DNA from: Desulfobacteraceae bacterium
GTDB lineage: Bacteria; Desulfobacterota; Desulfobacteria; Desulfobacterales; Desulfosalsimonadaceae
Reading direction: 5' to 3'
NCBI GenBank assembly: GCA_011390465.1
Contig: JAABSH010000015.1
Location: 1-64,000 of the forward strand
Length of the DNA stretch: 64,000 bases
The position numbers were made by a program, and so were the translations under genes. The notes under the pieces are model-generated. The model worked only from the letters and a program-made list of their open reading frames with translations, was not told the DNA's origin and searched no databases. Within the stretch, counting starts at the first letter, position 1; every line of letters begins with the position of its first letter. Below, in pieces: positions 1 to 64,000 of the stretch.

Positions 1-11
1 GGTCAAGTTCT

Positions 12-117
12 GTCATTGCGAGCCACGCTGAAGACGTGGCAAGGACGGTACGACCGAAGCAATCCCCTGAAAACAGGGAGATTACTTCGTCGTTCGTTCC
101 TCACGCCTCGTAATGAC
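12..117. repeat. Imperfect inverted repeat (REP/MITE-like)
   Basis: The left part starts TCATTGCGAG and continues to GAAGCAATCCC. The right part mirrors it from GAGATTACTTCG to CCTCGTAATGAC, so the whole can fold into an imperfect hairpin. A partial copy of the right arm recurs at 845-887. No coding sequence is credible in 1-191. The element lies downstream of the minus-strand plsY stop and could help end that transcript, which is inference. Confidence 0.6.
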
Positions 118-191
118 TGCTATTTTTATGTAGATTGCAGCATCAACTTAAGCGAACCGGATAAGCAGATTTTGTTTTTTTTATTCCATAG

Positions 192-809
192 TTATTTATT
201 TCTTAAGGTTGGTTCTGTCCCGGCGAGCAATCGTTTAATATTATCTTTGTGGCGGAAGATAATGGCCAGGGCAATAATCAGGCTGAAGCCGGTAAAAATC
301 AGGGAGCCGGTAAGCCAGAACGTCCCCATGGGAAGAAAGGCGGTTGCTGCCAGGGAGCCCGGGGATACCCGCCGGGTGGCCGTGGCCGTTATCAAAAAGA
401 GGATGACGGCAAGTCCAACGGTTGCCGGGGAAATCACCCAAAAACATCCGGCTGCCGTGGCCACGCCTTTGCCGCTGGCTTTGAATTTCAGGTAAACCGG
501 AAACAGGTGACCGTAAACTGCGGCAACAGCGGTCAGGCCCATGATTGTCTCTTTAAGGGCAGGGGAAAGGTCTTTGGCGATAAAAGCCGCAAGAAGCACC
601 GGTCCGGCGCCTTTCAGCATATCGCAGGCCAATGTGGCAATGCCCGGTTTCCAGCCTCCGGCCCGGCGGGCGTTGGTGGCCCCGATATTGCCGCTGCCGG
701 TTTTTCGGAGATCAATACCGCTAAACATCCGGGCAAAGATCAGTCCAAACGGGATGGAGCCGAGGAAAAAAGCGAATATACAAAGAAATAGAATGGTTGT
801 TATCATCAT
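192..809 (-). CDS. plsY: Glycerol-3-phosphate acyltransferase PlsY
   Basis: Inner-membrane acyl-phosphate:glycerol-3-phosphate acyltransferase, making lysophosphatidic acid in phospholipid synthesis. The 205-residue length is normal for PlsY. Signature segments are visible: a GSIPFG-type N-terminal motif, SGNIGATNARRAGG after the first membrane segment (substrate binding), and KASGKGVATA in the middle. Several hydrophobic segments follow and the tail is basic. The ATG pair at 809 and 806 gives the start; no clear Shine-Dalgarno is seen, but TATAAT lies about 12 bases upstream (plus-strand 821-826), so the transcript may be nearly leaderless. Divergent from the Smr gene. Confidence 0.95.
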   Translation of the reverse strand: MMITTILFLCIFAFFLGSIPFGLIFARMFSGIDLRKTGSGNIGATNARRAGGWKPGIATLACDMLKGAGPVLLAAFIAKDLSPALKETIMGLTAVAAVYGHLFPVYLKFKASGKGVATAAGCFWVISPATVGLAVILFLITATATRRVSPGSLAATAFLPMGTFWLTGSLIFTGFSLIIALAIIFRHKDNIKRLLAGTEPTLRNK

Positions 810-844
810 AAGAAACCGATATTATAGGCGCTGTGTGGCTGTTC

Positions 845-887
845 TGGAGATTGCTTCGCCGTTCGTTCCTCACGCCTCGCAATGGCA
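845..887. repeat. Partial copy of the 12-117 repeat
   Basis: The stretch from GAGATTGCTTCG through GTTCGTTCCTCACGCCTCG to CAATGGCAGA closely matches the right arm of the repeat at 12-117. It sits between the divergent plsY and Smr genes; the rest of 810-961 shows no gene. Confidence 0.55.
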
Positions 888-961
888 GAGGGGTTTACTT
901 ATGATAACCGGTACTCTTTTTTTACGAGTGCGTCAATCATCCGGTTTTTAAGGGAGCCAAA

Positions 962-1228
962 ATGGATCCGATTGAAATACCAATAGACGGGGTTCTGGAT
1001 CTGCATACCTTTCTCCCGAAAGAGGTAAAACCGCTGCTCTATGACTATATTGCCGCCTGCCGGGAAAACGGCATTTTTTCCCTGCGGATCATTCACGGCA
1101 AAGGCACCGGCGTGCTGAAGAAACGGGTGCAGGGGATTTTATCCGCCCATCCCCACGTGCGGACAGTTGCGGACGCGCCTGCCGCGGCCGGCGGATGGGG
1201 GGCGACCCTGGCGGAACTTAAACCATAA
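962..1228 (+). CDS. Smr-domain protein
   Basis: A stand-alone Smr domain of 88 residues. The DLHTF motif near residue 14 and the HGKGTG motif near residue 44 are the two hallmarks of the family (small MutS-related, a nicking nuclease or nucleic-acid-binding fold). No MutS2 domains are attached. The start has AAGGGAG about 6 bases upstream. The substrate (branched DNA or ribosome-bound RNA) cannot be told from sequence. It may be cotranscribed with the MFS gene that follows. Confidence 0.88.
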   Translation: MDPIEIPIDGVLDLHTFLPKEVKPLLYDYIAACRENGIFSLRIIHGKGTGVLKKRVQGILSAHPHVRTVADAPAAAGGWGATLAELKP

Positions 1229-1287
1229 AAAGAAAAGAAGCTTGTCTCCCGCCCAGGGCAGTGATAGGCATGGGGGCTTATTTTATT

Positions 1288-2478
1288 ATGGAACGCGTTG
1301 AAAAAAAAATATTTGCCGCTCTTTTCTTTTCCCTTTTCGCTTCGGTTACCGGCGTGGGGATTGTGGTGCCGCTGCTGCCGGTGTATGCGCATCACCTGGG
1401 GGCCACGGGGTTTTATATTGCCTTGATTTTTGGCGGGTTTTCCCTGACCCGAACGTTTTTTCTGCCCTGGTTCGGCCGGTTGTCCGACCGGAAAGGCCGT
1501 AAGCCGTTTATTGCCTGCGGTTTGTTTGCCTATTTTGTCATTTCCGTGGGGTTTATGTTTTTCCAGGATATTCACGGACTGGTGCTGCTTCGCATGATTC
1601 AGGGGGTGGCATCGGCCATGATCATGCCCGTGGCCCAGGCCTATATCGGAGATATTACCCCCAAAGGCAAAGAAGGGCTTTCCATGGGCATCTTCAATGT
1701 GTCCGTGTTTATGGGGCTTTCCATCGGGCCGCTGCTGGGGGGCATCATTAATGATTCTTTTTGCCTTGAAGCGGCGTTCGGCGCCATGGCCGTGATGTCG
1801 TTTGCCGCATTCTGCTTCAGTTTTTTTCTGCTGCCCCCGGTCCGGGAGGAGGAAATTTCCCACCGATTTTATCCGCCGCCCCGGTGGAGGCTGCTTCTGA
1901 GTCACCGGCAGATTATCAGCGTTTCCGCTTTCCGGTTTGTATACACCACCTGCATCGGCATTATCTGGGGCTTTCTGCCGGTTTACGGGGATATGAAATT
2001 TTCCCTGTCAAGCTCGGCCATTGGGGTGCTGGTGGTTCTGGCGGTGTCTGTGAGCGGTCTTTTGAATATTCCCATGGGCGCGGTGGCGGATCGCATGGAC
2101 AAGCGGATTCTGGTCATCACGGGCGGGGTTTTGACAGCGGTTGCCATTTTGCTTTTGGGAAATGCCGCGGGATTTTGGGGAATGTTTGTGGCCAATGTTA
2201 TTTTTGGTATCGGCGGCGGAATATCCATGCCGGCCCTGATGGCCCTGGCAGTGGTCAGCGGCAATGAAACCCGGGCCATGGGGTCGGTGATGTCCTTAAT
2301 TACCGTGGCCCACAGCCTGGGCATGCTGTTTGGTTCAATTCTTGCCGGAATGGTGATGGATTTTTTTGAATTGCAGTATGCGTTTTTTATCGGGGCCGCG
2401 GTCATGGCTGCCGGCATTGTGATTTTTGCCGGCGGCATGTATTTTGGGAAGCCCTCCCGACCGACAGAACCCCTTTGA
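1288..2478 (+). CDS. MFS transporter
   Basis: About 396 residues with the 12 hydrophobic segments of the major facilitator superfamily. The loop after the second segment carries a GRLSDRKGRKP motif, the classic MFS motif A, and an ADRMDKR version occurs at the equivalent place in the second half, as in drug/H+ antiporter-like families. Substrate unknown; a multidrug or small-organic exporter is a guess. In-frame starts also exist at 1261 (GTG) and 1270; 1288 is preferred because the typical charged start followed by the first membrane helix begins there. Convergent with the kinase gene that follows. Confidence 0.85.
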   Translation: MERVEKKIFAALFFSLFASVTGVGIVVPLLPVYAHHLGATGFYIALIFGGFSLTRTFFLPWFGRLSDRKGRKPFIACGLFAYFVISVGFMFFQDIHGLVLLRMIQGVASAMIMPVAQAYIGDITPKGKEGLSMGIFNVSVFMGLSIGPLLGGIINDSFCLEAAFGAMAVMSFAAFCFSFFLLPPVREEEISHRFYPPPRWRLLLSHRQIISVSAFRFVYTTCIGIIWGFLPVYGDMKFSLSSSAIGVLVVLAVSVSGLLNIPMGAVADRMDKRILVITGGVLTAVAILLLGNAAGFWGMFVANVIFGIGGGISMPALMALAVVSGNETRAMGSVMSLITVAHSLGMLFGSILAGMVMDFFELQYAFFIGAAVMAAGIVIFAGGMYFGKPSRPTEPL

Positions 2479-2502
2479 CGATTTCTGACGATCTCTGGGG
2501 GG

Positions 2503-4401
2503 CTATGTATTAAATCCTTTTTTTCGCATAATGGACGTCATCACCACCCGGAATCCGATATAATTTTCCTTGAAATCCTGATTCACGCCGGCCCGGTAAG
2601 TGCAGCGCATTTCATTGAAGGAATTGGACCAGGAACCGCCCCGGATGACCCGTCTGGGACCGTCACCGGAAATAAGGGGATTGCTGGCGGCATGATCCTT
2701 GTAGGCGGTTTCACTGTAGGCATCCAGGCACCACTCGTAAACATTGCCGCTCATGTCATAGAGCCCGAGGGCGTTGGGCTGTTTTTTCCCCACCGGATGG
2801 GTGGCCATGCCGCTGTTGGCGGAATACCAGGCCACCGCGTCCAGGTGTTTCCCGCCGGCATATTTCTGGAATTTTCCGCAGCTTCGGGCCGCATATTCCC
2901 ATTCCGCTTCCGTGGGCAGGCGAAAGTGGTATTTCCCTTTGTTCAGGGAAATCATTTTCTGAATAAATTCATTGACTTCATTCCATGATACCTGTTCAAC
3001 AGGATAAGCATGCCCGGATTTGAACCATGACGGGTTAAAGTTGTAAGGGCTTACTTTTTTCCAGAAAGCGCTGGCCATGACTTTTTTCCAGTTTTTCTGG
3101 GTCACCAGGTATTTCCCCATCCAGAAGCCGTCGATATAAAGCGTATGGGCCGGAAATTCATCCTTTTTTCCGTCCGCGTCCCATTTTCCCGGTCCCATGA
3201 TAAAACTGCCGGACGGCACCCAGCAGAATGTCATACCCGTGACCGGTTCCAGCCAGGTATCGCCGATCTGATTTCTCTCCGGCGGGACTTTCGTGCTGTC
3301 CGTCAGGTGTTCGGCGGCAATATCAATAACGTCTCCGGGGATTTTTTCCGGTTGCCCGTATGGTTTCGCCGACCGCCGGGAGCCGGATGACGCGGATTTT
3401 GGTTTTTTGGGCCGCCGGGCTTTTGCGGAAGATTTCTGCCGGGCCATATCGTTTTCAGCGGGCCGGGAGTCATTGTTTGTGGCCGCATTTGAGTTGGCGT
3501 TTGCCGCGACTTTTTTTGCGGCAGGGTCAATTACCAGTCGTTTTTGGCCGTTCAGGATGTTAAGGATATCGTCAAAATTTTTTGGCCGCTGGTCCGGATC
3601 GAAATCCAGGCATTTTTCAATGATTCCCTGAATATAATAGGGCATATCCCCCCGGGAAAACACCAGGCCGTCATCCCTGATCCGCCGGGTGCGCTCGGTA
3701 AAGTCTGTTTTGTCATAAGGAAGGGTGCCGTACCAGATGAAATAGCAGACCAGACCATAGGAATACATCAGGCTGGGAATGCTGGCGGACTGGCTGTTGA
3801 TGATCAGTTCCGGCGCGGACCAGTTGGGGGTGAACTGGGCCCGGGCAGCGGTGGAAATGCTGTGAAGCCGCTGAAGCCCGCCCAGGTCGCCGATCAGCAG
3901 CTGGTCATTTTTGTTGATTAACAGATTCGAGGGTTTGAGATCCTTGACAATAAAGGCGTCTTTTGTCCGGTTGGAAAGCCGGTTCAGGATTTCTGCCAGT
4001 TCCCGCATCAGGCTTTTGGCCTGCCAGGGGGACAGGGGATAGTGGTCAATGACATGGTCGGACAGATTTTCCGGGCAGAATTCCATCAGAATGATCAGAT
4101 ACGCTTTTGCCTCGTGCCGGGTGACCTGTTTGTCCATGAGATGAAAATCATGGATTTCAATGACCCCTTCGCCTTTGATTTTGCCGTAATATTCCTGAAC
4201 CGCGTAGAAATCATGGGATATTTTGGAATCCAGATCCTGGGGGGTGGACAGGGACAGGGACCGCTCAACAATGATGGGCACCACTTTTACGGCCCGTTCC
4301 TTGAGATTGTCTTTCACATGAAAAACAGACCCGTAGACCCCTTCGCCGATTTTGCGAAGGACCTCATAGGTGGGAAGGCATTTTTTAATGATGGCTTCCA
4401 T
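2503..4401 (-). CDS. Ser/Thr protein kinase with C-terminal FGE-like (SUMF1) domain
   Basis: A 632-residue cytoplasmic protein. Residues 11-285 form a Hanks-type kinase: glycine loop IGEGVYG (18-24), Lys39 in AVKVV, catalytic loop VKDLKPSN with Asp154 (HRD changed to VKD), DLG instead of DFG with Asp172, and SAPE near 195-198. A basic Ser/Ala/Lys-rich linker follows (about 295-375). Residues 380-628 are formylglycine-generating-enzyme-like, with RLPTEAEWEYAAR, SGNVYEWC and RGGSW motifs and a GFR end. Only one cysteine remains where true FGEs have the catalytic pair (RCTYRAG), so this is probably a binding domain rather than a sulfatase activator. It is paired with the PP2C phosphatase 90 bp upstream on the same strand. 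Kinase targets are unknown. Confidence 0.88.
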   Translation of the reverse strand: MEAIIKKCLPTYEVLRKIGEGVYGSVFHVKDNLKERAVKVVPIIVERSLSLSTPQDLDSKISHDFYAVQEYYGKIKGEGVIEIHDFHLMDKQVTRHEAKAYLIILMEFCPENLSDHVIDHYPLSPWQAKSLMRELAEILNRLSNRTKDAFIVKDLKPSNLLINKNDQLLIGDLGGLQRLHSISTAARAQFTPNWSAPELIINSQSASIPSLMYSYGLVCYFIWYGTLPYDKTDFTERTRRIRDDGLVFSRGDMPYYIQGIIEKCLDFDPDQRPKNFDDILNILNGQKRLVIDPAAKKVAANANSNAATNNDSRPAENDMARQKSSAKARRPKKPKSASSGSRRSAKPYGQPEKIPGDVIDIAAEHLTDSTKVPPERNQIGDTWLEPVTGMTFCWVPSGSFIMGPGKWDADGKKDEFPAHTLYIDGFWMGKYLVTQKNWKKVMASAFWKKVSPYNFNPSWFKSGHAYPVEQVSWNEVNEFIQKMISLNKGKYHFRLPTEAEWEYAARSCGKFQKYAGGKHLDAVAWYSANSGMATHPVGKKQPNALGLYDMSGNVYEWCLDAYSETAYKDHAASNPLISGDGPRRVIRGGSWSNSFNEMRCTYRAGVNQDFKENYIGFRVVMTSIMRKKGFNT

Positions 4402-4491
4402 CAGGGGAACCCCGGCAGACGGATGGATTTTTGCCGGTGGATGGTGGCAACTTCCGGGGGTATCAAAAATATAAAAAAGGTATCCATCATA

Positions 4492-5244
4492 TCAGGCGCC
4501 GCAGCTGACAAGAATGAAACTGGCATTGTCGTTTAATCCCTTCTGTTCAAGCGCGTGCAGCAGACCGTGGGGGCCTGCCGCCGTCCCGGGGTTCAGCAGG
4601 CTGAAAATTTCCGCATCTGTCAGCAGATCATTGACACCGTCCGTACACAGCAGATACACGGCTTCCGGCACAACCGGGTGGTCGGAAATATGGATGCCGG
4701 TATGCTTCCATTCATTTTCAAACAGCGGGCCGATCCCAAAGTTAATGATATTTTTCAAAGGATGCCGGCCGGCGTTGTCCTGTTGGATAAAGGCTTTGTC
4801 CACCAGTCCCTGCACCAGGGAATGGTCATGGGAAATATAATCCAGCCGGTCCGGAGAAATCCGGTAGATCCGGCTGTCCCCGGCATTAAAGGCAATGGCC
4901 CTGCTGTCTGTGACGATCAGGCCGGCCACTGTGGTGCCGGCGTTTTCCGGCAGTTGCCGGGTGCTCAGTGCCTGAATTTCCGCAAGTTGTGAGCGCACAT
5001 GGTCGGTGCTGAAACAGGTGCGGTCAAGCCGGGTTTGTATCTGCTGGCAAACAAACCGGGAAGCGGTTTCCCCAAAATCATGCCCCCCCATGCCGTCACA
5101 CACGCAAAGAGACAGAAATTCGGTGTGAATTTCCTTTTTTTCCTGCACATGCGTCGCCTGAAAAATATCAACGCCGTCCAGAACACAATCTTCCTGTCCG
5201 GTTCGCGGTCCTATCAGCATGGCGGAAAAAACAGAGTATTTCAT
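4492..5244 (-). CDS. PP2C-family Ser/Thr protein phosphatase
   Basis: A 250-residue soluble PPM/PP2C phosphatase needing Mn or Mg. The metal and phosphate motifs are all present: RTGQED near residue 14, CDGMGGH near 50, AGTTVAG, NAGDSR, STDG-type LCTDGVNDLL, and GLNDNAS near the C terminus. It lies immediately upstream of the kinase-FGE gene, so the two probably form an antagonistic kinase/phosphatase pair in one transcript. The start at 5244 follows a GC-poor leader. The role is inferred only from the pairing. Confidence 0.9.
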   Translation of the reverse strand: MKYSVFSAMLIGPRTGQEDCVLDGVDIFQATHVQEKKEIHTEFLSLCVCDGMGGHDFGETASRFVCQQIQTRLDRTCFSTDHVRSQLAEIQALSTRQLPENAGTTVAGLIVTDSRAIAFNAGDSRIYRISPDRLDYISHDHSLVQGLVDKAFIQQDNAGRHPLKNIINFGIGPLFENEWKHTGIHISDHPVVPEAVYLLCTDGVNDLLTDAEIFSLLNPGTAAGPHGLLHALEQKGLNDNASFILVSCGA

Positions 5245-5466
5245 ACGCGGAAAGTATTTGGCCCAGAGTTGCCCGGATTAAGTCTCAAATAATATCAGAA
5301 AAGTATATTGACAGACTTAACAGAAATATTCAACCGGGTTTTTAACGGAAGTTTCAGAACCGCCAGACGGCTTTTTCCGCCCCCCTGATTTGCCAGGTTG
5401 ATGTTGTTTTGCAGCCGGAAGGGCAGAAGGGGTGGGGGACGATAATGGCGGGAGGATGAAAAGGGC

Positions 5467-5509
5467 CAGGTGTCAGGTGTTGGTCTGTTTGACCGACACC
5501 TGACACCTG
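5467..5509 (-). terminator. 19-bp hairpin, probable terminator
   Basis: A near-perfect stem (CAGGTGTCAGGTGTTGGTC against its complement, one G-U pair) with loop TGTTT. Reading the minus strand it lies 37 bp after the DASS stop at 5546 and is followed by CCCTTTTC, so it can end that transcript. The repetitive CAGGTGTC make-up suggests a dispersed repeat. The remaining part of 5245-5545 shows no gene and is the leader of the phosphatase gene. Confidence 0.55.
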
Positions 5510-5545
5510 TATATTATTTCACTGAAATTTTATTCACCTTTCATT

Positions 5546-7018
5546 CTATCCCAGGGTGATGGGCATGCCCATAATGGGCCAGATCACATAAACGGCAAAG
5601 CCGGTGACAATCATCAGCAGAATACTGGCCGGTATGCCGTAAAGAAAAAATTCGCCGGTGGTGAACTGTTTGGAATCATAGGCAATGGCGTTCGGGGCCG
5701 CCCCTACCAGCAGCAGGAAGGGCATACCGGCAACAACGAGTGAGGAAAACAGAATGACTTCGCCGGCAACGCCCAGGTAAGGCGCAATGACCAGGGCCAC
5801 GGGCAGGGAAATGGCAATGGCCGCCACGTTCATGATAAAGTTTGTCATCATCATGACGAAAAACGCAATACTCATAACAAACACAAACCAGTTGGCCTTC
5901 TGGAACATGACCAGCCAGTTGATGGCCAGCCATTCCGCAGCCCCGGTCTGCCACAGGCAGAACCCAATGCTCATGGCCCCGGCAAAGAGCAGGATAATGT
6001 TCCAGGGAATTTCTTCCAGATCTTCAATGGTCAGAATACCGGCAAGGAAAAACAGCACGGTGGACAAAAGAATCACAGCGGTTTTATGGGGAGGATGAAA
6101 TCCCGGAATCATGGTTTTCATCACCGCAATAACGCCCAGGGAGATGACGCAGACCCCCACAATCAGAGCCGCGATGATTTCCGGTTTCGTAATTTTGCCC
6201 AGTTCCGCGTTCAGTTCCCTGGCTTTTTCCCGCAGTCCGGGAATGGTTCTTTTTTCCGGCTTGCACACAATCATGAAAAAGCCCCACAAGAGAAAGGTCA
6301 TGAGCCAGCCGATGGGGGCCATGTAATAGGAAAGCTCGAAAAATCCAATATCTTTTCCCACGACATCCTTATAAAAACCTAAAGCCACGGCCCCCCGTGC
6401 CGCGCCCAGCAGGGTGACGATGGAGCCGGCACCGGCCACATAGGCCATGCCCATGAAAAGGCCTTTGCCGAATCGGGTCTGTTTGTCGCCCTCCCCGTAT
6501 AGCGCATAGATGGCCATGAGCAACGGATAAATGGTGGCGGCAACCGCCGTATGGGCCATGATGTGAGTAAGCGCCGCGGTCACCACAAAGCAGCCCAGAT
6601 AAATCATGCTGGTGCGCTCTCCCACCACCATGAGCATTTTATAGGCCAGCCGCCGGGTGAGCCCGGTTTTGGTAAACACCAGACCGATGACAATGGAGCC
6701 GAAAATAAACAGCACGGACGGGTCCATGAAATCCTTGAACGCTTCATTGGCCGGACGGATCAGAAACAGCACCTGCAATACGCCGATCATGAGACTGGTC
6801 ACGCCAATGGGAATGACTTCAAACACCCACCAGGTGCCGGCCAGCAGAAAGACCGCCAAGGCCCCTTTTCCCTGCTGGGACAGGGCAAAATGGGTGCCTT
6901 CGGGATCCACCGCGTCAAACCAGGGCGGAGAATAGTAAACAAGGGCAAATAAAAAAATCCCGGCAAATAATGCAATAAGCTTGGTCAGGCTTATCCTGTT
7001 TTCCATAATAGCGTTCAT
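5546..7018 (-). CDS. SLC13/DASS-family anion:sodium symporter-like transporter (1)
   Basis: About 490 residues and at least 10 hydrophobic segments of the divalent anion:Na+ symporter (CitT/SLC13) family, whose members move sulfate, dicarboxylates or citrate. GAAPNAIAY near the C terminus is the family signature. The two substrate/sodium-loop SNT motifs of characterised members are altered, to AHT and MNV. Of the three DASS genes here it has the shortest loop between TM1 and TM2. The ATG at 7018 has AAAGGGAG upstream; a GTG at 7042 is in frame but less likely. Last gene of the run 14027-5546. In sulfate reducers this family is a candidate sulfate importer, but the substrate is not shown. Confidence 0.85.
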   Translation of the reverse strand: MNAIMENRISLTKLIALFAGIFLFALVYYSPPWFDAVDPEGTHFALSQQGKGALAVFLLAGTWWVFEVIPIGVTSLMIGVLQVLFLIRPANEAFKDFMDPSVLFIFGSIVIGLVFTKTGLTRRLAYKMLMVVGERTSMIYLGCFVVTAALTHIMAHTAVAATIYPLLMAIYALYGEGDKQTRFGKGLFMGMAYVAGAGSIVTLLGAARGAVALGFYKDVVGKDIGFFELSYYMAPIGWLMTFLLWGFFMIVCKPEKRTIPGLREKARELNAELGKITKPEIIAALIVGVCVISLGVIAVMKTMIPGFHPPHKTAVILLSTVLFFLAGILTIEDLEEIPWNIILLFAGAMSIGFCLWQTGAAEWLAINWLVMFQKANWFVFVMSIAFFVMMMTNFIMNVAAIAISLPVALVIAPYLGVAGEVILFSSLVVAGMPFLLLVGAAPNAIAYDSKQFTTGEFFLYGIPASILLMIVTGFAVYVIWPIMGMPITLG

Positions 7019-7130
7019 TAACAGCGCACTCCCTTTATCCACATCATCATATCAAATTAAAAATAAACCCGGTTCTCCGGTATTCAGATGCCGCATTCGT
7101 GCATGGTTTGGCAGATAACGAAAAAACTGG

Positions 7131-7157
7131 ATTATAACGGAAAACCCGGTTAATCAA
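7131..7157 (-). promoter_or_regulatory. Possible sigma-70 promoter before DASS 1
   Basis: On the minus strand TTGATT is followed after 15 bp by a perfect TATAAT, about 115 bp upstream of the DASS start. The short spacer makes this a weak prediction. The interval 7043-7245 otherwise shows no gene. Confidence 0.3.
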
Positions 7158-7245
7158 GCGAAAACCGTGCTGTGAAACAATAAATTTATGTTGTCTTTTT
7201 TTTCAGCAGGCGCGGCAGCCTTCCCTTTGAACCTTTTTTAAAAGC

Positions 7246-7731
7246 CTAACCGGCATCGATTTCCTTTAAGCGTTTCAGAATATCCCGCGGAGAACTTGAC
7301 TGGGAAACCCTGAGCAGTTCATTCATTCGTTTTTCTTCGATGGCGTTTTTGTTCATCACCCGTTTTTTATAGGCGTTTTTTAATGCTTCCAGCAACTCTT
7401 CAAGATCACACGGTTTTTGAAGATACAAGTAGGCCCCGTTTTTGGTGCATTCCACAGCGGAGTCAATGCTGCCGTGGCCGGTGAGAATCACAATTTCCAT
7501 CCACTGGTGTTCTTTTTTCAACGCCCGCAAAGTTTCCTCCCCGTCAATGCCGGGCATTTTCAGATCCACCAGCGCAATATCCACAGGATGATTTCTGGCC
7601 GCTTCAATGGCTTTTTCGCCCCGGTTGACCGCCACCACGTTAAAATCCCGGGCTTCCAGCAGCCGGGTCATGGATTCCAGAAACCGGTCTTCATCATCCA
7701 CAAACAAAAGGTTAATTTTATGTTTCTGCAT
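7246..7731 (-). CDS. Single-domain response regulator (receiver)
   Basis: A 161-residue CheY-like receiver with no output domain except a helical tail of about 40 residues. Acidic pair Asp12/Asp13, phosphoacceptor Asp56 in LVDLKMPG, Thr in LTGHG and Lys in LQKPC are all intact, so it should be phosphorylated. It belongs to the LTGHG receiver type repeated through this cluster. Upstream AGGGAAAAA serves as ribosome site. Probable partner kinase: the receiver-kinase at 8250-9455, in the same gene run. Confidence 0.88.
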   Translation of the reverse strand: MQKHKINLLFVDDEDRFLESMTRLLEARDFNVVAVNRGEKAIEAARNHPVDIALVDLKMPGIDGEETLRALKKEHQWMEIVILTGHGSIDSAVECTKNGAYLYLQKPCDLEELLEALKNAYKKRVMNKNAIEEKRMNELLRVSQSSSPRDILKRLKEIDAG

Positions 7732-7816
7732 TTTTTCCCTCCTTTATGAAATCTGCCCGCAGCATCGTCCTGCATAAAAACGTCGCCCGGCATCATCGTC
7801 ACAGGTGTTATACCAG

Positions 7817-8257
7817 CTAAATATTGCCGCCCCGCCGCAAAAGGGTTCGTGCCTCGGCCTTACGAATCCGGTCTTCCTGTTCGTCTTTTCGTTTCCGGGC
7901 GCCTTCGAGTTTTTTCGCCATTTCCCTGGCGTCTGCGGGTTTGAGCAAATAATCAAATGCCCCCAGTTTCATGCCGGTTACCGCTGTTTCAATGGCCCCG
8001 TGACCGGTAAGCAGAATCACCTCCACAATCGGGTGGCGCTTTTTAATTTCCCGCAGCACCTCTATGCCGTCCATGCCGGGCATTTTAATATCCAGCACCA
8101 CCACGTCGATATCCTCTCCCTCCAGGATATCAAGGCATTCTTTTCCGTTGTAGGCGGTAAAGACCCGCTCGCCGGTTTCCTGCAGCCGCAGGGAAAACAT
8201 TTCCACAAAATCCTTTTCATCATCCACAATCAGGACCTTTGTCGGAATTTTAATCAT
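7817..8257 (-). CDS. Single-domain response regulator (receiver)
   Basis: A 146-residue CheY-like receiver with Asp56 in VVLDIKMPG, acidic pair at 12-13, LTGHG and LLKPA. The tail is short and highly charged (KRKDEQEDRIRKAEAR) with no DNA-binding domain. Its start overlaps the end of the kinase gene upstream by 8 bp, so the two are translationally coupled and likely partners in a phosphorelay. Confidence 0.88.
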   Translation of the reverse strand: MIKIPTKVLIVDDEKDFVEMFSLRLQETGERVFTAYNGKECLDILEGEDIDVVVLDIKMPGMDGIEVLREIKKRHPIVEVILLTGHGAIETAVTGMKLGAFDYLLKPADAREMAKKLEGARKRKDEQEDRIRKAEARTLLRRGGNI

Positions 8258-9455
8258 TTGGCTGATCTCCTTTAATCGTGTTTAATATATCCAGGCAAAT
8301 ATCTTTGTTATCCCCCATCAGGGAACATGCCTTTCTGGTCCGCGGCAGGCTGATGGTAAACACCGTGCCCTGCCCCACGCGGCTGGTGACATCAATTTTC
8401 CCGCCCAGCCGCTCCATAATGCCGGCAGTGACGTAAAGGCCGAGGCCGGTGCCTTTTCCCGGGGGTTTGGTGGTAAAAAAAGGCTCGAAAATCTTTTCCA
8501 GATTTTCCTTTGGAATACCGCTGCCAGTGTCTTCCACCCGGATTTCCGCCAGTAGATCGGTTTCCCGAACGGAAACCGTGATGATGTCCCCGCTGGTCAC
8601 CGCCGCCAGGGCGTTTGTGATCAGATTGATCAGCACCTGCCGGATGGCATACGCATCACTCCAGATTTTCCCGCCGGCCTTATCCAGATCCTGCACAATT
8701 TCCACTTTTTTATTTTGAGCTTCTTTTTTTACGAATTCAATGGTTTCTGAAATCAACGCCTTTAAATCGGTTTCTGAGAAAACCGTTTCCGGCTGCCGGA
8801 CAAAACCGAGCAGCTGATGGGTGATGCGCCGGGCCCGTTCAATGGCGGTTTCGATCTTTCCAACGGCGTTTTCAAAATCCTTTTTCCGTGGGAACACAGC
8901 ATCTTCTGTTTTACCCAGCAGCAGTCGCATAAATTCCGTGCATTCCCTGATAATGGCAAGAGGATTGTCGATTTCATGGGCAATGCCCGTGGACAGAGTT
9001 CCCAAGGACGCCAACCGCTCAGTGGCCACCATCTGCTGCTCCATTCGGGCCTTGAAGTCGGCTTCCTGCTTTTTTTCTTCCTCCCGCTGCCGTTTTTCAA
9101 GGGCCTGATTGATTTTTTGTACCAGATGATCAAATTCCACAGGCTTTGTCAGATAATCAAACGCGCCGTTTTTAATTCCCTCCACACCGTCCGCGGCACA
9201 GGCATGACCTGTCAGCAAAATAACTTCGGTTTTCTGAAACTGCTCCCGAATCCAGGCCAACACCTCAATGCCGCTCATGCCGGGCATCTTAACATCCAGC
9301 ACCACCACATCCACCGCTTCTTGTTGCATCAGCGCCTGACATTCATTTCCGTCTCCTGCCTCAAAAACCATAAATCCGCGTTTCTGGAGCCGTTTTTTCA
9401 ACGGCGACCGGAAATGATTCTCATCATCCACCAGCAGCAGTCGTGTTTGCGTCAT
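8250..9455 (-). CDS. Receiver-histidine kinase (cytoplasmic)
   Basis: A 401-residue soluble protein. Residues 1-120 are a receiver with phosphoacceptor Asp54 ([12 protein letters not shown]); a coiled-coil-like charged linker (120-145) leads to a HisKA domain with His160 in [10 protein letters not shown], then a HATPase with N box [12 protein letters not shown]1 DTGSGIP and G2 [10 protein letters not shown]. It has no membrane or sensory domain, so its input is probably phosphate from another kinase reaching the N-terminal receiver. It could relay signals from the membrane kinase at 12339-14027 to the two receivers downstream. Start ATG at 9455. Confidence 0.9.
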
Positions 9456-9493
9456 GCCATTTTCTCCGGTTTTGATTTTCCACCTTCCATCTC

Positions 9494-9535
9494 AAACCTT
9501 CTACCTTAAACCTTCTACCTTAAACCTTCTACCTT
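9494..9535. repeat. Tandem 14-bp repeat, three perfect copies
   Basis: AAACCTTCTACCTT occurs three times without change in the gap between the receiver-kinase and DASS 2, with degenerate related bases on both sides. It is too short and gapless for a CRISPR. On the minus strand it reads as purine-rich AAGGTAGAAGGTTT. Confidence 0.8.
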
Positions 9536-9551
9536 AGATCTTACACCTTCC

Positions 9552-11132
9552 CTACACCAGCCCCAGAATATTCCACCATACCGCCGCAATAACCACCAGA
9601 ACTGCCAGCAGAACCGGGGTTGCCACCAGGCCGACCTTGGTGAGATCCGATGCCTTAAAATACCGGTAACTGTAAGAAATAGCATTGGGAGGACATCCAA
9701 TCACCAGCAGCAGCGCAAAAGAAGTGGCCATCCCAAGACCCAGGGCCAAAATGGTCGGATCAATGCCTTCCATCTGGGCCATGGGGATCACAATGGGCAA
9801 AATCAGGGCAGCCGCGGCCACATTGGCCATGGCATTGGTCACCAGGGCGCCGAACACGCCCATGCCGATAAACAGCACCAGCCATCCTTTTCCCTGAATC
9901 AGCGGGAAAAAGAGATTGGCAAAATAATCCGCGGCCCCGGAATAACCCATGGCAAGGCCAAGAGAGATACCGCCGCCAAAAATAAACAAAGCCGTGCCCC
10001 ATTCCAGATTGTCATTGATATGCTCCCATTTAAGCACCTGAAACAGGACCAGGGCCGCCACCCCCAGCATACCGGTGATAGAATAATCAATGCCGTGAAT
10101 CCCTTTGGTCAACCAGCAGGCAAACGTCAGAGCAATAATTACAAGGGTCTTTTTTTCAAGGGGGGTCATCGGGCCAAGGGCTTCATCAAATTCCGGCAGT
10201 TTGTATTTGGGGTCAGGGCGATACACCAGATAAACAATGCCCACCGCCACCGGCACCGTCAGCAGGGCACCGGGCAGGGCATACAGAATCCACTCAAAAA
10301 ACGTGATTTCCAGACCGGTAAATTCCTTTAAAAAGGCAGCCGCCACCATACAGCGGCCTCCGCCGATGAGGGTGCCCATGCCGCCGCAGGAACAGGCAAA
10401 GGGCAACGACAGCATCATGAACTTAGCCGTTTTCGACCCCGGTTCAATGCCAGCCGCCCGCATCATCGGAAGCATGGTCACAATGCCGATGGCACAGGCG
10501 GCGGCATCATGCATCACCCCGGAAGCCCAGCCAAGGCCCAGGGAAATGATAAAAGTAAACCGGGTGACATTATTGCCGGCCTTTTTGATGATAAAATACC
10601 CCAGGCGTTTGGTGAGTCCCGCCTCATCCAGGGCAATGGCAAAAATAAGGCAGCACATAATAAAAATCACCACTGGATGCATATACGGGGCCCATGCATC
10701 CTTGGGACTCGCAATTCCCATGACAACCAGGGACACGCCGATACAGATGGCTGTTATCTCAAGGGGAATGGGTTCCACCACAAAAAGAAAAATCAGCACC
10801 GCCAAAACGGCCAGAAACCGCTTTGCCGTGGGCGACAATCCGTTCACATAGTCCACTGTAATTTCAGCTTCTTCCAGGGCAGTGGCCTGCTTTTTCAGAT
10901 AATTACCCGTGCCGGTGTCCGTGCCGGGAATTTTTGATTCCAGAATATAGGCTTTGGTTTTTTTATTCGGTTCGCCGGTTAATTCAAAGTGCGTATCCAC
11001 CATCGCATATAAGCTTTGGCCCGGGTCACCTGAAATTTTATATTTTGTGCCTTCCGGCCTTGGCAGCAACATTACAAGCACCCCCAGCAGCAGGCCGATA
11101 CAAAGCTTGAATCCGTTTGATTTGAAAAACAT
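9552..11132 (-). CDS. SLC13/DASS-family transporter (2), with enlarged TM1-TM2 loop
   Basis: About 526 residues. After TM1 (residues 8-24) comes a hydrophilic loop of about 85 residues, then the usual DASS core with many helices and the GCPPNAISY signature near the C terminus. The SNT substrate motifs are replaced by MHD (in GVMHDAAAC) and ANV (in NAMANVAAA). The ATG at 11132 sits 6 bases after AAGGAGT, which decides the start against an in-frame TTG at 11150. It lies between receiver genes in a long same-strand run. Substrate unknown; sulfate, thiosulfate or C4-dicarboxylates are all possible for the family. Confidence 0.85.
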   Translation of the reverse strand: MFFKSNGFKLCIGLLLGVLVMLLPRPEGTKYKISGDPGQSLYAMVDTHFELTGEPNKKTKAYILESKIPGTDTGTGNYLKKQATALEEAEITVDYVNGLSPTAKRFLAVLAVLIFLFVVEPIPLEITAICIGVSLVVMGIASPKDAWAPYMHPVVIFIMCCLIFAIALDEAGLTKRLGYFIIKKAGNNVTRFTFIISLGLGWASGVMHDAAACAIGIVTMLPMMRAAGIEPGSKTAKFMMLSLPFACSCGGMGTLIGGGRCMVAAAFLKEFTGLEITFFEWILYALPGALLTVPVAVGIVYLVYRPDPKYKLPEFDEALGPMTPLEKKTLVIIALTFACWLTKGIHGIDYSITGMLGVAALVLFQVLKWEHINDNLEWGTALFIFGGGISLGLAMGYSGAADYFANLFFPLIQGKGWLVLFIGMGVFGALVTNAMANVAAAALILPIVIPMAQMEGIDPTILALGLGMATSFALLLVIGCPPNAISYSYRYFKASDLTKVGLVATPVLLAVLVVIAAVWWNILGLV

Positions 11133-11261
11133 ATAAGTACTCCTTGTCAATCGTTCGTGGTCAAATTTTGGCGGTCAATGATCTGTGGGCAATCATTTAC
11201 GGTCAGTGGTTCAGCAGCAGGCGGGCAAAACCATTCTTTCACGCGGGCCGCCCGGCACCTT

Positions 11262-11702
11262 TCAATGACGGGCTGTATATGCTTCATTGATTTTGGCTAT
11301 CAAATCATGGAGCTCACAGGGCTTGGTCAGATAATCAAACGCTCCCAGCTGAATGCCCTCCCGGGCCGCCTCCTGTGATCCATGGCCCGTGAGCATAATG
11401 ATTTTCATGTCCAGGCCCATTTGATTAAAAATTTTCAGCACTTCAAGTCCGTCCATGTCTTCCATTTTGAGATCCAGAATGGCCACGTCAAAATCCTGTT
11501 TCCGCGCTGCTTTGATCGCATCGCCGCCGCTGCAGGCAGTGGTGACCTGAAACCGCCTTTTTGAAAGACGGTTGTTCAGGACATTCACATATCCTTCTTC
11601 ATCATCCACCAGCAGCACCCGAATCCCCTCGGCCGCGGCTTGCAAATCATTTTTTTCCCGCTTCATCTCTTGCCCTTTAATTGTTTCAATTCCGTCGGCC
11701 AT
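11262..11702 (-). CDS. Single-domain response regulator (receiver)
   Basis: A receiver of 146 residues with a 30-residue N-terminal extension before the VLLVDDEEG motif. The phosphoacceptor is Asp77 in ILDLKMEDMDG (MPG changed to MED), and LTGHG and LTKPC are intact. No output domain. An ATG at 11702 preceded by AAAGGGTG is preferred over the GTG at 11720. It sits directly upstream of DASS 2. Confidence 0.85.
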   Translation of the reverse strand: MADGIETIKGQEMKREKNDLQAAAEGIRVLLVDDEEGYVNVLNNRLSKRRFQVTTACSGGDAIKAARKQDFDVAILDLKMEDMDGLEVLKIFNQMGLDMKIIMLTGHGSQEAAREGIQLGAFDYLTKPCELHDLIAKINEAYTARH

Positions 11703-11761
11703 GATCACCCTTTCGGCCACTATGTTCGCAGGATACGGGGTTTATCACCACCCGCAACGGC

Positions 11762-11776
11762 AGGGCGTAAAGCCCT
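11762..11776. repeat. Short hairpin inside a dispersed repeat
   Basis: AGGGC-GTAAA-GCCCT, followed by CCCCTACATTG, lies between two receiver genes. The same CCCTCCCCTACATTG wording occurs in the inverted repeat at 24509-24642, so this looks like a fragment of the same dispersed repeat family. Confidence 0.45.
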
Positions 11777-11829
11777 CCCCTACATTGGCCGAGACGATGG
11801 CCAAGCCCCCCGGCTCTTTTCACGGGCCG

Positions 11830-12270
11830 TCAATCATACCCGCGTCTCAACACCAGCTTGTCAATTCTGGCCTGTTCGATTTTTGCATCGTGGGATTTCT
11901 TTTTCTTTGCCGCCTCATCCACTTTGGCCACCAGGACATCGATGTCACAGGGCTTCATCAGGTAATCAAACGCCCCGAGCTTCATGCCTTCGATGGCTGT
12001 TTCCACAGTGGCATGGCCGGTGAGCATGATTACTTCCTTGAGGGGATAAATTTTTTTAATTTCCTGAAGGGTTTCAATGCCGTCCATTCCGGGCATTTTT
12101 ACATCCAGGATAATCACATCAACGGTGTCGTTCTCTTTGAGCTTTTTCAAAGCTTCTTCTCCGCCCGAAGCGGAAATAATTTTCAGCCCCCGCCGGTCCA
12201 GACGCTTGGTCATGGTCTCCACAAACGGCACCTCATCATCCACCAGCATGACATAGGATGTTGTCATCAT
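11830..12270 (-). CDS. Single-domain response regulator (receiver)
   Basis: A 146-residue receiver with Asp56 in [12 protein letters not shown], acidic pair at 11-12, LTGHATVE and LMKPCDID. The C-terminal tail is charged and helical, with no DNA-binding domain. AAAAAAGGAGACGTGCA precedes the ATG. It immediately follows the membrane kinase at 12339-14027, which is its most likely phosphodonor. Confidence 0.88.
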   Translation of the reverse strand: MMTTSYVMLVDDEVPFVETMTKRLDRRGLKIISASGGEEALKKLKENDTVDVIILDVKMPGMDGIETLQEIKKIYPLKEVIMLTGHATVETAIEGMKLGAFDYLMKPCDIDVLVAKVDEAAKKKKSHDAKIEQARIDKLVLRRGYD

Positions 12271-12338
12271 TGCACGTCTCCTTTTTTCTGATATTTCAAT
12301 TGAATTTCGTTTATCTTTATTGATTGAAAATCTTTTCC

Positions 12339-14027
12339 TTACTGCTGAAACGGAATCCAGATGCGAAACCGGGTGCCTTTTCCCACCGCACTCTGAACGT
12401 CGATTTTGCCGCCCATTTTATTGATAATGCCGTAGCAGATGGACAGCCCCAGTCCCGTTCCCTTGCCCACCGGCTTGGTGGTAAAAAACGGATCAAAAAG
12501 CCGGGACAGATTGGCATCGGGAATGCCCGGTCCGTTGTCTTCCACCACGATCACAATGGTGCCGGGCTCAATTTCACTGATTTTGGTTGAAATATGGATA
12601 ACACCGCCGGTTTTTTCCATGGCATCCAGGGCATTGTTGATAAGATTCAACAACACCTGCTGAAGTTCAGACGGTGATGCCGTGATATAGGGAAGGGTTT
12701 TCTGAAGACGGGTTTCAATGCTCACTTTGTTGTATTTGGCCATCTGGGAGGATAAATCCACAATTTCACGAATAATATCATTGAGCTGAACGTCCTTGAG
12801 CGTAGAGTCTGTTTTTCTGGCAAAACTGAGCAGTTTGTGGGTGATTTCCTTGCACCGCCGGCCCTGGGTGTTGATCTGGGTCAACGCCCGCCGGAATTCT
12901 TTCAGATTTTCCCCTTCCGCAAAATCCTCTTCTTCGAGCAGATCGCCAATCCATCCGGCTTCTTCCACCATAATGGCCACGGGATTGTTGATTTCATGGG
13001 CAATACCGGCGGCCAGCTCGCCGATGGAAGCCATTTTGCCGGTTTCAATAATCTGCTGGTTCATGCCTTCTTTTTCCCTGTCTGTCTTGCGAATGCGGCG
13101 AACCATGCGGCGGGTGGTATAATTGGCCATAAAAACAATGCCGGCGGCACCGATAACGAAAATCACCAGGGCCAGATAATACATGCGTCGCAGGTCAGCG
13201 TAGGCATCAGATACTTTTTGCTTTACAATGAGCAGCCACTGACCGTGTTTCAGGCTGCCGGCCGCATAAAGATCTGCTTCACCCGTATCATCCGTCCACC
13301 GGGTGATGAGAATCTTGTTCCGGGTTTTTTCAACTGCTTTCCACAAAAAAGAAATCCCGTCCGGGTCCGGCGGAATATCCATGGCCGGCTGGGTCTGAAA
13401 CGCCCCTTCCCGGTTCAGGATAAAGGCATACCCGGTTTTTCCCAGCCGCAGAGTCTGCACCAGGGAATTAAAAGAATTAAAATTAATGGTGGCCCGGACC
13501 AAAAATTCCCGGCCGTTTTCATTCTGGCGCACGGCCACAATAAAATGAGGGGTCCCCCGGAGGCCTAAAAACACATCACTGATATAAGAATCCTTCTGCC
13601 ACGCACTTTGAAACCATTCCGCGTTTCTATAATCGACATTTTCCAGTTCCAGGGGGCCGGCGTAGGCTGTCTGCAAGCCGGAAGCTTCTACAATGCCCAG
13701 ATCCACAAACACATTCCCGTAGTCATTTCTCAGAAGCTGGAGTTTTCGCTGGAGAAACTCATCATCATTTAAGGTTTCATAATCTTTGGTCATGGCCAGA
13801 AACCGAATATTGGCCGTCTTTTCAGTTAAAAAAGTGTCAATATTCTGTTTGTGTTTCTGGACCAGCTCATTTAAGTGGGCATTGGTTTTTTCATAAAAAG
13901 ACACCTGATACTGTTGCAGCAGAATCGTGATCACCAGAATCATGGGGGTAAAGGAAACAATAATGGTGCTTAAAATCATGTTCCGTGAAAGGGATTGATA
14001 ATAATTTTTATTTTTGTCTTTTACCAT
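12339..14027 (-). CDS. Membrane histidine kinase with periplasmic Cache-type sensor
   Basis: 562 residues: TM1 about 18-38, a periplasmic double-Cache-like region about 45-275, TM2 about 283-302, then HisKA with His344 in [11 protein letters not shown] and a HATPase with N box [12 protein letters not shown]1 DNGPGIP and G2 [10 protein letters not shown]. The sensor contains a [13 protein letters not shown] stretch also found in the kinase at 22707-24440, so the two are paralogues. It probably detects a small ligand outside the inner membrane and phosphorylates the receivers just downstream. It is the first gene of the 14027-5546 run, with a sigma-54-like promoter about 190 bp upstream. Confidence 0.9.
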
Positions 14028-14217
14028 TTCAGGTTCCGTGTTGCGTTATGCGTCATCGGATCAACCGGATGTCCGGTAAGTTTTTGCCGATGTCTGTTGT
14101 GCTTTCATTCCGGTCTTGTTTTACGGGCATTGCCGCCGGCGGTATCTTTTGCGACGGGATCTTCGGCACCTGCCCACGGCAGCAACCGGGAAACGTCTAA
14201 AAAGAATTCAGGAACCA

Positions 14218-14233
14218 TGCCAAAAACATGCCG
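14218..14233 (-). promoter_or_regulatory. Sigma-54 promoter, candidate, for the kinase-DASS run
   Basis: Minus strand CGGCATGTTTTTGGCA has the invariant GG and GC at the correct 12-bp offset; the -12 element is TGGCA rather than TTGCA. It lies about 190 bp before the kinase start at 14027. The palindrome at 14496-14516 lies about 270 bp upstream and could be shared with the divergent DsrC promoter. Weaker than the other three island sites. Confidence 0.45.
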
Positions 14234-14495
14234 GCGACCCCTTCATCTGCAACGGGATTTGATAACAACACTTTGATATTTAATATAATTTTCTATATTA
14301 ATTTTTTACGACGGATCGAAAAGACCATCTGTCGCACCGGAAAACCAGTTCGCATAACGGATGGGGATAAAAAGGGGAAAACAAGAAAGAGAGCGGAAAA
14401 ACCGGAAATTTAATTCATAAAACCGTAAAAACCGATAAAAATAATTTAGATGAATTCACACCGGCCTGAGAAAGAATCCCATAGCATGCTTTGTT

Positions 14496-14516
14496 TTTTT
14501 TACATGTTGTAAAAAA
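14496..14516. promoter_or_regulatory. 21-bp palindromic operator / enhancer site A
   Basis: TTTTTTACA-TGT-TGTAAAAAA, perfect 9-bp arms with a 3-bp spacer, preceded by GCATGC at 14484-14489. An exact-arm copy, also preceded by GCATGC, is at 25286-25306. The centre is 132 bp upstream of the -24 GG of the DsrC-gene sigma-54 promoter, a usual distance for an upstream activating site bound by an NtrC-type protein. Apart from this site and the two promoters, 14028-14716 shows no gene. Confidence 0.7.
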
Positions 14517-14636
14517 TTTCGACACTCTGGGCACTCAAAACCCATTTTCATGGGATTCAGATGATCACAGGTCGATCCTGCCCCGGAAATGGTGCTGTTT
14601 GGCAACAGATTTTTTTGCCCCGCCATGGAAAAAAAG

Positions 14637-14652
14637 CGGCACGGGGTATGCA
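14637..14652 (+). promoter_or_regulatory. Sigma-54 promoter of the tandem DsrC gene
   Basis: CGGCACGGGGTATGCA matches the -24/-12 consensus (TGGCACG-N4-TTGCA) except for two positions, with GG and GC exactly 12 bp apart. The start of transcription is expected near 14665, giving a leader of about 50 bases to the ATG at 14717. A sigma-70-like pair (TTGTGA, 17 bp, TATAAA at 14660-14688) overlaps downstream and is an alternative. Confidence 0.7.
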
Positions 14653-14716
14653 TTACTCATTGTGAAAGGATAATGAAGGTATTATAAAAGTTTTAAAATT
14701 ACGCACAGAGGTCCCC

Positions 14717-15394
14717 ATGAAAACCCTTTCCTACAAAAACAAGACGTACAATGTGGACAAAAAGAATTTTTTACTGGATTACGATGCCTGGGATGAAGAT
14801 TTTGCGGAATGCATGGCCGGCGAGCTTGGAATGACCGGCGGACTCACGGAACAACACTGGGCCGTGATCCATTTTATCCGAAACCGATTCAAAGAAACCG
14901 GGGTCTGTCCGGTGGTGCATGAAACCGCACGGTTTCTTGGGCTGGACATTCAAACCCTTCAGTCACTTTTTCCCACGGGATATCTCCGGGGGGCCTGTCT
15001 GCTTGCCGGTATCAGTTACCGTTACGGATGGGTTTACTATTATGGCGAACCCTATGCAGTTTCTGACACCGAAACCACGGAAAAAGCCACCGAAGCAGTG
15101 GAAAACAAGGTATACCGGGTGGATCTTTTCGGTTATCTGGTGGATCATTTGGAGTGGGACGCGGATTTTGCCGCCAGAAGAGCCTTTGAAATAGGCATTA
15201 AAGACGGACTGACGGATAAACACTGGAAAATCATTCGTTATTTAAGAGACAAATACAGCCGGGAGCATAAAATTCCCACGATCTATGAATGCTGCGAGGA
15301 CAACCAGCTTGCCATTGACACGTTCGCCACTCTGTTTCCGGCCGGGTATCACCGGGGTGCCGTCAAAATTGCCGGGCTTCCTTCACTGGCTTAG
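14717..15394 (+). CDS. Tandem double-domain DsrC/TusE-family protein
   Basis: 225 residues made of two consecutive DsrC-like domains (about 1-110 and 131-225). Both show the family framework: FLLDYDAWDEDFA / YLVDHLEWDADFA, LTEQHW / LTDKHW, IRNRF / LRDKY, and LFPTGYLRGAC / LFPAGYHRGAV. In DsrC a conserved cysteine follows GA and a second sits next to the C terminus; together they carry the trisulfide. Here domain 1 keeps the first (Cys94), domain 2 has Val, and neither has the C-terminal cysteine arm. It therefore cannot act as classic DsrC, and resembles the regulatory or sulfur-binding side branch of the family. The fusion is unusual, since DsrC and TusE are normally about 105-115 residues. 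Promoter and operator site lie upstream. Confidence 0.88.
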   Translation: MKTLSYKNKTYNVDKKNFLLDYDAWDEDFAECMAGELGMTGGLTEQHWAVIHFIRNRFKETGVCPVVHETARFLGLDIQTLQSLFPTGYLRGACLLAGISYRYGWVYYYGEPYAVSDTETTEKATEAVENKVYRVDLFGYLVDHLEWDADFAARRAFEIGIKDGLTDKHWKIIRYLRDKYSREHKIPTIYECCEDNQLAIDTFATLFPAGYHRGAVKIAGLPSLA

Positions 15395-15404
15395 GAGAAG
15401 GAAT

Positions 15405-15425
15405 AAAAAAGGCGAAATTTCGCTC
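15405..15425 (-). terminator. Probable terminator of the long minus-strand run
   Basis: Minus strand GGAGCGAAATTTCGCC followed by TTTTTT: a short GCGAA/TTCGC stem and a T run, about 50 bp after the stop of the diguanylate cyclase. The plus strand downstream of the DsrC gene shows no separate terminator. Confidence 0.4.
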
Positions 15426-15472
15426 CATACCCGGCATTGACCTGTTGGCATTGACCTGTTGTGCAATGGCCC

Positions 15473-16399
15473 TCATGCCGAGTGTTTGAGAATCATTTCT
15501 TTGCTGCCGGCCACCGGAGCCTCGGGATGGCCGATAAAAATTTCCTGAACAATCCGGTTTTTCCCCTGGTGTTTGGCCGCATACATCAGTCTGTCGGCCA
15601 CATTCATCATATCCCCCACGCTGGCGTTGATTTTGGGAAAGGTGGCCACCCCCATGCTGAAGGTGACCGGCCAGTTTTTCCGGCGCATTTGGTCATCCAG
15701 TCGGGTTTTAAGTTTTTCAGCCAGGGTCACGGCACCGGAAACATTTGTTTTTACCAGCAAAAGTCCAATTTCATCACCGCCAATGCGGGCGGCAAGGTCT
15801 ATCTCCCGGATATTTTCCACAATAATTTTTGCTGTGGCCTGAAGCAGCCGGTCCCCGGCGGCATGGCCCCGGGAATCATTCACCAGCTTGAAATTATCAA
15901 TATCAATATAGACAATGGACACAGGATCATTAAACCGCCGGGCCCGGTGGATTTCCTTTTCCGCGGCTTCAAAAAACGCCAGACGGTTGGCCAGTGCAGT
16001 AAGGGTATCGGTACGGGCAATTTTTTTCTGGGTTTCCAGGGCGGTTTTAAGAGACCCCACCACCAGCACAACAAAGACAAACACCACCAGCCGGAAAAAT
16101 TCATTGATAAAAGGCACCAGGGGGGTTGAAAATTCTTTTAAAAGCCATAAATCCGCAACCAGCCAGGTAGCGGTGCTGAAAACCGCCATGCTGATACCGG
16201 CAATTATCCCCACATACCAGGTGATAAGAACAATGGGAAACATGAAAAAAACCGACAACGCATATTCAGAGCCGGTAAGGCAGCGATTCATGCCCACCAC
16301 AAGAACAAACCCAATGGCTGCCGCCACCAGGACAATCCGGCTGCATTGCCCAAGGCTCCGGTCCAGGGTTTGAAAAAAATTCTGAAAAAAATTTTTCAT
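15473..16399 (-). CDS. Membrane diguanylate cyclase (GGDEF)
   Basis: 308 residues: about four N-terminal membrane segments (15-125) and a GGDEF domain (about 140-300) making cyclic di-GMP from two GTP. The substrate and metal motifs DTLTALANRLAF and IDIDNFKLVND are present. The active-site signature is GGDEI, with Ile for Phe, which many active enzymes tolerate. It is the last gene of the minus-strand run that starts at 25081, so cyclic di-GMP may be one output of the island. Confidence 0.88.
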   Translation of the reverse strand: MKNFFQNFFQTLDRSLGQCSRIVLVAAAIGFVLVVGMNRCLTGSEYALSVFFMFPIVLITWYVGIIAGISMAVFSTATWLVADLWLLKEFSTPLVPFINEFFRLVVFVFVVLVVGSLKTALETQKKIARTDTLTALANRLAFFEAAEKEIHRARRFNDPVSIVYIDIDNFKLVNDSRGHAAGDRLLQATAKIIVENIREIDLAARIGGDEIGLLLVKTNVSGAVTLAEKLKTRLDDQMRRKNWPVTFSMGVATFPKINASVGDMMNVADRLMYAAKHQGKNRIVQEIFIGHPEAPVAGSKEMILKHSA

Positions 16400-16426
16400 G
16401 AGGGAAACCGGTTGTGATCAAGCATT

Positions 16427-17344
16427 TTAAATCACCCAGACGGTATGATTCTTGGCACCATGGATCACCTTATTGGAAACCCGGCCCAAAAAAAACGCCT
16501 CAACCTTTGAAATCCTTCGTCGTCCCATGATGATGGTGGGAAAATTTTGTTCAGTGGCTTCTCTGATAATGGCCCCGGCCCGGCTGAGGTCTCCGGTGAC
16601 AATTTTTTCGGAAATACCGGACGGATCAATGCCGGCATCTGTCAGCCGTTTTTTCAAGTCTGTAAACAAAAGCGCCATTTCTTCCCTGGCAAGGCCAAAC
16701 CGGTCCCGGATCATTGCATCCGGGAGTTCCGGCATCCAGGGGGCAAGGCCGCGGATCACATTAAACAACTCAATGCAGTACCCTGTGTTTCCATAAAACC
16801 GGGTAATCACGTCAACCACGGCAAAAGCGGTCTCTGAATCGTCCACAGCCGCAAGAATCTTTTTTTCCGGCGGCAAGTCACCGCAGACAATCAGGGGAAC
16901 AGAGGTCAATGTTGAGAGCAGCTTATTGGCCACAGAGCCCACCACAAGGCTTTCAAGGGCCGTAATGCCGCGTCGGCGGAAAAACACCGCATCATAACCT
17001 GCCTGAGCCTCAGTCATGATATCTCTGGCAATGCCCTGATCCCGCTCCTGAATCCGGATATCAATCAATGACCGGTCAAACCCGCAGCTCACCAGCAACG
17101 CCGTTGCCTGGTCCATAAAGGTTTGGATAGATTCTCTTTTATGGACTTCCCAGGATTTCAGACGAGTGATTTCTGTTTTTACGTGCGGGTTGTTTTCAAG
17201 ATCCCAGTAGCATTCCGGCACCGGATCAAAAACATGAAACAGCACCACCCTGACATTTTTCGGGGGCAGAAAGCTGCCGACATACCTGACGACCTCCATG
17301 GCCTGGGCGGAAGGATCCGTCAGTACCAGTATTTTTTTTGCCAT
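16427..17344 (-). CDS. Universal stress protein, two Usp domains
   Basis: 305 residues with two UspA domains in tandem (about 1-150 and 155-305). The ATP-binding style GRRRISKVEAFFLGRVSNKVIHGA motif is seen at the C-terminal end, and a partial version (RRRGITALESLVVGSVANKLL) ends domain 1. Cytoplasmic; binds nucleotide or adapts energy and stress responses. Paralogue of the next gene upstream, with nearly the same architecture. The ribosome site is weak (GGTGAAAAA). Confidence 0.88.
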   Translation of the reverse strand: MAKKILVLTDPSAQAMEVVRYVGSFLPPKNVRVVLFHVFDPVPECYWDLENNPHVKTEITRLKSWEVHKRESIQTFMDQATALLVSCGFDRSLIDIRIQERDQGIARDIMTEAQAGYDAVFFRRRGITALESLVVGSVANKLLSTLTSVPLIVCGDLPPEKKILAAVDDSETAFAVVDVITRFYGNTGYCIELFNVIRGLAPWMPELPDAMIRDRFGLAREEMALLFTDLKKRLTDAGIDPSGISEKIVTGDLSRAGAIIREATEQNFPTIIMGRRRISKVEAFFLGRVSNKVIHGAKNHTVWVI

Positions 17345-17533
17345 TTTTTCACCATTTTTTTTAAAATGACGAGAGATGGACCGGGTTGGCGCAGGTTATT
17401 TTCCGAATTTCAAATGATAGCTTTGGGCCGCCAGGTCCGCGATCCAGCCGGTATCTTCAACATAATCCTGATTTTCAGTATATCAAATTTACAGGGAGAT
17501 GCATCTTTATTTATTAACCGCTTTCTCATCCGG

Positions 17534-18463
17534 CTAAACCATCCACACGGTAAACTCCCGGCCCACGTGAATCACCTTGGTGCTGACCCGTCCCATAAAA
17601 AATTCCTGCACCCGGGACAATCCTTTGCGACCCACCACAATGGTGCCGTAGTTGCCTGCTTTTGCTTCTTCCACGATAGCGCCGGCCCGGCTGTTGATGC
17701 CGGTGATAATTTTCTCTTCAATGTGATTTTCATCAAATCCGGCCAAAATTAATTTTTCCCGGATGTCTCCGAACAACCGCATCATTTCATCATGGGCCAG
17801 TTCCACGCTTTCCGACGGCATCATAAATTCCGGATTTTCCGGTACCAGATTGCCGAACCCCCGGATCACATGAAGCAGTCCCACGCTGTATCCCAGCCCG
17901 CCCAATGTTTCAGCGACAAAATCCACGGCTTTGAAAGAAGCAGTGGAACCGTCAACCGCAAGAAGCACCCGGTTATTAAGCTCCCGGCGGCCCGCAATGA
18001 TAAGCGGGCAGCAGGTCAGTTTGCCCAGCAGCTTGTTCGCCACGCTGCCCACGACAATGGTTTCAAGGGCGCCGGCCCCGCGCCGGCGCATCACCACTGC
18101 CTTGTACGCGCCTTCTTCCGCTTCTTTCAGAATATCCCGCGCGATGCCGATACGCTGATTGTGAATCTGGATATCCACGGCATCTTTTTTGTATCCGGCC
18201 GCCACCAGGCGTTCCCGGGCATTTTCCATGAATTCGGTAATTCTTCGTTTCTGGGTAACTTCCCAGGCGGTCATCTGGCTCATGACATGACTGTATTGGG
18301 GGGTTTTTTCAAGATCCCGATAGCATTGCGGAATACCGCTGAAAACAGTGAACAGAATGATCCGGTCATTTTTAAACGGTGTGAGCTGTTCCATAAATTT
18401 TACGGTCTGGCCGGAACGTTCTGAACCGTCCATCAATACGAGCAATTTTTTTGGATTTGTCAT
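17534..18463 (-). CDS. Universal stress protein, two Usp domains
   Basis: 309 residues, tandem UspA domains, with RRRGAGALETIVVGSVANKLLG ending domain 1 and GRKGLSRVQEFFMGRVSTKVIHVG ending domain 2. GGAGGGG lies 5 bases before the ATG. Close paralogue of the neighbour at 16427-17344; the 189-bp gap between them shows no gene. Both lie in the run containing the receiver-CBS fusion, which suggests energy-status signalling. Confidence 0.9.
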   Translation of the reverse strand: MTNPKKLLVLMDGSERSGQTVKFMEQLTPFKNDRIILFTVFSGIPQCYRDLEKTPQYSHVMSQMTAWEVTQKRRITEFMENARERLVAAGYKKDAVDIQIHNQRIGIARDILKEAEEGAYKAVVMRRRGAGALETIVVGSVANKLLGKLTCCPLIIAGRRELNNRVLLAVDGSTASFKAVDFVAETLGGLGYSVGLLHVIRGFGNLVPENPEFMMPSESVELAHDEMMRLFGDIREKLILAGFDENHIEEKIITGINSRAGAIVEEAKAGNYGTIVVGRKGLSRVQEFFMGRVSTKVIHVGREFTVWMV

Positions 18464-18528
18464 TTTCCCCTCCTGCGGTTTGGTGTTGGTTACACTAAAA
18501 TATCTGCTGCAAACGCTCCTGCCGCTTT

Positions 18529-19434
18529 TTATCCCTGTAAAATTTTCTCCATTTCAAAAAACAGATCCTGCTCGCGAATCACCCCTGCAACGTCACCGTT
18601 TTTCATCACCACCAGGCGTCTTACCTTGTGCTGCAGCATCATATAACAGGCTTCCATCAGCGAAGCATTGCCGTCAATGGCATAAGGTGCCGGGGACATG
18701 ATTTCTTTGATGGACAAAGACGCCTTTTTTTTGATCTCAGTGGTAAACATCCCTTTCCAGAACATGGGGGAATACTGAATCGTGTCCGCCAGCGAGGGTT
18801 TGGGCGCGGAAAGATAAGAAGGCATAATCATATCCATCAGGTTTACAATCTCCACCAGACCGCAGACTTTGCCGGAATTATCCAGCACCAGCACGGACCG
18901 GTGGCCGGTTTCCATAATCATGGCAGTGGCCATTTTGGAATAAAAAGACTGCTTGAGCTCACAAATGGCATCTTTTATTTTTGCATCACCGGATAGAGTG
19001 GTATATTCGCTGATGGGAATCATGACGCCGGAGACGGTTTTTTCCGTTTCCTGTTCCGGCGGAATTCCTTTGCTCACCGCATCCCGGATTTTTCCGGCAA
19101 GCACGTCAATATCGCAGGGTTTGGAAAGATAATCAAAAGCACCTTCTTCCCTGGCCTGCCGGGCGCTGCGCAGATCGCCGTGACCGGTGAGCATGATGAC
19201 GGGGAGATCCGGATGGGTTTTGCGGATTTCCGCCAGCGTCTCATGACCATCCATGCCGGGCATTTTGATATCCAGAATAATCACATCCGGCTGCCGGCTC
19301 AACAGCTCAAGGGCCTGCTCCCCGCTTTCCGCCATCAGTGTGTCAAACCCCCGGCGGGTCAGAATTTTATTTGTAGTGGCCCGGAACTGGGCCTCATCAT
19401 CCACCATCAAAACTTTTATTTTTTTATCCGTCAT
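18529..19434 (-). CDS. Response regulator with CBS-pair output domain
   Basis: 301 residues. Residues 1-125 are a receiver (Asp55 in IILDIKMPGMDG, LTGHG, LSKPCDID). Residues about 150-300 are a CBS pair; the repeats are recognisable by ALVLDNSGKVCGLVE-like and RRLVVMKNGDVAGVIRE-like strands. CBS pairs bind adenine nucleotides, so the protein could join phosphorylation and ATP/AMP level. No DNA-binding domain. The start follows GGAAGGGAGA. It sits between the Yip1-like gene and the universal stress proteins. Confidence 0.87.
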   Translation of the reverse strand: MTDKKIKVLMVDDEAQFRATTNKILTRRGFDTLMAESGEQALELLSRQPDVIILDIKMPGMDGHETLAEIRKTHPDLPVIMLTGHGDLRSARQAREEGAFDYLSKPCDIDVLAGKIRDAVSKGIPPEQETEKTVSGVMIPISEYTTLSGDAKIKDAICELKQSFYSKMATAMIMETGHRSVLVLDNSGKVCGLVEIVNLMDMIMPSYLSAPKPSLADTIQYSPMFWKGMFTTEIKKKASLSIKEIMSPAPYAIDGNASLMEACYMMLQHKVRRLVVMKNGDVAGVIREQDLFFEMEKILQG

Positions 19435-19485
19435 TTTCTATCTCCCTTCCAATAAAAACTTGATGAAAAACATCAGGCGGTTTTT

Positions 19486-20025
19486 TTATCTGATCGACGC
19501 AATTAACGGTAACAATGACCAGAAAAACAACATAATAATAACAACAGAAACCAATACCACCCCAATGGACATCCGCCACCCCAGCCCGCCGGCCCGCGAC
19601 AGGCCGATACCAATCAGCAGCCATTTCCAGGGTTCGGTTATCCAGATAAACAGCGGAATCCATGAGGCCAGAAGACTCACGCCCGAGGCGAACGCATAGA
19701 TGCTGAAAATCCGGCCAAACAGAATCTTGTGCTTTGTCAGCATGGTAATGAGCAGATACCCCAGTCCGGCCGCGATATATGTCATGCCCAGGGCATTAAT
19801 GAAATAAATACCGCCGGCAAGCACCGGATTTTCCAGAGGCCGGGTCATTATCAGCGCGGCAGTGGAAAATACGGCCGATACCATCAGAAACCCGAAGGCG
19901 TTTTTATGGGCCCGGGCTTCCGGCAGTTCCCGGTAAAAAGCGCCGGGTGTGGCCAGAATTTTTGACATGGCGGCAACATAATACCCTGCTGAAAATCCCC
20001 GGGCCGGACGGGTCGCGGCATCCAT
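19486..20025 (-). CDS. Yip1-like integral membrane protein
   Basis: About 179 residues with roughly five hydrophobic helices and the layout of bacterial Yip1-domain proteins; exact function unknown. The ATG at 20025 is only one base past the stop of the microprotein upstream (TAA-A-ATG), so the pair is translationally coupled; this decides the start against the in-frame codon at 20061. A role as a membrane partner of the adjacent DASS transporter is inference from position. Confidence 0.7.
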   Translation of the reverse strand: MDAATRPARGFSAGYYVAAMSKILATPGAFYRELPEARAHKNAFGFLMVSAVFSTAALIMTRPLENPVLAGGIYFINALGMTYIAAGLGYLLITMLTKHKILFGRIFSIYAFASGVSLLASWIPLFIWITEPWKWLLIGIGLSRAGGLGWRMSIGVVLVSVVIIMLFFWSLLPLIASIR

Positions 20026-20026
20026 T

Positions 20027-20194
20027 TTATAAAATCCCCGTTTTGTATAAAATGCCCGCAACCAACATCACCAGCGTCAGGACAAAATAAAAAGCCCGTT
20101 CGGTTTCTTTGGTAAAATAAACCCTTCCGTTTTCATAAACCAGCCTGCGCTTTGGGGTTTTTCTCTGATTGTTCTGTTGAAATGCATCTTTCAT
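20027..20194 (-). CDS. Single-pass membrane microprotein, 55 aa
   Basis: A small gene between DASS 3 and the Yip1-like gene. The N-terminal 33 residues are hydrophilic and basic (QRKTPKRRL, then YENGRVYFTKE); the C-terminal 20 residues form one membrane helix (AFYFVLTLVMLVAGILYKTG). AAGGAG lies 8 bases before the ATG at 20194; a second ATG at 20200 is too close to the ribosome site. The stop touches the next start. Not a family I recognise; it could be an accessory subunit of the transporter. Confidence 0.65.
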   Translation of the reverse strand: MKDAFQQNNQRKTPKRRLVYENGRVYFTKETERAFYFVLTLVMLVAGILYKTGIL

Positions 20195-20240
20195 GGGCAT
20201 GACTCCTTTGCTTTTTCTTATTTATTTACGTTCTGTACCC

Positions 20241-22103
20241 TTAAAATACCGGCAAATCCCCAAACCCCCGGACTGCCCAGTAAAAGCCCGTTAACAGCAC
20301 CAGCAGGATGTTTGCGCAAAACCAAAGCGGAATGCCCACCCGCAGGTAATCTTTGGGCTCCAGATACCCGGAGGCATACACAATGGCGTTGGGCGGTGTG
20401 CCGATAATCAGGCAGTAGGCAAAGGAAGAGGCAATGGCAGTGGACATGGCCATAAAAGGAAGATACGTAGAGCCCGGGTGCACCAGCCCTGCCATGTTCA
20501 GGGCGATGGGACCCACGGCTGCGGCTGCCGGACCGTCTGCCATCAGGTTGGTCATGACACTGGTCAGGCCATTGGAAACCGCCATAAGCGGCAACCCGGA
20601 ATCCAGTCCCAGCGGCGCGATGGTATCCAGCACGCTGCGGGCGATCCAGTAGGCCGCCCCGCTATGGTCCAGAATCCGGCCGAAAATAATGGCCCCGGCA
20701 TACAGCCAGACCACGCCCCAGTCGACTTTTTCCTGGTAATCCCGCCAATTTACCACCCCGGCCAATAAATAGGCCACAGCCCCGGCCACAGCAATGACCC
20801 CGATGCCAAGGCGGATGGGTAAAATCCCCATCTGATAAAAGGTTTTTTCCGTAAACCAGCCAAATACCATAACCAGAAAAATAATCAGGGCATAAATCTG
20901 CTGGCGGTTCCAGCCGCCCATGCGGCCGATTTCACTTTTCAGATGTTCCATGGCCGGGGCCAGGGAATGAATCCGGGGCTTAAACCGCCAGTTCACCAGA
21001 AACCAGGACAAGGGAATCATAATCAGCAAAAAGGGGAAACAATAGGACACCCACTGAAAATACCCGATATCCAGGCCAAACATGTCATTTAAATAGGTCA
21101 TCATGATCACATTTCTGGCCCCGCCGGAAGGTGCGCCCGGCCCGCCGGCATTACAGGCCATGGCAATAGCGATCATGAGCAGTTTTCCCAGTTCCGGATC
21201 TTCGGGAATGTCTTTGGTCAGGCTGTTCTGGTAGATGAGAATGCCGATCGGCAAAAACATGGCGGCCAGGGCATGATCAGAAATAAAGGCGGCCAGGGGA
21301 GAAATAATGAGAAAAAAAATCAGGGTAATCCATTTTACACTGGGTTTGGCCAGTTTTCGAAACATGGCCAGGCAGACCCGCTTGTCCACCCCCGTTTTTA
21401 CAAAAGCGGCCGCAAACATCAGACTGCCCATGATAAACCAGACCGCGTCATCCCAGTAAAGCCCGGCCACATCGCTGCGGGAAACCACGCCGGTGAACAC
21501 CAGAATCAGCCCGATACAAAACGCCACGCCGGGCAGGGGAATGCATTCGGTTAAAAAACAGAGCACCACAAACACCATCATGGCAATGGCCACTTTAACA
21601 TGCCATGCGCCTTTGTCCGCCGCGGCCCGGTCTTGTTCGCTTAATTCTTCATATTTAAGACCGTCTCTTCGCAGTTCAAAACCGGCCTTCATCAAAGTGT
21701 TGAATTTTTCCGCATCCACTGAAGTTTCAATATAGTATTTTGCCTTTTCCAGGTTTTTGGCGTCGGCTTCAATACCGTATTTGCCGCACCATTTAAGGTT
21801 CCGGCTTAAAAACCGGTCTCTGGAAAACGCCCCCATTCTTATATTCTGCTCCATCATCTGTACGGTGATGAGCTGCCACTGCTCTGCGGCATTGCTTTCC
21901 GCTCCAAAAAGGGTCGTGGAAAAATAATTTTTCACTGCTTTGGGACCCACGTTGTACTCCATACCCACGTCTTTCATGCCGTAAGGAGTCGGCATTAGCA
22001 GCAGGGCAAAAAACAATGCCACCGGAATAATAAAAATTTTCCAGTCCACATACTTGTCATAACCGCGTGCTTTTTGTTTTTCCTTTTCCCGTTGACTTGT
22101 CAT
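20241..22103 (-). CDS. SLC13/DASS-family transporter (3), long extracytoplasmic insert
   Basis: 620 residues, much longer than usual for the family (about 460-500) because about 130 residues are inserted between TM1 (about 24-42) and the next helix (about 170-190). The core has the GTPPNAIVYASGYL signature near residue 580 and a GAPSGGARN loop. The SNT motifs are replaced by SDH (in FISDHALAA) and ADG (in NLMADGPAA). GAAAGGAGAGGTAT precedes the ATG. It follows kinase and receiver genes at 24440-22199, the same order as kinase-receiver-DASS 2. Substrate unknown. Confidence 0.85.
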   Translation of the reverse strand: MTSQREKEKQKARGYDKYVDWKIFIIPVALFFALLLMPTPYGMKDVGMEYNVGPKAVKNYFSTTLFGAESNAAEQWQLITVQMMEQNIRMGAFSRDRFLSRNLKWCGKYGIEADAKNLEKAKYYIETSVDAEKFNTLMKAGFELRRDGLKYEELSEQDRAAADKGAWHVKVAIAMMVFVVLCFLTECIPLPGVAFCIGLILVFTGVVSRSDVAGLYWDDAVWFIMGSLMFAAAFVKTGVDKRVCLAMFRKLAKPSVKWITLIFFLIISPLAAFISDHALAAMFLPIGILIYQNSLTKDIPEDPELGKLLMIAIAMACNAGGPGAPSGGARNVIMMTYLNDMFGLDIGYFQWVSYCFPFLLIMIPLSWFLVNWRFKPRIHSLAPAMEHLKSEIGRMGGWNRQQIYALIIFLVMVFGWFTEKTFYQMGILPIRLGIGVIAVAGAVAYLLAGVVNWRDYQEKVDWGVVWLYAGAIIFGRILDHSGAAYWIARSVLDTIAPLGLDSGLPLMAVSNGLTSVMTNLMADGPAAAAVGPIALNMAGLVHPGSTYLPFMAMSTAIASSFAYCLIIGTPPNAIVYASGYLEPKDYLRVGIPLWFCANILLVLLTGFYWAVRGFGDLPVF

Positions 22104-22161
22104 ATACCTCTCCTTTCTTCATCTTTCTGAATTGACACTGTCATAAGCTGTACTCGAATAT

Positions 22162-22175
22162 CGTGCCCGGGCACG
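22162..22175. other. 14-bp perfect palindrome before DASS 3
   Basis: CGTGCCCGGGCACG lies between the receiver stop (22199) and the DASS start (22103). It could be a protein-binding site or a weak attenuating hairpin; no T run follows. Confidence 0.3.
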
Positions 22176-22198
22176 CCTGTTCGGTTTTTACCCTTGTT

Positions 22199-22642
22199 TC
22201 AGGAAATACAGGGGGCAGCACCCGATGCATCAGGCGCAGATGCCAGGTTTTCAAGCTTTCGTTGTTCCATGGCCTGTTTTTTGGCATAGGCTTGTTCGAC
22301 TTTTTCCATGAGCTGTGAGATTTCACTGGGCTTCATGAGATAATCAAAGGCCCCCAACTGCATGCCGGTGACGGCCAGATCAAAGGAACCGTGACCTGTG
22401 AGCAAAATAACCTCGATCAGGGGATGGCTTGATTTAATCCGTTTCAACGTTTCAATGCCGTCCATGCCCGGCATTTTGATGTCCAGAATCACCACATCCA
22501 CGGGAATCTGTTCGATCATTTGCAGGGCTTTTTCACCCGAAGAGGCGGTTTGACTGGCGATGCCGCGCTTTTCCAGAAGCGTTGCCGTGGTTTTCAAAAA
22601 CCGTTCTTCATCATCAACAATTAAAAGCTGTATTCTGCTCAT
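22199..22642 (-). CDS. Single-domain response regulator (receiver)
   Basis: 147 residues starting at an ATG preceded by GGGAAAGGAAAAAACA; the frame is open upstream but that part is antisense to the kinase end. Asp54 in VILDIKMPGMDG, acidic pair at 10-11, LTGHG and LMKPSE are intact. The tail is helical and unstructured, with no output domain. It lies just after the paralogous Cache kinase (22707-24440), its likely partner. Confidence 0.88.
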   Translation of the reverse strand: MSRIQLLIVDDEERFLKTTATLLEKRGIASQTASSGEKALQMIEQIPVDVVILDIKMPGMDGIETLKRIKSSHPLIEVILLTGHGSFDLAVTGMQLGAFDYLMKPSEISQLMEKVEQAYAKKQAMEQRKLENLASAPDASGAAPCIS

Positions 22643-22706
22643 TGTTTTTTCCTTTCCCTTTATTTTCATTTCCAATAGTTTCATTTTCGGCCGGCCCATG
22701 CCGGTT

Positions 22707-24440
22707 TTATCCCGCCGCTCCGGCTCCGGCTTGGGCTTTGGCTCTGGCTTTGGCTCTGGGCAAAAAAACCGTGAATGTGCTACCCTTGCCCACGGTGCTA
22801 TTGACTTCAATTTTGCCGCCGAGATTTTCAACAATGCCGAAACAGGTGGAAAGCCCCAGACCGGTGCCGCTGCCCACCGGTTTGGTGGTAAAAAACGGCA
22901 GGAAAATTTTTTCCAGTTCCGTATCCGGAATGCCGCAACCGTTATCCGATACCTGGATGCGCACCTTATCCTCTGCCATGTCCGCCATAATCCGGACTTC
23001 GGGCTGACGGGTTTCCCGGACCGCGTACACCGCGTTGTTAATCAGATTCAGAAACACCTGCTGAAGCTGGGACGGATCAGACTCAATCTCCGGAAGATCA
23101 GCAGCAATGCGGGTTTTAATGGACACCTCATCCAGCATGGCCTGATGGGAAATCATGCCCAGGGTATCTTTGAGCAAGTCTGCCGGAGAAATCTTGCGGA
23201 TTACGGGATCAGATTTCCGGGCGAATTTCAAAAGTCCCTGGGTGATTTTCCGGCACCGGTCTATCTGGATGCCGATCTGATTGACGGAATCTTTTATCAA
23301 ATCAAAATTCTCCCGGTCCTGTTCGCTTCGGGGCGGCAAATCCGAGAACAGATCCCCGATCATGGTGACTTCGGCCTTCATCACCTGCAGGGGATTGTTG
23401 ATTTCATGGGCAATGCCAGAGCTCATCTCTCCCACCTCCGCCAGCTTGCCGGCCATGATCAGCTGATTGGTCATTTCCCGTTTTTCCGCATCTGCCAGAG
23501 AAAGCCGGTGGGCCACATTGGATGAAAGGAAAAAGGCAATCACCACTACCACGGCGCCTCCCAGAAAAATAAGCCCCAGGGCAACCAGCACCGCATGGAT
23601 CAGCGGAGCTGCCGCATCGCCCGCATCCTGGCGCACCACCAGTTGCCAGTAGGTTTGATGCAGGCGGCCCACAGCGTAACGATATTTATTTCCCTCATGG
23701 TTTTTTGCGGAATAAGTAATGATCCGGCCATCAGTGCCTCCGGCATCGGCAAAGTCCGGATCCACTGCCATGAGCCGGCCCCCGGAGCGCTGTTTGGTCT
23801 GAAATATGCCGGATTTATTCACCAGGTAAGCTTCTCCGGTTTTTCCCAACCGGATATTTTCCACCAGATTATTAAAAAACAAGGTGTCAATGGTGGCCCG
23901 AAGATACCAGAACACGCCGTTTTCGTGCTTTTGGACGGCAATCACAAAATGGGGGGTCTCCCGGTAACCTAAAAAAACATCTGAAATATATACGGATTTT
24001 TCCTTAACTGCCTTAAACCAGGGGGCATCCTGATAATTTTTGCCTTCCAGATCATAGGGGCCCTGGTAGCTGATATGATTGCCGGAGTGGTCAAATACGC
24101 CCAGATCCTGAAACGCGGGGGAGCTTTTCTGAAGCATGGCAAAGATTTCCTCCAGCCGCTGCTGCCGGCAAATCACCTCATAACGGGTGGTATTGGCGAT
24201 AAACGTGAGATCTTCAGTGCGTTCAACAAGAAACTGATCAATCATGTTCCGGTGGTCATCCACAATCCGGATCATTTCCGAATTTACCCGGGTATGGAGG
24301 GTGGCGGAAAAATAATAGACCAGGGTACCGCACACCAGCAGCAGGATGATAAACGGGGCCACCAGAATTCGGGAAAGAATGATGCGCCGGATCCGTGAAT
24401 ATTTGGAGGATTCTCTTTTTTTGCGCGTTTCAGCAGTCAT
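22707..24440 (-). CDS. Membrane histidine kinase with periplasmic Cache-type sensor
   Basis: 577 residues: TM1 about 22-44, periplasmic double-Cache-like sensor about 50-280, TM2 about 283-305, HisKA with His345 in [11 protein letters not shown], HATPase with LNLINNAVYAV, DNGCGIP and GSGTGLGLST. Paralogue of the kinase at 12339-14027 in sensor and catalytic parts. The C terminus ends in an Ala/Lys/Arg/Gly low-complexity tail coded by slipped hexamers (22717-22761). AGGA precedes the ATG. Confidence 0.9.
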   Translation of the reverse strand: MTAETRKKRESSKYSRIRRIILSRILVAPFIILLLVCGTLVYYFSATLHTRVNSEMIRIVDDHRNMIDQFLVERTEDLTFIANTTRYEVICRQQRLEEIFAMLQKSSPAFQDLGVFDHSGNHISYQGPYDLEGKNYQDAPWFKAVKEKSVYISDVFLGYRETPHFVIAVQKHENGVFWYLRATIDTLFFNNLVENIRLGKTGEAYLVNKSGIFQTKQRSGGRLMAVDPDFADAGGTDGRIITYSAKNHEGNKYRYAVGRLHQTYWQLVVRQDAGDAAAPLIHAVLVALGLIFLGGAVVVVIAFFLSSNVAHRLSLADAEKREMTNQLIMAGKLAEVGEMSSGIAHEINNPLQVMKAEVTMIGDLFSDLPPRSEQDRENFDLIKDSVNQIGIQIDRCRKITQGLLKFARKSDPVIRKISPADLLKDTLGMISHQAMLDEVSIKTRIAADLPEIESDPSQLQQVFLNLINNAVYAVRETRQPEVRIMADMAEDKVRIQVSDNGCGIPDTELEKIFLPFFTTKPVGSGTGLGLSTCFGIVENLGGKIEVNSTVGKGSTFTVFLPRAKARAKAQAGAGAAG

Positions 24441-24508
24441 CTGTTTATCCTGTGATTTTTTCTTCTATTAAAATTGGTTTCGTCTACCTGTCTTCGATTA
24501 TCAGGTGC

Positions 24509-24642
24509 CCCTCAATGTCATTAACTTAGGCCATATGCGTAGGGGAGGGGTTTATCCCCTCCCGGCATGGGTCGTCTTTTTCACGGGAGGGGGGAAACCC
24601 CTCCCCTACATTGAAACCTCTTAAGTTAACGACATTGAGGTG
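24509..24642. repeat. Nested inverted repeat (MITE-like hairpin element)
   Basis: Outer arms CCTCAATGTCATTAACTTA and its near-complement ending GACATTGAGG; inner arms GTAGGGGAGGGGTTT and AAACCCCTCCCCTAC. The element spans the gap between the phosphomimetic receiver (stop 24647) and the kinase (start 24440). In RNA it would form a strong hairpin that may reduce read-through or set mRNA stability, which is inference. The rest of the gap shows no gene. Confidence 0.75.
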
Positions 24643-24646
24643 CCCC

Positions 24647-25081
24647 TTACACCTGATTAAAAAAAGATGAACCGTCTGCTGGTTTGCGGGCACCGGGTTT
24701 GGTCCGAAGCTTCATGATCCTGGCCGCCACCCGGGAAATACTGTGCAGAAGCTCTGACGGGTCCGCGTTTTTTTCTATGAAATCATCAGCCTTTTTCACG
24801 CTGGGATGATTTTCATATTCCGTGAAATGGGTGTAGACAATCTGCGGGATGGTGGGAATCAGGTTCTGCACTTTTTCAAGCACGGCAAGCCCGATGGTAA
24901 CGGGAAAATCCAGTTCCATCACCACCAGGTCCGGCCAGGGTCTCCCGTGCAGTTTTGCCAGGATTTCCTTGCCGGATGCCGCTTCCGCAGTTCTGTATCC
25001 CCTGGCGGCCATTTCCCGGACGAGAAATGAACGGACATAGGGATTCGGGTCTGCGATGAGAATGAATAACGGTTCGGTCAT
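24647..25081 (-). CDS. Pseudo-receiver with Glu in place of the phosphoacceptor Asp
   Basis: 144 residues with a CheY-like fold, but the phosphoacceptor is Glu56 (DLVVMELDFP against the usual VVLDIKMP) and one residue of the acidic pair is lost (ADPN). The conserved Thr (YTHF) and Lys (IEKNA) remain. An Asp-to-Glu change often mimics the phosphorylated state, so this receiver may be permanently on. It is the first gene after the sigma-54 promoter and palindrome B and opens the run of genes down to 15473. The start ATG follows GGAGGCG. Confidence 0.82.
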   Translation of the reverse strand: MTEPLFILIADPNPYVRSFLVREMAARGYRTAEAASGKEILAKLHGRPWPDLVVMELDFPVTIGLAVLEKVQNLIPTIPQIVYTHFTEYENHPSVKKADDFIEKNADPSELLHSISRVAARIMKLRTKPGARKPADGSSFFNQV

Positions 25082-25152
25082 ATTAACGCCTCCATGAACA
25101 GGTTAAGCATGGCAAATTTACGTATGGGCGGATAAACTGCTGCTCATAGTTG

Positions 25153-25168
25153 AGCAAGCAATATGCCA
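25153..25168 (-). promoter_or_regulatory. Sigma-54 promoter of the pseudo-receiver run
   Basis: Minus strand TGGCATATTGCTTGCT: -24 TGGCA and -12 TTGCT with GG and GC exactly 12 bp apart. The predicted transcript starts near 25141, giving a 60-base leader. Palindrome B is centred 129 bp upstream of the -24 GG, almost the same as the 132 bp seen for the DsrC gene. Confidence 0.72.
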
Positions 25169-25285
25169 ACACCGGACCATCAGCGTGTTTAAATTATAAA
25201 ATACTGAAATTAAATAGAATTATAAAAAGAATGTATGAAAAAAATGAAAGATAGAAAGCGAACAGAAAACCTTTGGCATGCAAAT

Positions 25286-25306
25286 TTTTTTACAGCATGT
25301 AAAAAA
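25286..25306. promoter_or_regulatory. 21-bp palindromic operator / enhancer site B
   Basis: TTTTTTACA-GCA-TGTAAAAAA: the same two 9-bp arms and 3-bp spacing as site A (14496-14516), again preceded by GCATGC (25276-25281). It lies between the end of the NtrC-type gene and the pseudo-receiver promoter. No gene is seen in 25082-25370. Confidence 0.7.
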
Positions 25307-25370
25307 GAAGTCACCCGTGAAAATATTCTCAAATGCTGATTTTACAAGGAGTTACAAATGACGGGAACAA

Positions 25371-26831
25371 TCAGGTGCTGGTGATCTCCGATGTGGTGAC
25401 CAGGGTCTCGAACACCAGGTTGTATTTTTCGATTCTGGACTGAAGGGTGGGCCGGGACATACCCAGCATTTTCGCGGCCCGGCTGCGGTTGCCCTCGGTC
25501 AGGTTCAGGGCCTCGCCAATGACGATGCTGCCAAAACGATCCATGAGATAACTGAAGGCATCTTCTTCAATCTGGCCCATCAGCATTTTCCGGACCCACT
25601 GGCGGGCCACTTTTTCAATGCCTTCCGTGGACACGGGGTCTGTTCTTCCGCTTTTTCCGGAAATAACACCGGAAATGGCATTGGAAATATCCCGGGGCCG
25701 GATGGGATAGCCGCTGCTGAAAATCAGGGCCTTTTTAATGGAGTTGCTCAGTTCCCGGACATTGCCCGGCCAGGAGTATTTCCCCACCAGGGCCATGGCT
25801 TCTTTGGTCATACCCGGGTTGTCGATCTTCATTTCCCGGGAGTACAGGGACAGAAAATATTCACACAGCAGCGGAATATCTTTTGCCCGTTCTTTGAGCA
25901 GGGGCAGGTTTAGGGTCACCACCTTGAGCCGGTAATACAAATCCTCCCGGAATCGCTCCTGATCCATCAGCTTTTCCAGATTCCGGTTGGTGGCGGCAAG
26001 AATGCGCACATCCACGGAAATGGGATGGGTGCCGCCCAGGCGTTCAATGCTGCGTTCCTGAATCAGGCGCAAAATCTTGGCCTGGATGGACATGGGCATG
26101 TCCCCGATTTCATCAAGAAAAATAGTGCCCCGGTTGGTCTGTTCGATTTTTCCCACTTTTCGGCTGGACGCGCCGGTGAACGCGCCTTTTTCATATCCGA
26201 AAAGCTCACTTTCCAGCAGGGTTTCGGGAATAGCAACACAATTGATTACCAGAAAGGCTTTGTCCGCGCGTTCGCTGTGCTGATAAATGGCCCGGGCCAC
26301 CAGCTCCTTGCCGGTGCCGGACGCCCCGCGAATGAGCACGGTGGCGTCTGTGGGGGCCACCCGGCCAATGGACTTATAGACCTCCTGCATTACATCACTG
26401 TGGCCGATAATGGCATCCGGCACTGCCGTGTCCGGCGCCACATTCATTTCCACCCGGGAGCGCATGAGCCGTCCGGCTTCCAGTGCCTGCCGGATCAGGG
26501 CCAGCATCGCGGGGATGTCAAAGGGTTTCAGGATATAATCAAATGCGCCCAGCTTGGTGGCTTCAATGGCCGTGTCCGTGGTGCCGAAGGCGGTCATGAT
26601 AATCACCGGCAGGGTGGAATCTATTTTGCGGATTTCCCCGAAAGCCGCCAGTCCGTCCATTTTCGGCAGCCGCACATCCATAATCAGCAAATCCGGCACT
26701 GCCTGACGGATTTCCTTGATACCGGCTTCGCCGGTAGGGGCCGTGCGGATATCATAGCCCTCTTCTTTGAGGAGCCTGGCAAAACTCATGCGCAGCTGAT
26801 CATCATCATCCACAATCAGAATGGTACTCAT
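25371..26831 (-). CDS. NtrC-family sigma-54-dependent response regulator
   Basis: 486 residues: receiver 1-120 (acidic pair at 9-10, Asp52 in LIMDVRLPKMDG, Lys in LKPFD), AAA+ domain about 143-375 with Walker A GASGTGKE, the sigma-54 contact loop GAFTGA, Walker B GTIFLDEIGD and arginine finger region, then a linker and a Fis-type helix-turn-helix at about 450-475 (GNRSRAAKMLGMSRPTLQSRI). All parts needed to activate sigma-54 promoters are present. Its ATG lies at the very end of the kinase gene upstream. It is the natural candidate to bind the palindromes at 14496 and 25286. Confidence 0.93.
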   Translation of the reverse strand: MSTILIVDDDDQLRMSFARLLKEEGYDIRTAPTGEAGIKEIRQAVPDLLIMDVRLPKMDGLAAFGEIRKIDSTLPVIIMTAFGTTDTAIEATKLGAFDYILKPFDIPAMLALIRQALEAGRLMRSRVEMNVAPDTAVPDAIIGHSDVMQEVYKSIGRVAPTDATVLIRGASGTGKELVARAIYQHSERADKAFLVINCVAIPETLLESELFGYEKGAFTGASSRKVGKIEQTNRGTIFLDEIGDMPMSIQAKILRLIQERSIERLGGTHPISVDVRILAATNRNLEKLMDQERFREDLYYRLKVVTLNLPLLKERAKDIPLLCEYFLSLYSREMKIDNPGMTKEAMALVGKYSWPGNVRELSNSIKKALIFSSGYPIRPRDISNAISGVISGKSGRTDPVSTEGIEKVARQWVRKMLMGQIEEDAFSYLMDRFGSIVIGEALNLTEGNRSRAAKMLGMSRPTLQSRIEKYNLVFETLVTTSEITST

Positions 26832-26832
26832 T

Positions 26833-28335
26833 TCATTTCTCCCTGCTGACCGGAAACGTCAGTACAAAAGTCGTCCCCTCGCCTTCTTTTGAATCCAAGC
26901 CCAGCGTACCGCCGTGCTCCTCAACAATGCGAACGGCAATAAACAGGCCAAGCCCCGTGCCGCTGGGCTTGGTGGTTTCAAAAGGTTCCAGGGCCCGGCA
27001 CAGCACTGCCTCGTTCATGCCCGGGCCGTTGTCCGCCACGGTGATCCGGACGCAGGGCCGGCCATCCGGAAAAAAAGCTTCCTCTTCACTGACCACGACT
27101 TCCCCGCCGTTTTCCATGGCTTCACAGGCATTGACAATAAGATTTACAAACACTTCCTTGAGCAGTTCCGGATCCCCGTCAATCATGGATATATCCGTCT
27201 TCTGTTTCCGGATAACAGAGACACAATGCAATTCCAGGCGGTAGCTGAGGAGCTCCACGGTCATATCGATTATCCGGGAAAGCAGGATCTGCTGCTTTTT
27301 TAGTTTGTGGGGACGGGAAAATTCAAGGAAATTGCGGACAATATTGTCCAGGCGCCGCATTTCTTCGGCCACCACTTCAAAATCTTCCTGCTGAAAATCT
27401 GTAAGTTCCAGATTTCGTCTCAGGGAAAAAAGCCGCATATTAATGGATGTCATGGGATTGCGGATGCTGTGGGCCACTTCCGTGGCCAGTTTGCCCACCA
27501 TGGCCATTTTTTCTGAATTCATCAGCCGGGCCTGGCTTTGTTCAAGTTCCGTCCGGGCCCGGTCCATATTTTCCATCAGTCCGTGCACATGATTGCTCAG
27601 CACACTGACCTCGTTGCCCGAGGCCGTTTGCGCATTTTCCAGAGCGGTTTTTCTGGACAGCCGACGGATGGGAATCAGGATCTGCGTAAACAGAAAAAAT
27701 ACCAGCAGCACCCCCAGCACAATGGCAGCGGACATAAAAACCACCGTAAGGGTAAAAATCCGGTCTACCTTGGTCTGCCCCTCGGCCCGGATGCTGTTGA
27801 TATGATCCTGGTTGGCCTCTTTATACCGAATGCACAGAACATTAAGTTCAAAAAACCGTTCTCTCACCCGCCAGTGCAGGCTTTCCCCTTTTTCCCGCTG
27901 GCCGGCCTGATACATTTCAATGACCTGATCTTTGTCCGCCACATATTTTTGGTATTTCTCAATGATCTGATCCAGCAGGGCCTGGTGCTCCGGTTTTTTG
28001 TCCACTGCCACGGCCCTGTCATACCAGTCCAGAAAGGCCCCGCGATGCACGGCAAGTTCATTCAGCCACTTGGGGTCATGGTCCAGAAAATAATAGGTGA
28101 CAAATCCTTTCTGATTGGCCAGTTCGGTTTCCATTTCCCTGGATGCCTGAAACGCGGCCATGTCTTCAGCAATCAACCGGTGCAGCATGCTGTTAAGCTG
28201 GCTGGAATACCAGATGGTGGTAAGCCCGATGCCAAACACCATACACAAAAGCAGAATCAGATTAATAAAAATCCGGGCCGAGATACCGGGGCGAGGCCAC
28301 CATGACATCATCCACAATTCCTTTTTTTGTGCCAT
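26833..28335 (-). CDS. Membrane histidine kinase, partner of the NtrC regulator
   Basis: About 500 residues from the ATG at 28335; an open extension to 28422 lacks support. TM1 about 20-40, an extracytoplasmic all-helical (four-helix-bundle type) sensor about 45-200, TM2 about 205-227, a HAMP-like linker, then HisKA (His in VAHSIRNPMTS), N box VNLIVNACEAM, G1 DNGPGM and G2 SGTGLGLFI. It is coupled to the NtrC-type gene. The upstream gene codes for a PstS-like binding protein that could present a ligand to this sensor. Confidence 0.9.
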   Translation of the reverse strand: MAQKKELWMMSWWPRPGISARIFINLILLLCMVFGIGLTTIWYSSQLNSMLHRLIAEDMAAFQASREMETELANQKGFVTYYFLDHDPKWLNELAVHRGAFLDWYDRAVAVDKKPEHQALLDQIIEKYQKYVADKDQVIEMYQAGQREKGESLHWRVRERFFELNVLCIRYKEANQDHINSIRAEGQTKVDRIFTLTVVFMSAAIVLGVLLVFFLFTQILIPIRRLSRKTALENAQTASGNEVSVLSNHVHGLMENMDRARTELEQSQARLMNSEKMAMVGKLATEVAHSIRNPMTSINMRLFSLRRNLELTDFQQEDFEVVAEEMRRLDNIVRNFLEFSRPHKLKKQQILLSRIIDMTVELLSYRLELHCVSVIRKQKTDISMIDGDPELLKEVFVNLIVNACEAMENGGEVVVSEEEAFFPDGRPCVRITVADNGPGMNEAVLCRALEPFETTKPSGTGLGLFIAVRIVEEHGGTLGLDSKEGEGTTFVLTFPVSREK

Positions 28336-28549
28336 TGCTGATCCCGCCGATACTTTAAAAACAGCAAATTGCGATACGATGACGGAGATCAATTCCGGTT
28401 TGCCGGCAGCAACAGAAAACATACCTGTGCCTGTGGTTTACGACCGGCATCCGCTGATGTTACTATCAGGTTTTTTATCCCTGATTTCAAGCCTTTTTCC
28501 GCTGCCGGAAACACCGGCCATGAGACCATAGGGGAATCCGCACAAAAAC

Positions 28550-29362
28550 TTATTCACCCCGGGGTAACATGACAACGCCTTTTTTTTGCAACATTTTTTT
28601 ACCCGGACCGGTCATGAAAAAATCGATAAACTGTTTTGCCGCGCCAGCCGGTTCGCCTTTGGTCACAAAAGAAAAATCTTCGCAATAGGGATATTCCGGA
28701 CATCCCGGAGCCACACCGTCAATGGGGATTATTTTCAACTGGGAATCGCCTGCCACCGCTGCTTTGGTAACAAAGGAAATCACATCCGGAATCCGCCGGG
28801 CCGCTTCAACCACATGACTGGATCGATAGGCCATGAAATCATAGTTGATTTCCCGGCCTTCCATAAAAAATGCCCGGAAATTATGATAAGAACCGGTGTG
28901 CTTGTCCGGCACAATGGTGACAATGGCCCGGTCTTCCCCGCCAAACTGATTCCAGTTGTTGATCTCCCCTGAAAATATCTGCTGCACCTGGGCTTTACTC
29001 AGAGAATCCACCTTATTGTCAGCATTGGTAAACACCACCATGGCATCCCGCGCAAACAGAATTTCCGTATATCCGTAATCACTGTGGCGGCGGTAAAGAC
29101 GCGTGGTGGATGTGGCCAGATCAGCGTAGTTATTTTCCACCCGGCTCACGGCAGTGTTGGATGCCCCGACATAGAGATCGATGGTGATGCCGGTTTCCCG
29201 GGTGAAGGCAGCCAGCAGTTCCGGTCCCAAAGCTTCATACACCTGGGCGGAACAGCTGAAAGACAGAGGCTGGGAAGCGGCTGACACCGGCGTCACAACC
29301 ATGGCGCCCATCAGTGCCCAGCAAAAAACCATCATGGTGAAAATAAGGGATCGTGTTTTCAT
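28550..29362 (-). CDS. PstS-like periplasmic oxyanion-binding protein
   Basis: 270 residues with a signal peptide (about 1-29, ending VSAASQ) and the PBP-like fold of the PstS superfamily, which bind phosphate, tungstate, molybdate or sulfate; motifs NADNKVDSLSKAQVQQIFSG and the NNW region are typical of phosphate-type members. No permease or ATPase is nearby, so uptake is unlikely and a sensing role with the adjacent kinase is the best inference. The ATG follows AAAAAAGGAGAATACC. A 214-bp gap to the kinase contains a GCCGG-TGTTT-CCGGC hairpin. Confidence 0.85.
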   Translation of the reverse strand: MKTRSLIFTMMVFCWALMGAMVVTPVSAASQPLSFSCSAQVYEALGPELLAAFTRETGITIDLYVGASNTAVSRVENNYADLATSTTRLYRRHSDYGYTEILFARDAMVVFTNADNKVDSLSKAQVQQIFSGEINNWNQFGGEDRAIVTIVPDKHTGSYHNFRAFFMEGREINYDFMAYRSSHVVEAARRIPDVISFVTKAAVAGDSQLKIIPIDGVAPGCPEYPYCEDFSFVTKGEPAGAAKQFIDFFMTGPGKKMLQKKGVVMLPRGE

Positions 29363-29424
29363 GGTATTCTCCTTTTTTTAAAAAGTGGCTGAAACGTTAG
29401 AGCTGTCAATTCAGCTATGGATAA

Positions 29425-29440
29425 TGCAACCTGCATGCCA
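29425..29440 (-). promoter_or_regulatory. Sigma-54 promoter of the binding protein-kinase-NtrC genes
   Basis: Minus strand TGGCATGCAGGTTGCA matches the -24/-12 consensus at all invariant positions (one deviation, T for C in TGGCAC), with correct spacing. The predicted start is near 29413, 50 bases before the ATG. Because the NtrC-type activator is in this gene group, it may control itself. Confidence 0.75.
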
Positions 29441-29492
29441 ATGGCTAAAAGTAGCCTATGGTTATCTGTTTAACTCAAGCTGCCGTGTTTTT

Positions 29493-29565
29493 ATCGGGAT
29501 CGGGATCGGGATCGAAATCGGGATCGGATTCGATAGCGATTTCAATATCGATACCGATTTTGATG
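29493..29565. repeat. GATCGG hexanucleotide repeat with inverted tail
   Basis: ATCGGG hexamers in tandem, then GAAATCGGGATCGG, then an inverted, degenerate copy ending CGATACCGATTTTGAT, so it can fold back. The 20-mer GGGATCGAAATCGGGATCGG at 29508-29527 is found again, same orientation, at 34475-34494. Both copies lie outside genes. The rest of 29363-29807 holds the promoter (29425) and a half-site (29680) and no gene. Confidence 0.75.
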
Positions 29566-29679
29566 GCTGAATCGAACCGGATAAGTAAAAAATAAAATTC
29601 AGACGCGGTCTTCTTTGAACCAATCTTCTGCTGACCAAAGACCGCGGACCCGTAAAACGCCATGACAGGGTTGCCGGAT

Positions 29680-29700
29680 TTTTTTACAGGGTGTCAGAGA
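29680..29700. promoter_or_regulatory. Degenerate copy of the palindromic operator (half-site)
   Basis: TTTTTTACA-GGG-TGTCAGAGA: the left arm is identical to sites A and B, the right arm matches only in TGT. It is about 250 bp upstream of the sigma-54 promoter at 29425, further away than the other pairs. Confidence 0.35.
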
Positions 29701-29870
29701 GATTTACACAGCCCGGGAAAAACCTTTTAAAATCAGATGATGATTGCCTGAATATAGGCGAACCGGATAATCCAAAAAATATTTTTACCTGAACGGGGTA
29801 TTATGGTATGTTTATTATTTTTTATCGTTTGACAAAGAAGGATACTGACAAAAAAGGACACGCAACTGCC

Positions 29871-30485
29871 GTGACAATCATTACCCAACATTTTTCCATT
29901 ATTCTGGCATCAAAATCCCCCCGGCGACGCGCGTTGCTGGAATCCGCCGGCCTCCGGTTTTCCGTTGCCCCCAGCAGCATCCGGGAAAAAGAATTTCTCC
30001 AGCTGGCACCGGATGATTATGCCCGAACCCTGGCCCGGGCAAAGGCCCGGGATGTGGCAGAACGCCATCCGGATGCCTGGATCATCGGGGCGGACTCTAT
30101 TGTGGTGGCAGACCGGAAAATTCTTGAAAAACCCGACTCCGTGGACCAGGCCCGGGAGATGCTCCGGCAGCTCAGCAACCGCACCCATCAGGTCTTTACC
30201 GGGTATGCCATCCTTTGCCGCAAACGCGGTCATCTTTTTTCAGATGTGGTATGCACGGATGTGATTTTTAAAGCCCTGAGCGCAGAGGAAATCGAATGGT
30301 ACGTTCATACGGATGAGCCCTATGACAAGGCCGGGGGATATGCCATCCAGGGGCTGGGCGCGTTTATGGTAAAAAAAATCATTGGTTCCTATACCAATGT
30401 GGTGGGACTGCCCCTGTGCGAAGTGCTGGATTATTTATACCGGCACCAGGTGATTTCCCGGGCCATTAATAAAGCAGCAAACTGA
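29871..30485 (+). CDS. maf: Maf-family nucleotide pyrophosphatase
   Basis: 204 residues from a GTG start. Family members hydrolyse dTTP/UTP or modified nucleotides and affect septum formation. The N-terminal IILASKSPRRRALL motif, the GADSIV motif, RTHQVFTGYA, YDKAGGYAIQG (which places it in the dTTP/UTP-type group) and SYTNVVGLPL are all seen. An ATG at 29808 is in frame, but the extra 21 residues are unlike the family. A possible ribosome site, AAGGACA, is upstream of the GTG. First of a plus-strand run. Confidence 0.88.
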   Translation: MTIITQHFSIILASKSPRRRALLESAGLRFSVAPSSIREKEFLQLAPDDYARTLARAKARDVAERHPDAWIIGADSIVVADRKILEKPDSVDQAREMLRQLSNRTHQVFTGYAILCRKRGHLFSDVVCTDVIFKALSAEEIEWYVHTDEPYDKAGGYAIQGLGAFMVKKIIGSYTNVVGLPLCEVLDYLYRHQVISRAINKAAN

Positions 30486-30528
30486 AGTCACACAGAAACA
30501 GACAAATCAGAATCAGAGAAATCAGCTT

Positions 30529-31212
30529 ATGAAAACACGAATCAGAGAAATCAACACCCGAATCGCCGCGGCCGCGGCTCGCGCCGGCCGTGATCCTTTG
30601 GAAATTCAGCTTGTCGGCGTCACCAAAACCGTGCCGGCGGAACGGATTTACGCCGCCATTGACGCGGGACTGCGGGTTTTTGGGGAAAATTATATTCAGG
30701 AAGCCATGGCAAAAATCGATGCCATCAGCAACCATCGCCTTGCCTGGCATTTCATCGGCCATCTCCAGACCAACAAGAGCAAATATGCGGTGCGGTATTT
30801 TGATCTCATCCATTCCGTGGATTCGGCAAAACTGGCCCGGGAAATCAGCAAACAGGCTAAAAAATACCAGAAAGTGCAGCCGGTTCTGGTGCAGATCAAC
30901 ATTGGCGAAGAAGCCACCAAATCCGGAGTCACCGCAGACAATGCCCTGAAGCTGGTCCATGAAATCAGCGCTCTTGAAAACCTGTCCGTCCAGGGCCTCA
31001 TGACCCTGCCCCCGTTTTTCAACGCCCCGGAAAAAGTGCGGCCGTATTTCAGGGCACTGCGGAACATCCGGGACCAGATCCGGGACACCGCTATCCCAGG
31101 GGTTTCCATGACCCATCTTTCCATGGGAATGACCGGGGATTTTGAAGTGGCCATTGAAGAAGGCGCCACCATGGTGCGCATCGGCACTGCAATTTTCGGA
31201 GACCGGTTATGA
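30529..31212 (+). CDS. yggS: YggS-type PLP homeostasis protein
   Basis: 227 residues, alanine-racemase-like fold type III. The PLP lysine is in LVGVTKTVPAERI, and GENYIQEAM, WHFIGHLQTNK, VLVQINIGEE, GLMTLPPF and SMGMTGDFEVAIEEGATMVRIGTAIFG are diagnostic. It binds pyridoxal phosphate and tunes the free pool in the cytoplasm; it is not known to have an enzymatic reaction. A 15-base sequence (GAATCAGAGAAATCA) is repeated before and within the first codons. It overlaps queH by 4 bp (ATGA). Confidence 0.95.
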   Translation: MKTRIREINTRIAAAAARAGRDPLEIQLVGVTKTVPAERIYAAIDAGLRVFGENYIQEAMAKIDAISNHRLAWHFIGHLQTNKSKYAVRYFDLIHSVDSAKLAREISKQAKKYQKVQPVLVQINIGEEATKSGVTADNALKLVHEISALENLSVQGLMTLPPFFNAPEKVRPYFRALRNIRDQIRDTAIPGVSMTHLSMGMTGDFEVAIEEGATMVRIGTAIFGDRL

Positions 31213-31742
31213 AACTGCTGCTTCACATCTGCTGCGGCCCGTGCGCCATTTATCCCGTGAGCACGCTTCGGGCCGCCGGTCACACGGTGATGGGATATTT
31301 TTACAAAAACAATATTCATCCCTACACCGAATGTCTGAAACGGCAAAAGACACTGGAAGACTATGCCCAAAGCATCGACCTGAACGTCATTTACCAGGAC
31401 GGGTATGATCTTGAAGGATTTCTGCAGAACATGGTGTTTCGGGAAAAAACCCGGTGCAGCATCTGTTACCATGACCGGCTGCTGTCCACCGCCAAAATCG
31501 CCAAAAAAGGCAAATTTGACGCTTTTTCCACCACCCTGCTCTACAGCAAGTTCCAGAAACATGACCCGATCAGAAGCCTGGGCGAATCCGTTGGGAAAAA
31601 ACAGGGCGTGCCCTTTTATTATGAAGATTTCCGCACCGGATGGAAACAGGGCATTGCCGTTTCAAAAGCCCTGGGAATGTATCGTCAGCAGTATTGCGGC
31701 TGTATTTACAGTGAGAAAGACCGCTACTTTCATAAGCCCTGA
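31209..31742 (+). CDS. queH: Epoxyqueuosine reductase QueH
   Basis: 177 residues of the DUF208 family, the non-cobalamin enzyme for the last step of queuosine synthesis in tRNA. The cysteine motifs that bind the Fe-S cluster and metal are all visible: CCGPC near residue 9, CSIC near residue 80 and CGC near residue 162. Starts inside the yggS stop (ATGA), so translation is coupled. No other queuosine genes are in the window. Confidence 0.93.
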   Translation: MKLLLHICCGPCAIYPVSTLRAAGHTVMGYFYKNNIHPYTECLKRQKTLEDYAQSIDLNVIYQDGYDLEGFLQNMVFREKTRCSICYHDRLLSTAKIAKKGKFDAFSTTLLYSKFQKHDPIRSLGESVGKKQGVPFYYEDFRTGWKQGIAVSKALGMYRQQYCGCIYSEKDRYFHKP

Positions 31743-31753
31743 GCTCCTATACC

Positions 31754-33580
31754 ATGCTTGGCAACTTTTTATATTACATTATTGCACTGCTGATTTACGC
31801 CACTTATCAGGCCCCGGCCGGCCCAGGTCCGTCGCTGGCAAACACCCTGGTGCTGTTTTTTCTGCTCGCGCTGTTTTTTGCCGGGTTTACCCGGCGCCAG
31901 TTCCAAAAAATCAAAACCATGGCCGCCTACGCCCCGGCCCGTGATCTGGATTCCCTGTTTCACGCCACCCTGACCCGGCATTCCATTCTGGCGCTGTTTG
32001 TCTATGCGTTAGATATTTACGCCCTGCAACTGGATCATTTTTTAAGCCCCCTGCCGCTGCTGAACCGGCTTCCCACCCTTGAAGCCCTGCTTTTCCTTTG
32101 TCTTTTTATTTTTTACATGGCCCTTGTCTGGGCATTTGCCTACAGCGCTTTTTTAAAAATATACCAGGCCCGCATCTCCCGCCGGGATTATGTTCTGTCC
32201 AATATCGCGTTTTCCATTCCCGTGATTCTGCCCTGGCTGATACTCTCCCTTACCGCAGACCTGATCAACATCCTGCCCTTTGATGCGCCGCGCCGGTTTC
32301 TTTCATCCACTGAAGGACAGATTCTGTATTTTATTTTCTTTCTCGTGCTGATCGCCATTATCGGCCCTTTGCTGATCCTGAAATTCTGGGGGTGCCGCCC
32401 CCTGCCGCCGGGTCCTTTCCGGCGCCGGATCGAGCTGATCTGCTGGAAAGCAAAAATGCACTACCGGGACATAATGGTCTGGCCCCTGTTCGGCGGCCGC
32501 ATGATCACTGCCGGTGTCATGGGACTGGTGCGGCGATTTCGCTATATTCTCATCACACCGGCATTGATGCGGCATTTGTCCGCCCATGAAGTTGACGCGG
32601 TAATTGCCCATGAAATCGGACACATCAAAAAAAACCATTTATTTTTTTATCTGGTCTTTTTTGCCGGCTATCTGGTGGTGGCCATGACCCTTATGGATCT
32701 GTTCATTTACGGCATTTTTTACGCGGATGCGGTTCTGGGCGTTGTCAACACCCGGGATCCGGCCTGGGCCCCGGTTTCCTCCATCGGTTTCAGCCTGGCC
32801 ATGATCGGCATTTTCCTGATTTATTTCCGGTATATTTTCGGTTATTTCATGCGCAATTTTGAACGCCAGGCGGACCTGTTCGCCTTTGGCATGTTTCAGG
32901 ACGCCGGCCCGCTCATATCCACCTTTGAAAAAATCACCATCACCAGCGGGCAGTCTCCCACCCGGCCCAACTGGCACCACTTCAGCATTCAGGAAAGAAT
33001 CGACACCCTGAAGGCGTGTGAAAAAAACCCGTCTCTGGTGGCGCGCCACAGCACCAAAGTAAACACGGCCATCGGTATTTACCTGATCATGATTCTGATG
33101 GTGGGGTGGATGGGGTATCAGCTTCATTACCAGGACATGGGCACGGCCCTTACGGAAAATCTGCTGCAAAAAGCAATTGTCGCGCAGATGGAAAAGAACC
33201 CGGATGATCCGGATCTTCATCAGATTCTGGGAGATATTTATCTCAACCAAAAAAACTATGAAAAGGCCATTGCCGCCTATCAGCAGGCAATCCGCCTGGA
33301 TGAGAGCCATGTGCCCGCGCTCAATAACCTGGCCTGGCTTCTGGCCACCTGCGATAAAAAAGCCTTTGTCCGTCCTGAAAAGGCCCTTGACCTTGCAAAA
33401 CAGGCAGCGGCCCTTTCTCCGGAACCCCATGTGCTGGATACCCTGGCCGAAGCCCTGTATGTGAACGGGGATTATGCCGGTGCACTTGCAGCGGGAAAAC
33501 AGGCCCTGAGCCGGGCGGAAACCGACCTTGCTTACTATCGCCAGCAGGTGGCAAAATTTAGAGCCGCTTTAAGCCGGTAA
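31754..33580 (+). CDS. M48-family membrane zinc peptidase with C-terminal TPR repeats
   Basis: 608 residues: five or more N-terminal membrane segments, an HExxH zinc site in IAHEIGHIKKNH near residue 281, further membrane segments, then about 130 cytoplasm- or periplasm-facing residues with TPR repeats (HQILGDIYLNQKNYEKAIAAYQQAIRLDE and similar). This resembles HtpX/Ste24 proteases fused to a protein-interaction tail. Likely role: quality control of membrane proteins. Short spacing (11 bp) to queH. Convergent with the hydrolase gene. Confidence 0.88.
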   Translation: MLGNFLYYIIALLIYATYQAPAGPGPSLANTLVLFFLLALFFAGFTRRQFQKIKTMAAYAPARDLDSLFHATLTRHSILALFVYALDIYALQLDHFLSPLPLLNRLPTLEALLFLCLFIFYMALVWAFAYSAFLKIYQARISRRDYVLSNIAFSIPVILPWLILSLTADLINILPFDAPRRFLSSTEGQILYFIFFLVLIAIIGPLLILKFWGCRPLPPGPFRRRIELICWKAKMHYRDIMVWPLFGGRMITAGVMGLVRRFRYILITPALMRHLSAHEVDAVIAHEIGHIKKNHLFFYLVFFAGYLVVAMTLMDLFIYGIFYADAVLGVVNTRDPAWAPVSSIGFSLAMIGIFLIYFRYIFGYFMRNFERQADLFAFGMFQDAGPLISTFEKITITSGQSPTRPNWHHFSIQERIDTLKACEKNPSLVARHSTKVNTAIGIYLIMILMVGWMGYQLHYQDMGTALTENLLQKAIVAQMEKNPDDPDLHQILGDIYLNQKNYEKAIAAYQQAIRLDESHVPALNNLAWLLATCDKKAFVRPEKALDLAKQAAALSPEPHVLDTLAEALYVNGDYAGALAAGKQALSRAETDLAYYRQQVAKFRAALSR

Positions 33581-33586
33581 TCCGCC

Positions 33587-34405
33587 TCAGTGCGGGCCAA
33601 GAGAAGCCATCACGGAGCGAACCATGTTTTTCATGCTTACGTTGCCGAAACAGATGACTTTTACCAGATGCTCTTCTTTCAGACCAAGGGTTTGCATGAT
33701 TTCAGTTTCATTGAGCCCCTGGCAGGCACAATCTGCCACATTGCCGTAAAAATCCTCCAAAAACTGAAGTTTTCTGGCAAGATGGGCTTTGCCGTTTTCC
33801 GGCACGGGATTATGGCTGCAAAAAAGCGCGTCAAAATCATATGTCAGCACTTTTTTTAACGATGCGATCTGATCCGTGATCCGTTCATCCGCCCGGAAAA
33901 ATTTGATCCGGGACCCCAGATACAGATCCCCGGAAAACAGCCAGCCCCGGGAAGACTCCAGAAAAACGCAGTGGTCTTTGCTGTGGCCCGGGGCATGGAT
34001 CATCTCAAAGCGCAGATTCCCGTGGGAAAAGCCATTTTCCGGAAAGAAATCCAGGCAGACAGGAGCGGTTTTTCCCCAGATCCAGTGCTGATACGGAAAA
34101 ATCCGGTAAGGCTGCCCCAATTTTTCAATGGTGAGCCGATGGGCCATCACCGGAATCTGAAACCGGTTTTTAAGGGCCGCGGCATTGCCGGAGTGATCTT
34201 CGTGATGATGGGTCAGCAGGGCCGCGGATATGTGATGCCGGGCCCCCAGCGCCAGAACCGATTGGCGCATGTGGGATTGGCCGGTATCGATAAACAGATC
34301 TTTGACCACGTATACGCAAACTGTCATGAAAGGGTTGCCGACCGGCGCGTACCCCAGCCGGTAGGCAGTGACCTCACCAAATTGATGCTGTTTTAAAGTT
34401 CTCAT
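33587..34405 (-). CDS. Metallo-beta-lactamase-fold hydrolase
   Basis: 272 residues with the zinc motif THHHEDHSG (near residue 79), HAPGHSKDH and FSGDLYLG, and a C-terminal winged-helix-like part, similar to LACTB2/glyoxalase II relatives. Hydrolyses an ester, thioester or phosphodiester; the substrate is unknown. The ATG at 34405 is preferred to an in-frame TTG at 34414. Convergent with the M48 gene, with only 6 bp between the stops. Confidence 0.85.
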   Translation of the reverse strand: MRTLKQHQFGEVTAYRLGYAPVGNPFMTVCVYVVKDLFIDTGQSHMRQSVLALGARHHISAALLTHHHEDHSGNAAALKNRFQIPVMAHRLTIEKLGQPYRIFPYQHWIWGKTAPVCLDFFPENGFSHGNLRFEMIHAPGHSKDHCVFLESSRGWLFSGDLYLGSRIKFFRADERITDQIASLKKVLTYDFDALFCSHNPVPENGKAHLARKLQFLEDFYGNVADCACQGLNETEIMQTLGLKEEHLVKVICFGNVSMKNMVRSVMASLGPH

Positions 34406-34449
34406 AACTATCAAATTTTTTACAATATTTTTCTATTTCCAGGCATTCC

Positions 34450-34513
34450 CGAAATCGGTATCGAAATCGGGACCGGGATCGAAATCGGGATCGGGATCGA
34501 AATCGGAATCGAA
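34450..34513. repeat. GATCGG/GAAATC hexanucleotide repeat, second copy
   Basis: About ten units of six bases, alternating GAAATC and GGGATC types, sharing the 20-mer GGGATCGAAATCGGGATCGG (34475-34494) with the copy at 29508-29527. It lies upstream of the hydrolase gene. No coding use is evident. Confidence 0.75.
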
Positions 34514-34795
34514 TTCCCTCCGGCAGACCCGCAACAATTGCCCGCTGTGCTTAAATTTTATCCTTATCAACCGATCTTTTTTCTGACAAGGAATTTGGGG
34601 TTTTTGCAAAAAAACGGTCAATGCATACTATTCAACGCTCGACGTTTACCCTCTTGTATTATAAAACCTTTTAAAACAGACCAACTTTACCCTGGTGGCC
34701 CTGCAAATAGGGGTTTTAATTATGACTTCGCTATGATACATAAAAAAACAATCAGCCATCAAACCTGCGCATGAACGATTCCGGATAAATTTAAC
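34514..34795. other. Upstream region of the Mla operon
   Basis: About 280 bp without a gene. An AT-rich stretch (TATTATAAAACC near 34658) could be a -10 region but has no good -35 partner. No sigma-54 element or hairpin is seen. Confidence 0.4.
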
Positions 34796-35944
34796 ATGAC
34801 TGCCACACAGCACCTACATTCGCCGCCTTTGTTTGATCTTCAGGAAACAGCAGACAGGGAATGGACAATCCGGATTACCGGGGATCTTACCATTGCCGTT
34901 GCCGGCGACATCCGAAAAGCCCTGATGGCGGCCCTGACCGGTAAACCCTTGACGTCCCTTGTGATTGACCTGAATCAGGTGGCAGGGACGGATGATTACG
35001 GCGCGCTGGTGCTGTATGAACTTAAACACCGGCTCCGGCTGCCGGACGACCGGTTCCGCCTTTTAAATCCCCCGGATCTTATCAAAGGCCGGCTGGCCCA
35101 AATGACAGGCACCGATGCCCGGCCCGCTCCGCCCGGCCCCGGCCTTTTTTCCTTTTCCTTTGTCACCCAGACCGGTGAACGAACTCTTGAAATTCTCAAA
35201 GAAGGGGGAAATTTTATTTCCTTTATCGGCGCCCTGGTGGTCGCGGGCATGCGAATTGCCGGAAAACCCAAATCCCTTCGCCTCAATGATATGGTGCGGC
35301 ACATGAAAACCACCGGCGTGGACGCGCTTCCCGTGGTGGCCCTCATCAGCGCCCTGCTCGGGCTGATCATGGCGTTCATGTCATCGCTTCAGCTCAAACA
35401 ATTCGGTGCCAATATTTACGTGGCTTCCCTTGTGGCCGTATCCATGGTTTCCGAACTCGGGCCGGTCATGACCGCCATTATCGTGTCTGGCAGGTCCGGG
35501 TCTGCCTATGCCGCAGAAATCAGTACCATGAAAATTTCCGAAGAAATTGACGCCCTTGTCACCATGGGATTTGATCCGGTGCTGTTTCTTGCGATTCCGC
35601 GCATGCTTGCCGCCGTCATCGTCATTCCGCTTTTGACCATGTTTTCCAATCTGTTTGCCATTGCCGGCGGACTCCTTATCGGCGTCACCATGCTGGATTT
35701 ATCCGCTGGTACCTATATTTCCCAGACCCTGAATTCCCTGAGTCTCTTTGAACTCTGCTGGGGGCTTTCCAAATCCGTGGTTTTTGCCATTCTGATTTCC
35801 GGGGTGGGGTGTCTCAGGGGATTTCAGGCAAAAGGCGGGGCCGCTGCCGTGGGCCATGCCGCCACATCCGCCGTGGTTACCAGCATTTTTCTGATCGTGC
35901 TGTTTGATTCCATTTTTGCGGTAATCCGGAGCTACTGGGGGTAA
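34796..35944 (+). CDS. mlaE: MlaE permease with fused N-terminal STAS (MlaB-like) domain
   Basis: 382 residues. About 1-105 is a STAS domain (VIDLNQVAGTDDYGALVL is the STAS core helix), which in E. coli is the separate MlaB protein. From about 130 it is the MlaE/YrbE permease with five or so membrane helices and the conserved EISTMKISEEIDALVTMGFDP loop. It is the inner-membrane part of the Mla ABC system moving phospholipids between inner and outer membrane. First gene of the operon; mlaF follows after 6 bp. Confidence 0.92.
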   Translation: MTATQHLHSPPLFDLQETADREWTIRITGDLTIAVAGDIRKALMAALTGKPLTSLVIDLNQVAGTDDYGALVLYELKHRLRLPDDRFRLLNPPDLIKGRLAQMTGTDARPAPPGPGLFSFSFVTQTGERTLEILKEGGNFISFIGALVVAGMRIAGKPKSLRLNDMVRHMKTTGVDALPVVALISALLGLIMAFMSSLQLKQFGANIYVASLVAVSMVSELGPVMTAIIVSGRSGSAYAAEISTMKISEEIDALVTMGFDPVLFLAIPRMLAAVIVIPLLTMFSNLFAIAGGLLIGVTMLDLSAGTYISQTLNSLSLFELCWGLSKSVVFAILISGVGCLRGFQAKGGAAAVGHAATSAVVTSIFLIVLFDSIFAVIRSYWG

Positions 35945-35950
35945 CAACCA

Positions 35951-36715
35951 ATGACAACCAGTCCAGCCAGTCCGGCAGCGGTGGAAGTCCGGCATCTGAG
36001 GGTCCAGTATGGAGACGCCCTTATTCTGGATGATATCAGTTTTGCAGTGCCGCCCCGGGATATCCTGGCCATTCTGGGGGGCAGCGGCAGCGGCAAAAGC
36101 ACCCTGATGCGGCATATGATCGGCCTGGAACGGCCGGCTGCCGGCCAGGTGTTTATTGATAAAATCAATATCACCCAATGTTCCGCCCGCCAGTTCAATA
36201 TGGCGCTTAAAAAAATCGGGGTCCTGTTTCAGGGCAGCGCGCTGATCAGCTCCATGACAGTGGGGGAAAATGTGGCCCTGCCCATCTTCGAGTTTACGGA
36301 TTTTTCAAAACCCGCGGTGGATAAAATGGTTCAGGTCAAATTGTCCCTGGTGGGCCTGGAAGGATATGAGAATCACTTTCCAGCGGAAATCAGCGGAGGG
36401 ATGAAAAAACGGGCCGGCCTGGCCCGGGCACTGGCCCTGAATCCGGAAATCCTGTTTCTGGATGAACCCTCCGCCGGTCTTGATCCGGTGACGGCAGCTG
36501 AAATTGACCGCCTGATTCTTGATATCAATCAACAACTGAAAACCACCATCATCATTGTGACCCATGAACTGGCCAGTATTTTTGCCGTGGCCCGGCAGGT
36601 CATCATGCTGGACAAAACCACCAAAAACATCATTGCCCGGGGCACTCCGGCACAATTAAAAACCCAAAGCGCCCACCCCTATGTCCGCCAGTTCTTCAAC
36701 CGCGGGCTGGAATAA
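35951..36715 (+). CDS. mlaF: Mla ABC transporter ATPase
   Basis: 254 residues: Walker A GGSGSGKST, Q loop in VLFQGSALISS, signature EISGGMKKRAGLARAL, Walker B ILFLDEPSAGLD, and the switch His in IIVTHE. Powers phospholipid transport with MlaE in the inner membrane. Starts 6 bp after mlaE. It is followed by 151 bp that show no gene before mlaD. Confidence 0.93.
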   Translation: MTTSPASPAAVEVRHLRVQYGDALILDDISFAVPPRDILAILGGSGSGKSTLMRHMIGLERPAAGQVFIDKINITQCSARQFNMALKKIGVLFQGSALISSMTVGENVALPIFEFTDFSKPAVDKMVQVKLSLVGLEGYENHFPAEISGGMKKRAGLARALALNPEILFLDEPSAGLDPVTAAEIDRLILDINQQLKTTIIIVTHELASIFAVARQVIMLDKTTKNIIARGTPAQLKTQSAHPYVRQFFNRGLE

Positions 36716-36866
36716 CCAAAATGAGGACAAAAATGAAAAGCGCCGCTGCTTTGCTTTAGCTGTACATATAACAAAAAACACCCTGGTGTCCCGCTAATCG
36801 CTGTTGCGTTTACCCGGAAAATTGATTATAAAATGCTTATGTTAACCCCGCAACCCGGACCGTGCC

Positions 36867-37865
36867 ATGCCTTCTTTTAAAACCAATTTTTCCGTGGGAT
36901 TGTTTGTCATCATCGGCATCACCACCATTATTGTTTTTGTACTCTGGCTTGGCATGAGCCAGTATTTCAAGGAAGGCCGGCATTATGTGGCGTTTTTTGA
37001 TGAATCCGTGCAGGGACTGCAAAAAGATTCCGCGGTCAAGTATCGGGGCGTCTCCATCGGCCGGGTGGAAAGCATCCGGGTGGCGGAGGACGGCCGGCTC
37101 ATCCGGATTCTGTTCAATCTGGATGAGCCCCTGGTGGATCATGACAAGATGGTGGCCCGGATCAAATCCATCGGCATTACCGGCATCATGTTTGTAGAAC
37201 TGGAACGGATGGATCCCCGGGACCGGGTCTGGACTCCTGAAATAACCTTTAAAACCCGATTTCCGGTGATTGCCACCCGGCCCTCGGACATGAAGCAGCT
37301 GCTCACGGATGTTTATGAAATTCTCAACAAAATAAAACAAATCGACATCAAAGGCATCTCCAGCCAGATCATGGACACCCTGGCAAACGCAAATCAGGCC
37401 ATTGAAGATGCAGATATAAAAGAGACGTCCGCAAAACTGCGCAACACCCTGGACCGGGCCGGAGAAATTTTAGATGAAAAAAAATGGAACCCGATCATGG
37501 CCGACATCCGCGAGACCACCGTCCAGCTGCCGGCCCTGGCAAAAGCCGCCGGAACCACCATTGAAGCGATTGACACCACGGTTGAAATCCAAGGACGGAA
37601 GCTCACCGCCACCATTGATCAGTTTTACGATGCCGCGGCCCAGGCAAACACCCTTATGGAAAACAGCACCCTGCTGGTAAATGATGCCCATACCCGGGTG
37701 GCGGGCATTGACCGGGAACTCACAGAGACCTTAAACGCTCTTGAGACGGCTACGGAAGCGGTCAATAACCTGGTCCGGCAGCTTGCGGATCAGCCGTCCA
37801 GATTGCTCTTCAGCGCGCCGCCGACCCCCAAACCCGTTGACACCATGCCCTATTCCATGGATTAA
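36867..37865 (+). CDS. mlaD: MCE-domain protein MlaD
   Basis: 332 residues: an N-terminal membrane anchor (about 10-30), one MCE/MlaD domain (about 38-135; VKYRGVSIGRVESIRV and GITGIMFVELE are typical) and a long helical tail (135-310) that can form a tunnel extension. Hexameric periplasmic lipid carrier of the Mla system. Longer than E. coli MlaD (183 residues) because of the helical tail. The lipoprotein gene starts 4 bp after the stop. Confidence 0.9.
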   Translation: MPSFKTNFSVGLFVIIGITTIIVFVLWLGMSQYFKEGRHYVAFFDESVQGLQKDSAVKYRGVSIGRVESIRVAEDGRLIRILFNLDEPLVDHDKMVARIKSIGITGIMFVELERMDPRDRVWTPEITFKTRFPVIATRPSDMKQLLTDVYEILNKIKQIDIKGISSQIMDTLANANQAIEDADIKETSAKLRNTLDRAGEILDEKKWNPIMADIRETTVQLPALAKAAGTTIEAIDTTVEIQGRKLTATIDQFYDAAAQANTLMENSTLLVNDAHTRVAGIDRELTETLNALETATEAVNNLVRQLADQPSRLLFSAPPTPKPVDTMPYSMD

Positions 37866-37869
37866 CATC

Positions 37870-38607
37870 ATGCATGCCACGCCTGAACAAGCCCTGTTAA
37901 ACCCGAATTTTGCCCCGGCCATCCGAAACTTCTGTTTGTTTTATATCGCCGCCGTTATCCTGTTTTCCGGTATTTTGTGCGGCTGTTCCGGAAACAAAAA
38001 GCCGGTTCAGGACATCCGTTATTACACCCTTTCCTATGAAACCCCGGCCCTGGCATCCCTGCCCCGGCTGCCCGTGACCTTATCCATGGGCAGCATTAAA
38101 ACGGCTGCGCCTTTTCAAAGCCGCCGGATCGTCTATGCGACGGATAACTTTACCCGGAATACCTATTATTATCATCAATGGATGAGTCCGCCGGAGAAAA
38201 TGCTCGCCGCGCTGCTGCTTCGGGATTTTCGGGATTCCGGCTATTTCAGGGCGGTGCTGCCGGAAAACCACATGGCGGCGGACGTTCAGGTGGATGGGGT
38301 AATTGAGGCATTCTATGAAAAAGATGGCCCGGAACAATGGCAGGCCGTGTTATCTGTTACCATTACCCTGATCAATCCCAATAACCGGCACAATATCGAC
38401 CGAAACGATAAAGACACAAAGACTGCGGCCGAAAGGGTTTGCAAGGCTGAGATCTGCTTTCAGAAAACCTATGACACGGCCATGACATTATCCCACAAGC
38501 ACCCCAAAAGCCTATCCAAAGCCATGAGCCAGGCCGCAGCAGCGCTTTCCCGGCAGATTATTGAAGATGTCTACACGGCCCTTGCGCCACATCATATCAC
38601 AAAATGA
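37870..38607 (+). CDS. PqiC/ABC-type transport auxiliary lipoprotein
   Basis: 245 residues. A membrane segment ends in a lipobox (ILCGC, near residue 38) after an unusually long N-terminal stretch of about 20 residues. The body fits the DUF330/PqiC-like auxiliary family, often found with MCE systems, with DIRYYTLSYE and YYHQWMSPPEKML. Probably an outer-membrane lipoprotein partner of MlaD. The tail is basic and alpha-helical. Last gene of the Mla operon. Confidence 0.8.
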   Translation: MHATPEQALLNPNFAPAIRNFCLFYIAAVILFSGILCGCSGNKKPVQDIRYYTLSYETPALASLPRLPVTLSMGSIKTAAPFQSRRIVYATDNFTRNTYYYHQWMSPPEKMLAALLLRDFRDSGYFRAVLPENHMAADVQVDGVIEAFYEKDGPEQWQAVLSVTITLINPNNRHNIDRNDKDTKTAAERVCKAEICFQKTYDTAMTLSHKHPKSLSKAMSQAAAALSRQIIEDVYTALAPHHITK

Positions 38608-38610
38608 AAA

Positions 38611-38642
38611 GGCCGAAACAGGCAATCCGCCCTGTTCCGGCC
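38611..38642 (-). terminator. Hairpin terminator
   Basis: A 12-bp stem (GGCCGAAACAGG against CCTGTTCCGGCC, one mismatch) with an 8-base loop. On the minus strand it is followed by TTTTCATTTT, so it ends the orphan small gene whose stop is 32 bp upstream; it may also serve the Mla operon from the plus side. Confidence 0.65.
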
Positions 38643-38674
38643 CAGCTTAACAAAAAAAGTTGAAGTAATAGTTT

Positions 38675-38899
38675 CTAAAAAAAAGATTCGGTTTTAAAAT
38701 ATTCCATATCTTTATTTTTTCTTTCCAGAATATCTCTTATTTTGTCTGTCGCCTTATCCAGCAGGCCGGTGGTGCCAAACCCCACGCAATGCTCATTTTC
38801 AGACGGGTATAAAAAATACATGGTGCCAAAGTCCATGGGCAGGGTCTGACGGTGTCGGGTACGTCCAATATTTAAAAACGAAAATTTAAAATTAAACAT
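38675..38899 (-). CDS. Orphan 74-residue protein under a sigma-54 promoter
   Basis: I do not recognise this protein. The N terminus is basic and aromatic (FNFKFSFLNIGRTRHRQ), the middle reads MDFGTMYFLYPSENEHCVGFGTTG, and the C terminus is a charged helix (TDKIRDILERKNKDMEYFK). No signal peptide or membrane segment. Reality is supported by AAGGAGATAACCCCC before the ATG, a terminator after it and a sigma-54 promoter about 110 bp upstream. The PAS-type sigma-54 activator gene upstream points to control by a dedicated activator. Confidence 0.7.
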   Translation of the reverse strand: MFNFKFSFLNIGRTRHRQTLPMDFGTMYFLYPSENEHCVGFGTTGLLDKATDKIRDILERKNKDMEYFKTESFF

Positions 38900-39007
38900 G
38901 GGGGTTATCTCCTTATTATAAAGTATTTCTTGATAAAAAAATTTTAATTTCCTGGAAAAACAATCTTATTCTTTCATTGCAAACATCCTTGTGACAATAT
39001 TAAGAAT

Positions 39008-39023
39008 TGCATAAACCGTGCCA
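39008..39023 (-). promoter_or_regulatory. Sigma-54 promoter of the orphan small gene
   Basis: Minus strand TGGCACGGTTTATGCA is almost the perfect -24/-12 consensus (TGGCACG-N4-TTGCA), with one deviation. The transcript is expected to start near 38996, giving a leader of about 97 bases. It is the best sigma-54 element in the window. Confidence 0.78.
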
Positions 39024-39170
39024 TGGCCAGACATAACGTCTTTACCGCCATCCTCACGAAGGTGTTAATAAATATAACTGTTTGTTAAAATTGATTAAAA
39101 AGAGATAAAACCCAAAAAAAGGAAGTAATACAATGAAAATCCGAAGAAAAGAAAATCAATAACACAGATG

Positions 39171-39200
39171 AAATTATGGGGCGAAAAAACCCCATAATTT
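39171..39200. promoter_or_regulatory. Palindrome, candidate activator site for the PAS-sigma-54 regulator
   Basis: AAATTATGGGG-CGAAAAAA-CCCCATAATTT has perfect 11-bp arms. Its centre is about 163 bp upstream of the -24 GG at 39022. A third half-site-like copy, AATAATGGGGCATAAAA, occurs at 39240-39256. The remaining part of 38900-39271 is AT-rich and shows no gene. It could alternatively end transcripts of the activator gene. Confidence 0.55.
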
Positions 39201-39271
39201 AAAAAATAAAAAATAACTAATTGTAATTATGTAAAATAGGAATAATGGGGCATAAAAGGGACAAAAAGGGG

Positions 39272-41137
39272 TTATATAAGGTCATATTTTTTCATTTTCC
39301 GGAATAAGGTTTTCCGGTTGACCTGAAGCATATCCGCGGTTTTGCTTTTTTGCCAGTGATTTTTCTCCAAAACCGTTTTGATAATTTTTTTTTCAAAATT
39401 ATCCATGGCCTGGTTCAGAGAATCGGCTCCAGGCAAATCCAGATCATCGCTTAAATCCTCCGCAACAAGGGTTCTGGGAACGGAGGCAGACAGAAAATCC
39501 AGGGTTTTCAGGGTGATAAACCGCTGCAACACATTCTGAAGCTCCCGCACATTCCCCGGCCAGTCATAATTATACAGCATGCCCAATACCTTGCCGTCAA
39601 GATAGGGTTTCTTGCCGCCGGCAGCATAAATGGACAGAAAATGCTCTATCAACAGAGGCAGGTCATCTTTGCGTTCTCTCAGGGGCGGCAAGGTTATGGG
39701 AATCACATGAATCCGGTAAAAAAAATCTTCCCGCAGCCGGCCCTGCTTTACTTCCTGCTTCAGATCGCGATTGGTGGCCCCCACAATCCGGACATTGGCT
39801 TTTTTTGCCTCGCTGCTGCCCACCGGCGTGTACCCGCCACCGTCCAGTACCCGCAGCAGCTTCACCTGGCCGGCCAGATCAATTTCCCCAAGTTCATCCA
39901 GAAAAAGCGTGCCCCCGTCGGCCTGATCAAAATATCCGGGCTTGTCCAGGTTCGCGCCGGTAAATGCCCCTTTTTTGTAACCGAAAAACTCGCTTTCAAA
40001 AAGATTTTCCGGAATGGCACTGCAGTTGACCGGCACAAAAGGCCGTTCATGACTGCTGCTCAATTTGTGAATTTCCCGGGCCACCAGTTCCTTGCCCGTG
40101 CCGGACTCCCCGTAAATAATAACATTGGCGTCTGTCGCGGCGGCTTTGGAAATATGCTCATAAACTTCCTGCATCAGCCGGTTTTTCCCCACAATATCCC
40201 CGAACTTATACCACTGCTTGATGGCGGATTTCAGACGCTGGTTTTCATTGCGAAGCTGCTCCTCCTCCAGCTTATGTTCGGTCATATCCGAGATAAAGCC
40301 TTCCACTTCGTTCACGGCTCCGTCCGGCGCCACCACCCCCAGGCCTTCTTCCCACACCCACTTCTGCCGGCCGGCCGCCGTGATGATCCGGTATTCCATC
40401 TGAAACGGCCGGCCGGCCGAAAGCGCGGACTGAATCTGATCCAGTACACCGGCCCGGTCGTCCGGATGAATCATTTCCATGTAAGCTTTTTTTGAATTCT
40501 CAATCAGTTCAAACGGAGAATAATCCGTGAGCCATTTGCATCCCGCGCTCACATATTTCATGGTTCGTTGCGGATCGTCGCTGCACCGGTAGGCCATGCC
40601 CGGAAGATTGCCCATAAGCTTGGAAAGTTTGCGTTCACTTTCAATGAGCGCTTTTTCCGTCTGCTTGAACGCGGTAATGTCATTGAATGATCCCACACTG
40701 CTGAGGGTACCGGCGATCATATCAATGCGCACATGCATCTCCCGGAATTCCCCGTGCCGGTTGTGGACCCGGCATTCATATTCCGTGGGGGCAAGGGACC
40801 GGTCCTTGCGGCGGTTCACATGATATTGCTTCATCCGTTCCAGATCCCCGGCCGCCACAAAATCCGTCCATCGCATTTTGTGATGGATTTCAGTTTTGCT
40901 GTACCCGGTCAACTCTTCAAACTTGGCATTCACCATGGAAATGGTCATGTCGTTTTCAATAATGATGGTGGCGGTTCCGGTATTTTCAAACACACTGCGG
41001 TAGCGCGCTTCACTGTCTTTCAGGGCCTGTTCCGTGGCACGGCGCTTTTTATCCAGCTTCCGAAGGCTGTCAACGCGCTGCCGGAGCAAATGGATTTCCG
41101 CCAGAAGGTCCTGCCGGGATGGAGTGGAATCGGTCAT
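39272..41137 (-). CDS. PAS-domain sigma-54-dependent transcriptional activator
   Basis: 621 residues: coiled-coil start, two PAS domains (about 40-160 and 170-290), AAA+ domain (about 310-535) with GESGTGKE, GAFTGA and GTLFLDELGE, and a C-terminal Fis-type helix-turn-helix (HWQKSKTADMLQVNRKTLFRKMKK). It has no receiver, so it probably senses a ligand or redox state through its PAS domains. Its downstream neighbour is the orphan gene with the sigma-54 promoter. Only 9 bp from the nitroreductase stop. Confidence 0.92.
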   Translation of the reverse strand: MTDSTPSRQDLLAEIHLLRQRVDSLRKLDKKRRATEQALKDSEARYRSVFENTGTATIIIENDMTISMVNAKFEELTGYSKTEIHHKMRWTDFVAAGDLERMKQYHVNRRKDRSLAPTEYECRVHNRHGEFREMHVRIDMIAGTLSSVGSFNDITAFKQTEKALIESERKLSKLMGNLPGMAYRCSDDPQRTMKYVSAGCKWLTDYSPFELIENSKKAYMEMIHPDDRAGVLDQIQSALSAGRPFQMEYRIITAAGRQKWVWEEGLGVVAPDGAVNEVEGFISDMTEHKLEEEQLRNENQRLKSAIKQWYKFGDIVGKNRLMQEVYEHISKAAATDANVIIYGESGTGKELVAREIHKLSSSHERPFVPVNCSAIPENLFESEFFGYKKGAFTGANLDKPGYFDQADGGTLFLDELGEIDLAGQVKLLRVLDGGGYTPVGSSEAKKANVRIVGATNRDLKQEVKQGRLREDFFYRIHVIPITLPPLRERKDDLPLLIEHFLSIYAAGGKKPYLDGKVLGMLYNYDWPGNVRELQNVLQRFITLKTLDFLSASVPRTLVAEDLSDDLDLPGADSLNQAMDNFEKKIIKTVLEKNHWQKSKTADMLQVNRKTLFRKMKKYDLI

Positions 41138-41146
41138 TAAAAAAAT

Positions 41147-41692
41147 CTAAAATGCATCATAATGGGTAAATTCGGAAATAGCTTTCCGCTTGGGGGCTTT
41201 GGGCACTTTGGCGGCATATCCCAGGGGAATCAAGGCCACATTTTCAACATTTTCCGGCAGTTTCAGGGCCGCATTCACTTTATCATGTTCGTACAGGCCC
41301 ACGATGAGTGTTCCCAGGCCTTTGTCATGGGCCGCCAGGCAAATGCTCTGGGCCGCCAGACCCAGATCAAACATAAACCAGTCTCCGAATTTTGTGGTAA
41401 TCACATCTTTATAATATCCGGAAGTACCTTTTTTAGCGCACAGGGCCAGCACGACGGGCGCGTTGACAATGGATTTAAACGCGGGGTTGGAAGCCGGTAC
41501 CGCCTGCTGAATCTGTTTTTTGACGTCCAGTGCTTTTACCACCACGATTTCCCAGCACTGGGTATTGGCCCATGACGGGGTCCACTGCACGGATTCCAGA
41601 ATGGCCGCAAGCACATCCTCGGGCACTGCCTGATCCGTATAATTGCGGATACTTCGCCGTTCTTTCAGTATTGTCATTATACTTTCTGTCAT
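41147..41692 (-). CDS. Nitroreductase-family flavoprotein
   Basis: 181 residues of the FMN-dependent nitroreductase fold. RRSIRNY near residue 13, WTPSWANTQCWE, and the GLGTLIVGLY segment are the usual FMN-binding marks. It may reduce nitro or quinone compounds or act on a specific metabolite; the true substrate is not evident. AAAGGAGACGAC precedes the ATG. It directly precedes the PAS activator gene, so they are probably transcribed together. Confidence 0.87.
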   Translation of the reverse strand: MTESIMTILKERRSIRNYTDQAVPEDVLAAILESVQWTPSWANTQCWEIVVVKALDVKKQIQQAVPASNPAFKSIVNAPVVLALCAKKGTSGYYKDVITTKFGDWFMFDLGLAAQSICLAAHDKGLGTLIVGLYEHDKVNAALKLPENVENVALIPLGYAAKVPKAPKRKAISEFTHYDAF

Positions 41693-41763
41693 GTCGTCTC
41701 CTTTTGCCTGTCAGCGTGTTTTAACCGTCTGGTTTTATATTTTTCCTCCTGCCGGCACCTGGC

Positions 41764-42471
41764 TTATTCGCTGGTGCAGGCTTTGTAATAATCCATAATA
41801 CCACCGGCCAGCACCAGATCTTCCGGCGCTGTAATTTTGATGTTGAATTTGCTGCCGCAAACCATCCGTACCTGGCCGCCGAAATGTTCCACCAGAGAGG
41901 CGTCGTCCGTGCCGGAAAATCCAGTGGAAACGGCAAATTCATGGGCCTGCCGGATCAGCTTCAATCCAAACACCTGCGGGGTCTGGGCCTGCCAGATGTC
42001 CTGGCGGGGGATCGTTTCAGAAATGCAGTCGTCCGAATCCACCTTTTTCAGGGTATCCACCGCCGGTATTCCCAAGATGCATCCGCCCTCGGCACCGGCC
42101 AGTTGAATGGCGTTTTCCGTCTGCCGCACCGGCACAAACGGCCGCACCCCGTCGTGAATGACCACAATGCCGTTTTCAGCCGTTATGGCGGAAAGTCCGT
42201 TAAATACAGACGCCTGCCGGTGGCTGCCGCCGGAAACCAGTTCAACGGGCATCCGGTTTTTGAGAGGCGGTAATATGTGGTCCCGGCAAAAAGAAAAATC
42301 AGCAAAAGGGACGACCAGATAAATTTTTTCAATGGCGGAAATTTCAGAAACCGCCAAAAGGGTGCGGGTCAGAATCGGCAGGCCGTCCAGCATCAGGTAC
42401 TGTTTGCGGATATCGGCATCCATCCGTTCCCCTTTTCCGCCGGCCACAACTACCGCAAAAACAGAGCTCAT
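41764..42471 (-). CDS. ispD: 2-C-methyl-D-erythritol 4-phosphate cytidylyltransferase IspD
   Basis: 235 residues: CTP + MEP to CDP-ME, third step of the MEP isoprenoid pathway, cytoplasmic. N-terminal VAGGKGERMDADIRKQYLMLDG loop for nucleotide binding, HDGVRPFV for substrate and TDDASLVEH for CDP-ME are present. Length is normal. It starts 5 bp after the stop of the HPr-fusion gene and is probably coupled. Confidence 0.95.
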   Translation of the reverse strand: MSSVFAVVVAGGKGERMDADIRKQYLMLDGLPILTRTLLAVSEISAIEKIYLVVPFADFSFCRDHILPPLKNRMPVELVSGGSHRQASVFNGLSAITAENGIVVIHDGVRPFVPVRQTENAIQLAGAEGGCILGIPAVDTLKKVDSDDCISETIPRQDIWQAQTPQVFGLKLIRQAHEFAVSTGFSGTDDASLVEHFGGQVRMVCGSKFNIKITAPEDLVLAGGIMDYYKACTSE

Positions 42472-42476
42472 GTGTA

Positions 42477-43796
42477 TTACCGCAGATACTGAAGACTCTT
42501 GGGCAGAGGAATGCCTTTGCCCATGCGGTCTTCCCCGTAATTCACACTGGCAAGGGTTTCAATATCCCTGAGCGCCCGGATATCTCCCTGAAATTCCACT
42601 TCCTGGATATTTTCCCGCTGAATTTTACCACCGGCCCACTGAATGTCCAGCACACTGCTGGCATCAAACTGATCGCCGCCGGCAATCATCTTCACCTCAC
42701 CGCCGTAATTCTGCACAATTTTTGCCACCATCAGGCTGGGCCGGCAATGAAACCCGAGATCTCTGGGAATGCCCACAATGACGGAAGAGCGCTCAATATT
42801 ACTTTTCAGGATTTCCTGTGCCACTTCCTTACCAGAGGAAAAAAAATGATTGACGTAATAAAGGCCGTAATTGATGGTGCAGTCCAGCAGTATCTCCGGA
42901 TTCACCAGACCGGCGAGATCTTTGCGGACTTTTTGATAGGTAAATTTGTAACCCACATCGATCAGATGCCGTTCATAAAAATGCAGGAGCCGGCCCATCA
43001 CCTGAAGCAGGTGGTAAATAACGGAAAAATAAGACCGGAATCGCTTCAGGTTGCGGTTTCCCAACAAAAAACCGCCGTGAATCACATAAGAATCAAAAGA
43101 TGACTGGAGATTGTGCACCCGCATTTCAAACCGCCGGATTTCAACTTCATTTACCCGTTCCGGCACCAGGGCCTTCAGGCCTTCCTGGTCATAGACTTCC
43201 ACAAACTCAAAGGTATCAAAAGCATCTGCAATAGATATAAATTCATTGGCCACCTGCACAATATGCTTCCGGTACAGGTCTTTGTGCTCGTCTTCAAAAT
43301 CATGGTCCAGCATTTCTCCGGTGGTGATGCCGGGAAAATGGCGGGCGCTGAATCCCTTTTCAGGCAGTTTAATGCCCAGGTGCCGGGCTTCATCAATAAT
43401 GGCCCGGGCCAGTTTCATCAGGGAATCGGTCATAAAGGAAAGGGCCACTTCCCCGTTTTCCCTGAAGGTTTCTTTGTCATGGATATCATAAAAAATCAAG
43501 CGGTTGGCAATATGTTTCTGGGCATACCCGCCCATACTGATATGCCGGACCGCCGCAGCCAGTTCCCGGTAAAAATACCACTGGGAATTGTTTTTGGCCC
43601 CGTGAAAATCCAGAAAATCCTCGAGCAGGTGGGAAGACGTGATCAGCTTGGAATAGAGACTTTTGGTAAAAAGCGTTTCCGAATCCCGGCTTTCCGCCAG
43701 ATAAAGAAAACATTTTAAATAATCATAGGAGTAAAACCGGACTTTTTCGGCAAACGAAATGTCACAGCAGTCGCTGTTCAGATTTCCCGAATTCAT
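42477..43796 (-). CDS. Large HPr-domain fusion protein
   Basis: 439 residues. The first 335 residues are mostly alpha-helical and match no domain I know. The C-terminal 90 residues look like the PTS phosphocarrier HPr: GIPRDLGFHCRPSLMVAK (HPr GLHARPA), with His350 at the phosphorylation position and Ser381 exactly 31 residues later, as in HPr His15/Ser46. The Ala after the His is Cys. No PTS enzyme I or permease is nearby, so a regulatory, not sugar-transport, role is likely. It sits between smsB and ispD in the same run. Confidence 0.75.
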   Translation of the reverse strand: MNSGNLNSDCCDISFAEKVRFYSYDYLKCFLYLAESRDSETLFTKSLYSKLITSSHLLEDFLDFHGAKNNSQWYFYRELAAAVRHISMGGYAQKHIANRLIFYDIHDKETFRENGEVALSFMTDSLMKLARAIIDEARHLGIKLPEKGFSARHFPGITTGEMLDHDFEDEHKDLYRKHIVQVANEFISIADAFDTFEFVEVYDQEGLKALVPERVNEVEIRRFEMRVHNLQSSFDSYVIHGGFLLGNRNLKRFRSYFSVIYHLLQVMGRLLHFYERHLIDVGYKFTYQKVRKDLAGLVNPEILLDCTINYGLYYVNHFFSSGKEVAQEILKSNIERSSVIVGIPRDLGFHCRPSLMVAKIVQNYGGEVKMIAGGDQFDASSVLDIQWAGGKIQRENIQEVEFQGDIRALRDIETLASVNYGEDRMGKGIPLPKSLQYLR

Positions 43797-43810
43797 AGAT
43801 GCACCGCCTT

Positions 43811-45001
43811 TTACATCATATCCTTCTGTGTTTCGGTCACGGCTTTGTCGATTTCTTTGGCAAGACCAGGAGGAAGCCCTTCAATATCCACACTCAAGAA
43901 TCCCCGCACAATGGTAGACACGGCTTCTTCTTCGTCCAGACCTCGCGCCATCAGGTACTCTATTTCCCGCTGGTCAATTTTGCCCACGGCTGCCTCGTGC
44001 GACATTTCCACCCCGGGCACAAATCCGGCAAGTTCGGGAATGGCATGCATCACCCCGTCTTTTAAAAGCAGGCCTTTGCATTCAAGATGCCCTTTGCATC
44101 CGGCCACCTTGCCCATCATTTCCCCCCGGGCGATGATGGTGCCGCCCACGGTAATGGCCCGGGAAATAATTTCCGCGCGGGTTTCCGGATAGTTCAGGTG
44201 GACCGTGGCGCCCACATCCAGATAACTGCCGTCTGCCGCCACCAGAATGCTGTTAAACCGCCCCACCGCGCCGACGCCGTCCAGGTAGGTGACCGGGGCC
44301 ATCTGAAGAGACCCCACCGGCCGCAGGCAAATATAATTGGAAACAATCACCCCGCCCGCTTCCACATGAATGGCGGTTCGCGGCCGGACATTGATGGATT
44401 CTCCCCAGTCGTGAATCATGGTAAAATGCAGCACTGCCCCTTTTTTGACAAAAATCTCCGAAACCCCCACATGCAGGCCCTTGACCAGATGGGGAGATGT
44501 GGAACATCCGGTGATGATGTGCATCTCGGAATTTTCTTCCGCGATCACCATGTTGTGCACATTCTGGGAAAGCCCTTCCTGGGCGATGTAAAGACAGGAC
44601 TGTACCGGCGCGGCAAGCTTAACCCCGGGCAGGGAACGGATAAAATAGCCTTCATGGGGCCGGGTATGGGCGGCTTCGGTAAATTTATCTTTTTCCGGGG
44701 AAATATGCTTCCAGAGATAATCTTTCAGCCAGTCATGTTTTTTCAGGGCAGCGGAAATCCCCATCACCTCCACGCCCTGATCTTTGGCCTGGGAATGAAT
44801 AACGGAACAGTCTTTCTGAATAAAGGTGCCGGCGCGGTCTTTTTCCGCAATGTCCACCCCTGTATTCAGCCATTTGCCGGCATCTGCCGGCGCAATTCGT
44901 GTCAGATCGTCCACATAATCATGGGGCCGGGCCGCTGACTGATAGTCGTCAAGTTCAACATCTGTTTTGGATTTATCGTTTAAATGGCGCATCTGACACA
45001 C
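43811..45001 (-). CDS. smsB: SufB/D-type Fe-S assembly scaffold (SmsB-like)
   Basis: 396 residues of the SufB/SufD beta-helix family. In the minimal SMS/SUF arrangement one SufBD protein and the ATPase SufC form the whole scaffold; no SufD, SufS, SufE or SufU is seen here, which fits SMS. The GCSTSPHLVKGLHVGVSE and NYPETRAEI stretches are typical. The start at 45001 overlaps the end of smsC by 22 bp (or 13 bp if the internal ATG at 44992 is used). Confidence 0.85.
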   Translation of the reverse strand: MCQMRHLNDKSKTDVELDDYQSAARPHDYVDDLTRIAPADAGKWLNTGVDIAEKDRAGTFIQKDCSVIHSQAKDQGVEVMGISAALKKHDWLKDYLWKHISPEKDKFTEAAHTRPHEGYFIRSLPGVKLAAPVQSCLYIAQEGLSQNVHNMVIAEENSEMHIITGCSTSPHLVKGLHVGVSEIFVKKGAVLHFTMIHDWGESINVRPRTAIHVEAGGVIVSNYICLRPVGSLQMAPVTYLDGVGAVGRFNSILVAADGSYLDVGATVHLNYPETRAEIISRAITVGGTIIARGEMMGKVAGCKGHLECKGLLLKDGVMHAIPELAGFVPGVEMSHEAAVGKIDQREIEYLMARGLDEEEAVSTIVRGFLSVDIEGLPPGLAKEIDKAVTETQKDMM

Positions 45002-45741
45002 TCCTCATACCCATATTCTCTGATCCACTTTAAAATTTCCCTGGGGTTTCGCGAACAGCACAGATGGCCGTTGTAAAGCACCTGGCCGCGGTCCGCGGTG
45101 ATATAGTCCAGAATATGGCCGGTATGGGTGATCACCAGGGCGGATTTGGTGCGCTTTTTCAAATGGATGTGCCCCGGCTCAAATCCCCTGGGATATTTCA
45201 CTCCCCGTTCCAGAAGGGTGTTGACCACTTCTCCCAGCAGCACGATATTTTCAAGGTCCACACCGGATTCCGGTTCATCCAGAAGCACCAGATCCGGCTG
45301 CTGCGCCATGAGCTGGAGCAGTTCGGAGCGTTTGATCTCGCCGCCGGAAAAATTGCGGTTCACGTCTCTTTCCAGAAACTCCCTGAAATTCAAAAGATCG
45401 GCCAGGGCCTCAATATCCGCCGGCTGATTCCGGGCGCAGAGGGCCACCAGATCCCGGGTCCGCAACCCGTTGATGGTGGGCGGCCGCTGAAACGACACCC
45501 CGATGCCCAGGCGGGCCCGTTCATGGATGGGCATATACGTGATGTCCTCTCCCTTGAACGTAATTTTACCATGGGTCACCCGGTATCCGGAAAACCCCAC
45601 GATGGTCATCATCAACGAGGTTTTGCCGGAGCCGTTGGGACCAAACAAAATATGGGTTTCGCCTTCCGGGATCTCCATATTGATATGCGCGAGAATGGGT
45701 TTGTCCCCCACTTCCACTGCAAGATCTTCAATTACAAGCAT
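44980..45741 (-). CDS. smsC: SufC-type ATPase (SmsC-like)
   Basis: 253 residues: Walker A GPNGSGKTS, Q loop GVSFQRPPT, signature NFSGGEIKRSELLQL, Walker B LVLLDEPESGVD, and His switch in VITHTG. It drives conformational change in the SufB partner during Fe-S cluster assembly in the cytoplasm. The C-terminal end carries a CVRC pair that is not in the E. coli SufC core and could bind metal. Overlap with smsB ensures coupled translation. It follows rnpB. Confidence 0.9.
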   Translation of the reverse strand: MLVIEDLAVEVGDKPILAHINMEIPEGETHILFGPNGSGKTSLMMTIVGFSGYRVTHGKITFKGEDITYMPIHERARLGIGVSFQRPPTINGLRTRDLVALCARNQPADIEALADLLNFREFLERDVNRNFSGGEIKRSELLQLMAQQPDLVLLDEPESGVDLENIVLLGEVVNTLLERGVKYPRGFEPGHIHLKKRTKSALVITHTGHILDYITADRGQVLYNGHLCCSRNPREILKWIREYGYEECVRCAI

Positions 45742-45773
45742 ATTTTTTTCTCTCTGCTGATATTTGGGTTAAA

Positions 45774-46214
<441 letters not shown>

Positions 46215-46238
46215 TGGTTAATGGTTGTTTATTTGCTT

Positions 46239-46970
46239 CTATTGTATAACATATAATATCCGATGACAATGGGGACATACCTTTATTTCATTTTCCCGAT
46301 GCAGCTCATTGTATATCTGGGGCGGAATGTTCATATGACATCCCAGACAAATCGACTCCCTTACTTCTACAATGGCAATTCCCCGGCTGTGGGCTTTAAT
46401 ATCTTCATAATGCCGGACCAGGGCCGGATCAATTTGAGATACAAGTTCCCGGGTTTCCCCTATGAGGACATCCAGGTTGCCGTGTTCCGCGTCAGCTTCC
46501 GCTGAAATAACTTTTTTCTGCTCATCTGCTTCTGCTTTTTCCACGGCCAGGGCTGCTTCGGCATCCTGGAGTTCTTTTTCCACCGCATCAATCTGGTCCA
46601 GGCACGCCAGGGTTTCATCTTCCATCCGGGCGCTGGCTTTTTTGATATCTGAAATTTCCTTTAAAATCGCCTGATACTCTTTATTGGTGGTCACGGTCCG
46701 CAGCTGTTCCTCCCGCTTCTTGATCCGGCTCTGACTGGTCTGGATGTCGGCATCCCGGGCCCGGTAGTCTTTCTTAAGGATCTCAAGACTTTCTTTTTTC
46801 TCAGTGATCACCGATACCATTTGGTTAACGCCGGTGTCCAGTTCCGCCAGCTTTTTGGGGACTTCACTAAGCTCCAGCTCCATTTTGACGGCGGCCTGTT
46901 CTTTCTGCTGCAGCTCAATCAACCGTTCAATCTGTTCCCGGGGAATCTTGTTTGGCAAAATATCCATCAT
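46239..46970 (-). CDS. Coiled-coil protein with C-terminal C4 zinc ribbon
   Basis: About 243 residues: two long coiled coils (about 10-180, Glu/Lys-rich) and a zinc ribbon with CLGC and CPHC near 210 and 232. This is the DUF164/CT398-like family, found widely but of uncertain function (links to flagella, secretion and nucleic acid binding have been suggested). The start has two nearby ATGs; the one at 46970 is chosen. The stop lies just after rnpB starts. Confidence 0.85.
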   Translation of the reverse strand: MMDILPNKIPREQIERLIELQQKEQAAVKMELELSEVPKKLAELDTGVNQMVSVITEKKESLEILKKDYRARDADIQTSQSRIKKREEQLRTVTTNKEYQAILKEISDIKKASARMEDETLACLDQIDAVEKELQDAEAALAVEKAEADEQKKVISAEADAEHGNLDVLIGETRELVSQIDPALVRHYEDIKAHSRGIAIVEVRESICLGCHMNIPPQIYNELHRENEIKVCPHCHRILYVIQ

Positions 46971-47056
46971 TATCATACCTGCTGAGTTTTTAGTTTAAAT
47001 TATTTTTCTTCTTCCTAAAAAAATCAGGGCGGCTCATGCCGCCCTGTTGTCTTGAT

Positions 47057-47920
47057 TTACAAGGTGTAAAACGGGTCTTTTTCATCCCGAAAGGCCTTGA
47101 CGGTCACATTCCAGTCATTTTTCCGGATCAGGGCCTCCAGGCGGCCCGCCACCAGATCCGTCATGATGATTTCCGAGGCAAAATGCCCCACATCAATCAG
47201 GGCCCGGCCCTGCATCCGGGCATCTTTGGCATCATGGAATTTTAAATCGCCGCTGATGTAGACATCCGCGCCCGAGGCAAAAAAAGCCTTCATTAATCCG
47301 GACCCACTGCCCGTGCACAAGGCCACGTTTTTCACCGTCATATCCGCCGGGCCGGAAACTTTTAGTTCAGACGGCCCGAACACCTGTTTGATTTTTGCGG
47401 ATAATTCCGACAGGGTCATCGGTCTGTCAAGATCCCCCACCCGGCCGATGCCATGACCGGTGGATTCCGGATGCCCTTCGGTTTCTGATGTGAGCAGGGT
47501 GATGTTTTGAAGGCCGATCATCTCGGCAAACCGGTCATTGAGCCCGCCCCGGACACTGTCTAAGCAGGTATGGGCGGAAAAAACCGCAAGATGATGGCTG
47601 ATGGCCATTTCAAGGAGCCGGCCCAAAGGGGTATTGAGAATCAGATTTTTAACCGGCCGGAAAATGAGGGGGTGATGGGTGATCAGCAGATCCGCGCCCT
47701 GTTTGCAGGCAGCGGAAACAACTTCCGGTGAAGGGTCCAGGGCCACCGTCACCTGCCGCACGGGCCAGTCCGGATTGCCGCACTGAAGTCCGCAATTGTC
47801 CCAGTCCTCGGCAAGCCGGACCGGGGCAATCTGATCCATTAAGGCGATGATGTCCAATACGGTTATGTCTTTTTTTATTTTTTCTGCTTTTTCTGCTTTT
47901 TCTGATTTTGCCGGGGTCAT
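47057..47920 (-). CDS. Nif3-like dinuclear metal-centre protein
   Basis: 287 residues of the Nif3/YbgI family. The metal ligands are in THHPLIF (near 81) and in the C-terminal SGDLKFHDAKDA and DVGHFASE stretches. Hexameric; proposed to be GTP cyclohydrolase-like or hydrolase, still unproven. The N-terminal 16 residues (KSEKAEKAEKIKK) come from a slipped TTTTTCTGC-type repeat and are not conserved in the family. Precedes the zinc-ribbon gene in the same direction, a frequent pairing. Confidence 0.88.
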   Translation of the reverse strand: MTPAKSEKAEKAEKIKKDITVLDIIALMDQIAPVRLAEDWDNCGLQCGNPDWPVRQVTVALDPSPEVVSAACKQGADLLITHHPLIFRPVKNLILNTPLGRLLEMAISHHLAVFSAHTCLDSVRGGLNDRFAEMIGLQNITLLTSETEGHPESTGHGIGRVGDLDRPMTLSELSAKIKQVFGPSELKVSGPADMTVKNVALCTGSGSGLMKAFFASGADVYISGDLKFHDAKDARMQGRALIDVGHFASEIIMTDLVAGRLEALIRKNDWNVTVKAFRDEKDPFYTL

Positions 47921-47970
47921 ACATTACCTGTTGATAGATGAATTAACGCCTGAATAACGGGCTTATGCAC

Positions 47971-48002
47971 AAAAAAAGGCGTGAAGTTTTCACTTCACGC
48001 CT
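47971..48002 (-). terminator. Intrinsic terminator after tRNA-Met
   Basis: Perfect 10-bp stem AGGCGTGAAG / CTTCACGCCT with a 6-base loop, followed on the minus strand by seven T. Lies about 65 bp after the tRNA. Confidence 0.85.
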
Positions 48003-48067
48003 GCTTTTCCGTTATTTTCGGATTGTATTCGGATTGTATGGTCAGTTTTTCAATCATCAGCCGAGTA

Positions 48068-48140
48068 TGGGCCCACCTGGATTCGAACCAGGGACCGACC
48101 GGTTATGAGCCGGTGGCTCTGCCAGCTGAGCTATGGGCCC
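48068..48140 (-). tRNA. tRNA-Met (CAT)
   Basis: 73-base cloverleaf on the minus strand: acceptor GGGCCCA with TGGGCCC, D arm GCTC...GAGC, anticodon loop CTCATAA (anticodon CAT), and T arm with GGTTCGAAT. No CCA is coded. CAT could also be the lysidine-modified Ile2 species; elongator Met is preferred from general form only. Confidence 0.9.
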
Positions 48141-48243
48141 GCATTGTGGTTTAAAGTAAGGATTGCGTTTTAACGTCTTGTTCACTGGTTTGTCAAGTTC
48201 TATGTGCGGGTTAAATAACCTTTATATATGATCCCCAAAAACC

Positions 48244-50028
48244 TCAGTTGTCAATGAAATATTTCAGTTTTCGGCTCCGGGTGGGATGCCGCAGCTTTCT
48301 GAGGGCCTTGGCCTCAATCTGCCGAATCCGTTCCCGGGTCACGGCAAAATCACCGCCCACCTCTTCCAGGGTATGGTCGGCTTTTTCACCGATACCGAAG
48401 CGCATGCGCAGCACTTTTTCCTCTCTCGGGGTGAGCGTGGCCAGTACTTTCCGGGTCTGTTCAGACAAATTCAGGCTGATGGCCGCATCCGATGGCAAAA
48501 GAAATGTCTTGTCCTCAATAAAATCCCCCAGATGACTGTCGTCTTCCTCGCCAATGGGGGTTTCCAGGGAAATGGGCTCCCGGGCAATCTTTAATACTTT
48601 CCGGACTTTGTCCAGAGGAACTTCCATTTTATCGGCAATTTCTTCCGGAGTCGGTTCCCGGCCCAGTTCCTGCACCAGATATCGGGACGTGCGGATCAGC
48701 TTATTAATGGTTTCAATCATGTGCACGGGAATGCGGATGGTTCTGGCCTGATCCGCAATGGCCCGGGTAATGGCCTGACGAATCCACCAGGTGGCATAGG
48801 TGCTGAATTTGTAGCCGCGGCGGTATTCAAATTTATCCACTGCTTTCATCAGGCCGATATTGCCTTCCTGGATCAAATCCAAAAATTGAAGCCCGCGGTT
48901 GGTGTATTTTTTCGCGATGCTCACCACCAGCCGCAAATTGGCCTGGACCAGTTCACCTTTTGCCATTTTTGCCATGAGCCGCCCTTCTTCGATGCTGCTG
49001 ATAACACGCTTGAGCATCCGAAGATCGGCTTTGAGTTCTTTTTCCCGCTGTTCAATCTGGGTGTGCATGAGCCGCAGGTCATTGAAGACATCGATAATTT
49101 CTTTTTTGTCACTGCTGCAGTGCTTTTTCGCCCATTCTGCAAACTTCTTTTCAGTGGTATCAAGACAATCCCGGACATCGGAAACGGAAACATCGAACAG
49201 TCCGGCGCATTTGCCGAACACCTTGTTGGTGGTATCAAACCATTCCACCTGTTCAATAATCATTTCCTCGATGCCGTCGATCACATTGCTTTCCAGCCGC
49301 CAGTCCTTGAAATAGTCGAAAATTTTACGATTGCGGCGCCGGATGGAGCGTTTCACACGGCGGCGTTCTTCTGAATCCATTTTCTGGGAGGAAAACAGTT
49401 TTTCCCGAAGCTCCTGATTTTCCTCATCAATGGCCTTGATCAGATCAATCATTTCCAGAAATTTTTCAATCTGGATGGATTCGTCAATAATGGTGTCCCC
49501 TTCGTCAATATCCCGCAGCACATGCTTGGGGCGCAGGGTACCGGCGGCAATCTGATCCCCCAGATTGATAATACTGTCCACCCCGAGCGTGGTTTCCAGC
49601 ATGGCGCGGACCACTTCCTGTTCACCGGCCTCAATTTTTTTGGCGATTTCAACTTCCCCTTCCCGGGACAGCAGGGTCACCATACCCATTTCCCGCAGAT
49701 ACATTTTCACGGGATCGGTCACTGTTCCATAAGTGGAGAGGGAATCGACCTCTTCGGTTTCAGTCAACTTATCCTCGTCGTCTTCATTTTTCTTTTCCGA
49801 GGCATTCAGCTTCTTTCTTTTCTCCACCACCTCAATATCGTGATCATCAAACCACATGAGGGTCTCATCAATCTGATCCGGTGTCATCATTTCATCCGGC
49901 AGCCCCTTGGATATCTGATCGATGGTCAGGTACCCCTGTTTCTTCCCTTTTGAAACGAGCTTATCCATTTCCTCATGCTGGATAATTTCGGGTGCATCCT
50001 CTTTTTTCTTGGGCTTTTTTTTTGCCAT
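48244..50028 (-). CDS. rpoD: Primary sigma factor RpoD (sigma-70)
   Basis: 594 residues with region 1.1 at the N terminus, a large non-conserved insert (about 200-335), regions 2.1-2.4 ([26 protein letters not shown], then [17 protein letters not shown]), 3 ([13 protein letters not shown]) and 4.2 with the helix-turn-helix [20 protein letters not shown]. Housekeeping transcription initiation. AGGAGGC lies 9 bases before the ATG. It forms the usual macromolecular synthesis operon with dnaG just upstream. Confidence 0.98.
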
Positions 50029-50103
50029 AAATTCATGCCTCCTGAAACCAAAGATATTTTGTATAATTGATTCCGATCATATATGGATAATCGTTAACAG
50101 CCG

Positions 50104-51915
50104 TTATTTACGCAACCGTCCCTCTGACTGTTCCTGTTTTTTCCGCAAAAGTTCAAACAGCAGGGTATCGTCATTTTTCTCCTGAGCGGACTGGATCTGG
50201 CACAACAGGGTATTCTCACGCTTCTCAATGCCATTGATAAACTGGCACAGCAGCAGTTCACACTGGTCCAGGCTTCTGCATTCATCGCGTATCAGCAGAG
50301 ACGCAATCATGTCTTTGTGGGCCTGGGATTCAAACCGATTAAACAGCCGGTCCCGATCTTTTTCCCCGTACACCGGTGCCGAAAGCACGGCCCGGGCAAT
50401 ATCACACAGCCGCTCGTCTGAAAAATACGCCAGTATGTTTCTTTTTTCCACTTCCGGCAGGATTTCCGGAACATTCAGCATCATGGATACGATCTGACGC
50501 TCCACCCGGATCATTTCCGACGGCATGCTTGCGGCAGGGGCATCTGTCTGCCCCGGAAAAACGCCCGCCTCCCGGTCAAAAACCGAAGCCGAAGCCGAAG
50601 CCGGAGCGCGGGAGGCGGTTTTTATGGATTTTAATTTATCCCGGATGGCGCTTTCCCGGACCCCAAGCCGTTCTGCCAGATACTGAATATAAATAGACCG
50701 GGCCAGACGGTCCTGGATTTCCATCAGGGGCTCCTGAAGTTCCGAGATAATCCGGAGCTTGCCTTCCATGGACAGGCCATTGGATTTTATCGCGGATTCC
50801 ACGAGAAACGCAATCATGGGCAGGGCATTTTCAGTTGCCTCCATAAACGCTGCCTGACCGAATTCAAAAACAAAGGAATCCGGATCATATCCTTTGGGCA
50901 GAACAATCACCGCCGCATCCATGGCAGCATTCAAAAAAAGAGAAACACTCCGCTTTGCCGCCTTCAGACCGGCTTCATCGGAATCGAACACAAGATAGGC
51001 TTTCTGGGCAAACCCCCGTTTCAGCATCTGGACATGATCTGCTGTCAACGCCGTGCCAAGGGTGGCCACTGCATTGGAAATGTCATGCTGATGCAGGGCC
51101 ATCAGATCAAAATACCCTTCAACAATGTAGACGGCTCCGGTTTCCCTGGCACGGGTCCGTGCCGCCGGCGCGCCATACAGAGACCGGCTTTTGTTGTACA
51201 CCGGCGTTTCCGGGGAATTCAGGTATTTGGGTCTGCTGTCGTCCATGACCCGGCCGCCGAAGCCGATCACCTGCTGGGACATGTCAATAATCGGAAAAAT
51301 CACCCGGTTCCGAAACCGGTCATAAAATCCGTCGGACTTTCGGGGCACCACCAGGCCGGTCTGTTCGGCAAGGGACAGGGAAACGCGCTGCTGTCTGAAA
51401 AAACGCACCAGGTGATCCCAGCCGTCCGGGGCAAACCCCAGCGAAAACCGGGCAATCATCTCCGGTGAAAACCCCCGGTCCGCCAGATAGGCCCGGGCTT
51501 GTTTGCCTGCGGCCGGATCCATGAGCTGACGGGTGTAATATCCCATGACCTCGCGGTTTAAGTCAAAAAGCTGCTGCCGCAGGGACACGGCCTTAGCCTG
51601 GGCCGGGCTCATGTTGCGATCCGGCAGATCAATGCCGTACCGCCGCGCCAGGCTCTGGGCCGCTTCAGAAAAACTGATCCCGTCGTATTTCATCAAGAAA
51701 CTGAACACATCACCGCCGGCGCCGCACCCGAAACAGTGAAAAATCTGTTTGGTGGAACTGACAGTAAATGACGGGGTTTTTTCAGAATGAAACGGACAAA
51801 GCCCCACATGGTCTTTGCCCGCTCGTTTTAAAACCACCCGCTCTGAAATAACATCCAGAATATTTGCGGTATTTCGAATTTCCGAAAGTTTGTCTTCAGG
51901 AATGTGGATCGCCAA
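50104..51915 (-). CDS. dnaG: DNA primase DnaG
   Basis: 603 residues from a TTG start (MAIHIPEDKLSE) with GGGGAGG 9 bases upstream; a GTG at 51933 overlaps that ribosome site and is unlikely. Zinc-binding domain CPFHSEKTPSF...FHCFGCGAGGD, the catalytic TOPRIM segment VEGYFDLMALHQHD, DSDEAG, and a C-terminal helicase-binding domain. Between them is a low-complexity PASASAS link coded by slipped GCCGAA units (50580-50602). Synthesises RNA primers for replication forks. Confidence 0.96.
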   Translation of the reverse strand: MAIHIPEDKLSEIRNTANILDVISERVVLKRAGKDHVGLCPFHSEKTPSFTVSSTKQIFHCFGCGAGGDVFSFLMKYDGISFSEAAQSLARRYGIDLPDRNMSPAQAKAVSLRQQLFDLNREVMGYYTRQLMDPAAGKQARAYLADRGFSPEMIARFSLGFAPDGWDHLVRFFRQQRVSLSLAEQTGLVVPRKSDGFYDRFRNRVIFPIIDMSQQVIGFGGRVMDDSRPKYLNSPETPVYNKSRSLYGAPAARTRARETGAVYIVEGYFDLMALHQHDISNAVATLGTALTADHVQMLKRGFAQKAYLVFDSDEAGLKAAKRSVSLFLNAAMDAAVIVLPKGYDPDSFVFEFGQAAFMEATENALPMIAFLVESAIKSNGLSMEGKLRIISELQEPLMEIQDRLARSIYIQYLAERLGVRESAIRDKLKSIKTASRAPASASASVFDREAGVFPGQTDAPAASMPSEMIRVERQIVSMMLNVPEILPEVEKRNILAYFSDERLCDIARAVLSAPVYGEKDRDRLFNRFESQAHKDMIASLLIRDECRSLDQCELLLCQFINGIEKRENTLLCQIQSAQEKNDDTLLFELLRKKQEQSEGRLRK

Positions 51916-52120
51916 AAACCTGTACCTCCCCACGGGGAATACGAGACGAAAAAGATTCGGCAGACGCCTTATACCTCAGCCGATGCTTGTCCTTCTTTTT
52001 GTCCTTATTGCAGCGCTTAGATCCTTCTTGCCTTTTTTTTATTCTTCCGGCCATCGCTATGGCACCGGACGATTAACCGTCTGATTCTGTTGTATTTAAA
52101 ATTATTTCTGACAACAAGTA

Positions 52121-52149
52121 AAAGTAATGCCGAAACAAGGTCAAGTCAA
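52121..52149 (-). promoter_or_regulatory. Sigma-70 promoter of dnaG-rpoD
   Basis: Minus strand TTGACT, 17 bp, TACTTT, about 210 bp upstream of the dnaG TTG start. Lies directly after the hisA stop (52157). The long leader between 51934 and 52120 shows no gene. Confidence 0.55.
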
Positions 52150-52156
52150 ATAAAAA

Positions 52157-52885
52157 TCACGCATTCTTTAATATGGCGATTGCCGCCTTCAAATCCAGGC
52201 TGCCGTCGTAAAGGGCCCGGCCGGTAATCACGCCGATTACCCCAGCGGCTTCAAGGGGCAGAAGATTTTTGATGTCTTCAATGGAAGAGACCCCGCCGGA
52301 GGCCACCACCGGAATGGAAATGGCAAGGGCCAGTTTTTCAGTTTCCGCAAGGTTCGGTCCGGTGCGCATGCCATCCCGGGCGATATCTGTAAAATTGATG
52401 GCCGCAACCCCGCAGTCTTCAAATTGTTTTGCCAGATCAACAGCGGTCACTTCCGTGGTTCGGGTCCATCCTTCAATGGCCACTTTGCCGTTCTTGGCGT
52501 CAATGCCCACCACTATCTGACCGGGAAATTCCCGGCAGGCGGTTTTGACCAGATCCGGATTTTTAATGGCTTCCGTGCCGATAATCACCCGGGAGACGCC
52601 CTGTTCCATGTACATGCGGATGGTCTCCATATCCCGGATGCCGCCGCCCACCTGCACCGGCACATTGACCTGGTCGATGATCTTCCGGACAGTGTCCAGG
52701 TTCACCGGCCGTTTGCCCACGGCCCCGTCCAGGTCCACCACGTGAATCAGGGCAGCCCCGTCGTTTTCCCACCGACGGCCCATGGCGGCCGGATCATCGG
52801 AAAATACCGTTTCCGCATCCATCCGGCCCTGAAGCAGCCGGACACATTTTCCGTTTTTTATATCAATCGCCGGAATAACAATCAT
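52157..52885 (-). CDS. hisA: HisA, ProFAR isomerase
   Basis: 242 residues, (beta/alpha)8 barrel of histidine synthesis step 4: isomerises ProFAR to PRFAR. Starts MIVIPAIDIKNGKCVRLLQG with the catalytic Asp8, and has the second catalytic aspartate in the FTDIARDGM motif; phosphate-binding loops VQVGGGIR and ASGGVSS are seen. GGACGG precedes the ATG. hisB lies 176 bp upstream in the same direction; no other his genes are in the window. Confidence 0.96.
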   Translation of the reverse strand: MIVIPAIDIKNGKCVRLLQGRMDAETVFSDDPAAMGRRWENDGAALIHVVDLDGAVGKRPVNLDTVRKIIDQVNVPVQVGGGIRDMETIRMYMEQGVSRVIIGTEAIKNPDLVKTACREFPGQIVVGIDAKNGKVAIEGWTRTTEVTAVDLAKQFEDCGVAAINFTDIARDGMRTGPNLAETEKLALAISIPVVASGGVSSIEDIKNLLPLEAAGVIGVITGRALYDGSLDLKAAIAILKNA

Positions 52886-53061
52886 TTTTCCGTCCTTATT
52901 TCTGCATACAGCAATTACAAATTAATGTTTCAGGTTATCCACTGGATTCAAGCCAGGCAGCTGCTGTTTGCAGCCCGAAAAAAACAGCAACAGGGTTTCG
53001 GAAAGCCGGAAAATGCGGCCCTGAAACCTTTTTCATCAGGAAAACAGCTCCGGAAAAGATC

Positions 53062-53649
53062 TTATAAAAGACCTTTGGAAGAAGGGACATCCCTGACCCG
53101 GTCATCTAAGGAGGTTGCCTGGTCCAGGCAGCGGGCAAAAGACTTGAAAATGGATTCAATCAGGTGGTGATCATTTTCACCATAGGGCGCATCAACATGC
53201 AGATTCATGCCCGCCTTCACGGCAAAAGCACGAAAAAACTCCTTGAAAAGATTTGAATACACTTCTGTCTGCCGGACAAACAACTCCGGCAGGCGGTACA
53301 CAAGAAAGGGGCGGTTGGAAAGGTCGATGGTGACAGAGGAAATGGAATCATCCATGGGCGTGACCGCAAACCCGAAACGTCTGATTCCCCTGCGGTCTCT
53401 CAGGGCCGAACTCAGCGCTTCCCCCAGCACCAGCCCCACGTCCTCCACGGTGTGGTGATAATCCACCTCAATATCTCCCACCGCTTTTAACTGAAGATCA
53501 AACCGCCCATGCACGGAAAACAGGGTCAGCATGTGATCAAAAAAAGGAATGCCGGTTGAAATCGTATTGATACCGGTGCCGTCAAGCACCAGTTCCGCCC
53601 TGATGCTGGTTTCTTTAGTCGTTCTTTCAATGTCAGCTGATCGTTTCAT
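53062..53649 (-). CDS. hisB: Imidazoleglycerol-phosphate dehydratase HisB
   Basis: 195 residues, the monofunctional IGPD of histidine synthesis (no HAD phosphatase domain). Manganese-binding motifs FFDHMLTLFSVHG, DYHHTVEDVG and the C-terminal DNHHLIE-like version (ENDHHLIES) are present, and RFGFAVTPMDDS. Length is normal. Start at 53649. Confidence 0.96.
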   Translation of the reverse strand: MKRSADIERTTKETSIRAELVLDGTGINTISTGIPFFDHMLTLFSVHGRFDLQLKAVGDIEVDYHHTVEDVGLVLGEALSSALRDRRGIRRFGFAVTPMDDSISSVTIDLSNRPFLVYRLPELFVRQTEVYSNLFKEFFRAFAVKAGMNLHVDAPYGENDHHLIESIFKSFARCLDQATSLDDRVRDVPSSKGLL

Positions 53650-53754
53650 TGTCCGGAAAGAACCTTTTAAAAGGGTAAAAGTCGTAAATTATTCGTGCAG
53701 CCGGGCTGTTGTCATACATTCCGCCCAAGGACATCATCGGAGGATCAAAAGAAA

Positions 53755-53830
53755 TGGTGGAGATGAGGGGGATCGAACCCCTGACCTCGGCATTGCGAAC
53801 GCCGCGCTCTCCCATCTGAGCTACATCCCC
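53755..53830 (-). tRNA. tRNA-Ala (CGC)
   Basis: 76 bases including an encoded CCA. Acceptor GGGGATG with CATCTCC contains the G3-U70 pair that defines alanine tRNAs; D arm GCTC...GAGC; anticodon loop TTCGCAA gives anticodon CGC (codon GCG); T arm GGTTCGATC. Confidence 0.95.
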
Positions 53831-53936
53831 ATGGAACCAACCAAATTTTTTTTAATACCAGAATATTAAGGACCGGTCAATTAAAAATTTTATTAAACCA
53901 AAAAAAATTTAATAAAACTGCAAAAAGTCAGATTTA

Positions 53937-54061
53937 GACGGCAGAGAAAAAAGCTCCAAATTCGCGGCGCGCAAATCCCCAGCAATGAGGCGTACTGGGC
54001 GTACGTTGAAGCATCTGGGGATGCAGTGCAACAAAGAATTTGGACTTTTTACGAAGCCGTC
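53937..54061. repeat. 125-bp MITE-like inverted repeat element
   Basis: Terminal arms GACGGC...GCCGTC, then AAAGCTCCAAATTC against GAATTTGGACTTTTT, then ATCCCCAG against CTGGGGAT and CGTAC-TGG-GCGTACG at the tip. It folds almost fully along its length. It abuts the stop of the TIGR02757 gene (54066) and may end its transcript. It has no ORF, so any movement would need a transposase in trans. The rest of 53831-53936 is AT-rich and shows no gene. Confidence 0.78.
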
Positions 54062-54065
54062 AAAT

Positions 54066-54854
54066 TTAACAGCCCAATTCCTTTTCAAGAGCCGCAGTAC
54101 CGGATGCACCATTGCGAATGCCGAACCGGGTCAGCGCAAAATCATAGCGCACCGGATCATCCGGTGCCCACCGGCGGAATCCGTCGGTAATCTGGAGTGC
54201 GGTTTTAAGACCAGCCTGCCGGTACCGGGTCAGCCCCAGGGCTGTTGAAATGCGGAACATATGCACATCCAGCGGCACAATCAATTTGCCAGGGGAAATG
54301 GCATTCCACCCGCCAGGGTCCACCGCATCCTGCCGAACCATCCAGCGCAAATACAGATTGAGCCGCTTGCAGGCGCTGCCTTTTTCCGGACACGGCATCA
54401 AATGGCCGGGGCTGCATGCTTCATGGGCCGCATTAATTTTTCCGGCAAAAAGCGTAAGCGCAGGCCATACAGTGGCATGAGATGCCTGGTACCCGCTGAC
54501 AAAACATTGATAAAGAGATTCATATTCAAAAATCACCCGCTGAATTCCCGCCAGCAGCGCGGAAAGATGTGCGCCGGTGGCAAAGCGGTGCACAAAAAAA
54601 TGAAACTGGGTAAAAATCGTTTCTGCCGAAGTATCGCGTAGATACGCATAAGGTGATTTGCCCATCACCTCAAGCACCCGGGACACGCTCACCAGAATCC
54701 GGGCGACTTTTCCGTACGCCAGAGAGGCTGCAATCAGCCCCGCGATTTCCCGGTCCCGGACATCTTCATAGGCATATAAAAATTCCAGCGGGTCGGGATG
54801 CACATATTCCCGCCGGTTATACTGCCCATAGAGGCGGTCCAGTTTTTGTTTCAT
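54066..54854 (-). CDS. TIGR02757-family protein
   Basis: 262 residues of the TIGR02757/DUF2400 family (function unknown; all-helical, possibly HhH-GPD-related). Recognised by HPDPLEFLYAYEDVRDREIAGLIAA at the N terminus, GSACKRLNLYLRWMVR in the middle and FDVHMFRIS-like IVPLDVHMFRISTALGLT further on. No catalytic assignment can be made. Neighbour of a DUF2892 gene on the same strand. Confidence 0.85.
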   Translation of the reverse strand: MKQKLDRLYGQYNRREYVHPDPLEFLYAYEDVRDREIAGLIAASLAYGKVARILVSVSRVLEVMGKSPYAYLRDTSAETIFTQFHFFVHRFATGAHLSALLAGIQRVIFEYESLYQCFVSGYQASHATVWPALTLFAGKINAAHEACSPGHLMPCPEKGSACKRLNLYLRWMVRQDAVDPGGWNAISPGKLIVPLDVHMFRISTALGLTRYRQAGLKTALQITDGFRRWAPDDPVRYDFALTRFGIRNGASGTAALEKELGC

Positions 54855-54873
54855 TTTTATCTTTTTGCTTCAT

Positions 54874-55077
54874 CTAATCAAAAGCGCGTCCTGGTTTTAT
54901 GCCGGTTTTTTTCAAAATCTCCGCCATCAGGCAGAACCCGGTAAAAGACGACTGAAGCATATTGGCCCCGATAAAAGCCGTAAACCACAGCCAGTACCCA
55001 CTGTGCAGCCATGACAGCAAAAGGCTTACAAGTATGAGACTTCCCGCGATCCTGAAAACAAGCTTGTCTATGGTCAT
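54874..55077 (-). CDS. DUF2892-family small membrane protein
   Basis: 67 residues with two transmembrane segments, starting MTIDKLVFRIAG and ending with a CLMAEILKKTGIKP tail, typical of the YgaP-type inner-membrane DUF2892 family often linked to sulfur and redox genes. GGAGGATGA precedes the ATG. It follows the copper ATPase gene in the run. Confidence 0.85.
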   Translation of the reverse strand: MTIDKLVFRIAGSLILVSLLLSWLHSGYWLWFTAFIGANMLQSSFTGFCLMAEILKKTGIKPGRAFD

Positions 55078-55099
55078 TTCATCCTCCGAATTTAGTGTT

Positions 55100-57541
55100 T
55101 TAAAGAATTTTCAGCCGATACAAGAGCAGACTGTTGGTAACCACGGATACACTGCTCATGGACATGGCAAAAGCCGCCAGCATGGGATGCAGCTGCTGCA
55201 GAAACTGGGGCACCCCGTCAAAAGGATACAGAATGCCGGCTGCCACAGGTATCAAAACAATATTGTACCCAAACGCCCAGAACAGGTTCTGGCGAACCGT
55301 TCGCATGGTGGCCCGGCTCAACTGAAGGGCCCGGGGAATTCCCGCCAGGCTGCCGCTGGCCAGAATCACATCCGCGGATTCAATGGCCACATCCGTGCCG
55401 CTGCCAATGGCAAACCCGATGTCTGCGCTGGCAAGGGCCGGGGCATCGTTAATGCCGTCGCCCACCATGCCGACTTTGATATGGGGTTGCTTAAGTCCTG
55501 ACACCTTTGCCGCTTTCTGGTCCGGCAGCACATCGGCCATCACCTGGTCAATGCCGAGTTCCCGGCCGATCACCCGGGCTGCGGTATTATTGTCGCCGGT
55601 CATCATGACCAGATTCAGTCCCTGATTCAAAAGTTCCCGGATGGCGGATTTTGAATCCGGCTTCACGGTATCTGTCACGGAAATCAGCCCCAGCAACCGG
55701 TTTTCCCGGACTACCCCGACCACGGTGCGGGCTTTTTGGCGAATCGCCTCAATCCGGTCTTGCACATCCGTTAAATCGATCTCCAGGGTTTTCAGCCAGT
55801 CCGGCCGGCCGATTTTAATAGCCTCGCGGTTAATTTCAGCTTCAACACCCGAGCCCCCGTGGGAGATAAAATTTTCCACCGCTAAAAATTCCAGGTTGCG
55901 GCCAGCCGCTTCGCTGACAATGGCTTTGCCCACGGGATGTTCGGATTTTGATTCCACAGACGCGGCCACCTGCAGGAGCTCTTTTTCATCGCAATCCGGC
56001 AAAACCGGCAAAATATCATGCACCATGGGTTTGCCAAAGGTGATGGTCCCGGTTTTATCCAGCACAATGGTTCTGAGCTGAGAGGCAATTTCAAGGGATT
56101 CACTGTTTTTAAATAAAATGCCCTGTTCCGCGCCTTTGCCCATGCCCGCCATCATAGCGGTGGGCGTGGCAAGACCCAAAGCGCAGGGACAGGCAATCAC
56201 CAGTACGGCCACCAGCCGCACCATGGCCGGCACAAAATCCCCCCCTGCCACCCACCAGATACAAAATGTAATAAGGGCCACCGCCAGCACCGCCGGCACA
56301 AATACCGCCGCCACGCGGTCTGCCACGGCCTGGATCGGGGCTTTGCTCCCCTGGGCATCGGAAACCAGTTTGATCACCCGGGCAAGGGCCGTGTCCTGGC
56401 CCACCCGGGTGGCGCGCACGGTCAAGACGCCTTCCCGGTTAATGGTACCGCCGGTCACGGCATCCCCTTCCTTTTTATCTACAGGAAAGGGCTCACCGGA
56501 AAACATGGCCTCATCCACAAACGAATGGCCGTCGGTAATCACGCCATCCACCGGAATCTGGCCCCCGGGCCGCACAATGATGATATCATCCACCGCCACC
56601 CGGGACACGGGAATCTCTTTTTCTTCACCCTCTTTGAGGACAGACGCGGTTTCCGGCCGCAGGTTGATAAGGGTTCGGATAGCGCTGCCGGTTTTTCGCT
56701 TGGCCCGGGTTTCCAGGACTTTGCCCAGCTTGATGAGGGTGATGATCACCGCAGAGGTTTCAAAATACACATGGCCGCCCGCTGCCGGGATCACCAACAC
56801 CGCAAGAGAATAAAAATACGCCGCAGACGACCCCATGGCCACCAGCACATCCATGTTGGCGCTCCGGTTTCGGAGACTTTTAAAAGCCCCGACATAATAA
56901 TCCCAGCCCGTGTAAAACTGGACCGGTGTTGCCAGCATCAGAAAAACCCAGTTCATTGCCGGATGCAGGGCCCACCCGCCGAAAAGGCCCATATCCCGGC
57001 TCATGGACAATACAAACAGGGGCAGGGTAAAAATCAGACCTATGAAAAATTTTTGCATCTGATCTTTGATTTCCGCATCCCGGGCCGCGTCCGCGGAATC
57101 TTCAGATGAATCCGCCCCATCCGGTGCAACAGCGCCGTAACCCGCCTTTTCAATAACAGAAACCATCTGATCCGGGCCGGTGATATCGGGCAGGTATTCC
57201 ACGACAGCCCGTTCAACGGCAAAATTCACATCCGCATGGGTCACTCCCGGTATTTTGGTGTTTAAAATCCGTTCAATTGTCGCCGCGCAATTGGCGCAGG
57301 TCATGCCGGAGAGCAGCAGCTCCGTTTTCTGCGTGACCACACCGTATCCGGCTTTTTCAATCTGCCGGACAATATCGTTGATGGATATCTTGTCATCCTC
57401 AAAAGAAAGCGCCGCGGTTTCAGCGGCAAAGTTCACATTGACGTCTGCGGCGCTGTCCAGTTTATTTAATGCCCGTTCGATATTTGCCGCGCAGTTGGCG
57501 CAGGTCATGCCGGTAACGGAAAATTTTATTTGCCGACGCAT
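55100..57541 (-). CDS. copA: Copper-exporting P1B-type ATPase
   Basis: 813 residues: two N-terminal heavy-metal domains (each GMTCANCA), eight membrane helices, actuator, CPC metal motif (ACPCALGLATPTAMM), phosphorylation site DKTGT, and nucleotide domain HP motif (SEHPVG), GDGINDAPAL. Pumps Cu(I) out of the cytoplasm at the cost of ATP. It is preceded 4 bp upstream by a small metallochaperone gene, so the two act together. Confidence 0.95.
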   Translation of the reverse strand: MRRQIKFSVTGMTCANCAANIERALNKLDSAADVNVNFAAETAALSFEDDKISINDIVRQIEKAGYGVVTQKTELLLSGMTCANCAATIERILNTKIPGVTHADVNFAVERAVVEYLPDITGPDQMVSVIEKAGYGAVAPDGADSSEDSADAARDAEIKDQMQKFFIGLIFTLPLFVLSMSRDMGLFGGWALHPAMNWVFLMLATPVQFYTGWDYYVGAFKSLRNRSANMDVLVAMGSSAAYFYSLAVLVIPAAGGHVYFETSAVIITLIKLGKVLETRAKRKTGSAIRTLINLRPETASVLKEGEEKEIPVSRVAVDDIIIVRPGGQIPVDGVITDGHSFVDEAMFSGEPFPVDKKEGDAVTGGTINREGVLTVRATRVGQDTALARVIKLVSDAQGSKAPIQAVADRVAAVFVPAVLAVALITFCIWWVAGGDFVPAMVRLVAVLVIACPCALGLATPTAMMAGMGKGAEQGILFKNSESLEIASQLRTIVLDKTGTITFGKPMVHDILPVLPDCDEKELLQVAASVESKSEHPVGKAIVSEAAGRNLEFLAVENFISHGGSGVEAEINREAIKIGRPDWLKTLEIDLTDVQDRIEAIRQKARTVVGVVRENRLLGLISVTDTVKPDSKSAIRELLNQGLNLVMMTGDNNTAARVIGRELGIDQVMADVLPDQKAAKVSGLKQPHIKVGMVGDGINDAPALASADIGFAIGSGTDVAIESADVILASGSLAGIPRALQLSRATMRTVRQNLFWAFGYNIVLIPVAAGILYPFDGVPQFLQQLHPMLAAFAMSMSSVSVVTNSLLLYRLKIL

Positions 57542-57545
57542 AATT

Positions 57546-57746
57546 TTATGCCGCCGGATAATTAATGGATGCCAGCCGGTTCCGGATGTCTTTTTCCGTC
57601 AATGGGTCATTCCATTCAACTGTGATGGTTTTTTCATCCGGGTTGCCGTCAACCCCTGTTACCGCATCCAGTTCAGACAATTCATTTTTAATGCTGAGCA
57701 CGCAGTGGCCGCAGGAAATATCGGGAACAAGAAATGTTTTTTTCAT
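57546..57746 (-). CDS. CopZ-like heavy-metal chaperone
   Basis: 66 residues, one HMA domain with CGHC metal site after the VPDIS strand. Delivers Cu(I) to the ATPase downstream. GGAGGCAAAAAA precedes the ATG. Confidence 0.9.
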   Translation of the reverse strand: MKKTFLVPDISCGHCVLSIKNELSELDAVTGVDGNPDEKTITVEWNDPLTEKDIRNRLASINYPAA

Positions 57747-57793
57747 TTTTTTGCCTCCTGTTTTTTGCCTTTTGGACTATGGTGAATGTCCGG

Positions 57794-58693
57794 TCAACCG
57801 ATGGACGCGTGCAACGCCCCAGCCAGTTCCGGATAGTTAAAATGATACCCGGCAGATGTCAGCCGGGCCGGCACGGCCCGCTGGCTGTTTAATACAAGAT
57901 CCCCCAGTTCCCCGGCAGTCAGGCGCAGGGCAAAGGCCGGCACCCGGAAAAAGGCCGGACGGTTCAATGCCCGGGCCAGGGTTTTTGTAAATTCCGCGTT
58001 TCGCACGGAATGCGGCGCGCACAGGTTTACCGGCCCTTCAATATCCGCATTTTCAATTAAAAAATAAATCGCCTGCACCAGATCGTCAAGATGGACCCAG
58101 GGAAACCACTGCTGTCCGTCTCCCAGCGGACCGCCCACAAACAAGCGAAAAGCGGGAATCATTTTTGCCAGGGCACCGCCGCCAGGGCCTAAAATAATAC
58201 CGAACCGGGGGCAGACCACCCGGGCGGATTTTTCCCGGGCCGCCAGGGCTTCCTTTTCCCAGTCCACGCACACCCGGGCCAGAAAATCCGTGCCCGGCCC
58301 GTGGTCTTCTTCCAGCACCGCGTCACCGCAATCCCCGTAATAACCGGCTGCCGACGTGCTGATAAGCGTCACCGGCCGGTTGCCGGAAATTGCACTTACA
58401 ATATTGCGGGTGGTCAGAATCCGGGTGTCATAAATCAGGTCTTTGTATTTTTGATTCCACCGGTGAAAAATATTTTTACCGGTGAGATTGACAATGGCGT
58501 CCGCCCGGGCAATGGTTTTCTGCCAGTCGCCTGGCTGGGTGGTATCGGCCTGAACAAACTGAACGGAAAATCCATCCAAAGACACGGACGGCGGCGCCAT
58601 GTCCACGGCACTGACATCATGGCCTTTTTCCAGTAAATACGGAATAAGGGTGGTTCCCGCAAAACCGGAACTGCCGGTAATCGCAATGTGCAT
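57794..58693 (-). CDS. TIGR01777-family NAD-dependent epimerase/SDR protein
   Basis: 299 residues from the ATG at 58693, which has GGAGGTG close upstream. Rossmann motif GSSGFAGTTLIPYLLEKGH at the N terminus and a C-terminal DUF1731 domain (NSQRAVPARLTSAGYHFNYPEL). This is the YfcH/TIGR01777 family of unknown reaction. The start of the 2-oxoacid oxidoreductase beta gene is upstream. Confidence 0.88.
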   Translation of the reverse strand: MHIAITGSSGFAGTTLIPYLLEKGHDVSAVDMAPPSVSLDGFSVQFVQADTTQPGDWQKTIARADAIVNLTGKNIFHRWNQKYKDLIYDTRILTTRNIVSAISGNRPVTLISTSAAGYYGDCGDAVLEEDHGPGTDFLARVCVDWEKEALAAREKSARVVCPRFGIILGPGGGALAKMIPAFRLFVGGPLGDGQQWFPWVHLDDLVQAIYFLIENADIEGPVNLCAPHSVRNAEFTKTLARALNRPAFFRVPAFALRLTAGELGDLVLNSQRAVPARLTSAGYHFNYPELAGALHASIG

Positions 58694-58716
58694 TATCACC
58701 TCCAAAAATTGTTGGT

Positions 58717-59571
58717 TTACGCATTTTCAATAACCGCCTGAACCGCATCTTTTTCATAGGAAAAATCAATCAGCGCCCCGTCCGCCAGATGATCAATGCG
58801 ATCCGTGTAAGAAGGCGATGCTTTCTCATACAACACACCGATGGGTATCCGGTCCCCCCATTTCCGGGCCATGGAAATCGCGGCTTCAAGATCAACGGGG
58901 TCATACCCCTCTTCCGCAAGATCATAAATTCTTTTTTTGTACCACGCAAAAGAATTGACCGAATTAAAAGACACGCAGGGCTGCATGATGTCGATGATGG
59001 AAAATCCCTTGTGGCTGACCGCTTTTTGGATCAACCCGCTCAAATGCTCGGTGCTGCCGGAAAATCCCCGTGCCACAAAGCCCGCACCCAGGGCAAGGGC
59101 CACGGCCAGGGGATTAAACGAATCCGCAATCACGCCATGGGGCTGCATTTTGGTTTTAAATCCCATATCCGACGTGGGGGATGCCTGGCCTTTGGTGAGG
59201 CCATACACCTTGTTGTTGTGAACCAGAAGCGTGATATCAATGTTCCGCCGGATGGCGCTCATAAAATGGTTGCCGCCTTCGCCGTAGCAGTCCCCGTCGC
59301 CTGAGCTGACCACCACCGTAAGCTTGTGATTGGCGATTTTTGCTCCGGTGGCCACCGGCAGTGCCCGACCGTGGAGCCCGTGGAAAAAATTGCACCGCAA
59401 AAAATGCGGGGTTTTGCCGGCCTGACCAATGCCGGAGACAACCAGCAGTTTTTCCGGGGCCAGATCCATTGCGGCAAAGGCGTCTTTCATGGCATCCAGG
59501 ATTTGAAAATTGCCGCATCCCGGGCACCATTTGTTTTCAAAATCACAAAAAAAACTTTCTTTTGTCAGCAT
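58717..59571 (-). CDS. korB: 2-oxoacid:ferredoxin oxidoreductase, beta subunit
   Basis: 284 residues: CPGCGNF for the cluster/thiamine region and GDGDCYGEGGNHF for Mg-TPP. Cleaves a 2-oxoacid with CoA and reduces ferredoxin, together with the alpha subunit upstream. No ferredoxin subunit is coded here, so an external one must serve. Which 2-oxoacid (2-oxoglutarate or branched) is not shown; the kor name is by resemblance. Confidence 0.88.
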   Translation of the reverse strand: MLTKESFFCDFENKWCPGCGNFQILDAMKDAFAAMDLAPEKLLVVSGIGQAGKTPHFLRCNFFHGLHGRALPVATGAKIANHKLTVVVSSGDGDCYGEGGNHFMSAIRRNIDITLLVHNNKVYGLTKGQASPTSDMGFKTKMQPHGVIADSFNPLAVALALGAGFVARGFSGSTEHLSGLIQKAVSHKGFSIIDIMQPCVSFNSVNSFAWYKKRIYDLAEEGYDPVDLEAAISMARKWGDRIPIGVLYEKASPSYTDRIDHLADGALIDFSYEKDAVQAVIENA

Positions 59572-59598
59572 GGGTTCGCCTCTATAAAAATGTTTACA

Positions 59599-61296
59599 TC
59601 ACATAAGATTGTTAATTTTATCCATAACGTCCCTGGGCAACAGGGGCCGGCCGTCGTATTTTAAAATAGCGCCGCTGCAGGTGATACCGGCCTCCTGAAG
59701 GAGGAGTCGTTTAAACTGGGCCGTGGAATTGAGTTCCACGGTAACGCACGTTCGGGCCTTTGCCAAAAGTTTCCGCACCTTTTCCACGGGAAACGGCCAG
59801 ATATGGGAAAAGGCGAGGCATCCCACATTGATATCTTTTTTTCTCAACAGATCCACAGCTTCTTTGACAGCGCCCGCACTGCTGCCCCAGCACAGGAGCA
59901 GAAAATCCGCATCTTCAAAATATCCCTCGGGACCGTCCAATTCCGCTGTCATGGCCGCGAGTTTTGTGTTCCGCTTGTCCACCATCCGGGTGCGATTGGC
60001 TTTGTCTTCACTGATATGCCCGTCTTCCAGGTGCTCGTTGCCGCTGGAGGCCACAATCGCTTTTCCCCGGCAGGGAAGCGCCCGGGGGGAAACCCCGGTG
60101 TCGGTTACCGCAAACCGGAGATAGTTTTCCGGATCTTCCAGGTCTTTGTCAGTGGCGATAAACCGGGTGACCTGGTTTGGTGCTTCGAATTTTTCCCGGG
60201 TTAAAAACACCGAGTCATTTAAAAACTGGTCGGTCAGGATAATGGCCGGCACCTGATATTTTTCCGCAAGCGCAAAGGCCTGGATGGTGAGAAAAAAGGC
60301 GTCCTCCACGTTTCGGGGCGCAAACACAAACCGGGGAAATTCATCCTGGGACGCGTTGATCACAAAAAGGAGATCCCCCTGGGCCGTCCGGGTGGGAAGG
60401 CCCGTGGCCGGGCCGGGCCGCTGGGCATTGACAATAACAATGGGGATTTCCGCGATCCCGGCAAGTCCCAGGCCTTCGGTCATGAGACAGAACCCGCCCC
60501 CGGATGTGGAGGTCATGGCCCGCACACCGGCAAAAGACGCGCCGATAATCATGTTCACCGCCGCGATTTCATCTTCTGCCTGCTCCACCACAAAGGGGAT
60601 TTTTTCCGTCATGGCAGTAAGGTTGCGGATAATCCCGGTGGCCGGAGACATGGGATAAAAAGCCGCAAACCGGCAGTCTGCTGCCAGCGCGCCCAGGGCA
60701 ATGGCTTTGGAACCATTCATGAGCATTCCTTTTTCCGGGGTTTTTCCCCAGTCAAAAGCCCATTTAAAACGGGTTTCGGACACGGCCGCATACCCGAGTT
60801 CCGCGGCTTTTATGTTTTTTTCCAGAACCGAGGCCCCTTTGTTTCCGAACCGGCCGGCCAAAATCTCCTTTAAAATATCAAAGGGCGCTCCCAAAAGGGC
60901 CAGACAACTGCCTGCGGCCACAGTGTTTGCGGTGATTTTCCCGCCGGCCTGGTCTGCCAGATCTTCAAATGGCACCGGCACCAGCGGCTTTTTTGCTTCT
61001 TCAAAAGATTCCCTGCTCAAAATAAGACCGCCGTCAGGTATTTTGTCCTGATGCAGCAGCACAGTTCTGCGGTCCAGGGCAATCAGAAGATGAACCGCGT
61101 TTCTGGGAGAAAAAATTTCATGGTCGCTCACGCGGATCTGAACAAAACTGTGGCCCCCCCGGATGCGGGATTCAAAATCATTAATGGCCATCACATACAG
61201 GCCCGCTTTCTGGCAGACCTGAGCCAGAAGATCGCCCACCGTCTGAATCCCCTGCCCGGCTTCACCCCCGATGGTGACCGTAATATCAACAGACAT
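59599..61296 (-). CDS. korA: 2-oxoacid:acceptor oxidoreductase, fused gamma-alpha subunit
   Basis: 565 residues from the ATG at 61296 (AAGGAG upstream). Residues 1-185 are the gamma domain (GGEAGQGIQTVGDLLA, RIRGGHSF), the rest is the alpha pyrimidine domain and C-terminal domain (GNEHLEDGHISED, LPRDVMDKINNL). Pairs with korB 27 bp downstream. Central to anaerobic carbon metabolism, for example the reductive TCA or amino acid oxidation. Confidence 0.9.
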   Translation of the reverse strand: MSVDITVTIGGEAGQGIQTVGDLLAQVCQKAGLYVMAINDFESRIRGGHSFVQIRVSDHEIFSPRNAVHLLIALDRRTVLLHQDKIPDGGLILSRESFEEAKKPLVPVPFEDLADQAGGKITANTVAAGSCLALLGAPFDILKEILAGRFGNKGASVLEKNIKAAELGYAAVSETRFKWAFDWGKTPEKGMLMNGSKAIALGALAADCRFAAFYPMSPATGIIRNLTAMTEKIPFVVEQAEDEIAAVNMIIGASFAGVRAMTSTSGGGFCLMTEGLGLAGIAEIPIVIVNAQRPGPATGLPTRTAQGDLLFVINASQDEFPRFVFAPRNVEDAFFLTIQAFALAEKYQVPAIILTDQFLNDSVFLTREKFEAPNQVTRFIATDKDLEDPENYLRFAVTDTGVSPRALPCRGKAIVASSGNEHLEDGHISEDKANRTRMVDKRNTKLAAMTAELDGPEGYFEDADFLLLCWGSSAGAVKEAVDLLRKKDINVGCLAFSHIWPFPVEKVRKLLAKARTCVTVELNSTAQFKRLLLQEAGITCSGAILKYDGRPLLPRDVMDKINNLM

Positions 61297-61357
61297 CACT
61301 GTTTCTCCTTCCCTTTCGGTTTGTTGCAAATCCTAAAATCGATGCAACCGTAAAACA

Positions 61358-61963
61358 TCAAATTCTTCCGCTGGTACCATCATCACACGGCCCCTCGTCC
61401 TCGGCCGGGCGGGAATGCTCCGGCGTGGATGTGGTGGTGCAGAATTCAAGATCTCCCGCGTCCCTGCCAAGAAGCTTCAGCACGGACGCGTAATCCGGTT
61501 CCTCGGCAATCTCGGGAACCAGCTGCGTGTAAACCACCCGGCTGTTTTCATCCACCACCACCACCGCTCTTGCAAAAAGACCGGCCAGCGGCCCATCTGT
61601 CATGCGAACCCCATAGTGCTGCCCGAATTCCGAATCTCTGAGTTCAGACAGGGAAATAACGTTTTTAATATCCTGCTCGGCGTTAAACCGGGCATGGGCA
61701 AAAGGAAGATCCCTTGAAATACACAAAACCTCCGTGTTTTCAAATTTTGCCACTTCAGTGTTGAAACGTTTCACGGATGCCGAACAAACCGGGGTTTCAA
61801 TGCTTGGAAAAATATTGAGAACCACCCGTTTGCCGTTGAAATCCGACAGACGTATATCTGACAGATCGGTTTTTGTGAGCGTAAAATCAGGCGCCGCGTC
61901 TCCCACAGCGGGCAATTCTCCAATGATATTGACTGGATTGTCTTTAAACGTCACGTTGGCCAT
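61358..61963 (-). CDS. tpx: Thiol peroxidase (Tpx-like), resolving cysteine lost
   Basis: 201 residues of the Tpx peroxiredoxin family. Peroxidatic Cys60 in ETPVCSASV is present. The resolving cysteine (E. coli Cys95, in RFC) is replaced by Asn94 (RFN). Cys81 matches E. coli Cys82. The C terminus extends about 30 residues past the family end and holds two cysteines, Cys175 and Cys193. It may use these tail cysteines or work as 1-Cys. GGAGAGACATC precedes the ATG, which is chosen over an upstream frame to 62047. Confidence 0.88.
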   Translation of the reverse strand: MANVTFKDNPVNIIGELPAVGDAAPDFTLTKTDLSDIRLSDFNGKRVVLNIFPSIETPVCSASVKRFNTEVAKFENTEVLCISRDLPFAHARFNAEQDIKNVISLSELRDSEFGQHYGVRMTDGPLAGLFARAVVVVDENSRVVYTQLVPEIAEEPDYASVLKLLGRDAGDLEFCTTTSTPEHSRPAEDEGPCDDGTSGRI

Positions 61964-62100
61964 GATGTCTCTCCTTTCGTTTGCGGGTTTTACTCCCGGC
62001 AGGTTGTCCTTTGCGATCATTTTGAGATTAGAGGACAGTCCCACCAACTTCCCTGGTGCTTTTGTAAGATATTTGCCAAAGGCGAAAAAAATTTAAATGC

Positions 62101-63792
62101 CTATTCCGCACGCCAGAGCTGAGTTGCCGGGGATTCCGCCATGATTTTGCTTTTGGCTCCCAAAAATGTTTTGTACCCCCCGCTCAGATTTCTTGCGTTA
62201 AACCCCTTCTGAGACAAAACGCGGTAGCCCACGTATCCGCGCAAGCCAATGGCGCAAAACAAAATATAGCGTTTTTCCGGATCCAGTTCGCTCAGCCGCT
62301 CTCTCAGCTCAGACAGGGGAATATGCAGTGCGCCGCTGATTTTTCCGGCTTCCGCCAGTTCATCGGCGTTGCGGAGATCAATCAACACATCGGTTTCCGG
62401 ATCCATATCGATCATTTCATTCCAGTTGATGTTTTTCACATCCCCTTTCAGAATATTGGCGGCCACAAAACCGGCAATGTTCACCGGATCTTTTGCCGAG
62501 GAATACGGGGGCGCATAGGCCAGTTCCAGTTCTTCCAGATCATAGACGGTCATATTGCCGTGAATTGCGGTGGAAATCACATCAATACGCTTGTCCACCC
62601 CTTCTTTCCCGATAATCTGGGCGCCCAGGACCTTGCCGCTGCTGGGGGAGAAGAACAGTTTAATGGCCATCATTTCGGCCCCGGGATAGTAAGACGCATG
62701 GGATCCGGAATGGGTGTAGCTTGCAAGATACGGAATATCATTGGCCTTGAGAAAATTTTCACTGGCACCGGTGGACGCCACGCTCATGTCAAACATCTGG
62801 ACCACGGACGTGCCCATGGTCCCCCGAAAAATGCTTCGCCGGCCCATGACATTGTCCGCGGCAATCCGTCCCTGCTTGTTGGCCGGCCCGGCCAGGGCGG
62901 TCATGGTGGTCATGCCGGTAACATAATCCGTCACCTCCACGGCATCCCCCACCGCGTAAATATCAAAATCAGAGGTCTGCATGGTGGCGCTGACCTTGAT
63001 GCCGCCCCGCCGGCCGATGTCAAGACCGGCTTCCCGGGCCAGCCGGTTTTCGGGCTTTACGCCGATCGACAAAATCGCCATGTCGCAGGTAAGGGTTTTG
63101 CCGTTTTCCGTCTCCAGCACAAGGGCTTCACCCTCTTTGGAAAATGACTGGATGCCGTCGCCCAGCACACAATCCACGCCTTTTTCCTTGAGATGGGCGG
63201 ACATGAAACTGGCCATTTCAAAATCAAGCAGCGGCATGACCTGTTCCAGTTTTTCCACAATAGTGGTTTTCACCCCGCGAATGGCCAGATTTTCCGCCAT
63301 TTCAAGGCCGATAAACCCGCCGCCCACAATTACGGCGGACTGCGGCTTTTTTTCATCCACAAATTTCTTGATCCGTTCGGAATCCGGAATGTTTCTCAGA
63401 TTAAAAACAGTATCCAGATCTATGCCCTTAATAGGCGGCTTAAAGGGCTCCGCGCCCGGCGACAGAATAATTTTATCATAGGATTCCCGGTAGGTTTCAC
63501 CGGTCTGTAAATTTTTAACCCGCACCTGCCGCCGCGGGCGGTCAATTTCAGTGACTTCGGAAAAAATCCGGATATCAATGGCATAGCGTTTTTTAAAATC
63601 TTCCACTGTTGTCACAAGCAGGCTGTCCCGCTCTTTGATCACATCCCCGATATAATACGGAAGACCGCAGTTGGCAAAAGAGATAAATTCGCCCCGCTCA
63701 AACAAAATGATTTCCGCTTCTTCATTGAGTCTTCTGGCCCTGGCAGCCGCGGTGGCCCCTCCGGCAACACCGCCGATAATCAACAGTTTCAT
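62101..63792 (-). CDS. CoA-disulfide/persulfide reductase with rhodanese domain
   Basis: 563 residues: FAD/NAD(P)H pyridine nucleotide-disulfide domains with IGGVAGGATAAARARRL, active-site Cys in SFANCGLPYYIG (near residue 43), and AVIVGGGFIGLEMAE; then a rhodanese domain (about 455-550) with active-site Cys in FCAIGLRG. This architecture matches CoA-disulfide reductases acting as NAD(P)H-dependent persulfide or polysulfide reductases. Likely role: handling CoA persulfide and sulfane sulfur in the cytoplasm. Start follows GGGAGGACAGTAA. Confidence 0.9.
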   Translation of the reverse strand: MKLLIIGGVAGGATAAARARRLNEEAEIILFERGEFISFANCGLPYYIGDVIKERDSLLVTTVEDFKKRYAIDIRIFSEVTEIDRPRRQVRVKNLQTGETYRESYDKIILSPGAEPFKPPIKGIDLDTVFNLRNIPDSERIKKFVDEKKPQSAVIVGGGFIGLEMAENLAIRGVKTTIVEKLEQVMPLLDFEMASFMSAHLKEKGVDCVLGDGIQSFSKEGEALVLETENGKTLTCDMAILSIGVKPENRLAREAGLDIGRRGGIKVSATMQTSDFDIYAVGDAVEVTDYVTGMTTMTALAGPANKQGRIAADNVMGRRSIFRGTMGTSVVQMFDMSVASTGASENFLKANDIPYLASYTHSGSHASYYPGAEMMAIKLFFSPSSGKVLGAQIIGKEGVDKRIDVISTAIHGNMTVYDLEELELAYAPPYSSAKDPVNIAGFVAANILKGDVKNINWNEMIDMDPETDVLIDLRNADELAEAGKISGALHIPLSELRERLSELDPEKRYILFCAIGLRGYVGYRVLSQKGFNARNLSGGYKTFLGAKSKIMAESPATQLWRAE

Positions 63793-63811
63793 TTACTGTC
63801 CTCCCTGTAGG

Positions 63812-64000
63812 TTATGATTTTGATTCACGCCGTGATTGATCTGCAATCCTGGAAAGCACCAGTCCTTCACCGGGAAACACCTCCCGCTCTGAAACTTTGG
63901 TGGGACAGGTAACCCCGGGCCAGTGGCCTGGTACGGGGTCCGCGCCTTCCATGGCTGCTGGAGAAGGCGCCGGATCTTTCATTTGGGGCGTGTTCCGAAG
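63812..64000 (-). CDS. Partial open frame at the window edge
   Basis: The minus strand is open from the edge to a TAA 19 bp upstream of the CoA-disulfide reductase start; 62 residues visible, including MKDPAPSPAAMEGADPVPGH, with no known motif. Pro- and Ala-rich at first, charged at the end. It may be the C terminus of a gene that begins outside the window, or chance. Confidence 0.3.
   Translation of the reverse strand, partial: LRNTPQMKDPAPSPAAMEGADPVPGHWPGVTCPTKVSEREVFPGEGLVLSRIADQSRRESKS

Follow-up and report, generated by a model that had tools for sequence, protein, structure and literature searches.

The window, a 64,000-nucleotide stretch of a Desulfobacteraceae genome, carries a palindrome, TTTTTTACA-N3-TGTAAAAAA, at positions 14496–14516 of the forward strand, between two divergently transcribed genes, one of which begins about 470 bp and the other 200 bp away from it. 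This exact palindrome, the core of a putative operator, is followed by a sigma-54 -24/-12 element, CGGCACGGGGTATGCA (14637–14652, forward strand), in which the GG of the -24 box and the GC of the -12 box have ten bases between them, the spacing of a sigma-54 promoter. The start codon of the downstream gene (14717–15394, forward strand; AGAGG ribosome-binding site at 14707–14711), which encodes a 225 aa protein with two DsrC-like domains, lies 65 bp past the element, just as had been predicted, and a transcript start would be expected near 14663. A second exact copy of the palindrome (25286–25306) faces a receiver-only response regulator gene (24647–25081, reverse strand; Pfam Response_reg), the first gene past it, and is accompanied by a sigma-54 element with one mismatch, TGGCATATTGCTTGCT (25153–25168, reverse strand). 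Three further reverse-strand genes encode an NtrC-type response regulator (25371–26831) with a receiver, an AAA+ domain containing GAFTGA and a Fis-type HTH; a sensor histidine kinase (26833–28422), whose gene adjoins that of the regulator and which has a probable four-helix-bundle sensor region (Pfam 4HB_MCP_1 at 26.2 bits, cut-off 27); and a PstS-like periplasmic binding protein (28550–29362), whose match falls under the PstS-family cut-off.

From the palindrome centre to the start of the -24/-12 element we measured 131 bp at the 14 kb site and 128 bp at the 25 kb site (144 bp and 141 bp downstream to the GC of the -12 box). The original prediction had described an exact-arm palindrome at each site, at nearly the same distance from its promoter, and both parts of that description hold. 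It had also called CGGCACGGGGTATGCA a good -24/-12 element; position and sequence are as it gave them, but with two mismatches to TGGCAC-N5-TTGCW the element is fair rather than strong, its spacing lying within the range of other genomes. The window as a whole has no excess of -24/-12-like matches (31 with up to two mismatches, against 43 expected).

These two are the only exact copies of the palindrome in the draft genome of 3,927,081 bases (119 contigs). Allowing up to three mismatches, the window holds four matches compared with a mean of 0.07 in 100 shuffles, none of which reached four. The original prediction proposed a search of the whole genome: the exact copies do precede -24/-12 elements, while loose matches with up to three mismatches are no more frequent genome-wide (18 places) than those of the reversed control (20), so the signal in this genome sits in the exact copies. 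One further copy with a single mismatch (C85:7138) was weak in the full sequence model (E 0.56), and candidates on C81, C58, C12, C3, C108 and C62 were likewise weak, none reaching 12 by weight matrix; thus, no strong operator was found in the genome outside the window. A fourth site of the window (47056–47071) combines an exact core with a weight-matrix score of 19.8; it was set aside because it overlaps the last part of a coding sequence and no -24/-12 element lies close by.

To describe the operator, we aligned 77 unique sites that combine an exact core with a strong promoter, 76 of them from other genomes and one the 25 kb site; nothing but TTTACA, TGTAAA and the promoter had been specified in the search that yielded them. 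The alignment reveals a longer, oriented operator that holds the palindrome, YTTTACAnnnTGTAAAAAAnnCYGACA, with a conserved AAA past the palindrome and a CYGACA box at +13 to +18 from the centre (0.7–1.8 bits per base) that occurs on the promoter side only. The earlier view of the operator was therefore right about the palindrome and only partial, having overlooked this box. At 14 kb the site reads ...TGTAAAAAATTTCGACA, and the full oriented operator, TTTTACATGTTGTAAAAAATTTCGACA (14498–14524, forward strand), with a CGACA box on the promoter side, scores 35.2 by a weight matrix that was trained partly on regulator-adjacent sites of relatives (training median 35.7; null maximum 12.2 in ten simulated 64 kb sequences). 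The second operator (25278–25306, reverse strand) has a weak CYGACA box and scores 19.1. When distinct sites across the genome were ranked with a model built from 54 sites of other genomes, window sites excluded, the site at 14498 came first (E 2.9e-5) and that at 25281 second (E 5.3e-4), the next having an E of 0.014. The right arm of the palindrome and the CYGACA box together form TGT-N11-ACA, a dyad that one dimer might grip. A separate sequence, TGGCATGAATCCTGAA (TGGCATGGTTCCTGAA in the window), recurs 92–297 bp from several operators on the side away from the promoter (14027–14496 in the window, and L107, L102, L350 and L352); its -12 half is unlike that of sigma-54 elements.

The arrangement is widespread among relatives, in line with the conservation that the original prediction called for. 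Within the family, 36 genomes contain 122 forward palindrome matches with up to two mismatches, compared with 47 for the reversed control. Across the order, 170 of 389 genomes carry the strict pattern, TTTACANNNTGTAAA-N{98,128}-GGNANNNNNNNTGC, with 423 occurrences in all, against 2 of 389 for its reversal, and in a phylum sample TTTACA-N3-TGTAAA followed by a -24/-12 element is present in 24 of 198 genomes and in none for the control. A genome may hold up to 13 operator sites. The closest parallel is G003, which keeps the palindrome, the -24/-12 element (two mismatches, 148 bp) and the tandem DsrC gene; only 2 of 32 positions of the operator TTTTTTTACAnGTTGTAAAAAATTTCGnCACT differ there, and the remaining intergenic DNA is far less similar. 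The direct order of operator, promoter and tandem DsrC gene was found only in the window and in G003. Taken across genomes, these patterns point to a control site common to many sulfate reducers and related bacteria. In another family of the same order, about 100 kb of one contig (L148–L152; G242:C1:215000–294999 and 310000–329999) contains eleven operator-promoter sites in an island dense in signalling and stress genes.

The regulator encoded at 25371–26831 matches Pfam Response_reg, Sigma54_activat and HTH_8, its translation contains GAFTGA, and its domain composition is that of an NtrC-type response regulator; at 465.4 bits against TIGR01818, below the ntrC equivalog cut-off of 558.6, it is not NtrC proper. 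The positions of the dyads, roughly 80–200 bp upstream of -24/-12 promoters, are those expected for NtrC-type proteins as judged from sequence, and the genome encodes rpoN (G000:C64, E 5.9e-131, above the cut-off). Orthologues of the regulator (E <= 1e-140) are present in 231 of the 389 order genomes, and the strict pattern is found in 150 of these 231 compared with 20 of the 158 genomes without an orthologue (odds ratio 12.8, Fisher 3e-26, a value that overstates independence because the species are related). The phylum sample behaves similarly, with the pattern in 19 of 39 genomes that have an orthologue and in 5 of 159 that do not. In the 81 regulator-bearing genomes without the strict pattern, other spacings or diverged arms perhaps account for its absence.

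The operator also lies physically close to this regulator clade. The weight matrix finds it at 42 of 57 orthologue loci, no more than 1.5 kb from the gene and in every case 3' of it; as two pairs of loci are duplicates (L203 = L195, L204 = L197), this corresponds to 40 of 55 distinct orthologues, 36 of which also have a -24/-12 element, and the other 15 have no operator in reach. No weight-matrix operator was detected near any of 66 other regulators, which come mostly from other phyla (13 of 136 loci, without a usable reading frame, were left out). A matrix-free search gave the same picture: 34 of 55 orthologues, and none of the 66 other regulators, have the exact 15-base core at a distance of 1.5 kb or less, and with up to one mismatch the counts are 39 of 55 and 1 of 66. 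All 42 full-length orthologue sequences (40 distinct genes) share an RPTL recognition helix, which reads RNTL in two paralogues. NtrC-type sigma-54 control by this regulator, as originally proposed, thus gains strong comparative support from co-occurrence, proximity (40 of 55 vs 0 of 66), the common recognition helix and the presence of rpoN.

Another sigma-54 activator of the same genome could bind the operator instead, leaving the neighbouring regulator a bystander. Such regulators are numerous in the order (24 to 335 loose first-look candidates per genome, among the genomes listed), and 20 genomes carry the pattern without an orthologue. However, 14 of these 20 assemblies are less than 90% complete, so that the orthologue may be missing from the assembly (the other six are at least 90% complete), and a bystander would account poorly for the strong co-occurrence and for an operator 3' of 40 of 55 orthologues vs 0 of 66 other regulators. 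We consider this explanation improbable.

The promoter-operator distance bears on a second alternative, that a repressor or one-component factor acting on a sigma-70 promoter uses the palindrome as its operator and the -24/-12 match has arisen by chance. Symmetric AT-rich palindromes are common repressor sites, and some operators of the genus do lack a clear promoter of the sigma-54 type: strong operators in G001, G002, G006 and G010 have no -24/-12 element with up to two mismatches on either side. Yet across the 77 sites the distance from the operator to the -24/-12 element is narrow, with a mode of 128 bp. Among 29 loci from 29 genomes, one per genome and picked on the palindrome alone with promoters disregarded, 12 have a -24/-12 element (up to one mismatch) 110–150 bp away, against a mean of 0.07 for 27 control offsets. 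The extended operator, moreover, is oriented towards the promoter, and together these observations make a repressor site very unlikely. Helical phasing of the operator-promoter distances was unconvincing; the vector length is 0.48 at 10.5 bp and rises with period because the distances are narrow. Least credible of all is an RNA hairpin such as a terminator: both copies can form a short hairpin and the second lies just 3' of the regulator gene, but folding is not clearly better than that of shuffles (z -0.95 and -1.01), the 3' arm is an A-run and not a U-run, and the 14496 copy sits in the divergent intergenic region upstream of both flanking genes.

Activation by the NtrC-type regulator is the reading that we favour, and 14496–14524 is very probably the upstream activating site of the regulator encoded at 25371–26831, with binding, activation, phosphorylation and promoter use inferred. 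In the mechanism that we propose, a periplasmic signal would act through the binding protein (28550–29362) and the kinase (26833–28422) to bring about phosphorylation of the regulator. The activated regulator would then bind the operator at 14496–14524 and oligomerise, and the oligomer would open the sigma-54 promoter at 14637–14652, leading to transcription of the tandem DsrC-like gene. The regulator would also act at 25286 on the gene for the receiver-only protein, and perhaps at 29690 on its own operon.

The PstS-like protein is a probable signal-binding partner of the kinase, and the binding protein, kinase and regulator genes are preceded by an imperfect third operator, TCTGACACCCTGTAAAAAAATCCGGCA (29672–29698, reverse strand; score 22.6, E 0.25 genome-wide), and by a near-consensus sigma-54 element, TGGCATGCAGGTTGCA (29425–29440, reverse strand), their candidate promoter, 263 bp from that operator. 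The third operator suggests possible self-regulation of these genes. Its counterpart in G003 (L108) is weak (score 12.8) and lies about 125 bp from the promoter, and a full operator precedes the binding-protein gene in G148, G021 and G033. An ATCGGG-type 6-base tandem repeat at 29493–29558 is located between the third operator and the promoter and may explain the long distance of 263 bp.

The gene behind the first operator had been predicted to encode a tandem DsrC homologue that serves as a sulfur-trafficking protein. Its family assignment is upheld: the product of 14717–15394 contains two DsrC domains (Pfam E 3.4e-39 in two stretches; PDB 2xsj_C, E 4.5e-15), and both halves align across 13 homologues from the window and relatives. 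Domain 1 keeps the RGAC motif, with the upstream cysteine equivalent to Cys100, in 13 of 13 homologues. The penultimate cysteine (CX10C, equivalent to Cys111) is absent from both halves in all 13; the residue 11 places past the RGAC cysteine in domain 1 is W, N, Q, R, I, L, M or F, and a cysteine motif is missing from the end of every second half. Another contig of this genome encodes a canonical DsrC, which does have the penultimate cysteine and ends in GACKMAGLPKPTGCV (KPTGCV). The available text of PMC3397948 describes this cysteine as strictly conserved in DsrC and as its sole sulfur-binding residue. The tandem protein therefore falls outside the sulfur-carrying DsrC / TusE proteins, which are recognised by their penultimate C-terminal cysteine, and the sulfur-trafficking part of the prediction is not supported, such a role being unlikely for a protein that lacks the residue. 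RspA is a name for DsrC-like proteins without the cysteines; we did not find it applied to such proteins in the literature searched.

In the window the tandem DsrC gene stands alone, and its genomic setting varies among relatives. In G015, a likely operon behind an operator (score 23.8) and promoter (122 bp) encodes four hydrogenase-like subunits, an HdrC-like protein and a tandem DsrC (NCBIfam matches clear, yet below equivalog cut-offs). In G004, two tandem DsrC genes belong to a complex I-like/formate dehydrogenase cluster, also a likely operon, which begins behind an operator (34.4); the -24/-12 element there is imperfect, its -12 box having no C. In both genomes the tandem DsrC gene lies further down the gene run and not directly behind the promoter. 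In G007 the operator lies beyond the tandem DsrC gene and faces away, and no operator was found near the gene in the examined stretches of G006, G009, G012 and G028 (short contigs in G009 and G028). Tandem DsrC genes also occur in a row, three in L104 (G009) and two in L102 (G004), where a formate dehydrogenase alpha gene follows them.

Beyond the two genes that lie directly behind exact operators, the only ones in the window tied to the regulator, we obtained a picture of the wider regulon by identifying the first gene after 66 of 97 sites, many of the remaining sites being near the end of a short locus. Pfam families among these 66 first genes include receivers (17), universal stress proteins (9), CBS proteins, histidine kinases and dCache domains (6 each), cNMP-binding proteins (4), binding proteins and cytidylate-kinase-like proteins (3 each), and sodium:sulfate symporters, DsrC and TauE (2 each), besides rarer families. 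A receiver-only gene similar to that at 24647–25081 is found behind an operator in G003, G008, G009 and other genomes, and operators also stand before [NiFe]-hydrogenase-like genes (G015, G008) and NuoE/NuoF-like genes (G034). The predicted targets are thus receiver-only, universal stress and CBS proteins, kinases, anion transporters and hydrogenases. A cluster at 7817–24440 of the window encodes receivers, kinases, two sodium:sulfate-symporter-family permeases, two universal stress proteins and a receiver-CBS protein, and the families of the cluster at 7.8–25 kb recur behind operators in other genomes. A MITE-like repeat at 24503–24647 separates the receiver-only gene from the next kinase gene; it is a palindromic element with 26-base terminal inverted repeats that has 82 matches in the genome with both strands counted (about half as many places) and 17, mostly partial, in G003.

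One operator is thereby tied to one regulator clade across Desulfobacterales and related groups of the phylum, which makes it possible to compile its predicted targets from many genomes and to test them with a single purified protein. The nature of the targets (universal stress and CBS proteins, receivers, anion transporters, hydrogenases, formate dehydrogenase) suggests a response to the energy or electron-donor state. The label 'DsrC' need not mean sulfur transfer, since the cysteine that binds sulfur has been lost from this tandem form, whose gene travels with hydrogenase genes in some relatives. We tentatively put forward a broader model, which we regard as possible though somewhat less probable than not, in which the binding protein, kinase and NtrC-type regulator might run a phylum-wide energy/redox regulon in sulfate reducers and their kin via an oriented operator of three half-sites, ACA-N3-TGT-N11-ACA, and the tandem DsrC might be a structural or regulatory partner of hydrogenase and formate dehydrogenase complexes that cannot carry sulfur in the known way.

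No earlier report of the operator was found in the literature searched, which included the available text of PMC4641369, PMC3333781, PMC6299228, PMC11841059, PMC2702500, PMC6129605 and PMC3397948 (figures, supplements and most subscription journals being outside the search); the strings TTTACA and TGTAAA are absent from the main texts of PMC4641369 and PMC3333781. The breadth of the regulon and the association with tandem DsrC were likewise not found in the literature searched.

The mechanism is of a known kind. As a pairing of a periplasmic binding protein with a sensor kinase, TorT-TorS offers a precedent for a binding-protein gene beside that of a kinase with a probable four-helix-bundle sensor region, although here the binding protein is PstS-like and the regulator NtrC-type. 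Both halves of the tandem protein match the DsrC / TusE family (TIGR03342), and domain 1 retains the Cys100 equivalent; unlike the DsrC / TusE described in the available text of PMC3397948, the protein has a tandem build and no Cys111-equivalent cysteine in either half. In Myxococcus xanthus, the NtrC-like NmpRSTU system, which controls universal stress and CBS-domain proteins from dyads before sigma-54 promoters (PMC11841059, available text), resembles the present one by description in regulator type, dyad placement and targets. It differs in its site, GCGCA-N5-TGCGC in pairs rather than TTTACA-N3-TGTAAA, and in its first sensor, the soluble haem-needing kinase NmpU rather than a periplasmic binding protein with a membrane kinase (PMC11841059, same text). 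In Desulfovibrio vulgaris, for which the available text of PMC4641369 describes 36 sigma-54 regulons of mostly one to four operons each, NtrC-type regulators share with ours a sigma-54 activation domain, a Fis-type HTH, dyads upstream of -24/-12 promoters and a regulator gene beside its target. According to the same text, several Desulfovibrio regulators have TGT/ACA half-sites separated by 9, 11 or 12 bp, and DVU2956 has an operator of three half-sites; the TGT-N11-ACA formed here by the right arm and the CYGACA box resembles these half-site groups, whereas the number of sites, up to 13 per genome, sets the present system apart from the small regulons of D. vulgaris.
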